Positions 1 to 35,186 of a DNA stretch of 35,186 nucleotides are shown piece by piece. The notes under the pieces are model-generated. The model did not search any database. It saw only the letters and a list, made by a program, of their open reading frames with translations, and was not told where the DNA came from. Source of the DNA: Gammaproteobacteria bacterium (lineage in GTDB: Bacteria; Pseudomonadota; Gammaproteobacteria; Chromatiales; Chromatiaceae); the NCBI GenBank assembly GCA_011390365.1, contig JAABSM010000039.1, positions 1 to 35,186 on the forward strand, given 5' to 3'. Positions within the stretch are counted from its first letter, which is position 1. Every line of letters starts with the position of its first letter. The position numbers were made by a program, and so were the translations under genes.

Positions 1-102
1 CGGGCACCGTCAAGCGGCGGGCCTTCAGCACCACCGCTAGGTATTCGCCTTGCGGCCGGGTCGCGAGCGGTAGAACCCTCTCAAGATCGCCAAACGTTGT
101 GT

Positions 103-108
103 TAAAAT
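103..108 (+). promoter_or_regulatory. Possible -10 box for the thiamine-diphosphate enzyme gene
   Basis: TAAAAT matches the sigma70 -10 consensus at five of six positions. The -35 candidate (TCAAGA, 81-86) is weak. If the box is used, transcription would start near 115, downstream of the ATG at 110, which favours the ATG at 185 as the real translation start. Confidence 0.3.
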
Positions 109-184
109 CATGCTCAATCAAGCCGCTATTAACTCGTCCGATCAAACCCTTGATCGTTCCACGTCCGCAAGAGTCACGTTCAGC

Positions 185-1909
185 ATGGATCAACCCGTCC
201 CCACCAACAGCGACCTGATCGTCGCCTACCTGGAACGCATCGGCGTCGAGCATGTCTTCGGCATCCCCGGCGGCCATATCGCCTCCCTCTACGAGGCCCT
301 GCATCGCAGCGAGCAGCGCGGCGGGCCGCGGCCGATCATGAACCGCCACGAAACCGGGGCCGCCTTCATGGCCGCCGGCTATACCCTGGAGAGCGGCAAG
401 ATCGGGGTCTGTTTCGTCACCGCCGGGCCGGGGGCCACCAATATCGTCACCGGCGCGGCGGAGGCCTACGCCTGCCATATCCCGATGCTGATCATCAGCG
501 GTCAGACGGTGCTGCCGCCGGCCGGGCGGGGGGCGCTGCAAGAGTGCGGCCCCTATCACGGCCCCTACCCCGATATCATCGACACCGTCGGCATGCTGGA
601 GCACTGCACCTGCTACAACGCCCTGGTGACCCACCCCAAACAACTGGAATACAAGTTGGCCGCGGCGCTGCTTGCCGCCCACCAGTCTCTGGGCGGTCCG
701 GCCCATTTGGCGATTCCCGCCGATATCCTGCGGGCGCAAGGCCCCGAGAGTCCGGCCTTTCCCAACCTGCCCAAGCTGATCGCCAACGCCCGCACGGAAT
801 CCTTCGTCGATGAACACGGCATGGACCAGCTCCAGGGGCTGGTGCGGGAGACCCTGGAGGGCGGCGGCAAGGTCGCGCTGTTCCTCGGCTACGAGTGCGG
901 CGAGGCGCGGGATCAGATCATGGCCTTCGCCGAGGCCGCGGATGCGCCGGTGGTCACCTCGCTGCGCGGCAAGGCCCAGGTCAACCCCTTTCACCCCTTG
1001 TTCAAAGGCGTCTACGGCGTGGGCGGCCACAAGAGCGCCCGCGCCGCGCTGGAAGACGAGTCGGTGCGGTTGATCCTGGCGGTGGGAACCAGCCTGGGGC
1101 AGATGGGCTCCGGGATCTGGAACGCCGCCCTGCTCAACGACAAGCTGGTGCATATCCATCACGCCAATACCTACTTTCTGCGCTCGCCCATGGCCCGCCT
1201 TCAGGTTCGGGGCACGCCGCGCCGAGTCTTCGAACAGCTCAATCAGGGCCTGAAGGACCTGGCGACCGAGACCGTCCATACCCTCCACCCGGACGCCGAC
1301 TTCCCGCCGCAACTGGAGATCCGTTCGCCGCAACTGGCCACCGACGACGCCGCGCCCATCAAGCCGGCGCGGGTGATGATCGAACTCAGGCGCCGCCTGC
1401 CCAGCGACACCCGCTACCTGGTGGACAACGGCACGGCGGTGGAGTGGAGCCTGCACTACCTGCTGCCGCGCAGCGCCGGGGCCTATCGCCTGATCTCCAC
1501 CTCGCCCTGCTCCATGGGCTGGGCGCCGGGCAGCGCCGTGGGCACGGCCATGGCCCAGCCCGGCATCCCGGTAGTCTGCCTGGTCGGCGACGCCAGCTAC
1601 TTGATGTACGGCCACGAGATCTCGGTCGCCGTGCAGGAACGCCTACCGCTGCTGTTCGTGATCCTCAACGACGATTGCTACGGCGCGGTCAAGCATCGCA
1701 ATCGCCAGATCGGCAACATCGACCTGCCCTTCGACCTGCCGCCGACGGATTTCGTGACCCTGGCGGAAGCGGTGGGCGCGCGCGGATATCGGGTCCAAAG
1801 CCCGGCGGATCTACAGGCGCTGGACTTGCCGGCGTTTCTGAAACACCCGGGGCCGACGGTGCTGGATGTGCGCATCGACCCGGACGAAGCACCGCCCATG
1901 GGCGAGTAA
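185..1909 (+). CDS. Thiamine-diphosphate-dependent enzyme, acetolactate synthase large-subunit-like
   Basis: A 574-aa member of the ThDP enzyme superfamily (acetolactate synthase, glyoxylate carboligase, 2-oxoacid decarboxylase). The N-terminal PYR domain starts with VEHVFGIPGGHIASLYEAL and carries the ThDP-activating glutamate in NRHETGAAFMAAGY. The C-terminal PP domain has the metal/diphosphate motif VGDASYLMYGHE followed by the LNDDCYGAVKH segment. Such enzymes make or cleave carbon-carbon bonds next to a keto group; the substrate cannot be read from sequence. No small regulatory subunit gene lies next to it, which argues against a housekeeping IlvB. An in-frame ATG at 110 would add 25 residues without family-like sequence and lies upstream of the TSS implied by the possible -10 box, so 185 is preferred. 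It is followed by a 276-bp gap and is probably transcribed separately from the next operon. Confidence 0.85.
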   Translation: MDQPVPTNSDLIVAYLERIGVEHVFGIPGGHIASLYEALHRSEQRGGPRPIMNRHETGAAFMAAGYTLESGKIGVCFVTAGPGATNIVTGAAEAYACHIPMLIISGQTVLPPAGRGALQECGPYHGPYPDIIDTVGMLEHCTCYNALVTHPKQLEYKLAAALLAAHQSLGGPAHLAIPADILRAQGPESPAFPNLPKLIANARTESFVDEHGMDQLQGLVRETLEGGGKVALFLGYECGEARDQIMAFAEAADAPVVTSLRGKAQVNPFHPLFKGVYGVGGHKSARAALEDESVRLILAVGTSLGQMGSGIWNAALLNDKLVHIHHANTYFLRSPMARLQVRGTPRRVFEQLNQGLKDLATETVHTLHPDADFPPQLEIRSPQLATDDAAPIKPARVMIELRRRLPSDTRYLVDNGTAVEWSLHYLLPRSAGAYRLISTSPCSMGWAPGSAVGTAMAQPGIPVVCLVGDASYLMYGHEISVAVQERLPLLFVILNDDCYGAVKHRNRQIGNIDLPFDLPPTDFVTLAEAVGARGYRVQSPADLQALDLPAFLKHPGPTVLDVRIDPDEAPPMGE

Positions 1910-2185
1910 AAAAGAGGGAAGACTCCAACGCGGCTGGTTCACACGAAGACGCCCGGATTTGCATGCAAAGGCAATAAATTGCGCAAGGGAACGGTACGCT
2001 AAAGACCCGGAGTATTTTTGCCTCGGAAGACGCAAAAAACACGGAAAGAAACGGGCGATCAATCGATTTCGAGTATTTCAGCGGCGAACGTTACAATCGC
2101 CCCCTTGGCACCCACCACTAAGATACACGCAACATATTACATTGGATGCGGCACCGAGATAGGGCGCAAGAACCACGGAGGCCCC
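1910..2185. other. Intergenic region with degenerate purine-rich repeat-like tracts
   Basis: A gene-free stretch lower in GC than its surroundings. Around 2020-2060 and 2161-2181 it holds tracts built from 'gacgcaaaaaacacgg' and 'gcgcaagaaccacgg'. These resemble the purine-rich 'cacggag/cgcaga' intergenic repeats also seen at 33751-33881. A good promoter for the following operon could not be assigned. Confidence 0.3.
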
Positions 2186-3403
2186 ATGGCCCGCAAGAAT
2201 CACATCCTCAGCCGACTGCTCAATGGCGATACCGCCTTCGTCGATTTCATCGAAAACGAGCTGCAAGCCATCGTCGAAAACTATCGAGCGGAACATGGAC
2301 GCCCGGCCTACACCCTGAGCTTCGGCTACACCAGCCATCCCCTTCCCCCCATCGCGGCGAGGGCGATGTCGGAATATGCCCTGGGTCTGGCGGACCGCGA
2401 CACCTACACCAGCTATGAGCCGGTTTCGGGCAATCCAGCACTGAAACAGGCCATCGCCGACGACTATCAGCGCCGCTCCGGGGTGGCGATCGATCCACAG
2501 GCGATCTTCATCACCGATGGCGCGCAGCTGGCATCGGTGGCGGTACAGGAGCTGTTCGCCCAGAACAGCCTGGTCGCCCTGCCCGACCCGAGCTACCCCG
2601 CCTTCCTGGAAGGCACCCAGCTGCTGGGGCGACACTACATCTGGCTGCCCAACGACGCGGACGACCCGTTCATCCCGATACCGCCCAAGGAGCGGGTGGA
2701 CATCATCTACCTCTGCTTCCCCAGCAACCCCACCGGCAAGGTCGCCACCCGGGCGCAATTGCAAAGATTCGTCGATTACGCCCGCGAACACCAGGCGGTG
2801 ATCATTCACGACGCGGCCTATCGCTCCTTCATCCATACCACCGACGCGCCCGCCTCCATCTACGAAATCGAGGGGGCCGAGACGTGCGCCATCGAGATCG
2901 GTTCGCTGTCAAAAGACGCCGGTTTCGCCGGGCTGCGGGTGGGCTGGTGCATCCTGCCCCATGGGTTGACCATCTCCGGCACCGTAGCGGGGGAACTCCA
3001 CGCCATGTGGCGCCGGCAGCACCAGGTCAAGATCTGGGGCCCCTCCAACATCGCCCAGCACGGTGCGCTGGCGGTCTTCACCGAGGAGGGCAAGGCCCAA
3101 TGCCGGAAAGCGGTGGACTACTACCTGGGCAACGCGAAAATGCTGCGCCGGGCGCTGGAACACCTGGGCATACCCTGCCATGGGGCCATTGACAACCCCT
3201 ATGTCTGGGCCCAGTCCCCCACTCCCGATCAGAACGACCGGGCCTTTCTGGCGCAACTGCTCGATTACACCGGCCTGGTCGGGGCGCCAGGCACCATCTT
3301 CGGCCCCGGCGGCCAGGGCTATCTGCGCTTGAGCGGGTTTGGGGGGCGCGAGGAGATCGAGGCGATCAGCACCCACATCCATACCCTTACCTCGTTGACC
3401 TAG
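2186..3403 (+). CDS. PLP-dependent class I/II aminotransferase, LL-diaminopimelate-aminotransferase-like
   Basis: A 405-aa fold-type I PLP enzyme. Visible motifs are YTSYEPVSGNPALKQAI (substrate/PLP entry loop), CFPSNPTGKVAT (cofactor-ring asparagine), HDAAYRSF (the Asp/Tyr pair contacting PLP) and the Schiff-base lysine in GSLSKDAGFAGLRVGW. The C-terminal GPGGQGYLRLSGFG strongly resembles DapL. DapL makes LL-diaminopimelate from tetrahydrodipicolinate with glutamate as donor; a relative with another amino-acid substrate is equally possible. The ATG at 2186 is chosen because GGAGG (2177-2181) precedes it and the family N-terminus begins there. An in-frame extension back to 2018 runs through repeat-like DNA. 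Only 13 bp separate it from the DUF697 gene, so this enzyme appears to be part of the transporter/ATPase operon, an unusual partnership. Confidence 0.85.
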   Translation: MARKNHILSRLLNGDTAFVDFIENELQAIVENYRAEHGRPAYTLSFGYTSHPLPPIAARAMSEYALGLADRDTYTSYEPVSGNPALKQAIADDYQRRSGVAIDPQAIFITDGAQLASVAVQELFAQNSLVALPDPSYPAFLEGTQLLGRHYIWLPNDADDPFIPIPPKERVDIIYLCFPSNPTGKVATRAQLQRFVDYAREHQAVIIHDAAYRSFIHTTDAPASIYEIEGAETCAIEIGSLSKDAGFAGLRVGWCILPHGLTISGTVAGELHAMWRRQHQVKIWGPSNIAQHGALAVFTEEGKAQCRKAVDYYLGNAKMLRRALEHLGIPCHGAIDNPYVWAQSPTPDQNDRAFLAQLLDYTGLVGAPGTIFGPGGQGYLRLSGFGGREEIEAISTHIHTLTSLT

Positions 3404-3416
3404 CGCGACCAATGAC

Positions 3417-3965
3417 ATGGCCAAAAACCCAAAGGCGTTAAAGAAAAAGCGAGATCCCGCCGAGATGCCGCCACGCTTGTCGCAAGGCGAGGCCGAAGCC
3501 CGCCGCCAGCAGGCGCTCTCCGTCGTCCAGGACCACACCATCGGTTCGCTCGCCCCGGCGGCGATTCCGTTCCCGGTTTTCGATCTGGTGGCGTTGACTG
3601 GAATACAGCTCAAGATGCTGAATTCACTATGCAGCCTGTACGGATTGACCTTCTCGAACAAGGCCGCGCGGGTCGCCGTCACCTCGCTGCTGTCGAAGAT
3701 GCTGTCCACCTCCTTCACCCCGATGCTGGCGAGCTTCATCAAGGTCATTCCGGGCGTGGGCCAAGCCTCGGGGGTGGCCGGCATGATGGCCACCGGCGGG
3801 GCCTCGACCTACGCCGTGGGCAAACTGTTCATTCGTCACTTCGAGGCGGGCGGGAATCTGAGCAACTTCAATGCAAAGGCCATGAGCGGATATCTCCGCC
3901 AGGAGTTCGAGCAGGGCAAAAAAGTTTCCAACGATCTTGCCGCCAAGGACAATCACCTACCTTAA
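3417..3965 (+). CDS. DUF697/YcjF-like membrane protein (copy 1)
   Basis: A 182-aa protein of the DUF697 (YcjF-like) type. After a basic, charged N-terminus (about residues 1-40) come two hydrophobic blocks, HTIGSLAPAAIPFPVFDLVA and a glycine-rich one around FIKVIPGVGQASGVAGMM. The family signature STYAVGKLFIRHFEAGG follows, then an amphipathic tail with the charged segment EFEQGKKVSNDLA. DUF697 proteins are often near dynamin-like or Era-like GTPases and envelope-stress genes; their function is poorly known. A paralogue at 22239-22790 shares the PxPxxDLxxLxxxQLKML block, the xxxATYAVGKxFxxHFxxGG block and the EGKKV tail. It lies 13 bp after the aminotransferase and 36 bp before the symporter. 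No strong ribosome binding site precedes it, so translational coupling is likely. Confidence 0.75.
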   Translation: MAKNPKALKKKRDPAEMPPRLSQGEAEARRQQALSVVQDHTIGSLAPAAIPFPVFDLVALTGIQLKMLNSLCSLYGLTFSNKAARVAVTSLLSKMLSTSFTPMLASFIKVIPGVGQASGVAGMMATGGASTYAVGKLFIRHFEAGGNLSNFNAKAMSGYLRQEFEQGKKVSNDLAAKDNHLP

Positions 3966-4001
3966 ACTTCCCCCACCTCACGAGCTGATTCTGACGAAAA
4001 G

Positions 4002-5321
4002 ATGTCCAACCGTTACGATACCCTCGCCGCACAGGCCAACAATGCCCTGGAGCTCCTTGAGCGCCATTTGACCTGGCTCTCCCTGGTGTTCTTTACCATC
4101 GGCATCTTCTGGGCCGACCAATCCCCGGGGTTCGCGGTAGGCGTCAGCGGCGCCATGGAGGCCTTCATCGATGGATACGGCTATATCGCGCCCATCGCAA
4201 TCTACGTCATCCTGACGCCTACCCTGATCAAGCTCTTCACCAACGCCAGCGAGGGCACTGCCTTTGCCCTGCGTACCATGATCTGGTTCGCCAAGGCGCG
4301 CCTGCTGGCCTGCCTCTATGCGGTAATCATCACCACCCTGGTTTTCCATTTACCGTTGTATTCCCGCACTGGTGGCTTCCTGGAGGCGATCCAGGTTTCA
4401 CTGGAATCATTGGCCTGGATGCTAGTTAGCAGCGTTTACTTTTATGCGGTTTACGCCTCGATCATAACGGTATTGCTGGTTAGCCGAATGCCGAAAATTG
4501 CCGTTATCTTATCCAAAGGGGTCGACCTGGTTGAGTACCTGGGCCGCTTCATCGTCCCGATCATCCCGCTGTTGATGCTCGCGGTCGGCGCCTACGTCAC
4601 CATTCTTCCGTCGATTCTGAACGCGGAGTTGAGCAGCGAGCTCGACTTCTCCAAGTTGGGCGAGGTGACCATGCTGGGGGTATCGATCGATATCAGCAGC
4701 TCCCTGGGGATGATCTTCATCTACATTCTCGGCGCGCTTTTGACCGGGCTCGTTTGCGGCGTATGGCACGCTGGCCTGTTGGCGCTTGCCAAGAGAAGCA
4801 TGCCCGACTTTTCCCTGCGCGCCTACTTCTCCCAGTATTGGGTGAAGGTCTACCCGCTGCTGTGGGCCACATCATCCGAGGCGCTGGCAACCCCGATGAA
4901 TCTCTACATGGTCAGGAAATTCTGCCCCCAGGTGCGAGACGAGGTCCGCCAGTTCGTGGTAGGCACGGGCTCCTTCATGAATATCAATGGCACGGTCATC
5001 AATGTGTTTCTGATGACGGGGCTGGTGGCCGCGATTCTGGGCATCGAGATTTCCATGCTGCAACTATTGCTCAGCATACCGATCGTCTTTCTGATTGCCT
5101 ACGGCATCCCTGGCATCCCCGGTGAACTGCTGATCTTCGGCGGCCCCATGGCGCTATGCATGGGGGTTTCACCGGAATTGACATCTGTATTTCTCGCGCT
5201 TTATATTGGACTTCAGATCGGCCTGCCCGATTCTTTCCGTACCGCGGCAAACTCTACCGATGAATGTTTGAGCGCAATCATCTTGAACGACCGATATACC
5301 GAAAAAGGGCCGGCATCATGA
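4002..5321 (+). CDS. SLC1-type (glutamate/dicarboxylate:cation symporter-like) transporter
   Basis: A 439-aa polytopic membrane protein with roughly eight hydrophobic stretches plus re-entrant-like loops. The second half has the hallmarks of the sodium:dicarboxylate symporter (SDF/DAACS) family in diverged form. ATSSEALATPMNL stands where HP1's serine-rich motif lies. GTGSFMNINGTVINVF corresponds to the TM7 NMDGT segment. AYGIPGIPGE matches the HP2 loop. DSFRTAANSTDECLSAIIL matches the TM8 D-x-x-R-T-x-x-N block, which retains the arginine that binds a side-chain carboxylate in glutamate carriers. It probably moves an acidic amino acid or dicarboxylate with Na+ or H+. It overlaps the P-type ATPase gene by four bases (ATGA), so the two are translationally coupled. 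The linked aminotransferase fits an amino-acid substrate. The divergence is large, so another substrate is possible. Confidence 0.75.
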   Translation: MSNRYDTLAAQANNALELLERHLTWLSLVFFTIGIFWADQSPGFAVGVSGAMEAFIDGYGYIAPIAIYVILTPTLIKLFTNASEGTAFALRTMIWFAKARLLACLYAVIITTLVFHLPLYSRTGGFLEAIQVSLESLAWMLVSSVYFYAVYASIITVLLVSRMPKIAVILSKGVDLVEYLGRFIVPIIPLLMLAVGAYVTILPSILNAELSSELDFSKLGEVTMLGVSIDISSSLGMIFIYILGALLTGLVCGVWHAGLLALAKRSMPDFSLRAYFSQYWVKVYPLLWATSSEALATPMNLYMVRKFCPQVRDEVRQFVVGTGSFMNINGTVINVFLMTGLVAAILGIEISMLQLLLSIPIVFLIAYGIPGIPGELLIFGGPMALCMGVSPELTSVFLALYIGLQIGLPDSFRTAANSTDECLSAIILNDRYTEKGPAS

Positions 5322-7357
5322 TCTCTACCCTTGGCATTGTCTTCATGGCCAGTGGCGCGAGTTTGGGGCATATTCACAAACTGCCCGCGAAAAACCGCAT
5401 CCGCGCGCTACGGAAAAAGAGCACCAGCGAGGCGGTCCAGCAAGCGACCCAGGGCGGCAACCCGCTCGCCGCACCGATCCCCCACAACCGAAAGCCTTAT
5501 CAGTTCCCGATCATGAGCGGGATGTTGGGACTGAGCGTGGCGGCCCAATTCAGCGCGCCGGTCTTGATCCCGGTCGCCCTGATCGGGATCGGCTACCTAT
5601 CCGCCAATATCTTTGAAGAGGCCGCTACCGCCATCTTCCGGGAAAAACGGGTGCAGGTGGATATTCTGGATGCCACGGTCATTACGTTGTGCGTCGGCTT
5701 CGGACAAATCGCCGCCGCCGGCCTCATGGTCTGGGTACTCGACATCGCGGACCTGTTGCTGGAGAAGACCCGAGATCGTTCCGAACGCTTCATTAGCGAC
5801 ATCTTCGGCTCGCAACCGCGCACCGCCTGGCTGCTTAAGGACGGCCAGGAGATCGAGGTTGCGGTGCGGGATTTGCGCAAGGGTGACATCATCGCCGTCA
5901 ACACTGGCGAGCAGATACCCGTCGACGGAGTCGTGGTATCCGGCACCGCGATGATTGACCAGCACAGCCTGACCGGCGAAGCCGCGCCGGTGGAAAGACA
6001 CGAAGGCGACAAAGTCTACGCCATGACGGTCATGGTCGCCGGCCGGATTCATCTGACGGTGGAAGAGACCGGTGAAGATACCCTCGCCTACAAGATCGTG
6101 ACCATCATCAACGATGCCGCGAATTTCAAGGTCGAGCTGCAATCCACTGGCGAACGCATCGCCGACAAGATGGTCACGCCAACCCTGGGTCTTGGGCTAT
6201 TGGGCTACTTTACCGCCGGCGCGGGGGGCATGTTGGCGATCATTAACGCCGATTACGGCACCGGGATTCGCGTCGCCGCCCCCATCGCACTGCTGGCGGC
6301 GCTGGGCCGGGCCGCCCAGCACGGCGTTCTGATCAAGGATAGCCAGGTCTTCGAGGGCCTGAAGGATATCGATGCGGTCCTCTTCGACAAGACCGGCACC
6401 CTCACCTACGATGTCCCCGCGGTCGCCGCTATCGTGCCCGCCAGCAGTGACTATGCGGAGGACCAGATCCTGCTCTATGCCGCGGCCGCCGAACAGCGGT
6501 TCTCCCACCCCATCGCCAAGGCGATACTCGCCGAGGCGCAGCGACGCGGCCTGGCCCTGCCGGAGCACGACGAATCCCAATATCACGTCGGCCTGGGTAT
6601 CACCGTCACTGTCAACGACGTACAGGTCAAGGTGGGCAGCGCCCGCTACATGGAACAGGAGAAGATCCCCTTGCCGGAGGGTATCGCCCAGGCGCTGGGT
6701 TCGATACGCGCGCGCGGCCACAGCGCGATCCTGATCGCCATTGATGACAAAATGGCGGGGTTGATCGAGCTGCAAGCCACGGTGCGTGAAGAGGCGAAAC
6801 GGATCATCGCCCATTTGCGCGCGCGCGGCATCAACGAAATCGTGCTGATCTCCGGCGACCATGAAGCCCCGACGCGGGAACTCGCTACCCGCCTGGAGAT
6901 GGATCGCTTTTTCGGCGGGGTACTGCCCCATGAAAAGGCGGACTATGTAAAGATGCTGCAAGCCGAGGGCAAGAAGGTGATGATGGTCGGGGATGGCATC
7001 AACGACTCCGCGGCCCTATCCCTCGCCGATATCGCCGTCTCCCTGCAGGGCGCGTCCACCATCGCCATCGATGTGGCGGATGTGGTGTTCATGGATGGCA
7101 ACCTGGAGAAATTCGATTACCTGTTCGAGGTAACGGATGTCCTGCACGAAAATGTTCGTCGTAGCTTCGCGCTGATCGCGATTCCAAACTCGGTGTGCAT
7201 TCTCGGCGGGCTGACCGGCGTCTTCGGCCTCGCCGCCTCACTGGTACTGAACAACGGCTTCAATCTGATATCGGCGCTGAATGCCGCCTGGGCCTATCAT
7301 GAGGTCAAGGATCCCGCGACCAAGGCGCTGCCAGCACAAGCCCCGAAAAAGTTGTAA
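5318..7357 (+). CDS. P1B-like P-type ATPase with N-terminal arginine-rich motif and non-cysteine TM6 motif
   Basis: A 679-aa cation-pumping P-type ATPase. The start ATG overlaps the symporter stop (ATGA); an upstream in-frame ATG at 5264 lies inside the symporter gene. There is no heavy-metal-associated domain. A hydrophobic segment (residues 4-15) is followed by a basic cluster, KNRIRALRKK (25-34). The catalytic core is intact: TGEA (219-222) in the actuator domain, phosphorylated aspartate D357 in DKTGTLT, the P1B-type HP motif in RFSHPIAKAI, and GDGINDSAAL in the phosphorylation domain. Before DKTGT, the ion-binding helix reads VAAPIALLAALG (319-330), where classical P1B pumps have CPC, SPC or TPC, so the metal-thiolate site is absent. 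The ion is therefore unpredictable. The arginine-rich N-terminus recalls ferrosome P1B-6 ATPases (FezB), as I remember them. It probably loads a cation into the periplasm or an intracellular compartment. Confidence 0.88.
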   Translation: MISTLGIVFMASGASLGHIHKLPAKNRIRALRKKSTSEAVQQATQGGNPLAAPIPHNRKPYQFPIMSGMLGLSVAAQFSAPVLIPVALIGIGYLSANIFEEAATAIFREKRVQVDILDATVITLCVGFGQIAAAGLMVWVLDIADLLLEKTRDRSERFISDIFGSQPRTAWLLKDGQEIEVAVRDLRKGDIIAVNTGEQIPVDGVVVSGTAMIDQHSLTGEAAPVERHEGDKVYAMTVMVAGRIHLTVEETGEDTLAYKIVTIINDAANFKVELQSTGERIADKMVTPTLGLGLLGYFTAGAGGMLAIINADYGTGIRVAAPIALLAALGRAAQHGVLIKDSQVFEGLKDIDAVLFDKTGTLTYDVPAVAAIVPASSDYAEDQILLYAAAAEQRFSHPIAKAILAEAQRRGLALPEHDESQYHVGLGITVTVNDVQVKVGSARYMEQEKIPLPEGIAQALGSIRARGHSAILIAIDDKMAGLIELQATVREEAKRIIAHLRARGINEIVLISGDHEAPTRELATRLEMDRFFGGVLPHEKADYVKMLQAEGKKVMMVGDGINDSAALSLADIAVSLQGASTIAIDVADVVFMDGNLEKFDYLFEVTDVLHENVRRSFALIAIPNSVCILGGLTGVFGLAASLVLNNGFNLISALNAAWAYHEVKDPATKALPAQAPKKL

Positions 7358-7521
7358 CTTGGCCGTTTGTCGACGGGTTTCACCTTAAGTGTCGCGGCCT
7401 TGCCAGCAGTATTGCCGGATTGAGGATCATGCCGAGACTCCCCCATCCCTCTCCCGGTCGACGCCAGACACCGCCATGGCGAGGAGCAAAGAGACGGATG
7501 AGCGGAGGCCGGCGTGGGGGT

Positions 7522-7716
7522 TTACGCGGCGGCGGCTTCTTCCACTGGCACTTCACCCTTCGCGGCGGCGCGCTCGGCCAGTTTCTTGCCGAGATAGTAG
7601 GCGCCGCCGCCAATCAGGGCCGCGCCGACAACCGCGACACCAACGGGGTGAGCGGCCAGGAAGGCGACGGTGCCGGTTTTCGCCGCGGATGCGGCGGATA
7701 CGATTTCTTTGGTCAT
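7522..7716 (-). CDS. Small alanine/glycine-rich single-helix membrane protein
   Basis: A 64-aa protein with one hydrophobic helix (about residues 18-42, containing HPVGVAVVGAALIGGGAYYLG) followed by a basic stretch (KKLAERAAAKG) and an acidic alanine-rich end. The ATG at 7716 is chosen because GGAGAA (7722-7727) precedes it. Upstream, at 7768-7796, a convincing sigma70 promoter points at it. It is the only minus-strand gene within the actin/ATPase cluster and diverges from the actin operon. Family not recognised. The glycine-zipper-like GxxxG patterning suggests helix packing in a membrane. Small glycine-rich membrane proteins are common accessories of bacterial organelles, so an accessory role here is an inference. 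Confidence 0.7.
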   Translation of the reverse strand: MTKEIVSAASAAKTGTVAFLAAHPVGVAVVGAALIGGGAYYLGKKLAERAAAKGEVPVEEAAAA

Positions 7717-7767
7717 GATGGTTCTCCAGATAGAGGAAAAAGTGCATTTAATCAACTAGCGACCTGC

Positions 7768-7796
7768 ATTCTATATTCGACCTGCGATGTTCGCAA
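7768..7796 (-). promoter_or_regulatory. Sigma70-type promoter for the 64-aa membrane protein
   Basis: On the minus strand TTGCGA (7791-7796) is followed after exactly 17 bp by TAGAAT (7768-7773), four of six and five of six consensus matches. It lies about 50 bp upstream of the start codon and back to back with a plus-strand -10 box at 7800. Confidence 0.55.
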
Positions 7797-7799
7797 GGG

Positions 7800-7805
7800 T
7801 ATAAT
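7800..7805 (+). promoter_or_regulatory. Perfect -10 box for the MamK-like operon
   Basis: TATAAT on the plus strand. The best-spaced -35 (TTCGAC, 7776-7781, 18 bp) is poor, suggesting activator dependence. Two copies of CGACCTGC (7760-7767 and 7778-7785) sit just upstream. The implied leader to the first start codon at 7986 is about 170 nt. Confidence 0.4.
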
Positions 7806-7985
7806 AAAGTTGTGGCGGGCGTTTATCAGGGAACTCCTCGAATGCCCGTAGCGCCGCGACAAACCCTCTCCCCGACCATCGTAAAGGCGGATTCAGTCAA
7901 GGCGGGGAGATGAATTTTGCTTAATGGCAAGTAGCGCGCGCGAACAAAAAATTTAACGCGATTATTTTTTTTGAGGATAGCAGAT

Positions 7986-8348
7986 TTGGCCCCCGTCGTT
8001 TTCCTGCCACCCGCACTGAAGACCCTGCTGGCGACGCTCGCCCCCTGGCTGGCTGGCGCCGCGGCGGCAGGCGGCATCGCCGGCTACCACCGCGCGATCA
8101 ATGCGCAACTCCGGACGCGCCTGGGTCACGTTGGGGAGATGAATGGCCAGGGGAACATGCCAGCCAGCGAGGAAAGCGACCTTGGCCCCGCGCGGGATAA
8201 AACCTCGCCCAGCGCCTCGCCAAACACCGAACCGTTGGCCCCCTCCGGGGGCGCGGAGATTTCGGATGACGCTTCGTCCCCCAAGCGGTCCTTTCTGCGA
8301 AAAATCATGGAATCCAACATCACGCTGCGCAAGCAACCGGCGGAGTAG
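7986..8348 (+). CDS. Small membrane-anchored protein with a long hydrophilic tail
   Basis: A 120-aa protein with an N-terminal hydrophobic region (about residues 3-33, including LAPWLAGAAAAGGIAG). A polar, Ser/Pro/Glu-rich, low-complexity tail follows, ending in a basic segment (KRSFLRKIMESNITLRKQ). I choose the TTG at 7986 because GAGGA (7973-7977) sits at good spacing; a TTG at 7971 is in frame but overlaps that ribosome binding site. No family recognised. It is the first gene of the MamK-like operon, 68 bp before the actin. A membrane anchor with a disordered cytoplasmic tail is a plausible adaptor between a membrane and the filament, but this is inference. Confidence 0.6.
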   Translation: MAPVVFLPPALKTLLATLAPWLAGAAAAGGIAGYHRAINAQLRTRLGHVGEMNGQGNMPASEESDLGPARDKTSPSASPNTEPLAPSGGAEISDDASSPKRSFLRKIMESNITLRKQPAE

Positions 8349-8416
8349 AATGGCGATGTCATTGCCGGATTCATCCGCTAACCGAGATTCATCAGCTCAT
8401 TAGTAAGGAGGCTGCC

Positions 8417-9424
8417 TTGACGAACACCTTTTACGCGGGCATCGACCTGGGAACCAGCCGCACCACCATCACCACCTCCAGCGGCAGACGCATGACCACC
8501 CTCTCCTGCGTGGGATACTGCAAGGACTTCATCGCCCGCAAACGCTTCGGGCGTGATTACCTGCTGGGCGAGGAGGCCCTGGAACACCGCCTCGCGCTGG
8601 AGATGATCTGGCCGCTGGAGCACGGCGTGATCCGCGACGATGAAAAATCCCGCGAGGCGACCCGCCTGATCATCTCGCACCTGATCGACCGGACCCTGCC
8701 TGAACGGGAATCCGGCGACCAGCTCCTGACCGCCGTGGGGGTGCCCGCACAGGCCAGCCTGAACAGCAAGAAGACGATTCTCGCCGCCATTGAGCCCCTG
8801 GTTGGCAAGTTACTGGTGGTCAGTGAACCCTTCGCCGTCGCCTATGGACTGGATCGCTTCGATGAGTGCCTGATCGTGGACATCGGCGCCGGCACCACGG
8901 ATCTTTGCCGGATGCACGGCTCCTACGCCGAGGAGACGGACCAGCTGACCCTGACCAAGGCGGGCAACTACCTGGATCAGGCGATCATGGAGGCGATTCA
9001 GGAGAAATATCCCGAGGTCCAGTTGACGCCGCAAATCGCCAAGCGGATCAAGGAGAAGTACGGCTATGTCTACGACACCTCGGACCCGGTCAAGGTCACC
9101 CTGAGCAGCAAGGGCGTGCAGGGCGAGTATGATCTCACCGATGTCCTCCACGCGGCCTGCCTCAAGCTGGCCGAGCCCATCAGCGAGGCGATCGGGGAGC
9201 TGATCGGCACCTTCGACCCCGATTTTCAGGAGCGGCTGCGCAATAACGTGATACTGGCCGGTGGCGGTTCGCGGCTGCGGGGCATCGACCGCGCCATCGA
9301 AAAGAGCCTGACGCCCTACGGCGGCGGGCGCGCGACCTGCGTGGATGACGCGGAATTCTGCGGCGCCATGGGGACCCTCAAGATGTGCGAAGACATGCCC
9401 CTGGAGGAGTGGGAGAGACTATGA
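8417..9424 (+). CDS. mamK-like: MamK-like bacterial actin
   Basis: A 335-aa actin-superfamily ATPase that resembles magnetosome MamK along its whole length. Phosphate-1 loop is AGIDLGTSRTT (residues 7-17); phosphate-2 loop is VDIGAGTTDLCRMHG (154-168), nearly the MamK sequence. VSEPFAVAYG (135-144) carries the predicted catalytic glutamate E137. STFDPEF-type and RLRNNVILAGGGSRLRG segments form the adenosine site, and the C-terminus GAMGTLKMCEDMPLEEW is MamK-like. MamK filaments line up and segregate magnetosomes in magnetotactic bacteria. The start is TTG at 8417, with AAGGAG (8405-8410) six bases upstream; no ATG fits the conserved N-terminus. No other recognisable mam gene lies in the window. 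In this context it probably organises a membrane compartment or pump array rather than magnetite chains. Confidence 0.9.
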   Translation: MTNTFYAGIDLGTSRTTITTSSGRRMTTLSCVGYCKDFIARKRFGRDYLLGEEALEHRLALEMIWPLEHGVIRDDEKSREATRLIISHLIDRTLPERESGDQLLTAVGVPAQASLNSKKTILAAIEPLVGKLLVVSEPFAVAYGLDRFDECLIVDIGAGTTDLCRMHGSYAEETDQLTLTKAGNYLDQAIMEAIQEKYPEVQLTPQIAKRIKEKYGYVYDTSDPVKVTLSSKGVQGEYDLTDVLHAACLKLAEPISEAIGELIGTFDPDFQERLRNNVILAGGGSRLRGIDRAIEKSLTPYGGGRATCVDDAEFCGAMGTLKMCEDMPLEEWERL

Positions 9425-9473
9425 ACACTTGCCCCGCGCGTCCGCGAATCCAAGGCGAGAGGAGAGGCGAGTC

Positions 9474-9638
9474 ATGCATTATCTGATGCTTGGGCTGATC
9501 TGGTTCACCCTGGCGGTGCTCCTGGGCGCCCTCGGGCGTCATCGCACCATGGGCTTCTGGGGCTACTTCTTCGCCTCGCTGGTACTGACCCCCATCATGG
9601 GCCTGCTGCTGGTGCTGGTCTCTGGCAAGCGGAGCTAG
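9474..9638 (+). CDS. 54-aa two-helix membrane protein
   Basis: Two hydrophobic helices (about residues 3-20 and 27-49) are joined by a short basic loop, GRHRTMGFWGYF, and end in GKRS. A purine-rich GGAGAGGCGAG sequence precedes the ATG at 9474. It lies 49 bp after the actin gene and 6 bp before the second ATPase-like gene, so it is cotranscribed. Its size and topology resemble small magnetosome membrane proteins such as MamI in general form only; no sequence relationship is claimed. It also resembles generic small two-helix inner-membrane proteins with a GFWGxF loop. Confidence 0.65.
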   Translation: MHYLMLGLIWFTLAVLLGALGRHRTMGFWGYFFASLVLTPIMGLLLVLVSGKRS

Positions 9639-9644
9639 CTCGCG

Positions 9645-11372
9645 ATGATCTGGGGCAAGGTCGGCATCGTCGCGGGGGTCTATCTCGGCACCCGTCTCAC
9701 CTCGCGGCAGACCCGTTCGAGGATCCGTTCACTGCGCACGCCCGAAAAACGGCCACCGCCGAACACCCCGGCATCCATGCACGCCCTCGAAGCCGCCGGC
9801 GAGACGCGCGAGTCGACCACCCGCCACCCCTTTCTGGGAGCAAGCACCCTCAGTCTGGCCACCGCCTCCGCCGGCTACCTTTTCTTTCCCGCCGTATTGG
9901 GCCCCATTACCCTGGCCCTCCTGACCTACTCGACCACGCCCATGCTGTTGCGGGCGGAGCGACGCCTGCGCCAGTTGCCCGCGGGGGCCTCGCCGCGCCT
10001 CGACAAGGATGGTTACGCGGCGCTGGTCAGCGGCATCTGCCTGGTCGCCGGCCAATGGGGCGCGGCGGCGGTCTATAACACCGTCTATCACTTTTCCGAA
10101 AGGGCCGCCACGGGCGAACGGAGGCGCACCGCAAAGCGATCGGCGACGCTCTATGCCGCGCACAAGCAATCCGCCGCCGCCTGGGTATCCCGCGACGGCA
10201 TCGAAATGCCGCTGCCCGCCAGCCAGATCCGCCCGGGAGAGACCCTGGTGATCAACACCGGCGAGATGGCGCCGGTGGATGGGCTGGTCCTGCACGGCCA
10301 GGGGACCATCGACGCCGTTGATGAAGATGGCAAGGTCGGCATCGCCAGAATCGAAAGCGGCGCGACCATCCCCATGGCCGCGCTGCTCCTTGAGGGCCGG
10401 CTGGAGGTCAAGGCGCTGCGTTCCGGCGCGGAGTGCGAGGCCCGCCGCGCCGATAGTATCCGCGCGCGCATCGAGGCCCACCAGCACAAACTGCAAGACT
10501 ACGCCGATAACTGGGCGAATCGCGCCGCCCTGCCTTTCCTGGGGATGGCCGCGCTGGCCTGGCCGCTGTTCGGCGTCACCACCGCCATCGGCCTGCTCTT
10601 CTCCGCCCCCGCCACAAGCAATCATGCGGTGCTTTCCCTGCATACCGCCAACCACCTCGATTGGGTCGCCAAGGGCGGTGTCGTGTTCCGCGACCCGCGC
10701 GCGCTGGACCGGCTTGTGCGGCTCGACGCCGTGGTATTCGATGGCACGCACTGGCTGGCCGCCAACCAGACCGAAGCGACCCAAACGATCGTGGAACTGC
10801 GGGAACGGGGCGTCAAGCGGATTGTCCTGATCGCCGCGGAGAGCGACGCGACGACTGAAGGTATCGCCGAGGCCGTTGGCATCAGCGAGATCCACTGGGA
10901 TCCGACCACCCGCCGCAAGGCGGAGATCGTCGACCGGCTCAAGGATCAGGGACATCGCGTGGCCTTTGTGGGCGACAAGCTCGATGGCTTGCTGGCCCTG
11001 AAGAGCACGGACGTCTCGATCTGTTCCGGCCAGGCCGCGGACTACATCGCCGAATCCGCCGACATGCTACTGCTTGGCAGTGGCCTCGGCGGCATCGTCA
11101 GGGCGCTGGATAGCGCCCGCTCCCTGCCCATCAAACAAACCGCGGAGATCGGCTCCTGGGGCTCCCTCGCCTTCATTAATACCCTGTTCGTCGCCTTCCT
11201 GCGCTTCTCGCCCCTGCAATCCAGCCTGCTGTGCGCCGCCGCGTTCGCGCTGGAGTATCGCCAGACGACACGGCCGCCCCGTAATCTCAAGGCGGCGGCC
11301 GAGCGGCAGGGACAGGCGCGCCGCGATCGGGAAGCCAACACCATCGAAGGGATGGTCGAGGTCGTTAACTGA
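9645..11372 (+). CDS. Catalytically dead P-type ATPase homologue (pseudo-ATPase)
   Basis: A 575-aa intact reading frame with a P1B-ATPase architecture but no catalytic motif. The N-terminus repeats the pattern of the ATPase at 5318: one hydrophobic segment, then an arginine-rich cluster, RQTRSRIRSLR (21-31). The actuator domain is recognisable (NTGEMAPVDGLVLHGQGTID, 204-223), but the TGEA loop is replaced by VDEDGK. The phosphorylation motif DKTGT is DGTHW (D366 retained). The nucleotide-binding domain is gone: DGTHW is followed almost directly by the phosphorylation-domain helix ELRERGVKRIVL. GDGxND is GDKLDG (443-448). The TM6 motif is SAPATSNHA. With no frameshift or stop, the protein is evidently selected for a non-pumping role. 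A regulatory or structural partner of the active ATPase, perhaps a heteromeric scaffold, is inferred. Confidence 0.85.
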   Translation: MIWGKVGIVAGVYLGTRLTSRQTRSRIRSLRTPEKRPPPNTPASMHALEAAGETRESTTRHPFLGASTLSLATASAGYLFFPAVLGPITLALLTYSTTPMLLRAERRLRQLPAGASPRLDKDGYAALVSGICLVAGQWGAAAVYNTVYHFSERAATGERRRTAKRSATLYAAHKQSAAAWVSRDGIEMPLPASQIRPGETLVINTGEMAPVDGLVLHGQGTIDAVDEDGKVGIARIESGATIPMAALLLEGRLEVKALRSGAECEARRADSIRARIEAHQHKLQDYADNWANRAALPFLGMAALAWPLFGVTTAIGLLFSAPATSNHAVLSLHTANHLDWVAKGGVVFRDPRALDRLVRLDAVVFDGTHWLAANQTEATQTIVELRERGVKRIVLIAAESDATTEGIAEAVGISEIHWDPTTRRKAEIVDRLKDQGHRVAFVGDKLDGLLALKSTDVSICSGQAADYIAESADMLLLGSGLGGIVRALDSARSLPIKQTAEIGSWGSLAFINTLFVAFLRFSPLQSSLLCAAAFALEYRQTTRPPRNLKAAAERQGQARRDREANTIEGMVEVVN

Positions 11373-11399
11373 CACGTCAAACCATCTGGAGATCTGACC

Positions 11400-11828
11400 A
11401 TGCTTGAAAACCTCTTGCGCACGCCCGCGGCGGCCGAGCTTCGTTCCTTTGCGGAAGACATTGGCGCCTGGACTCGGGAACAGGTCGAAGGGGCGGTGAT
11501 GCGCCGCCCGGAGACCCTGGCGATCCGGTTTCGCGCATGGTGCAATGAGAACCTGGAGGACGAATCGATAAAGGACTGGGTCGCCGAACTATCGGATCAG
11601 GGCATGGAAATCCTCGTTCAACAGGTTGCGCGGTTCCTTGCCGAGTTCGACCTGGAGATCGAGTGGCTGTTCTCGCCGCAACCGCCCCCACCGCCGGAAC
11701 TTGCCGCCAACCTGCGCCTCATGGTGGAAAACTACTGCCGCGCCTGCCACTTGGCGGTAGAGAGTTACGAAGCGGGAAAACGGCACAAGCGCATGACCCG
11801 TATCGCCAGGCTCAGCGCCAATCAATAG
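11400..11828 (+). CDS. Hypothetical soluble protein at the end of the MamK-like operon
   Basis: A 142-aa protein without signal peptide or membrane helices. It is mostly predicted helical, with an acidic first half, a proline run (QPPPPPE, about residues 97-103) and a C-terminal part with a Cys-x2-Cys pair (YCRACH) and a basic end. GGAG at 11388-11391 precedes the ATG. It follows the pseudo-ATPase by 27 bp. No family recognised. Its position suggests a cytoplasmic partner of the membrane proteins in this operon. Confidence 0.6.
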   Translation: MLENLLRTPAAAELRSFAEDIGAWTREQVEGAVMRRPETLAIRFRAWCNENLEDESIKDWVAELSDQGMEILVQQVARFLAEFDLEIEWLFSPQPPPPPELAANLRLMVENYCRACHLAVESYEAGKRHKRMTRIARLSANQ

Positions 11829-12236
11829 CCCGCCATGCCCGCAATCATCAAGCTGAAAACGTCCTCTCTTTTCCTCGCTACCAAGCCCTGCTCATCAAGC
11901 GTGGGGTGCTCGCCAGACTTACCGTGAATCTATCGAGGAGTAGCAGTCCTTGATGCGCCTTACTCCGGGGCATCCCGGAAATCGCCAGGCCGGCATGGGA
12001 TGTGCCGAATAAAATGCCTTGTCGCTCGGTCGACGGCACATCCTGTGCGGAACCCAAAACGGTCGGCGCACCCACGAAATGAGGCGCATCATTCCCGGAG
12101 AATGCGATGGTGGCTTGAGCTAATGACATTGAGCCCCCCGCTAGTGCAGCACCCGCCAGATAAGCAATAACACTATTTACATAAAAATAAATACCCTATG
12201 ACCCGCATTATTCATAATCACTTGGCGGGTGCTGCA
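11829..12236. other. Gene-free junction between convergent operons, occupied by mobile-element remnants
   Basis: The two operons converge here. Positions 11829-11947 show no recognisable feature. The rest holds the truncated MITE copy (11948-12131) and the 100-bp inverted-repeat element (12141-12240), both listed separately. Confidence 0.6.
11948..12131 (+). mobile_element. MITE copy A, left end missing
   Basis: 184 bp roughly 90% identical to 28955-29139, in the same orientation. The right terminus GTGGCTTGAGCTAATGACATTG matches copy B's terminal inverted repeat with two differences. The left 37 bp of copy B, including its terminal repeat, are absent, so this copy is truncated or recombined. 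An internal inverted repeat pairs 11993-12007 with 12034-12048. Confidence 0.8.
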
Positions 12237-12240
12237 CTAG
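12141..12240. mobile_element. 100-bp inverted-repeat element (MITE-like)
   Basis: Perfect 18-bp inverted repeats, CTAGTGCAGCACCCGCCA (12141-12158) and its complement (12223-12240), flank a 64-bp AT-rich core. If TA is read as a target duplication, the layout suits an IS630/Tc1-like MITE; that family call is inference. The right arm overlaps the last codon and stop of the MscK-like gene. The arms could also form a terminator-like stem for both convergent operons. Confidence 0.7.
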
Positions 12241-15200
12241 GAAGGCGGCGGGTTTTCGTTATCGCTTTTTGCGGCAAGCGTCTTTGCATCGCGCAATATG
12301 GCCACCCCCGGCTGGGGCGTGAGTTTGATCGATTCCCGCTGAAACCGTTCGACGATCCCCGCGTTGATCTCGGTCTCCACCTTGGCGCGTTCGGCGAAGC
12401 GCAGGATGTCGTAGTGCATGCGGATCACGAAGCTGTAGTCGTCGAAGTGGTCGTGCTTGACCCAGACGAAACGGGCGCCGGGGTGGGCCTGAATCACCTC
12501 TTCGATGATCCGCAGGGCGCGCAATATCCGGTTCGCCGGGTTCTTGATGGAGAGGCGAATGTTGGTCAATACGGCATAGCCGGGGTGGGCCGAGGTATTG
12601 ATCGTTTCGGCCTCGGAGAGCAGGGAGTTGGGCACCGTCACCTTGTATTTGTAACTGAAGTCTTCGAGGATGGTATAGCGGATATTGATCGCCTTGACGA
12701 TGTAAGTGCCCCCCTTGAACTGAATCCGATCGCCGATCTTGAACAGCCGGGTGAGCATGATGGTGATGCCGCCGATGATATCCCCCAGCACACCCTTGGC
12801 CGCCATCGCCAGGGCGAAGCCGCCGATACCGATGCCGGCGAGTATGGCGCCGATATTGAAGCCCAGGGCGCTCAGGGTCATCAGCAAGGCGACGCTCCAG
12901 ATCGCGAGCCGCGACACCAGCCCAAGCAGGTTGATGATGGAGAGCATGGCGGCGTCATCCGCGCTGCCTTCTTCGATCCGGGCCTCGGCGTTGCGTATCC
13001 AGCGCCGCTTGCCCACTCTCACCACCATCAGCGCGACGATGGTGATCAGCAGAATCACCACCAGCTTGATCGCGACGATGGTCATGGTTTCGCGGTAGAG
13101 CTTGATCCGCTGGGCGCGCAACAGGGCGATCTCGGAGGAGGGGCCGCCGCCAATCAGTTCGACGCGACGCTCCAGGGTCTCCCAGCGGGACTCCAGTTCG
13201 GCGATCATCTCCTGAAACCCGCCGATCAACCGATCCAGGCCTTGCGCGGAGCGCCGCTGCTCCACCAGGCTCAGCCAGCGGTCGACGGCGCGCACCTCCA
13301 TCTCCCGGGCGAAGCTTGCCTTGGCCGCCTGGCGCAGGTACTCGGCCCGCTCGTCGTCGGCCAAGGGCGGCGGCATCGGCGGTCGGTAGCCGTACCGCGC
13401 CTCGAATCCCTCCAGCAATTCGCGGGCCTGATCCGGGTTCAGGCGCACCTGAATCAGAAGCTTGTGCTCCTCGCGCCGCCGCAACGCGTCCTCGCGCCGG
13501 CTCTCCAGCGCCTGGATCAGGGAGGCGAGGGACTCCTTCTCGGTCTGATACTGGCTGATCACCCCCTCCGCCAGGGTTTTGCGCTGTTGCAGGTTTCCCT
13601 GTTTTCGGTCTAATTCACTCAGTTCCAGATAATAGTCTTGCAGCATCTCCGCCAGGGTCTGGAGGCTGTCGGAGGCGTAGAAGATCCCCATCAGGGTCTC
13701 CGCCCAGGTATTCTCCTGCTCCATCCGCTGGCTCGCGGCGCGCTCGACCTTCTTGCGCTCGATCTCCGCAAGGTCCGACAACTCGGTGTCGAAGGCGGCG
13801 GCGAGTTGGCGGATGTTGCGCAACCCATCCAGACGCTGGCCGGCGAGCTCGTTGATCCTGGAGAAGATCCGCTTCTCTTCCTCGCCCTCCTGTTGCGCCC
13901 CCTGCAGGGCGTCCAGTTCCCGGCGCAGGCGGGATTGGATGTCGAGCAGGCGCGCCCGCTCTTCCCCCAGGCTGCTGATCGACTCGCGCTTGAGGGATTC
14001 GATGATGCGCCCGGGGTGCCTGGCGGAGGCGATCTCGCCGCGACCGACCCGCTTCTTGAACTCGCCGGCGGCGACCAGCCGCTGCTGGGCCAGGGAGTAG
14101 CCGTCATTGAGGGCGGCCAGGAGTTGCTCGATCTCATCAACCAGGCCGCCAAGCGCCTGGGTGAGCGCCGCCTCAAGGCGGTCGCGTTCCTCGGTGATGC
14201 GTAGGCGGGTGGTGATCAGGTGCTGAAACGCCTCCACCCGGGCGATACTCTCCGCTACGCTGGGGGACGCCGCGGCGCTGGGCTGCTCCCGCACCGCTGG
14301 CTGAGGGGATTGCTGATCCCCGGCTTGATCCGCCCGCGGCGCCGCTGGCTTGGCCGCCGCGGGATCCGCGCCACCGGCCGCCGCGCCCGCAGCCGATGAT
14401 GGCTGGGGCTCTTGCGCGGTGTCGCGCATGCCCTCGGGTATATCGAGATTGGCGGTCTGAAAGAGGTCCAGCAGGATCTTGTTTTCGAGTGCCGCCGCCT
14501 GGGTCTCCTCTTCCCGCTCGAAAGGCCCCTTGAGGGAGGCGAGCTCCTCGCGCAAACCGTCGGCCTTGGCGGCGGCGGTGCGATAGGCCTCCCTGCGGGT
14601 TTCCAATTGCTGGCCTTTTTCCTGCCATTCCGCGTAGACCCGCGCGAAGTGTTCGCCGACCTGTTCGGCCGCCATCTCTTTCAGTTCGGCGGCCCAGGCC
14701 TCGGTCTGTCGTCCCGTCTCGGCGACCTTGCGCGCCTCTTCAAGGCGGTTTTCGGCCTCTTTGAGGGCCGCTTGCGTCGTCGCACGATCCTCTTCCAGCG
14801 CCTCCTTCCAGGTCCGCGCCCCTTCCCGCGCCGCCTGCGCATCGGAGATCAGTGACGACAGTTGCCCATCGAACCCACTGAGACGCTCCAGCGAGACCGT
14901 CCCCTCGCCGCCAGACTCCTCCAGCAGCCCGGCGATCACCAGCATCGGGAAGATGTGCTCCACCAGCACCGAGGCATCCGCCTCCAGCACGCCCGCCGCG
15001 TCGCTCAGGGATTGGGCCTGCCCCAGCGCCTCATCGATCCGTTGCAGGCGCGCGCTGGCCGCCTCCACCGCGAGTTCCGGCGTGTCCGCGGCAGCCTCGC
15101 TGGCGGCGGGCGTCGCTTGCCGCCCCTGCTCGCCTTGACGGGGCCTGGCCAAGGCCCGTTCCATCTCGCTCTTCGCTTGGCGTGCGGCGACGAAGGCCTC

Positions 15201-16082
15201 CCTGGAGTTTTCCAGGGTCGCGTTGAGCCAGTTTCGCTCCTCTTCCTGTTCGGCGAGCCTTTGCGACAGTCGGCCCTCGTTCCAGCCGCGATAGCTGTCG
15301 GCCAATTCGCGCCGCTTTTCCGCTTGCGCGACCCGCTGTTGCGCACCGCTCAATTGCGCCTCCGCGGCGCGCAGCTCCTCTTCGATCCCGGCCATAACCC
15401 CGGACATCGCCTCGCTGTGGGATTGGGCCTCTTCGGAGGCGGCCTGCAAGCGCGCCTTGTCGCGATTCAACTCCGCGCGCAGATCCGCCAACCGCCGCCG
15501 CGGATCCGCCGGCGCCTGCTCAAGGGCCAGCGAACCGTCGGCGACACGCAGTTCGATCTGACGGACATAGGCCTCCAGCTCCTTCGCCCTGGCCTCGAAG
15601 CCCTGGAGTTCCGAAACAACGGCATTGATGCCCGAATGATATTCGGCGAGCAACGTCTGCTCGCTCTGCGCCGCCGCCTGCCGTCGCTTGAGGGTCTTCA
15701 GGCGCGCCTCGACCTCGGCGAGCCGACGCCGTTCCGCCTCGACCTCGCTGAGGCCCGGCGCGGGGAGCGCCTGGGTGGTGATGGAATCGGGCGGGGGGAT
15801 CGCCACGCGGGCCTCTCTGGCGCGCTGAAACAGGATCTCCGCCTCCGTCACCTTTCTCAGGCTGGCGCGCAATGCCATGGCCTCGCGATCCAGCGCCTGG
15901 CGAAATCCCTTCAGCAGCGTTTCATTTTCCAGCTCGTGCAGCGAACGCTGTTGCTCCTGACGCGCTTCGGCGGCCGGTTCGGCGCCTGTCGCCGTCTCCG
16001 CCGCGGCGGCGCTGGTTAGCGCCAGCGCCAAGATCGCGAGGAGCCACACAGCCCATCCGTTGCCTGAATCTCTGGTCTCCAT
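12237..16082 (-). CDS. Very large MscK/KefA-type mechanosensitive channel
   Basis: A 1281-aa MscS-superfamily channel. The ATG at 16082 is preceded by GGAGG and AGGAG and opens a signal peptide (residues 1-28, WLLAILALALTSAAAA). A long periplasmic, Glu/Ala/Arg/Gln-rich coiled-coil region follows (about 30-1000), with a Pro/Ala-rich linker near 560-600. The C-terminal fifth is the channel: membrane helices with IKLVVILLITIVALMVV, then the pore helix GIGGFALAMAAKGVLGDIIG and the MscS beta-domain FKIGDRIQFKGG. The pore Ala/Gly packing is well preserved. Such channels release solutes on hypo-osmotic shock, and MscK is gated by tension and K+. It is the last gene of a five-gene operon, 89 bp after the binding-protein gene. 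The stop codon TAG lies inside the inverted repeat of the 100-bp element, so the original C-terminus may have been replaced. Confidence 0.9.
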   Translation of the reverse strand: METRDSGNGWAVWLLAILALALTSAAAAETATGAEPAAEARQEQQRSLHELENETLLKGFRQALDREAMALRASLRKVTEAEILFQRAREARVAIPPPDSITTQALPAPGLSEVEAERRRLAEVEARLKTLKRRQAAAQSEQTLLAEYHSGINAVVSELQGFEARAKELEAYVRQIELRVADGSLALEQAPADPRRRLADLRAELNRDKARLQAASEEAQSHSEAMSGVMAGIEEELRAAEAQLSGAQQRVAQAEKRRELADSYRGWNEGRLSQRLAEQEEERNWLNATLENSREAFVAARQAKSEMERALARPRQGEQGRQATPAASEAAADTPELAVEAASARLQRIDEALGQAQSLSDAAGVLEADASVLVEHIFPMLVIAGLLEESGGEGTVSLERLSGFDGQLSSLISDAQAAREGARTWKEALEEDRATTQAALKEAENRLEEARKVAETGRQTEAWAAELKEMAAEQVGEHFARVYAEWQEKGQQLETRREAYRTAAAKADGLREELASLKGPFEREEETQAAALENKILLDLFQTANLDIPEGMRDTAQEPQPSSAAGAAAGGADPAAAKPAAPRADQAGDQQSPQPAVREQPSAAASPSVAESIARVEAFQHLITTRLRITEERDRLEAALTQALGGLVDEIEQLLAALNDGYSLAQQRLVAAGEFKKRVGRGEIASARHPGRIIESLKRESISSLGEERARLLDIQSRLRRELDALQGAQQEGEEEKRIFSRINELAGQRLDGLRNIRQLAAAFDTELSDLAEIERKKVERAASQRMEQENTWAETLMGIFYASDSLQTLAEMLQDYYLELSELDRKQGNLQQRKTLAEGVISQYQTEKESLASLIQALESRREDALRRREEHKLLIQVRLNPDQARELLEGFEARYGYRPPMPPPLADDERAEYLRQAAKASFAREMEVRAVDRWLSLVEQRRSAQGLDRLIGGFQEMIAELESRWETLERRVELIGGGPSSEIALLRAQRIKLYRETMTIVAIKLVVILLITIVALMVVRVGKRRWIRNAEARIEEGSADDAAMLSIINLLGLVSRLAIWSVALLMTLSALGFNIGAILAGIGIGGFALAMAAKGVLGDIIGGITIMLTRLFKIGDRIQFKGGTYIVKAINIRYTILEDFSYKYKVTVPNSLLSEAETINTSAHPGYAVLTNIRLSIKNPANRILRALRIIEEVIQAHPGARFVWVKHDHFDDYSFVIRMHYDILRFAERAKVETEINAGIVERFQRESIKLTPQPGVAILRDAKTLAAKSDNENPPPS

Positions 16083-16171
16083 GCTCCTGTACCTCCGTGG
16101 TGACGATTGCCGCGCCTTGAGCAAACCGGGATAGGGCCGCGCCAGACCGCCGTGAAACGGATCTCGGCGTC

Positions 16172-17764
16172 TCATTGGATGCCCAACGCCTCGGTGGACT
16201 CGGCCGGCTTGCCGGGGCGGTGGATCAGCTTTCCGTTGACGATGTTGAGCGCGCGTGAGCGCTCCTCTTCCTGATGCCGGTCCTTGAACAACACGAACTC
16301 GCCGTTTTGCAGTTCGGCGATATAGATGACGGGATCCGCCAACTCCCCGTCGTCGCCAAACCGCCAATCGCCAACCGCACCCTGTTTCGCCGCCATGTGT
16401 CGCAGGGTGGTGGCGATACTGCTGGGTACCGTGGAGCGGGCCTCTTGCTGCATCGTGTAGGCAAGGAGCTTGATCACATCATAGCCCTGGGCCGCGCGGA
16501 TGGCTGGGAGGTAGCCATATTGCTGGCGAAATTTCTCCACGAACGCGGCATTCTCCGGGCTTTTCGAAAATGGGTTGTAGATGGTCGGAACCACGATGCC
16601 GGTTCCGGCCTCCCCCACCGAGGCGGCAAAGGCATTCGAATCCAGGGCGTCGCTGCCGAGGATGGGGGCATCGAGCCCCATGCCCCGCAAACGGTGGACC
16701 AGCCTTGTCGCGGGGCCCACGAAGGTGCTCAGAAACACCGCGTCGATACCCTTTTCCAGCATCTCGGCGCCGATATCGGCGAAGTTGGTGCGCGTTTCGA
16801 AAAAGGACTTTTCATAGACGATGGTCATGCCCTGGCCGACCGCGAAATCCCGAAACGCATAGGCCATCTCTTCGTTGTAATTGTCACGACTGTAGAGCAC
16901 GGCGATCCGCTTGTAGCCGCGACTCACGGCGTACGTCGCAAGCCCCCGCGCCAGCGCCTCGCTGTTGGGAACCAGTCGAAAGGTATAACGGCTGCCATGG
17001 CGGATGACGTTTCGCATCACCGACGATACGGTGATGTAGACGATATTGGCGCTTTCATAAACGGGAACAACGGGGACGGTATTAACCGAGAACTGGCGTC
17101 CGATGACAACCCGCACGTCAAGATCCGCCGCCATCTCTTTGGCGATGGAGCGGGACTGGTCCAGATCACCGTCGGTCTCTTCGATGCGCAGGCGAATCTT
17201 TCTTCCCAGCACCCCCTGGTCGTTGTTGACCTCCTCCACCGCCAGCTTCAGGCCATCCAGAAAGGGCTCCTTGCCCGCGTAGCCGGAATCGACCACGCCG
17301 ATCACCAGGTCATCCTCGATTTCCCGCACCACCTTGATCCAGTCGTCTTCGTCCCGCTGCTCCCCGAATCGCTCCACCAACGGCGCCAGAAGCGCGGGCG
17401 GCTTGCGCATCTTCGTGACCCGATCCTGGCAGTTCTTGACGACGAAGTTGAAGTTCTTGCAGTGCAATCGCAGATCCGGGTATGCGGGTGAATGCAGGAA
17501 GGCCTGGCACCCCTCTTTCTCTCCTGGGAAGATGGCGCACTCCTCGTCTTTTTCCGCGAAGACGCGGCACTCCTCCATCTCCGCCTCAAACCCCGGCTGC
17601 TCCACCACCAGCCCGCAGTTGGCGATGGCATCCTCTTGCTGCGCCAGGGCAAGGCGTTCGTCGGCGGTATCCGAGGGGTCCTGGGCGCAGGCCGCGAGCA
17701 ACAGCGCGACACACCAGGGCAGCGACGCGGCGATGATGCCCGAAGCGGTGATGCGTCTCTTCAT
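16172..17764 (-). CDS. LivJ-like periplasmic binding lipoprotein with a cysteine-rich N-terminal insert
   Basis: A 530-aa type I periplasmic-binding-protein fold protein (branched-chain amino acid receptor family). A lipoprotein signal ends in LLLAAC with the lipidated cysteine at 26. Residues about 45-115 form an extra segment with six cysteines (contexts IANCG, MEECR, EECAI, EGCQA, LHCKN, KNCQD), suggesting disulphides or a metal site. The binding domain begins at VIGVVDSGYAGKEPFLDGLK and includes LAVEEVNNDQGVLGRKIRL, typical of the family. No ABC permease or ATPase genes are nearby, so it is more likely a ligand sensor than an uptake component. Its start overlaps the SPFH gene's end by four bases (ATGA). 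The operon context (SPFH protein, mechanosensitive channel) suggests signalling at the envelope. Confidence 0.85.
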   Translation of the reverse strand: MKRRITASGIIAASLPWCVALLLAACAQDPSDTADERLALAQQEDAIANCGLVVEQPGFEAEMEECRVFAEKDEECAIFPGEKEGCQAFLHSPAYPDLRLHCKNFNFVVKNCQDRVTKMRKPPALLAPLVERFGEQRDEDDWIKVVREIEDDLVIGVVDSGYAGKEPFLDGLKLAVEEVNNDQGVLGRKIRLRIEETDGDLDQSRSIAKEMAADLDVRVVIGRQFSVNTVPVVPVYESANIVYITVSSVMRNVIRHGSRYTFRLVPNSEALARGLATYAVSRGYKRIAVLYSRDNYNEEMAYAFRDFAVGQGMTIVYEKSFFETRTNFADIGAEMLEKGIDAVFLSTFVGPATRLVHRLRGMGLDAPILGSDALDSNAFAASVGEAGTGIVVPTIYNPFSKSPENAAFVEKFRQQYGYLPAIRAAQGYDVIKLLAYTMQQEARSTVPSSIATTLRHMAAKQGAVGDWRFGDDGELADPVIYIAELQNGEFVLFKDRHQEEERSRALNIVNGKLIHRPGKPAESTEALGIQ

Positions 17765-18822
17765 CGCAGGGTAACCGGGGCTTCCGTCGCCGGCGCTGGC
17801 GCTGGCGCGGCGGCAGGCTGGACCTGGGGCTGGAGTTGCGGCGGCGGGTTTTCACCTTCCGGCGGGGCCGCGCCCTGATCTGGCGGGGGCGGCGCGCTCG
17901 GACCTTCCGCCGCCTCTGCGCCGCTACCCTTGTCGGCGGGCGGTTCGCTGTTCCATTGATTCCCCAGGATCACCGGTAATCCCTGTTCGCCCGCGCCGAT
18001 GATGACCACCTTGGCGTTCCGCGACTGAACCAGGCTCTCGGTTGCGTTTACCGCCTGCCACTTGATCAGGGATTCCGAGAGGGTTTCGTTGATGGTTTGC
18101 TGGTAGTCCCGAATACCTCCGGCCTCGATCTTCTTGCGCTTGGCCTCCTCGCCCGCGACCTGCAACTTGAATTCGTACTTTTGCAGGACCTGCTCTTCCA
18201 CCAGCTTCTCTTCGATGGCGTTACGCACCAGGTCGGGGAGGTGGACCTCGCGGATGATGATATCGTCGACGTTGACGTACTTGCGGCTGGCCTCGTCAAT
18301 GGCGATGCGCAGGATACGGTTCAGCACCCCCTCCTTGTTGGTGTAGACATCCTCGGGGTTCAACTGACCGATATTCTTTCTCAGCACCGACTCGATCTGC
18401 GGGACGATGATCTTTTCCACATAGTCGGGGCCGACGTGCTTGTGCAGCAGGCCGACCATGTCGTATTCGGGCTTGAAGCGAATCGCCAGCTTCAGGGTAA
18501 TCGGCAGACCCTTGTTGGTCAGCACGATAAGCTCATGATAACGGGTCTGGACACGCACGTTGTAGATGTGCATGGTATTCCAGGGATAGATGACGTGCAG
18601 CTTCTCCGGGAAGATGTAGTTGGTCTCGGTGCCCGTCGTCAGCATTCGGTAGAGCACGCCGGCCTCGCCGGAGCGCACCACGATGAAGATTCGGGAAAAG
18701 AAAAACAGCGCCACGATGATCAGGATCAGGATCGCGACCACGAAGAACGGGGCCTTGTCCTTGAACCAGTAGACGATGCCCCGCTTGCGCTTGCCCGATG
18801 ACTCCGCTGTGTTTTCCGCCAT
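17761..18822 (-). CDS. SPFH/band-7 (prohibitin-like) membrane protein
   Basis: A 353-aa protein: short basic cytoplasmic N-terminus, one membrane helix (about residues 25-45, FVVAILILIIVALFFFSRI), then the SPFH domain from VVRSGEAGVLYRM through VEKIIVPQIESVLRKNIGQ. A charged helical segment with EEKLVEEQVLQKYEFKLQVA follows, then a Pro/Ala/Gln-rich tail. SPFH proteins form large rings or cages that define membrane microdomains and chaperone membrane proteases, as HflK/HflC do for FtsH. The start lies six bases after the stop of the caspase-like gene, and the end overlaps the lipoprotein gene, so expression is tightly coupled. It is likely the scaffold for its operon partners, including the channel. 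Confidence 0.9.
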   Translation of the reverse strand: MAENTAESSGKRKRGIVYWFKDKAPFFVVAILILIIVALFFFSRIFIVVRSGEAGVLYRMLTTGTETNYIFPEKLHVIYPWNTMHIYNVRVQTRYHELIVLTNKGLPITLKLAIRFKPEYDMVGLLHKHVGPDYVEKIIVPQIESVLRKNIGQLNPEDVYTNKEGVLNRILRIAIDEASRKYVNVDDIIIREVHLPDLVRNAIEEKLVEEQVLQKYEFKLQVAGEEAKRKKIEAGGIRDYQQTINETLSESLIKWQAVNATESLVQSRNAKVVIIGAGEQGLPVILGNQWNSEPPADKGSGAEAAEGPSAPPPPDQGAAPPEGENPPPQLQPQVQPAAAPAPAPATEAPVTLR

Positions 18823-18828
18823 GCCCCG

Positions 18829-21800
18829 CTATTCCCCGCTGTCGCTGTTATTCGTTGTCGCGCCGTCTCCGGGAGCCGCCGTCGCCTGCTCCCCTTGCTG
18901 CTCCCCTTGCTGCTCCCCTTCCAGCACCTCTTCCACCGCGCCGCCCTCCGACGCGCTTGCCTGCGCCACGACCCGGGTCGCCGGAGTAACCAGAGGAAAA
19001 TCGGAGAAAGTCGGCGGGTGGGCGAGGCGCGGGGTCTGGCGACCGCCCGTGGCATCGGCCACCCGCGCCGACAACAGCTCGCCGAGCTCAAGCAGGGTCA
19101 GATACTCCCCCTCATCCGCCTCCTCCGGGGCCTTCAACGCGTCGAGCAAGGTCTCGGTAAAAACGCTCAGACCGCTCTCCGGGGCGATCTCGGATACCTG
19201 CGTCCCCACCGCCGCGGCGAAGACATTAACGCCATTGATCGACTGGGCCAAGCCGTTCGCGAAGCCCTCCACATCCGCCGCGCGCAGCCCCTCAAGCGCC
19301 TCGCCGTTAGCCGGCAGGTGGGCGGTATCGAGCATCACCACCACTTTTCCCATGGGCTTTGTCAGCGCCTCCTCAAAGACCGCGGCGCTCAAGGTCCCGG
19401 TATCGACCGGAAAGAACTGGTAGGCGTCGATAGCGGGGCCGGCCCGGCGCGCGGCATGGCCGCACAAGAGCACCATCGCCAGATCCTGGGCCTGGGCCTG
19501 CGCCAGCCACTGCAGGCCGTCGACGACTTCTTCGCCACTGGCATTAATCAGAAGCTTCGTCTCGACCTTGTCCGCGGGGCTATGGCCAGGCAGTCTTTCC
19601 GCCAGCGCGCGCGCGCTCGCCGCGCATTCGGGGAGATCCCGCAACCCCTCATGGGCGGCGTAATCCTCCATGCCGACGGCAAGCAGGTAGAGGGTCGAGG
19701 GCGTGGGCGGGGCCGCCTCACCCCGCCACTGGAGGCGCACCGACTCCGGCGGCGAGGCGCCGTCCTCGGATAGTGCGATCAGGGTCAGCTGAAGATCCCG
19801 GGGCGGCAATTTGACGGTGATGGCGCCCGTCCCCTGTGGTTCCGATTCGAGTTCCCGCTCCAGCCATGGGCGGCCGTCGACAAGGATTTGCAGCCGCTGC
19901 GCGGGTTCGCCGCCGTGGCGGCGCAACCGGTATTTGACCTCGATCTCGGGGGTGGTGAAGGCGTCGCCCGTGCGCGGCTGGTCGATCAGCACTCTGGGCG
20001 GAAAAACGCCGGGGGGCGCCGGCGGCGATGTATCCGGCGGCGCGGACAGGCCCTCGGCGGAGGGCCGCGGGACGGGTTCTTCCGCCTTGTCCATGGCGGC
20101 GAGCAGCTCCGTGAATTGGTCCGGGTGATAGGCCTTCCGCTGAAGGTTGGCGAAGGGGACGAAGTCGGCGGCCTCCATCTCCTTGTTGTTGAGGGCCCAG
20201 CCCGCCAATCCATCGCCGCCCATGGACGCGGCATAGACGCCATCCGGCATCCAGGCGAGCCAGCGCTTGCGATCCGCATGGGGAAAGAGGGCGAAGAGCT
20301 CCCGTCCGTCCTGCATCCTGTACCAACGCAGAGTTCCATCGCTGAACGCCGCCACCGCCACCTTGTCGTTGGCGGCGACATTCACCGCCCAGGCCACACC
20401 CGGCGTTCGGATCCGCCATTGCTCTTCGCCCTTGTCGTCGAAATAGTGGAGCCGAAAGCGGCTGCCCACCAGCACGCCTTGCCGCTGATGGGGAAAGGCG
20501 TAGCTCATCGCCATGTCATTGTTGGTAAGGGCAAGGGGCTGGTCGTTGAGGCGGGGCTCGGCGGAGTTCTTCCAATTGCTCAGTTGCAGGGTTTCGGCGC
20601 TTGTCCGCGGCGGCAGCAGGGTCAGCGGGGGCTCGCGCGGCGCTTCCTCTTCCGTCGCCGGCGCGACCGCCGCCCGCAACGCCGCCTGCGTCTCGGCATC
20701 CAATCCACTGGTTACGGCCAGTCCCTTATCGGACTGGAATCGTTCAATCGCCGCGCGCGTCTCGGTCCCCAACAGATCATCGATGCGCCCTGGGGCATAG
20801 CCCAGATCCGTGAGTATCCGCTGCGCCTCGCGCACCGCCATCTCCGCCGGCTGCCCGGCGGTCTCGGGGCCTTGTGCGGGCGGTTGCGCTGGATCCACCG
20901 CTGACGGATCCGCTGGCGGCAAACCCACTGACGGGGCATCCACAGGGTCCGGGACGGTTTCCGCGACCTCATCCGCCAGCGCCTGGGCCGGCGGCGCCAG
21001 CAGGCGCTCGGCGACGGAAAAGCGCAAGACACCCTGCTGTTCGCCGTTGGAGTAGCCGAACTCCACCACCATCGCGTCGGCGGAGAGGCGCAAGTCATCG
21101 GGAAAGATCGCGTTAAACGCCAGGGTCGGGCGCGGGACCTGGTGGACGAGCTCCCCTTGTCCATCGACGATCCCCCAACTCGGCGTGCTCGCCGCATACA
21201 ACAGCCGCTGGTCATCCAGGGCATCCAGTTGCATCAGGGTATTACGGGCCAGCGGCCAGCTCGCGACCTGCTCACCCTCGCCCCAGCCGACAACGGCGAA
21301 GCGGGCGTCGACCTGAAAACCGCCGCCGCCATAGAGTCGATCCCCCGCCGCCGACCAGGCCGGCGCAAAGAGATCCCCGCCCCCCCCTTTCGCCGCCGCC
21401 GTCCAGTAGGCAAGGGAGAGATCGTCGGCGGACAACACCGCGATGCGGATTTCGTCGGTATAGCCTACCGCGATATATTCTCCATCCGGCGAGAATCGGG
21501 CGGCAAAGGGAAGCCCCTCCGTCTCCTCCAGCTTGACACTGTGGTGGCGCTGCATCTGGCGACGGCTCTCCCGCCACCGGTAGAGGCGGATATAGCCATC
21601 CTGGCTGGTGCTCACCAGGGATTCGCCATCGGGACTGAACTCGACCCAGTAGCTGTCGCCGGCGTAGGTCATGTCGCGCAGCGCCTCGGTCTGGTTATCC
21701 AGGTTCCAGACCCGGATCCCGTTGTTGCCCGCCAGCGAGCCGGCAAGGGCCCCCCCGGGCTGGCTATCCGCCAACCCGGCGCCCTGGGAGAAGTCGAGAT

Positions 21801-22239
21801 GGAGGATCGTGTTGTCAAGGCCGGCGATGCGCGTCACCAGTTCGCCGTTGGCGGGGTCGAAGAGGTAGACCTTGTGGTTGCCGAAGCCGCGATGGTCGCC
21901 CTTGGTCCAGCCCCCGGCGGCGATCAACGAGGCGTCGGGCGAGATCGCGACGGCGAACAGCTTGCCTTCGTTGCCGGGAAGGGAGTAAGGGCGAAAAACC
22001 CGATGCAGGCCGCCTTCCGGCAGACGCCAGAGCCTGGCGCTCTTGTCATCGCTGGCGGTAACCAGCCAGCGCCCCTCACGATCCAGATCCAGGCGATTGA
22101 TCATTCGCGAGTGTTGCGTCGAATCGATGCGCAACTCCGGGACGCCCTGATAGCCAAGGACCGATCCACAAAACAGGACGAGGGCCGCGCCGCCCAGGCG
22201 GCGGGCGCGACGTCGGACAGCGGCGCGAAACGGCGTCAT
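18829..22239 (-). CDS. WD40 / peptidoglycan-binding / caspase-fold protein lacking the catalytic cysteine
   Basis: A 1136-aa exported multidomain protein. A signal-like N-terminus (about residues 10-32, LGGAALVLFCGSVLGYQG) precedes WD40-type repeats, such as LDREGRWLVTASDDKSARLW and FSPDGESLVSTSQDGYIRLY. A PG_binding_1 domain (AQRILTDLGYAPGRIDDLLG onward) is followed by more beta-propeller-like sequence. At about 849 to the end lies a caspase-like (peptidase C14) domain starting TLYLLAVGMEDY. The catalytic His region reads LLCGHAARR (H928). Where active members have DxCHSG the sequence is MLDTAHLP, with alanine 973 in place of cysteine, so it should be proteolytically dead. The ATG at 22239 overlaps the upstream stop by one base (TGATG). 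The Glu/Gln/Gly-rich C-terminus is coded by a 12-bp tandem repeat. It is probably a binding or scaffold protein, perhaps at the cell wall. Confidence 0.85.
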   Translation of the reverse strand: MTPFRAAVRRRARRLGGAALVLFCGSVLGYQGVPELRIDSTQHSRMINRLDLDREGRWLVTASDDKSARLWRLPEGGLHRVFRPYSLPGNEGKLFAVAISPDASLIAAGGWTKGDHRGFGNHKVYLFDPANGELVTRIAGLDNTILHLDFSQGAGLADSQPGGALAGSLAGNNGIRVWNLDNQTEALRDMTYAGDSYWVEFSPDGESLVSTSQDGYIRLYRWRESRRQMQRHHSVKLEETEGLPFAARFSPDGEYIAVGYTDEIRIAVLSADDLSLAYWTAAAKGGGGDLFAPAWSAAGDRLYGGGGFQVDARFAVVGWGEGEQVASWPLARNTLMQLDALDDQRLLYAASTPSWGIVDGQGELVHQVPRPTLAFNAIFPDDLRLSADAMVVEFGYSNGEQQGVLRFSVAERLLAPPAQALADEVAETVPDPVDAPSVGLPPADPSAVDPAQPPAQGPETAGQPAEMAVREAQRILTDLGYAPGRIDDLLGTETRAAIERFQSDKGLAVTSGLDAETQAALRAAVAPATEEEAPREPPLTLLPPRTSAETLQLSNWKNSAEPRLNDQPLALTNNDMAMSYAFPHQRQGVLVGSRFRLHYFDDKGEEQWRIRTPGVAWAVNVAANDKVAVAAFSDGTLRWYRMQDGRELFALFPHADRKRWLAWMPDGVYAASMGGDGLAGWALNNKEMEAADFVPFANLQRKAYHPDQFTELLAAMDKAEEPVPRPSAEGLSAPPDTSPPAPPGVFPPRVLIDQPRTGDAFTTPEIEVKYRLRRHGGEPAQRLQILVDGRPWLERELESEPQGTGAITVKLPPRDLQLTLIALSEDGASPPESVRLQWRGEAAPPTPSTLYLLAVGMEDYAAHEGLRDLPECAASARALAERLPGHSPADKVETKLLINASGEEVVDGLQWLAQAQAQDLAMVLLCGHAARRAGPAIDAYQFFPVDTGTLSAAVFEEALTKPMGKVVVMLDTAHLPANGEALEGLRAADVEGFANGLAQSINGVNVFAAAVGTQVSEIAPESGLSVFTETLLDALKAPEEADEGEYLTLLELGELLSARVADATGGRQTPRLAHPPTFSDFPLVTPATRVVAQASASEGGAVEEVLEGEQQGEQQGEQATAAPGDGATTNNSDSGE
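18886..18921. repeat. 12-bp in-frame tandem repeat, three copies
   Basis: CTGCTCCCCTTG is repeated three times (18886-18897, 18898-18909, 18910-18921, the last with one change). On the minus strand it encodes the EQQGEQQGEQ tail of the caspase-like protein. The unit is a multiple of three, so copy-number change would keep the frame. Confidence 0.9.
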
Positions 22240-22790
22240 CAATCCCCTTTTTGCTCCTTGTTGCGCAGTTCGGAGGCTACCTTCTTGCCCTCTTCGAGTT
22301 GCTCCTCGAAGTACTCCCGCACCGCCTCCGGATCGAAGGTCAGAAAGGTGCCGCCGGATGCGAAGTGCTGCATGAATACCTTGCCCACCGCATAGGTCGC
22401 CGCGCCGTTCAGCATGACCTGGGAGCCGGCGGCGATCGCCTGACCGAAGCCCGGGATGAATTTTCCCAGGCTCGCGGCGACCGTGGGGGCCGCGGCCACC
22501 GGGATCGCCCCGCCCACCAGACTCCCCAGGGCCGAGCGCCCCACATCCCCCTTGAACTCGATATCAAAGACATTGGCCAGACCGTGAAGCATCTTGAGCT
22601 GAACCGCGAAGAGCCCGGCCAGGTCAATCAGGGGTACCGGCACCAGGCCCACCGCCATGGCGCCCAGCGAGTAGTCGCGTATCTTGAGGTTGGCGGCATC
22701 GATGCGCTCCTCCAGGGTAACCGGCCCCAATTCCGGCTGCTCCTGCTGCGCCTCGTGCCCTTCGTTGTCAACTTGCGCCGTATCGTTCAT
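22239..22790 (-). CDS. DUF697/YcjF-like membrane protein (copy 2)
   Basis: A 183-aa paralogue of the protein at 3417-3965. An acidic, Glu/Gln-rich N-terminus precedes hydrophobic segments around GAMAVGLVPVPLIDLAGLF and the glycine-rich GKFIPGFGQAIAAGSQVMLN. The shared signature ATYAVGKVFMQHFASGG and the tail EEQLEEGKKVASEL follow. The ATG at 22790 is preceded by GGGAGA; a GTG at 22796 is in frame but lies within the ribosome-binding spacing. It heads the five-gene minus-strand operon and overlaps the caspase-like gene by one base. Presence of DUF697 proteins in both neighbouring operons is the main sequence link between them. Function unknown. Confidence 0.75.
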   Translation of the reverse strand: MNDTAQVDNEGHEAQQEQPELGPVTLEERIDAANLKIRDYSLGAMAVGLVPVPLIDLAGLFAVQLKMLHGLANVFDIEFKGDVGRSALGSLVGGAIPVAAAPTVAASLGKFIPGFGQAIAAGSQVMLNGAATYAVGKVFMQHFASGGTFLTFDPEAVREYFEEQLEEGKKVASELRNKEQKGD

Positions 22791-22837
22791 CTTCACTCTC
22801 CCGCGTTTTATATATCAGGTGGTTACATTCGATCGCG

Positions 22838-22849
22838 AAGTGATCACTT
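22838..22849. promoter_or_regulatory. 12-bp perfect palindrome between divergent genes
   Basis: AAGTGATCACTT is a perfect palindrome about 48 bp upstream of the DUF697 copy 2 start. An AT-rich TATATAAAA tract (minus strand, about 22806-22814) lies between them and could contain the -10 box. The palindrome may be an operator for the minus-strand operon; no regulator is identified. Confidence 0.35.
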
Positions 22850-23021
22850 AACCGCCTCATACTACCACGAAGCGCTTCGACGACAACACTCCCGGCGCGC
22901 GGATTGTTCCTGGATACCCCTTTTCGGATGGCCTGCAACATTCCGCTCCCGCCTTCCCGCCCGACAAGCGGTGATGGGTCGCAAATCGCCCGCCGCGCGA
23001 TGCAGGGCCAATCCGCTGTAC

Positions 23022-23027
23022 TATACT
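23022..23027 (+). promoter_or_regulatory. Possible -10 box for the 1352-aa membrane protein gene
   Basis: TATACT matches the -10 consensus at five of six positions and lies 37 bp upstream of the start codon. No good -35 sequence is present at the expected distance. Confidence 0.3.
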
Positions 23028-23064
23028 CTCCATTCAAATCGAACTTAGCCGCTGGATACCCCCC

Positions 23065-26000
23065 ATGCCGACTCGTCTCATCGCCCTGCTACTGAGCCTC
23101 CTCTGCACCGCCCTCTCGGCCCGCCCCATTGCGCCGGACGCGATCCCGCCGGACCTGGCGCAATGGCGGGATTGGGTCTTGCACGAACACCCGGATCGCA
23201 ACTGCCCCAGCCTCTACAACCGCGACGAGAGACTCTGCGCCTGGCCATCACGGCTGGCGATGGATCTGGACGAGCAGGGCGGGGCGTTTCTGCAGCAGTG
23301 GCAGGTGGAGCGGGAGGGCTGGGTTCCCCTGCCCGGCGGCGGCGAGATCTGGCCCCAGTCGGTGAAGGTGGGCAACCAGCCGGCCATCGTCACCGAACGG
23401 AACGGCCAACCCGTCGTCCGACTGGAACCGGGCAACCATGTGCTGGAGGGGCTGTATCGCTGGCAACGTCTACCCGATGCCATCCCCGTTCCCGACCGCA
23501 GCGGGCTACTGGAGGTGGCGGTGGATCAGGCGCCATTGATCGCACCGGAGCTGGTAAATGGTCGCCTGCTGTTGCGCGGCGGCGGATCCCGGGAGGAGGC
23601 GCCGGCGGAGGAGAATCGGCTGGAGCTGCGGGTCTTTCGCAAGGTCATTGATGACCACCCGATGCAGTTGATCACCCACATCGAGCTGGACGTGGCGGGA
23701 CGCCCCCGCGAGGCGATCCTCGGCCAGCCGCTGCTCGACGGCTTCATCCCGCTGCGCCTCGACGCCCCCCTGCCGGCGCGGCTGGAGGCGGATGGCGGAC
23801 TAAGGGTACAGCTGCGCCCCGGTCAGTGGCGCATCCAGCTCAGCGCCCGCCACCCGGATCGCGTCACCCTGCTCCAGCTTCCCGAGCAGGCCGAACCCTG
23901 GCCCCGCGAAGAGGTCTGGAGCTTCGAGGCGCGCAACCCGCTACGGCTGGTGGAGATCAAGGAGGTGCGCCAGCTCGATCCCCGCCGCACCGGCCTGCCA
24001 ACGGAGTGGCGGCAACTGCCCGCGTATCACATGACGCCGCAAGAGCGCTTCACCATCGACGTAGTGCGTCGGGGCGATCCCGACCCGGAGGCCAATCGTC
24101 TCAACCTGGAGCGGGAGATGTGGCTCGACTTCGATGGCGGCGGCTATACCCTGCGCGACCGCATCAGCGGCGTGATCACCCGCGACCCGCGTCTCGAAGC
24201 GAGCCCCGAGCTACATCTGGGGCGGGTGGTGATCGATGATCAACCCCGCTTCATCACCCGCGCCGATAATGCAACGGCGGATGGCGTGGAGGCCCGTTAT
24301 GGCGGCATCGAGATGGTCGCCGAGGGCCGCCTGGAGGGGGCCATCGCCGCGCCCCCCGCCAGCGGCTGGCAGAGCGAATTCCAGCAACTGCAAACCACCC
24401 TGCACCTGCCGCCGGGCTGGCGATTGCTCACCGCCGCCGGCGTCGATAATCGCCCCAATACCTGGATCAACGGCTGGACCTTGCTCGACCTGTTTCTGGT
24501 GCTGATCGCGGCGGTGGCGGCGGGCAGGCTGTGGGGCGTCGTCTGGGGCCTGGCGATGCTGGTCGGGCTGGCGCTGATCTGGCACGAACCCAACGCCCCC
24601 CGCTTCATCTGGCTCAACCTGCTCGCCGCCATCGCGCTGCTGCGGGTGCTGCCGACGGGCCGCGCGCGGCGCTGGATCGGCGGCTATCGCAACCTCAGCC
24701 TGCTGGCGCTGGCGTTGCTGATGCTGCCGTTCCTGGTGCAACAGGTGCGCAGCGGGCTCTATCCACAACTGGAGCGGGGAGGCGGCGTCTCCTTCAACCC
24801 CATGCAGCAAGTCACGCAGGGCGGCATGCAGGCGGACATGGCGATGGAGCAGAAGGCCGAGACCCTGCCCATGTCCCGGGCCCCCGCCAAGGTCATACCA
24901 CAGGAGTCAATGGAGCCATCCTACCCGCGCAAGAAGCCATCCCGCTACGACGCCAACGCCGTCATCCAGACCGGTCCCGGCCTGCCCAACTGGAACTGGC
25001 GTCGGGTCAGCCTCAGCTGGAATGGCGCGGTGGATAGCGGCCAACGTCTGCAACTGGTCTACCTCTCCCCCGCCGGGCTGCTCATCTTCAAACTGCAGGG
25101 ATGCCTGCTGGCCCTGCTGTTGGCGGTGCGGCTGCTGGATCGCCCCCTCAAGACCAACGCGACCCCATCCGCCAGCCCGGCGCTGTGGCTGCTGTTGCTG
25201 ATGCCCTTGCTGACGCTCGCCCCGGTTGATCGCGCCCAGGCCGCCGATTACCCCTCGCCGGAGCTGCTCAAGGCCCTGGAGCAGCGCCTCACCGCCCCCG
25301 CCGAGTGCCTGCCCGCCTGCGCCCAGATCCCGAAGATGACGATGACGGCGGGCCAGGATCGCCTCACCCTGGAGCTGGAGATCCATGCCCAGCAGACCAC
25401 CGCCATCCCGCTACCGGTGGATCCGCGCCGCCGGCAACCCATGGAGCTGCTGCTGAACGACCAACACCCGGACGGGCTGGCGCGCCTGAACCAGCAGCTC
25501 TGGCTGCAAACGCCGGAGGGGATCAGCCGCCTGAGCATGACCATCCCGCTGTTCGAGCTTGACCGGCTGGAGATCCCGCTGCCGCTCACCCCCCATCTGG
25601 TGCAATTCAGCGGCGACGGCTGGAAGCTGGAGGGATTGGGTGAGAACGGTGTTCCCGAGGGCCAGATGCAGCTCAATCGCATCGTCGAAAAAAGCGACGC
25701 AAAAGCCGACAAGACCCTGGAGCCGGGCCTGTTGCCCCCCTTCGTGCGGGTCGAACGCAACCTGCGCCTGGGGCTGGAGTGGAGCGTCGAGACCCGGGTG
25801 GTGCGCGTGTCGCCGCCGGATCGCCCCATCCTCCTCGCCATCCCATTATTGCCCGGCGAGTCGGTGCTCAGCGACGGCATGCGGGTGGAAGAGGGCAAGG
25901 TGATGATCAACATGGCAACCCGCCAAAGCCAGGCGAGCTGGCGCTCCAGTCTGGAGCAGACCCCTGAAATCCCGCTCACCGCCCCCCGACGCAGCGAGTG

Positions 26001-27123
26001 GGCGGAGACCTGGCGGGTCGAGACGGAGCGCATGTGGCACCTGGAGTGGCAGGGGCTGGCCCCGGTCCATCGCGGCGGCTCGACCCAGGCCGAGCCGTTG
26101 GAGTGGCGACCCTGGCCCGGCGAGACCCTGACCCTATCGCCGACCCGCCCCGAAGGCGCCCCCGGCCCCAGCCTCACCCTCGAATCGAGCCGACTGGCGA
26201 TCACCCCCGGCAAGCGCAGCAGCGACGGCGAGCTGCACCTGATCCTGCGCAGCAGCCGCGGCGGCAATCATACCCTGAAGATCCCGGCTGACGCCGAATT
26301 GCGGGTTGTCACCATCGACGGGCGCACCCAGCCGATCCGCCAGCAGGGGCGGGAGGTGGCGATCCCCCTCACCCCGGGCAAGATGGAGGTCATGTTGGAG
26401 TGGGTTCAGCCCCATGGCATCGACTACCGTCTGGCGAGCCCCGCCATCGACCTCGGCCTGGCCAGCGTCAACCACCACATCGACATCAACCTGGGCTACG
26501 ACCGCTGGGTGCTCTTCACCAACGGCCCGCGACTCGGTCCGGCGGTGCTGTGGTGGGGTATCCTGCTGGTGATCCTCGCCGCCGCCATCGGCCTGGGGCG
26601 CTACACCCACACCCCGCTGCGCACCCATCACTGGCTGCTGCTGGGCATCGGCCTCTCCCAGGCCCCCATCGGCCTGGCGATCATCGTGCCGCTATGGCTG
26701 CTGGCGCTGGAGCGGCGCGCCCGCCTCGCCCCCGAGTCCCTCATCAGCGGCCGCCTGAATCTCATTCAAATCGGCCTCGCCCTGCTCACCCTCGCCGCCC
26801 TCGGCTCGCTGGTGTTCGCGGTGCAGGAGGGCCTGCTCGGCCTGCCCGACATGCAGGTCGCCGGCAACCACTCCAGCGCCTACGCCCTACACTGGTACCA
26901 GGACCGCATCGGCCCGCAACCGCCTTCGGCACTGGTCATCTCCGCGCCGCTGTTGGCCTATCGCCTCGCCATGCTCGCCTGGGCGCTATGGCTCGCCTTC
27001 GCCCTGCTCAAATGGCTGCGTTGGGGGTGGGAGTGCTATTCGCAAGGGGGATTGTGGTGGAAGCTGGAGTTCTCGCTGCCCAAGCGGAAGAGGCGTGCAG
27101 AGGATGAACCCGGGGAGGGCTGA
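23065..27123 (+). CDS. Very large exported multi-spanning membrane protein of unknown function
   Basis: A 1352-aa protein with a signal peptide (residues 1-19, LIALLLSLLCTALSA). A large, mostly beta-like, Arg/Pro/Leu-rich extracytoplasmic region (about 20-470) leads to a cluster of membrane helices (about 475-560) and another pair (about 670-720). A second extracytoplasmic region (about 730-1150) ends in a C-terminal group of helices (about 1155-1330) and a basic end, KRKRR. The second region has repeated short beta-strand segments resembling the first, suggesting an internal duplication of a sandwich-plus-helices unit. Four cysteines occur in CPSLYNRDERLC and CLPACAQ. I do not recognise the family. 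The gene has no close operon partner; divergent transcription from the minus-strand operon suggests related regulation at most. Codon use matches its neighbours. Confidence 0.8.
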   Translation: MPTRLIALLLSLLCTALSARPIAPDAIPPDLAQWRDWVLHEHPDRNCPSLYNRDERLCAWPSRLAMDLDEQGGAFLQQWQVEREGWVPLPGGGEIWPQSVKVGNQPAIVTERNGQPVVRLEPGNHVLEGLYRWQRLPDAIPVPDRSGLLEVAVDQAPLIAPELVNGRLLLRGGGSREEAPAEENRLELRVFRKVIDDHPMQLITHIELDVAGRPREAILGQPLLDGFIPLRLDAPLPARLEADGGLRVQLRPGQWRIQLSARHPDRVTLLQLPEQAEPWPREEVWSFEARNPLRLVEIKEVRQLDPRRTGLPTEWRQLPAYHMTPQERFTIDVVRRGDPDPEANRLNLEREMWLDFDGGGYTLRDRISGVITRDPRLEASPELHLGRVVIDDQPRFITRADNATADGVEARYGGIEMVAEGRLEGAIAAPPASGWQSEFQQLQTTLHLPPGWRLLTAAGVDNRPNTWINGWTLLDLFLVLIAAVAAGRLWGVVWGLAMLVGLALIWHEPNAPRFIWLNLLAAIALLRVLPTGRARRWIGGYRNLSLLALALLMLPFLVQQVRSGLYPQLERGGGVSFNPMQQVTQGGMQADMAMEQKAETLPMSRAPAKVIPQESMEPSYPRKKPSRYDANAVIQTGPGLPNWNWRRVSLSWNGAVDSGQRLQLVYLSPAGLLIFKLQGCLLALLLAVRLLDRPLKTNATPSASPALWLLLLMPLLTLAPVDRAQAADYPSPELLKALEQRLTAPAECLPACAQIPKMTMTAGQDRLTLELEIHAQQTTAIPLPVDPRRRQPMELLLNDQHPDGLARLNQQLWLQTPEGISRLSMTIPLFELDRLEIPLPLTPHLVQFSGDGWKLEGLGENGVPEGQMQLNRIVEKSDAKADKTLEPGLLPPFVRVERNLRLGLEWSVETRVVRVSPPDRPILLAIPLLPGESVLSDGMRVEEGKVMINMATRQSQASWRSSLEQTPEIPLTAPRRSEWAETWRVETERMWHLEWQGLAPVHRGGSTQAEPLEWRPWPGETLTLSPTRPEGAPGPSLTLESSRLAITPGKRSSDGELHLILRSSRGGNHTLKIPADAELRVVTIDGRTQPIRQQGREVAIPLTPGKMEVMLEWVQPHGIDYRLASPAIDLGLASVNHHIDINLGYDRWVLFTNGPRLGPAVLWWGILLVILAAAIGLGRYTHTPLRTHHWLLLGIGLSQAPIGLAIIVPLWLLALERRARLAPESLISGRLNLIQIGLALLTLAALGSLVFAVQEGLLGLPDMQVAGNHSSAYALHWYQDRIGPQPPSALVISAPLLAYRLAMLAWALWLAFALLKWLRWGWECYSQGGLWWKLEFSLPKRKRRAEDEPGEG

Positions 27124-27189
27124 GGCGAAACCGCGTACGCAAGAATAGACAGTATAAGCAGGATTAACAGGTTTACGTTTTCTTGACTC

Positions 27190-27213
27190 GTCACGCCGCT
27201 CCAGCGGCGTGAC
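27190..27213. terminator. 11-bp perfect hairpin after the large membrane protein gene
   Basis: GTCACGCCGCT and its exact complement are separated by CC. There is no following T-run on the plus strand, so it may be a REP-type palindrome or a transcript-stabilising stem rather than an intrinsic terminator. Confidence 0.5.
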
Positions 27214-27224
27214 GCATCCGAGGG

Positions 27225-27260
27225 CGCTCCCGCGCCCCATGGCAACGGTGCGCGGGAGCG
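27225..27260. repeat. Second GC-rich hairpin, 11-bp stem
   Basis: CGCTCCCGCGC (27225-27235) pairs perfectly with 27250-27260 around a 14-nt loop. It directly follows the preceding palindrome; such paired palindromes resemble REP/BIME units. Confidence 0.5.
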
Positions 27261-27361
27261 AGACGAAGAGGCGGCTTGAGGTCTCTTCCTTCCGGTCACC
27301 CCCGGCATGAGAGCAGGTGTTTTTAAGCTTGGGAAGAGGGTAAGCCTGATGGTGTGAGAGA

Positions 27362-27778
27362 TCAATTCGAAGAAGGTGTGGGTCCCTTTTTGATGGTCCG
27401 TATAAGGAACAATGAAAGAACAGAAAGGATAGTAACGAGGGAGCCCACCCCAATGGGAATCAGCCCAAACGCACCAAACAGCCCACCGCCATGCCTCGCA
27501 CTCTCATGTGCCGCATGCAAGGCAAAAAAGCCGTAGCCAATAAGCAGCAAAGAGACTGGAAGCAATGCAAAGTGTAATTTCGGGATCTTGGCAATGGAGG
27601 CTCGCAGTCCTCGCAGGGTTTGAACGCCCAGCGCACCAATCCAGATGGAAAGGGGAATCATCAGCACGACCAGTCCTAGCCCCAAAACAAGAGCCCCGGT
27701 TAGTGGGACGGTCAGTGCTGCAACGAATTGCAGCAAAGCGCACATTAGGAAGCAAGCTAAATACCGCGCATATCGCAT
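27362..27778 (-). CDS. Hypothetical membrane protein, about four helices
   Basis: A 138-aa hydrophobic protein with helices near residues 5-22, 26-50, 70-88 and 103-125, and basic residues between helices 2 and 3 (RGLRASIAKIPK). The tail is KKGPTPSSN. It overlaps the preceding gene by 22 bp, so the two form a small operon. G+C is visibly lower (near 50%) than the flanking large genes, suggesting recent acquisition. No family recognised. A two-gene module of soluble protein plus membrane protein is reminiscent of small defence or toxin-antitoxin pairs, but nothing in the sequence proves this. Confidence 0.6.
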   Translation of the reverse strand: MRYARYLACFLMCALLQFVAALTVPLTGALVLGLGLVVLMIPLSIWIGALGVQTLRGLRASIAKIPKLHFALLPVSLLLIGYGFFALHAAHESARHGGGLFGAFGLIPIGVGSLVTILSVLSLFLIRTIKKGPTPSSN

Positions 27779-28098
27779 ATTACTAATGCCCGCTCAAATG
27801 CTCGGAGAGATCCTTGCGCTATTGTTGGTCTGCCTTCTCCTGCAATCCATGAGGCCATTATGTTAGATGGGAACGCTGGTGCTTCTGTTCCTATCAGGCT
27901 TTCGATATTTGGAAAAAGTCGGTGATTAATTTCATTTACACCCCTTAGCAATTCTGGCTTTACAACTCCGGCGCCCTGAAATTCGTATGAATCACGAGCC
28001 ATTACCGTTAACTGATGCCCATAGGTCAGCAACAATCGTATTTGTTCCGTAACTGGCAGTTTCTCAAGGATTGCCTGAATATCGTTTTGAGTAATCAT
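27757..28098 (-). CDS. Hypothetical soluble protein
   Basis: A 113-aa protein, mostly helical, beginning MITQNDIQAILEKLPVTEQI. AGGTGG upstream of the ATG at 28098 supports this start; an in-frame extension to 28140 lacks such a site. It belongs to a type of small hypothetical protein (LPVxEQIRLLLxYGHxLTVxARDSYEF) that I recall seeing scattered in accessory regions, without known function. It overlaps the downstream membrane protein gene by 22 bp. Confidence 0.6.
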   Translation of the reverse strand: MITQNDIQAILEKLPVTEQIRLLLTYGHQLTVMARDSYEFQGAGVVKPELLRGVNEINHRLFPNIESLIGTEAPAFPSNIMASWIAGEGRPTIAQGSLRAFERALVICDMRGI

Positions 28099-28170
28099 GT
28101 CCACCTGTTTGTTCTTGTTGCTTTGGTTGCTCGCTCCCACCTTCCCGAGGGAAGAGAATCATCTTTCACT

Positions 28171-28225
28171 GGACCGCGCGGCTTGACGCGCAATGCTGGC
28201 ACGGGCGCGTCAAGCCGCGCGGTCC
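28171..28225. repeat. 21-bp perfect inverted repeat (large hairpin)
   Basis: GGACCGCGCGGCTTGACGCGC (28171-28191, first and last bases included) pairs perfectly with 28205-28225 around a 13-nt loop. It lies between the broken Fic gene and the hypothetical pair. It has no T-run. It may be a REP-like element or a bidirectional transcription barrier. Confidence 0.8.
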
Positions 28226-28907
28226 GCCGTGGAGTTACGGTGTCACCTTACCAATTACACCTTTTCCCATCTGCGTCTTCAATCTGAAGAAACGGGAGAG
28301 TCGCCTGTACGTTGGTCGCGTCCCTCCTGATGAAGACTCGCCTTTTTGAAGAGAGCAATAGTTTCCCGGTACTCTTGATGACAAAAGTCCGCGAAGGGAC
28401 GATCCAGTGAGGTATCTGGCCAAAAACCCACGCTTTTTGACAGCTGTCCCATCCCAAGATGATGTTCAGTGAGCAGGTCGATATACTCTTTCCGATGTAA
28501 TCGGCTGATAATCAGAGGAAGATGACCTGAGCGCAAAAGGGGTAGATTACTGAGCAGACGGGCAAGACGACCATTGCCATCCCAGAAGGGGTGGATGTGC
28601 ACGAAACCGATATGAAGGGTCGCGTATGCCTCAATGCCCTCGTCCAGTGAGAGGGTGGCTTGAGTCAGTTGATTCCACTTTTCCAGCCACTCCCCCATCA
28701 ACAAGGGGACATCGGGAACCTTCGCATATTCTATAAATACCTGATCGCCGTCTGAAGTAACCGCATCCGTTCCGTTAGGCTCCCGCTTCCACGCGCCTGT
28801 CGGTTTGAATATGCCTGACACTTGTACCACCTGAACCGCGTTATGCAGATCAAAAAGATCCTGAGTGGTGATCCGTTGTCGTTGAAGCCAGGAATAGAGG
28901 AGCTCTA

Positions 28908-28917
28908 GGCGCGTGCC
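28908..28917. repeat. Target-site duplication, left copy
   Basis: GGCGCGTGCC, identical to 29140-29149, bounds the 222-bp element. Its length (10 bp) is typical of IS4-type transposition, among others. Confidence 0.9.
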
Positions 28918-29139
28918 CAATGTCATTAACTTAAGCGCCACGCCAGGTTCCCGCCCTTGATGCGCCTTACCCCGGGGCAGCCCGGAAATCGCTGGGCTAG
29001 CATAGGATGTGCCGAATAACAAAGCCTTGTCGCTCGGTCGACGGCACATCCTATGCAGAACCAAAAACGGTCGGCGCACCCACGAAATGAGGCGCATCAT
29101 TCCCGGAGAATGCCATGGTGGCTTAAGTTAATGACATTG
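28918..29139. mobile_element. Complete 222-bp MITE (copy B) inside the Fic gene
   Basis: Termini are CAATGTCATTAACTTAAG and its perfect complement (18 bp), with near matches extending inward to GCCAC/GTGGC. Flanked by the 10-bp direct repeat GGCGCGTGCC. No transposase is encoded. Nested inverted repeats inside: TGATGCGCCT with AGGCGCATCA, and a 15-bp perfect pair (29000-29014 with 29042-29056), so its transcript would fold strongly. The terminal sequence and target length suggest mobilisation by an IS4-family transposase (inference). Positions 28955-29139 recur at 11948-12131. Confidence 0.93.
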
Positions 29140-29149
29140 GGCGCGTGCC
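29140..29149. repeat. Target-site duplication, right copy
   Basis: GGCGCGTGCC, the partner of 28908-28917; it belongs to the original Fic coding sequence. Confidence 0.9.
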
Positions 29150-29564
29150 TGGCCGACGACTTCCTGGTGATCCTTGAGGGGCTTGCCGGAGATCGTCAGG
29201 CCTTCTTCCAGGACGAATTTCGTCTCTCCAAGCGTTAATGTATTCCCCTCTATCGCGGTTGAGGAATGAGTCCACAAGTCTCGTACTTGGCGAAGCAAGG
29301 CAAGCCTTATGTCTTCATCAAGGTGTTGCAGTGATGAAAGAAACATTCAGCACGATCCTTATTTGTAATCTGAATTACGGTGATAGCCTGGCAAGTACGC
29401 TATTTCCGACGGAAGATTACGAGTCTCGCCTCGTCTTACTTGCTTTTCATCCACCTTTCAGCTGGATGTCCGCCCATGGTACTATACAATCCGAACGAAA
29501 GTAGATTTTTCAGTAGAGCCGGCTTTATGTTCGCGTGTCCGTTCTAGGCGAAAAGAGGCTTGTT

Positions 29565-29850
29565 GATGGTGTTGGCGGGCACACTGCGGGTGTGGCTGGA
29601 TACCGCCGTCCCCCGACAGGATCCAACCACCCCCGTGCGAGCCGACGCCGCCCAGCTCGACGAAACCACCGCCGTACCCTGAATGCGAACTCGGACCTGG
29701 AAGAGCGGCTGCCGAGGCTCCAGCGGCGCGCCTATCAGTATCTGCCAATGCTCCAGGTTTCCAGCAATACCCTGCTGGTGGTGGTGAGCGTACTCGGGAC
29801 CCTGCGGATCCTTATCGGAGATCGGCATCGATATATCATAATGGTTTGCA
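29565..29850 (+). pseudogene. Possible decayed MscS-like channel gene fragment
   Basis: Two coding-like pieces in different frames. From 29565 the sequence reads LAGTLRVWLDTAVPRQ and stops at about 29682. Then in another frame come LEERLPRLQRRAYQYLPML and SSNTLLVVVSVLGTLRILIG. The second piece resembles the helix-loop-helix before the pore of MscS-family channels. The frame change and the abrupt end support decay. The similarity is by eye only and could be mistaken. The rest of 29347-29560 shows nothing recognisable. Confidence 0.35.
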
Positions 29851-29885
29851 AGTAATATCGCGCCGAAGGTTGGCGTTGCGGAATT

Positions 29886-29915
29886 TTGACAATATAAAGC
29901 GGTTAAATGTATATT
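29886..29915 (+). promoter_or_regulatory. Strong sigma70 promoter of the oxidoreductase operon
   Basis: A perfect TTGACA (29886-29891), an 18-bp spacer and TATATT (29910-29915, five of six). Transcription would start near 29922, just upstream of the AGGAG at 29939-29943. Confidence 0.75.
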
Positions 29916-29950
29916 GGCCCGTTTTGAGGGCACAAATTAGGAGTGCAATG

Positions 29951-30664
29951 ATGTGCGATAAAATAACGGTTGGTCCTGCCGGGTATATGCCCAAATCGGC
30001 TCCCTCGATGGGTGTTGAGTTGGCGCCGGAAGGTAAAGCGTTGCTCTACGGTAACATTGTCGAGGAAGAAGAGGCAATGAGGGATGCCGCCAAGGCATTG
30101 CTGACGAGGGAAAATCCAACCATCTTTCCCGGACCGCAGATTCTGTGGGACTGGAAAGAGGATGTCGCGGAGAAGGCGGCGGCCATTCTGGAGCTGGCGG
30201 CGGAAATCCCCAGCTGCAAGATTATTCCCATGCCGGATTATCGCCCGAAATATCCGAAAATTGATGTCAAGGCCGAGATCAATCCCAATCATCCGAATCT
30301 GACGATCCTCGACAACAAGATAAAGGCCGCCATATTCGTCGGGGTTCACTGCCACTACGCCAATCTCACCCTGAGAATGATTCGCGCGGGCACCGATTGT
30401 TATACCATCGCATTGTGCGCGCATATGGGGCACGAGGAGGCGATGGCTTCGATCAGGGATCTGCATGCATCGGATGTCAGAAAGTTCAAGGATATCCTGA
30501 TTGAAGAGAGAAACAAATTGGGTATTGAGTGGACGCCGACAATGCCGCCCGCGAATCCATCCCTTGAAAAGGAAGATCACAGTACATTGACGGCGGCCGA
30601 TTATGGCGAGTACCGGAGTCTCCTCATGAGCCGTAAAGGCGAACACGTGGCTGAAGTAGAGTAA
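29951..30664 (+). CDS. CdhB-like accessory subunit of the 2-oxoacid:ferredoxin oxidoreductase
   Basis: A 237-aa protein related to the CO dehydrogenase/acetyl-CoA synthase epsilon (CdhB-type) family, usually labelled carbon monoxide dehydrogenase beta subunit family. It has a Rossmann/DHS-like domain with AAIFVGVHCHYANLTLRMI and DCYTIALCAHMGHEEAM. Related genes accompany the five-subunit pyruvate and 2-oxoglutarate:ferredoxin oxidoreductases of reductive TCA organisms such as Hydrogenobacter and Nitrospira (family knowledge, from memory). AGGAG (29939-29943) precedes two adjacent ATGs (29948 and 29951); the second has better spacing. First gene of the operon, 12 bp before the alpha gene. No CO dehydrogenase genes are present, so it is not part of a Wood-Ljungdahl complex. 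Codon use is less GC-rich than upstream genes. Confidence 0.75.
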   Translation: MCDKITVGPAGYMPKSAPSMGVELAPEGKALLYGNIVEEEEAMRDAAKALLTRENPTIFPGPQILWDWKEDVAEKAAAILELAAEIPSCKIIPMPDYRPKYPKIDVKAEINPNHPNLTILDNKIKAAIFVGVHCHYANLTLRMIRAGTDCYTIALCAHMGHEEAMASIRDLHASDVRKFKDILIEERNKLGIEWTPTMPPANPSLEKEDHSTLTAADYGEYRSLLMSRKGEHVAEVE

Positions 30665-30676
30665 GGAACTAAATCA

Positions 30677-31861
30677 ATGAGTCAGAATGCAAGGCCGAAA
30701 CTGGAAAAGAAGATCGTTGATGCAGGCTACCTGCTGAAAGAGGCTCCCAGAACCCAGCAGTTCATTACCGGCGCTCAGGCAATGGCAGAGGCCGTCAAGA
30801 GGGCCAATGTCGATATGGCCATCGCCTACCCGATTACACCGCAATCGGAAGTCATGCACCTGGTGGGCGATATCTACGCCCAAGGCCACATCAAGGAGTA
30901 CTACCGAGCGGAAGAGGAGCTTGGCACCATGTCCGCCATCGCGGGCGCGGCAAGGGCCGGCGTGCGCATGTTTACCGCCACATCCGGACCGGGACTGCTT
31001 AGGGGGCTTGAGGCGATCGCTTCCTGGCCAGGCCATCGCATACCCGCGGTATTGGGCGTGCTCACCCGTGTCGTCAATGCACCGCTGTCGATTCAGCCGG
31101 ATAATATCGAAATTGCCTACCTGATGCATTGCGGCGCGCTGGTGCTGCATGCGGAAAATCAGCAGGATACCTTCGATATGACGCTGGCGGCATTCGCCAT
31201 TGCCGAGAAGGTCGACGTCTATATACCCGTCGCCGTCGCCACGGAAGGCTTCTTCGTTACCCACGCCAAGGGTTATGTCAATACCACGCCCGAAGATATG
31301 GCGCTTACGCCCATCGATCCCACCGCCGCGCCAGTGCCAGCGATGGATAACGAAACACCCCCGGCGAGGATTCAGCGGGATGCGCCGGTGCAGAAATCGA
31401 ACTTCATGAGCTATCTGATTCATGCGGTATGGCAGCAGGAGATCTGGGACTCGAACAAGCGTTCGATGAAATATATCTACGAATATCTGGGCGGGCCGAT
31501 CGAGGTTCAGGATCCGGAAGCGGATGTCTTCGTGGTGGCCTCCGGTTGCGCCGCCGCGCAGGCCAGAGAGGCGCATCGCTATGCCCAGGAGGAGGGGCTT
31601 AGCGTTGGTTTCATCAAGGTGAGATCCATCCGACCCTTCCCCGTCGACGAGATCCGGGAGGCGGTGAAAAACGCCAAGAAGTTGATCGTTCCCGAACACA
31701 ATATCATTGGCTGGCTGTGCAAGGAGGTCAAGGCGTCGATCCCCAACAGCGGTATCGTCGTGGAAGGACCAAGGGTCTATGGCGGCATGACGCTCCCCGT
31801 CGAATTGATCATGGCGGAAATCTACAATGCTCTCGGTATCGAGCATAACATGAAGCTGTAA
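30677..31861 (+). CDS. porA: 2-oxoacid:ferredoxin oxidoreductase, alpha subunit
   Basis: A 394-aa alpha subunit (PorA/ForA). The N-terminal pyrimidine-binding domain has AIAYPITPQSEVMHLVGD, and the conserved glutamate that activates ThDP lies in YRAEEELGTMSAIAGAARAG. SGPGLLRGLEAIASWPGHRIPAV is the family's core loop; active enzymes bind CoA and 2-oxoacid nearby. The C-terminal transketolase-like domain ends in KKLIVPEHNIIGWLCKEVKA. The complex interconverts pyruvate (or 2-oxoglutarate) and acetyl- (or succinyl-) CoA plus CO2 with reduced ferredoxin. Which substrate is used cannot be decided from this sequence. An AAGGA precedes the ATG. Confidence 0.9.
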   Translation: MSQNARPKLEKKIVDAGYLLKEAPRTQQFITGAQAMAEAVKRANVDMAIAYPITPQSEVMHLVGDIYAQGHIKEYYRAEEELGTMSAIAGAARAGVRMFTATSGPGLLRGLEAIASWPGHRIPAVLGVLTRVVNAPLSIQPDNIEIAYLMHCGALVLHAENQQDTFDMTLAAFAIAEKVDVYIPVAVATEGFFVTHAKGYVNTTPEDMALTPIDPTAAPVPAMDNETPPARIQRDAPVQKSNFMSYLIHAVWQQEIWDSNKRSMKYIYEYLGGPIEVQDPEADVFVVASGCAAAQAREAHRYAQEEGLSVGFIKVRSIRPFPVDEIREAVKNAKKLIVPEHNIIGWLCKEVKASIPNSGIVVEGPRVYGGMTLPVELIMAEIYNALGIEHNMKL

Positions 31862-31879
31862 CAGGATAAGGTGATAAAG

Positions 31880-32791
31880 ATGAGCTTGAAATACATGACG
31901 CCCACGGAGCAGTTCAAGAAGTACCTGCCGAAGGATTATGTGGAGCTGGTCGACTATGGTCCGTTCGGCAAGAGCCAGGACGAAGCCGGTGTCAATAACA
32001 TCGGCCAGTTCAAGGAGGTACTGGAGGAGCACCCGATGTGTTCCGGCTGCCTGATGGCCTATTTCATTCGGGTGTTCTTCGCCGCGCTGCCGAATCCGGA
32101 AGATACCGTGACCCTCGGCACCGCCGGCTGCGGACGCCTGGCCATATCACAGGCCGCGGTGCCCTTCATCTACGGCAACTACGGCGATCAGAACGCCATG
32201 GCGTCGGGTTTGTCCCGGGCGTTCAGGCTGCGTTTTCCGGACAAGAAGAAAGACGTGGTCACCCTCGCCGGCGACGGCGGCACCATGGATATCGGCTTCA
32301 GCATGACCATGCACTCATGGATTCGCGGGGAGAAATTCACGACGATCATGCTCGATAATGAAGTCTATGGAAATACCGGCGGCCAGGAGAGCGGCATGTC
32401 GCCCCAGGGCGCCATACTGAAAATGGCCCCGGAGGGCAAGAAGTTCGAAAAGATGCCCGCCACCGAACTGGCCAAGACGGCGGGGTGCGTCTATGTGGTG
32501 AGAATATCGCCGACCAATATCAAGAAGACCGCAAAGAGCATCAAGCGCGCCATTCTTGTGGCGAGGGAGGTCGGTCCTACCTTCATCCACGTCTATACCT
32601 CCTGCAATATTGAATACTCCATTCCCACGGAAGAGGTGTTCAAGGACGCCAAGGATCAGGAGAAGGACCGCTTCTCTTTCGAGGAGTACATGACGGATGA
32701 GGCGCGGGAGGTAATCGAGCGTATCGAGGGCGAAGAGAAGAAGGCGAAAAAGGCGAAAAAAGGGGCCAGGAAAGAAGAGGTGGTAAGCTGA
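31880..32791 (+). CDS. porB: 2-oxoacid:ferredoxin oxidoreductase, beta subunit
   Basis: A 303-aa ThDP-binding beta subunit. The ThDP/Mg motif is LAGDGGTMDIGFSMTMHSWI, with the partner asparagine in IMLDNEVYGNTGGQ. Cysteines suited to a [4Fe-4S] cluster are in MCSGCLM, TAGCGRL and YTSCNIEYSIP. GNTGGQESGMSPQGA is the usual PorB segment. The ATG at 31880 is preceded by AGGTG at 31869-31873; a GTG at 31871 overlaps that site and is less likely. The Lys/Glu-rich C-terminus (KKAKKAKKG) is probably disordered. One base separates its stop from the gamma start. Confidence 0.9.
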   Translation: MSLKYMTPTEQFKKYLPKDYVELVDYGPFGKSQDEAGVNNIGQFKEVLEEHPMCSGCLMAYFIRVFFAALPNPEDTVTLGTAGCGRLAISQAAVPFIYGNYGDQNAMASGLSRAFRLRFPDKKKDVVTLAGDGGTMDIGFSMTMHSWIRGEKFTTIMLDNEVYGNTGGQESGMSPQGAILKMAPEGKKFEKMPATELAKTAGCVYVVRISPTNIKKTAKSIKRAILVAREVGPTFIHVYTSCNIEYSIPTEEVFKDAKDQEKDRFSFEEYMTDEAREVIERIEGEEKKAKKAKKGARKEEVVS

Positions 32792-32792
32792 C

Positions 32793-33491
32793 ATGGAGAA
32801 GAAGAGATACAACATGCGGGTATCCGGTCTTGGCGGCCAGGGCGTGGTTACTACGGCCCATATTCTCGGCTCCGCCATGGATAACGCGGGAAAATATGCG
32901 TCATTGGTGCCGTTTTTCGGTTCGGAAAAGCGCATGGCGCCGGTAGAGGCGTATGTGCGCGCCTCCACCGACCCCATTTATGAAGTGGGCGAGGTGGTCT
33001 ACCCGGACATCATCATGATCTACCATCCCCAGGTCATTACCCACGGTAAATCCTATACCATGCCGTTCTATATGGGGCTCAAACCCAATAGCCTGGTCAT
33101 CATCAACACCGACCGCGACGTACTTGAACCTGAGGATATCCGAGTTCTCACGGAACTCAAGGCGACCGTGGTTCAATTTGACGCGACCGAACTGGCGCTC
33201 AAGATCGCGGGTACGGAACTCGCGACCAACATGGCCATGATGGGCATGCTGCTTGGACTCATCAAGCTGGTGTCGATGGAAAATATCGAGCATGCCGTGA
33301 AGGAGAGATTCCTGGGCACCTCGTTCGTCACCTCCGGCGGTACCGCCGCACTGGACTCCGCTATTGAGAAGAAGTTCAAGAAGAAGGAGAAGCTGCTTTC
33401 CAAGAACATGGAAGTGATCTCGAAAACATTCGAGATGGCGGATTCCGTGGATCTGAACAGCGGAAAACTGGTCTTCCAACTGGCAGTATGA
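32793..33491 (+). CDS. porG: 2-oxoacid:ferredoxin oxidoreductase, gamma subunit
   Basis: A 232-aa gamma subunit. It begins with the family signature MRVSGLGGQGVVTTAHILG, followed by FFGSEKRMAPVEAYVRAS and IMIYHPQVI. The gamma domain packs against alpha and beta in the complex. A C-terminal extension of about 40 residues (KKFKKKEKLLSKNMEVISKT) is charged and helical, probably for binding the ferredoxin-like subunit. It follows the beta gene without a gap and precedes the ferredoxin gene by 14 bp. Confidence 0.9.
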   Translation: MEKKRYNMRVSGLGGQGVVTTAHILGSAMDNAGKYASLVPFFGSEKRMAPVEAYVRASTDPIYEVGEVVYPDIIMIYHPQVITHGKSYTMPFYMGLKPNSLVIINTDRDVLEPEDIRVLTELKATVVQFDATELALKIAGTELATNMAMMGMLLGLIKLVSMENIEHAVKERFLGTSFVTSGGTAALDSAIEKKFKKKEKLLSKNMEVISKTFEMADSVDLNSGKLVFQLAV

Positions 33492-33505
33492 ACAGAAGGT
33501 AGAAT

Positions 33506-33733
33506 ATGTACTATATCGCGATGGTTGATGCCGAGAAATGCTCTCAACACAAATGCAATATCTGCACCCTTTATTGTCCGGAAGCCAATACGCTCATGTT
33601 CGATAAAGCGAAGAACACCTCCTGGGTGGATGTCGACAGATGCAAGGGCTGCGCGCTTTGTGTGTATGTCTGTTCCGACCTGCTTAACCGGGGCTGTATC
33701 AGCATGGTGATGGCGCAGGCCAAGGAGGCATAA
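33506..33733 (+). CDS. porD: 2x[4Fe-4S] ferredoxin-like delta subunit
   Basis: A 75-aa bacterial-type ferredoxin. The second motif is standard, CKGCALCVYVC (C-x2-C-x2-C-x3-C). The first, CSQHKCNICTLYCP, has four residues between the first two cysteines instead of two, which may affect that cluster's geometry or potential. It passes electrons between the ThDP site and external ferredoxin. Last gene of the operon; an inverted repeat follows. Confidence 0.85.
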   Translation: MYYIAMVDAEKCSQHKCNICTLYCPEANTLMFDKAKNTSWVDVDRCKGCALCVYVCSDLLNRGCISMVMAQAKEA

Positions 33734-33750
33734 GCCCCAAAAGAGCAGTT

Positions 33751-33881
33751 AGCCACGGAGACACAGCGCACACAGAGTATTTTCAATAAGTTATGGCGCC
33801 TGCCTTGCTCATCTTGATGGTGACATGGGTAGGTTATACAACGCTTTGTTTTGTCTCAGTGATCTCTGTGCCTCTGTGGCT
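33751..33881. repeat. Inverted 'cacagag' repeats after the oxidoreductase operon
   Basis: AGCCACGGAGACACAG (33751-33766) is complementary to 33866-33881 except at two positions, around a 99-nt spacer. The words CACAGAG and CTCTGTG recur in both arms. It looks like a widespread type of intergenic purine-rich repeat and may act as an operon end. The rest of this spacer holds nothing recognisable. Confidence 0.7.
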
Positions 33882-33945
33882 TCAACTGCCGAATTCAGGA
33901 TACGGCTATCGACGGGTTGCGATCCTATCCATCCCCCATCTTCTG

Positions 33946-33951
33946 TATAAT
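33946..33951 (+). promoter_or_regulatory. Consensus -10 box for the RecQ gene
   Basis: Perfect TATAAT, six bases before the GTG at 33958. The nearest -35-like sequence (TTGCGA, 33917-33922) is 23 bp away, too far. If used, the mRNA would begin at or next to the start codon. Confidence 0.45.
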
Positions 33952-33957
33952 CCTGGC

Positions 33958-35186
33958 GTGGCCAACCTCGACACCTTCCTCGCCCAAACCGCCGCCATCG
34001 ACCTGGAGGTCAACGAGGCGGGGGAGGTGTATGCCATCGGCGCGCTGCTGGGGGAGGCGAGCTTCAGCCGTAGTGGGCGTTTCGATAGCGTGCGGGCGCT
34101 GCGCGAGCTGGACCAATTCTGCGCCCCGGCCGAGCGCATCCTGGGCCACAACATCCTGCGCCATGATCTGCCGCTGCTGCGGGGCCAGGTCAGCGACCTG
34201 GGGCTGTTCCAGAAGCCCGCCATCGACACCCTCTACCTCTCGCCGCTGGCCTTTCCCGAGAACCCCTATCACCGGCTGGTGAAGGACTACAAGCTGGTGC
34301 GCGACAGCCTCAACGATCCGCTGGCGGATGCGCGGCTGGCGTTGACGGTGTTTCGCGACCAATGGGAGCGCTTTGCCGCTCTGCAACAATCCCAGCCGGA
34401 TCGCCTCGCCTTTATCCGCTATTGCCTGGAGAGCGACCGCATGGGCAGCGGCCTGGGGGCCTTCTTCGCCGCCCTGGGCACGGAGCAGGTCACGGCGGCG
34501 CGGGCCTATGCGATCTTTCGCGAGCAGCTCTCCGGCGAGGTCTGCGCCGCACGCTTTCCCGAGGTGGTGATGCGCTACCTGCCGGACCGGGAGCAGCGCA
34601 TCGCCCTGGCCTATTGCGTGGCCTGGCTGGGGGTGGCCGGCGGCAACTCGGTGATCCCGCCCTGGGTGCGACTGCAATTCGAATCCGTCGCGCCCATCCT
34701 CACCCAGCTACGGGACCGCCCCTGCGGCGAGCCCGGGTGCGACTACTGTCGTCGCACCCACCACCCCGAGACCCAGCTCAAACGCTTCTTCGGCTTCGAC
34801 GCCTTTCGCGCCAAGCCCATGGACAAGGATGGCGGCAGCCTGCAACGCAGGATCGTCGCCGAGGCCATGGCGGACCGACCGCTGCTGGCGATCCTGCCCA
34901 CCGGCGGCGGCAAGTCCCTGTGCTATCAACTCCCGGCCCTCACCCGCTACCAACGGCGCGGCTTGCTGACCATCGTCATCTCGCCGCTCCAGGCGTTGAT
35001 GAAGGATCAGGTGGACAACCTGCGCAACAAGACCGGCGCCCCCAATGCGGCGGCGCTCTACGGCATGCTCACGCCGCCCGAACGGGGCGAGGTGCTGGAG
35101 GGGGTGCGCATGGGCGACACCGCCCTGCTCTACGTCGCCCCGGAACAGCTACGCAACCGCTCCTTCAACGAGGCCATCCGCTACCG
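33958..35186 (+). CDS. RecQ-family DNA helicase with N-terminal DEDD exonuclease domain (3' end outside the window)
   Basis: The first 409 residues of a longer protein. Residues about 12-150 form a DEDD-type 3'-5' exonuclease fold: motif I AAIDLEVN (D15, E17), motif II GHNILRHDLPLL and motif III DPLADARLALTVF. A helical linker leads to a cysteine-rich element, CGEPGCDYCRRTHH, a possible zinc site just before the helicase. Then RecQ motif 0/I FFGFDAFR and the Walker A LPTGGGKSLCYQLP, followed by SPLQALMKDQVDNL (motif Ia) and YVAPEQL. It unwinds recombination and replication intermediates. The exonuclease-helicase order resembles WRN. GTG at 33958 is the only start that keeps motif I and fits the -10 box. 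It is transcribed away from the oxidoreductase operon. Confidence 0.88.
   Translation, partial: MANLDTFLAQTAAIDLEVNEAGEVYAIGALLGEASFSRSGRFDSVRALRELDQFCAPAERILGHNILRHDLPLLRGQVSDLGLFQKPAIDTLYLSPLAFPENPYHRLVKDYKLVRDSLNDPLADARLALTVFRDQWERFAALQQSQPDRLAFIRYCLESDRMGSGLGAFFAALGTEQVTAARAYAIFREQLSGEVCAARFPEVVMRYLPDREQRIALAYCVAWLGVAGGNSVIPPWVRLQFESVAPILTQLRDRPCGEPGCDYCRRTHHPETQLKRFFGFDAFRAKPMDKDGGSLQRRIVAEAMADRPLLAILPTGGGKSLCYQLPALTRYQRRGLLTIVISPLQALMKDQVDNLRNKTGAPNAAALYGMLTPPERGEVLEGVRMGDTALLYVAPEQLRNRSFNEAIRY

Follow-up and report, generated by a model that had tools for sequence, protein, structure and literature searches.

The locus lies on a stretch of 35,186 nucleotides (the window) from a gammaproteobacterium of the family Chromatiaceae, and its genes are collected in Table 1. 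The gene set of the initial annotation was recovered in full. It comprises an actin resembling MamK, two P-type ATPases (one intact, one broken), a symporter, a DUF697 protein and several tiny membrane proteins, and all the reported genes are present as open frames at about the positions first given. One correction concerns the small gene ahead of the actin, whose product is a conserved actin partner. Downstream lies a second gene run (positions 12237–22796), some members of which recur beside the same actin in other genomes. The thiamine-diphosphate enzyme at the upstream edge is loosely linked to the locus; its homologue in genome G002 (45% identity) lies two genes ahead of an arginine-rich ATPase.

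Table 1. Genes of the locus, in window coordinates
Feature	Position	Strand	Remarks
Thiamine-diphosphate enzyme, acetolactate synthase / 5-guanidino-2-oxopentanoate decarboxylase-like	110..1909	+	Below every cut-off shown
Class I/II aminotransferase	2186..3403	+	Opens the upstream operon
DUF697 protein	3417..3965	+	Pfam 5e-14
SDF/SLC1-type symporter	4002..5321	+	Pfam 2e-13; overlaps ATPase start
Intact arginine-rich P1B-type ATPase (PATP1), without CPx motif	5318..7357	+	TIGR01525 heavy-metal ATPase, 436 bits
SM1, 64-residue membrane protein with HPVG motif	7522..7716	-	HMM homologues at actin/ATPase loci
Putative actin adaptor/anchor	7971..8348	+	N-terminal hydrophobic segment; C-terminal LRKIMESNITLR motif
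Bbp-family actin-like protein	8417..9424	+	TTG start, GGAGG upstream; NF040964 MamK, 367 bits
SM3, 54-residue two-helix membrane protein	9474..9638	+	Homologue in L090
Catalytically broken arginine-rich ATPase (PATP2), without nucleotide-binding domain	9645..11372	+	Motif loss
ORF142, no known family	11400..11828	+	Homologues in G143, G128, G081
MscS-type mechanosensitive channel, long N-terminal region	12237..16070	-	Last gene of the second gene run
Periplasmic-binding-protein-like receptor	16172..17764	-	Near actin in L085, L086, L090 too
SPFH/band-7 membrane protein	17761..18822	-	Near actin in L085, L086, L090 too
WD40 / peptidoglycan-binding / caspase-like protein	18829..22242	-	
Second DUF697 protein	22239..22796	-	62% identical homologue just downstream of L087 actin

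The actin, initially described as very like MamK, scores just under the curated cut-off of 400 bits of the MamK model. In a tree from a short search without bootstrap, a branch with an SH-aLRT support of 91 sets 27 rows, the window actin among them, apart from the rest; the nearest rows to this actin by path are L067, L071 and L082, and its small clade also holds L067, L071 and L087. MamK of magnetotactic relatives falls outside this clade of 27, and from its sequence we assign the window actin to the Bbp ("big bacteria protein") family, the clade being matched to Bbp through the host list of PMC10580974 and not through a Bbp sequence from that paper. The hosts that we found are mostly Thiotrichales, other Gammaproteobacteria and Desulfobacterales. 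The genome of the window also encodes an MreB (G000:C44, 483 bits).

The statement that the actin is unaccompanied by other magnetosome genes held for the magnetochrome domain, which was absent from this genome (G000); the same search recovered it, as a positive control, in the relatives G059 and G092. By eye, the Bbp loci L088 and L091 seem to sit among MamE-, MamI- or MmsF-like genes, and their genomes carry magnetochromes, which would speak for the locus being a decayed or transferred magnetosome cluster. Against such an origin, the genome lacks the magnetochrome, the actin falls outside the MamK clade of a related magnetotactic genus, and genome G310 has a MamK-type actin on its magnetochrome contig and, elsewhere, a Bbp. 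The chance that the locus is a magnetosome remnant thus seems negligible, and we rejected it as the best reading.

The small protein encoded ahead of the actin proved to be a recurrent companion. A small ORF with a conserved C-terminal motif, approximately DNxxLR, precedes 21 of the 25 Bbp genes that have at least 300 bases of upstream sequence, the window included, and most of these products carry an N-terminal membrane helix; the gene is absent upstream in the Bbp loci L072, L076, L077 and L079. The tie of this motif to MamK-like actins is close: among 1069 distinct ORFs of 60–260 residues from the loci collected, 27 have it in their last 45 residues, and all but one of these end no more than 326 bases ahead of a MamK-like actin. 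By pattern, the same C-terminal motif occurs at 12 of 55 non-Bbp MamK-like loci (Planctomycetota and others), and it was not found before MamK in two magnetotactic relatives. Judged by these sequence features, the small protein is probably a filament anchor, and we infer that its motif binds the filament.

Both ATPases start with a hydrophobic segment followed by an arginine-rich stretch (7–8 basic residues in 30), as first described, and we take this combination on a P1B-type ATPase to be the mark of ferrosome FezB. Their division into one active-type and one dead enzyme was likewise borne out: PATP1 retains the motifs TGE, DKTGT, HPIA and GDGIND of the P1B type, and PATP2, which reads DGTHW and GDKLD, lacks TGE and the columns of the nucleotide-binding domain. 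In third-position G+C (0.83), PATP2 matches the coding genes around it. Ordinary P1B pumps have a cysteine CPx motif; this is absent from both window ATPases, the matching membrane site reading IRVAAPIALL, and also from the aligned arginine-rich ATPases as a group. PATP1 has eight orthologues, with 59–74% identity. The tree sister of PATP2 is another broken ATPase, encoded 1.5 kb past the L087 actin (support 97), and the pair sits in a six-row clade (98) that includes the L082 ATPase, two genes before an actin; the actins of the window and L087 themselves share one small clade. A search of the genome contigs with the broken ATPase gave no relative, and a supposed half ATPase at L175:16806-17954 was rejected as a DoxX-domain protein.

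The symporter is tied to the intact ATPase, as it lies directly upstream of the orthologous ATPase in six of the eight other genomes; a search with its sequence for a solved structure gave no match. DUF697 homologues adjoin the same actin in L084, L086, L087 and L090. A model of the DUF697 protein built from six sequences (mean pLDDT 69.6) gave low-Z helical matches only, the best at 5.6, and a DUF697-ATPase fusion of 929 residues at L178 was rejected as proof of a shared task, since its ATPase has an ordinary CPC motif and the fusion thus connects DUF697 only to P1B ATPases at large. HMM homologues of SM1 occur at the actin/ATPase loci L081, L085, L086, L219 (two), L179 and L231; in 55 control loci there were none at E<0.01 and one at 0.02. 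By eye, a homologue of SM3 stands beside SPFH and DUF697 genes in L090. Those of ORF142 (36–40% identity) lie beside DUF697 and arginine-rich ATPase genes.

The conserved block that the initial annotation had envisaged is not kept in close relatives. Sought in G027, G089 and others, the exact arrangement turned up nowhere but in this genome. The same-genus G027 contains a partial Bbp gene and G112 a Bbp fragment, both without an arginine-rich ATPase; in G089, of the same family, the nearest one is 10.5 kb from the actin. The association of actin and ATPases at the level of whole genomes is nonetheless beyond chance, in counts that ignore kinship. At a limit of E<=1e-85, arginine-rich ATPases were found in all five Bbp genomes against 5 of 364 other Gammaproteobacteria (p 5e-9; 2e-7 without this genome); because this class search scored the three best candidates per genome, an absence in it is less secure than one in the locus-based searches, which scored all. 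In the latter, such ATPases occur in 18 of the 22 genomes traced from a Bbp locus, as against none of 31 genomes with other MamK-like actins (31 of the 55 control loci were taken into this search), and three of the four ATPase-free Bbp genomes hold magnetochrome domains. Loci L071, L086 and L087 stand outside the 22-genome count; their genomes (G089, G411 and G433), searched separately, all have such ATPases. The E-value limit, passed by 34 of 195 genomes of the family, also admits matches of 30–33% identity and about 288–305 bits, which probably represent ordinary pumps. A limit of 340 bits, set afterwards, changes the class result to 5/5 versus 4/364 and keeps all 18 positive Bbp genomes (best matches at least 365 bits); within the family, the partial gene of G027 and the fragment of G112 being counted, 2 of 4 Bbp genomes compare with 9 of 191 (p 0.016).

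Physical linkage follows the same pattern, an ATPase lying within 10 kb of the actin at 7 of 26 other Bbp loci and at none of the 55 other MamK-like loci. The ties between actin and ATPases and between symporter and intact ATPase hold in genomes without magnetochrome genes. Partner genes recur in five actin subclades, including a Mariprofundaceae locus with DUF697 and SPFH and no ATPase; at 18 of the 26 loci, no ATPase, DUF697 or SPFH partner lies within the available locus sequence. These counts can be read differently. As far as PMC10580974 was available to us, the discoverers of Bbp view it as a cytoskeleton of cell size or cell architecture, in which case its co-occurrence with the ATPases might be ecological, both having been transferred among large sulfur-cycle bacteria that share mats, with the neighbourhood a by-product. 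The hosts named above suit this account, and since the ATPases are numerous in hosts (up to 14 matches in G566), some neighbourhood is expected, estimated from their densities at 0.8 loci versus the seven seen. The recurrence of partners across five actin subclades, the absence of such an ATPase near the control actins, and the sister relation of two broken ATPases whose actins share one small clade argue against it, and we regard it as a real possibility, if an unlikely one.

A further alternative arises from the operon neighbours of the ATPases, of which 78 proteins were scanned (16 of 94 were dropped as known cluster members, a duplicate or frames judged spurious) together with 77 control genes (6 of 83 dropped). 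The neighbours include six ketoacyl synthases, five class I/II aminotransferases, three DegT and three AMP-binding proteins, two carbamoyltransferases and two Orn/Arg-type decarboxylases, and none of these families has two or more members in the control, for which 25 of 125 families were tabulated, including every one with at least two. In L179, a carboxynorspermidine synthase-like gene (511 bits, cut-off 800) overlaps the ATPase start. Such neighbours, and the missing cysteine CPx motif, suggest that the ATPases could be cytoplasmic-membrane pumps for small organic molecules of polyamine, guanidino, polyketide or peptide type, the actin organising membrane domains with no need for a compartment. 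This appears fairly unlikely: methyltransferases are equally common in both sets (4 versus 4), the window's own neighbours name no product, and export alone leaves the symporter pair and the actin link unexplained.

The mechanism that we favour, plausible if somewhat short of probable, is that anchored Bbp filaments organise pump-bearing membranes, perhaps compartments. Its steps would be: 1) The Bbp-family actin forms a filament. 2) The small protein at 7971–8348 may fix this to the membrane, its N-terminal helix lying in the membrane and its C-terminal motif on the filament. 3) The filaments would arrange membrane regions bearing arginine-rich P1B-type pumps, and these regions would most likely be compartments inside the cell that arise from the inner membrane. 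4) The broken ATPase could be a structural stand-in that shares the membrane address of the pumps and does no pumping. 5) The intact ATPase would use ATP to load the compartment with a cation. 6) The SLC1-like symporter would load it with an acidic or dicarboxylic solute. The compartment, the direction of transport and the cargo are all conjectural. Points against the mechanism are that the exact block is confined to this genome, that 18 of the 26 other Bbp loci show none of the partner genes named above and four Bbp loci have no anchor gene upstream, that five of the 364 class genomes have the ATPases without Bbp, that two unrelated traits could have become associated through gene transfer and common mats, and that many of the ATPases adjoin biosynthetic genes.

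A bolder and rather doubtful extension would make this a further actin-organised organelle of giant and filamentous sulfur bacteria. Bbp filaments might hold and spread out several compartments, using the DNxxLR-tail anchor and, as an adaptor resembling a pump, the broken ATPase. Each compartment might have an arginine-rich pump of its own that fills it with what the adjacent biosynthetic genes make. The ancestral actin partner could have been such an anchor or a soluble form of it, and some magnetosome clusters might have taken over the actin-anchor pair. Bbp, known largely from giant bacteria, has been proposed to help the largest bacteria organise the inside of their cells, and the literature that we found, as far as it was accessible, names no partner for it. 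A putative membrane anchor and a rare pump family that accompany it across several classes supply the first testable hypothesis of its function. If the compartment reading is true, magnetosomes are not the only organelles that actin organises, and large sulfur bacteria store metals or metabolites in others.

Among known systems, the ferrosome (Fez) shares with the window a P1B-type ATPase that opens with a hydrophobic segment and has an arginine-rich region, and adjoining small membrane proteins, and the locus might accordingly be thought to make a true ferrosome, an iron storage organelle, positioned by the actin. This is very improbable: a FezC-type DUF4405 gene gave 0 matches in this genome, and in the eight genomes searched no DUF4405 match shares a contig with the listed ATPases, except on one whole chromosome, where the distance exceeds 200 kb. 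FezC, a DUF4405-like cytochrome, is described for D. magneticus in the part of PMC10979944 available to us, and the accessible ferrosome literature that we found makes no mention of an actin, an anchor, a symporter or a broken ATPase. The proteins before MamK-like actins of Planctomycetota and others differ from the window anchor in lacking a strong membrane helix, and arginine-rich ATPases are absent from the 31 such genomes searched. Bbp itself was published in 2023 by Geelhoed et al. with its function unknown; the accessible text of PMC10580974 gives as hosts Beggiatoa, Thioploca, Thiomargarita, Desulfonema, Zetaproteobacteria and Riflebacteria, places Bbp apart from MamK and MreB, and mentions a hypothetical second gene and a Kelch protein from one host. 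The window actin has the same kinds of host and likewise stands apart from MamK and MreB; the conserved motif, the membrane anchor and the ATPases are unmentioned in that text, and the Bbp anchor, the linkage and co-occurrence with the ATPases and the pairing of symporter and intact ATPase are new here. A further parallel is with MamK and MamJ, in which, according to the portion of PMC13052382 that we could consult, an actin-like filament is joined to an organelle membrane via a second protein. The window likewise pairs an actin with a protein predicted to make such a junction, but in a genome without magnetochrome genes and with an adaptor that brings a membrane helix of its own and ends in a short motif.

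The window spans the whole of contig C102, which belongs to a 4.26 Mb gammaproteobacterial genome (98% complete, 169 contigs). The genes which the initial annotation had claimed here, including an actin very like MamK and two arginine-rich P-type ATPases, one active and one dead, are borne out as open, coding frames, and within each forward-strand group they are separated by gaps of 6-68 bases or overlap shortly. The enzymes at 110-1909 and 2186-3403 reached no curated cut-off among the models listed. By eye, the gene order at 29846-33491 resembles a multi-subunit pyruvate/2-oxoacid:ferredoxin oxidoreductase, and alike ORF starts (MMRLISWVRRPF... and relatives) at 11878-12129, at 28279-29100 and in the retrieved locus L048 (10755-10940) suggest a dispersed repeat in the source genome.

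Gene groups surrounding the actin in the window
Feature	Position	Strand
First group: aminotransferase, DUF697, symporter, intact ATPase	2186-7357	+
Intact ATPase	5318-7357	+
SM1 (membrane protein, 64 residues), between the two + strand groups	7522-7716	-
Second group: anchor, actin, SM3, broken ATPase, ORF142	7971-11828	+
Anchor	7971-8348	+
Actin	8417-9424	+
SM3 (membrane protein, 54 residues)	9474-9638	+
Broken ATPase	9645-11372	+
ORF142	11400-11828	+
Further run: second DUF697 protein, WD40/caspase-like, SPFH, periplasmic-binding-like receptor, MscS channel	22796 to 12237	-

The actin scores 367 bits against the NCBIfam MamK model (cut-off 400) and 191 bits against BeeR; among solved structures, chain 5ljw_A, a MamK entered as an actin-like ATPase, matches its sequence best (264 bits). 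Genome contigs were scanned with a small alignment, and among the best 80 loci 25 encode actins at 56-69% identity, from Thiotrichales and other Gammaproteobacteria, Desulfobacterales, Desulfonema magnum, Zetaproteobacteria, symbionts and Riflebacteria; the remaining 55, mostly from Planctomycetota, lie at 42-51%. In a 59-row tree, built by quick search with SH-aLRT support only, the window actin, that of genome G310 and the 56-69% group are split from the rest by a branch with support 91; G059 and G092, both magnetotactic relatives, have their actins elsewhere in the tree. By its hosts, as given in PMC10580974, this group is the "big bacteria protein" (Bbp) family, whose function is left open there, a structural or a transport role in large cells being proposed. 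The family's name retrieved no other paper in the literature searched, most subscription journals lying outside its scope.

The association of Bbp with arginine-rich ATPases is apparent both in gene neighbourhoods and in whole genomes. Up to 10 kb either side, the intact ATPase has homologues near 7 of 26 Bbp loci besides the window (truncated in L086, broken in L087), DUF697 occurs near 4, SPFH with the receptor near 3, and any of these partners near 8, versus none around 55 control loci with MamK-like actins outside Bbp (Fisher, 2e-4 for the ATPase and 5e-5 for any partner). Among 369 Gammaproteobacteria, five carry Bbp (>440 bits) and ten the ATPase (E<=1e-85, three best candidates scored per genome); every Bbp genome belongs to the ATPase-bearing ten (p 5e-9, or 2e-7 without the source genome). 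The five represent five families; neither this test nor that of neighbourhoods accounts for kinship. The ATPase is present in 18 of the 22 genomes reached through Bbp loci and in none of 31 with other MamK-like actins. With the source genome, G089, G310, G411 and G433 added, the count becomes 23 of 27, or 23 of 29 when the partial G027 and the fragmentary G112, both lacking the ATPase, are counted. Three of the four remaining Bbp genomes without it (G570, G578, G581) encode magnetochrome domains over cut-off, as do the ATPase-bearing G310 and G569; the fourth, G575 (2.4 Mb), has an actin that groups with those of three ATPase-bearing genomes.

Counted by hand, 35 of 51 aligned ATPases show a hydrophobic start, beginning in the first 30 residues, followed by at least 5 basic residues in 30, the other 16 including fragments and doubtful starts; the CPx position often reads R-x-x-AP-x-x-x-LN. 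Up to 14 such ATPases occur in one genome (G566). The broken ATPases of the window and L087 are sisters (support 97) on long branches for which attraction is possible, and the actins of these two loci share a small clade (93). The pair falls within a six-row clade (98) with ATPases from source contig C2, G002, G089 and L082, the last encoded two genes before an actin; the actin-near ATPases of L081 and L084 are likewise sisters (100). Eight orthologues of the intact ATPase were found (59-74% identity), six directly preceded by the symporter (63-79% identity; one cut by a contig end); G574 has none upstream, and in G017, where DUF697 adjoins the ATPase, the contig stops 0.5 kb upstream. ORF142 and DUF697 recur next to arginine-rich ATPases in G143, G128 and G081. 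A 929-residue fusion of DUF697 with an ordinary CPC-type P1B ATPase is seen in G411 (L178:8906-11695). Hydrophobic, arginine-rich starts also occur, near arginine-rich ATPases, in a DoxX-domain protein (L175:16806-17954) and in its apparent homologue, by eye, at L205:4893-6032.

The anchor carries a C-terminal motif, with a consensus of about L-x-x-[IL]-[IV]-x-D-N-[IV]-x-L-R, which reads LRKIMESNITLR in the window. Of the Bbp loci, window included, 25 reach 300 bases or more upstream of the actin, and in 21 of these an ORF with this motif ends no more than 400 bases from it; L083, with a contig start only 245 bases upstream, adds one more, for 22 motif ORFs in all. Nineteen contain a 19-residue hydrophobic window of mean at least 1.6; of the other three, two are truncated where their contigs begin and one is the Riflebacteria ORF. 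The middle part appears coil-like by eye. ORFs with this pattern but lacking a strong membrane helix also precede 12 of the 55 control actins; the motif was not found before MamK in loci L030 and L031. Of the distinct ORFs in the retrieved loci, 1069 have 60-260 residues; 27 of these bear the motif near their end, 26 of them ending <=326 bases before a MamK-like actin and one lying at a contig end. Since the loci were selected by their actins or ATPases, this background describes neighbours, not genomes. We infer that the motif binds the filament. In Mariprofundus, a locus resembling a magnetosome region (L088) holds a Bbp-type actin (6018-7022) with its own anchor and, ~7 kb downstream, a second MamK-like actin 37% identical to the window's, so that no replacement of MamK by Bbp is claimed for this locus.

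The least expected result concerns cargo. Of 94 genes neighbouring the ATPases in operons (same strand, gaps <=150 bases, up to three per side), 78 were scanned; these are rich in biosynthetic enzymes and included ketoacyl synthases (6), class I/II aminotransferases (5), methyltransferases (4), DegT (3), AMP-binding (3), carbamoyltransferases (2) and pyridoxal-dependent decarboxylases (2). Among 77 control genes >3.5 kb from the ATPases, methyltransferases were equally common (4) and epimerases numbered 3; ketoacyl synthase, aminotransferase and AMP-binding families each had at most one member there. In L204 (8481-10453) an NspC gene that exceeds its cut-off lies near an arginine-rich ATPase, and in L179 (17042-19998) one resembling carboxynorspermidine synthase (511 bits versus a cut-off of 800) lies against another. 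These data suggest that the cargo of at least part of the family consists of organic molecules or of complexes that these form with metals. The two polyamine genes are of the carboxynorspermidine synthase/decarboxylase type. Elsewhere in the source genome, another arginine-rich ATPase stands right behind large polyketide/peptide synthase-like genes (L191:2260-11998, contig C153).

The gene-level associations are established, and on them we propose a model in which binding, compartment, transport direction and cargo are predictions. Bbp would form the filament and the anchor would link it to a membrane containing the arginine-rich pumps, SM1, DUF697 and possibly SPFH. The broken ATPase would retain the pumps' membrane address and give the filament a fixed partner, and the symporter and intact ATPase would work on one lumen.

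In the literature searched, as far as its texts were accessible, no report was found that connects ATPases of this kind with Bbp or with MamK-like actins, preprints and most subscription papers being outside its scope. The likeness of the ATPases to the ferrosome system lies solely in the hydrophobic start with its arginine-rich stretch, a mark of FezB; a FezC-type DUF4405 protein, sought in the source genome, is absent. The Bbp system would work in the manner of the magnetosome skeleton (PMC13052382), by a filament and a membrane adaptor, but it is not a member of that system.
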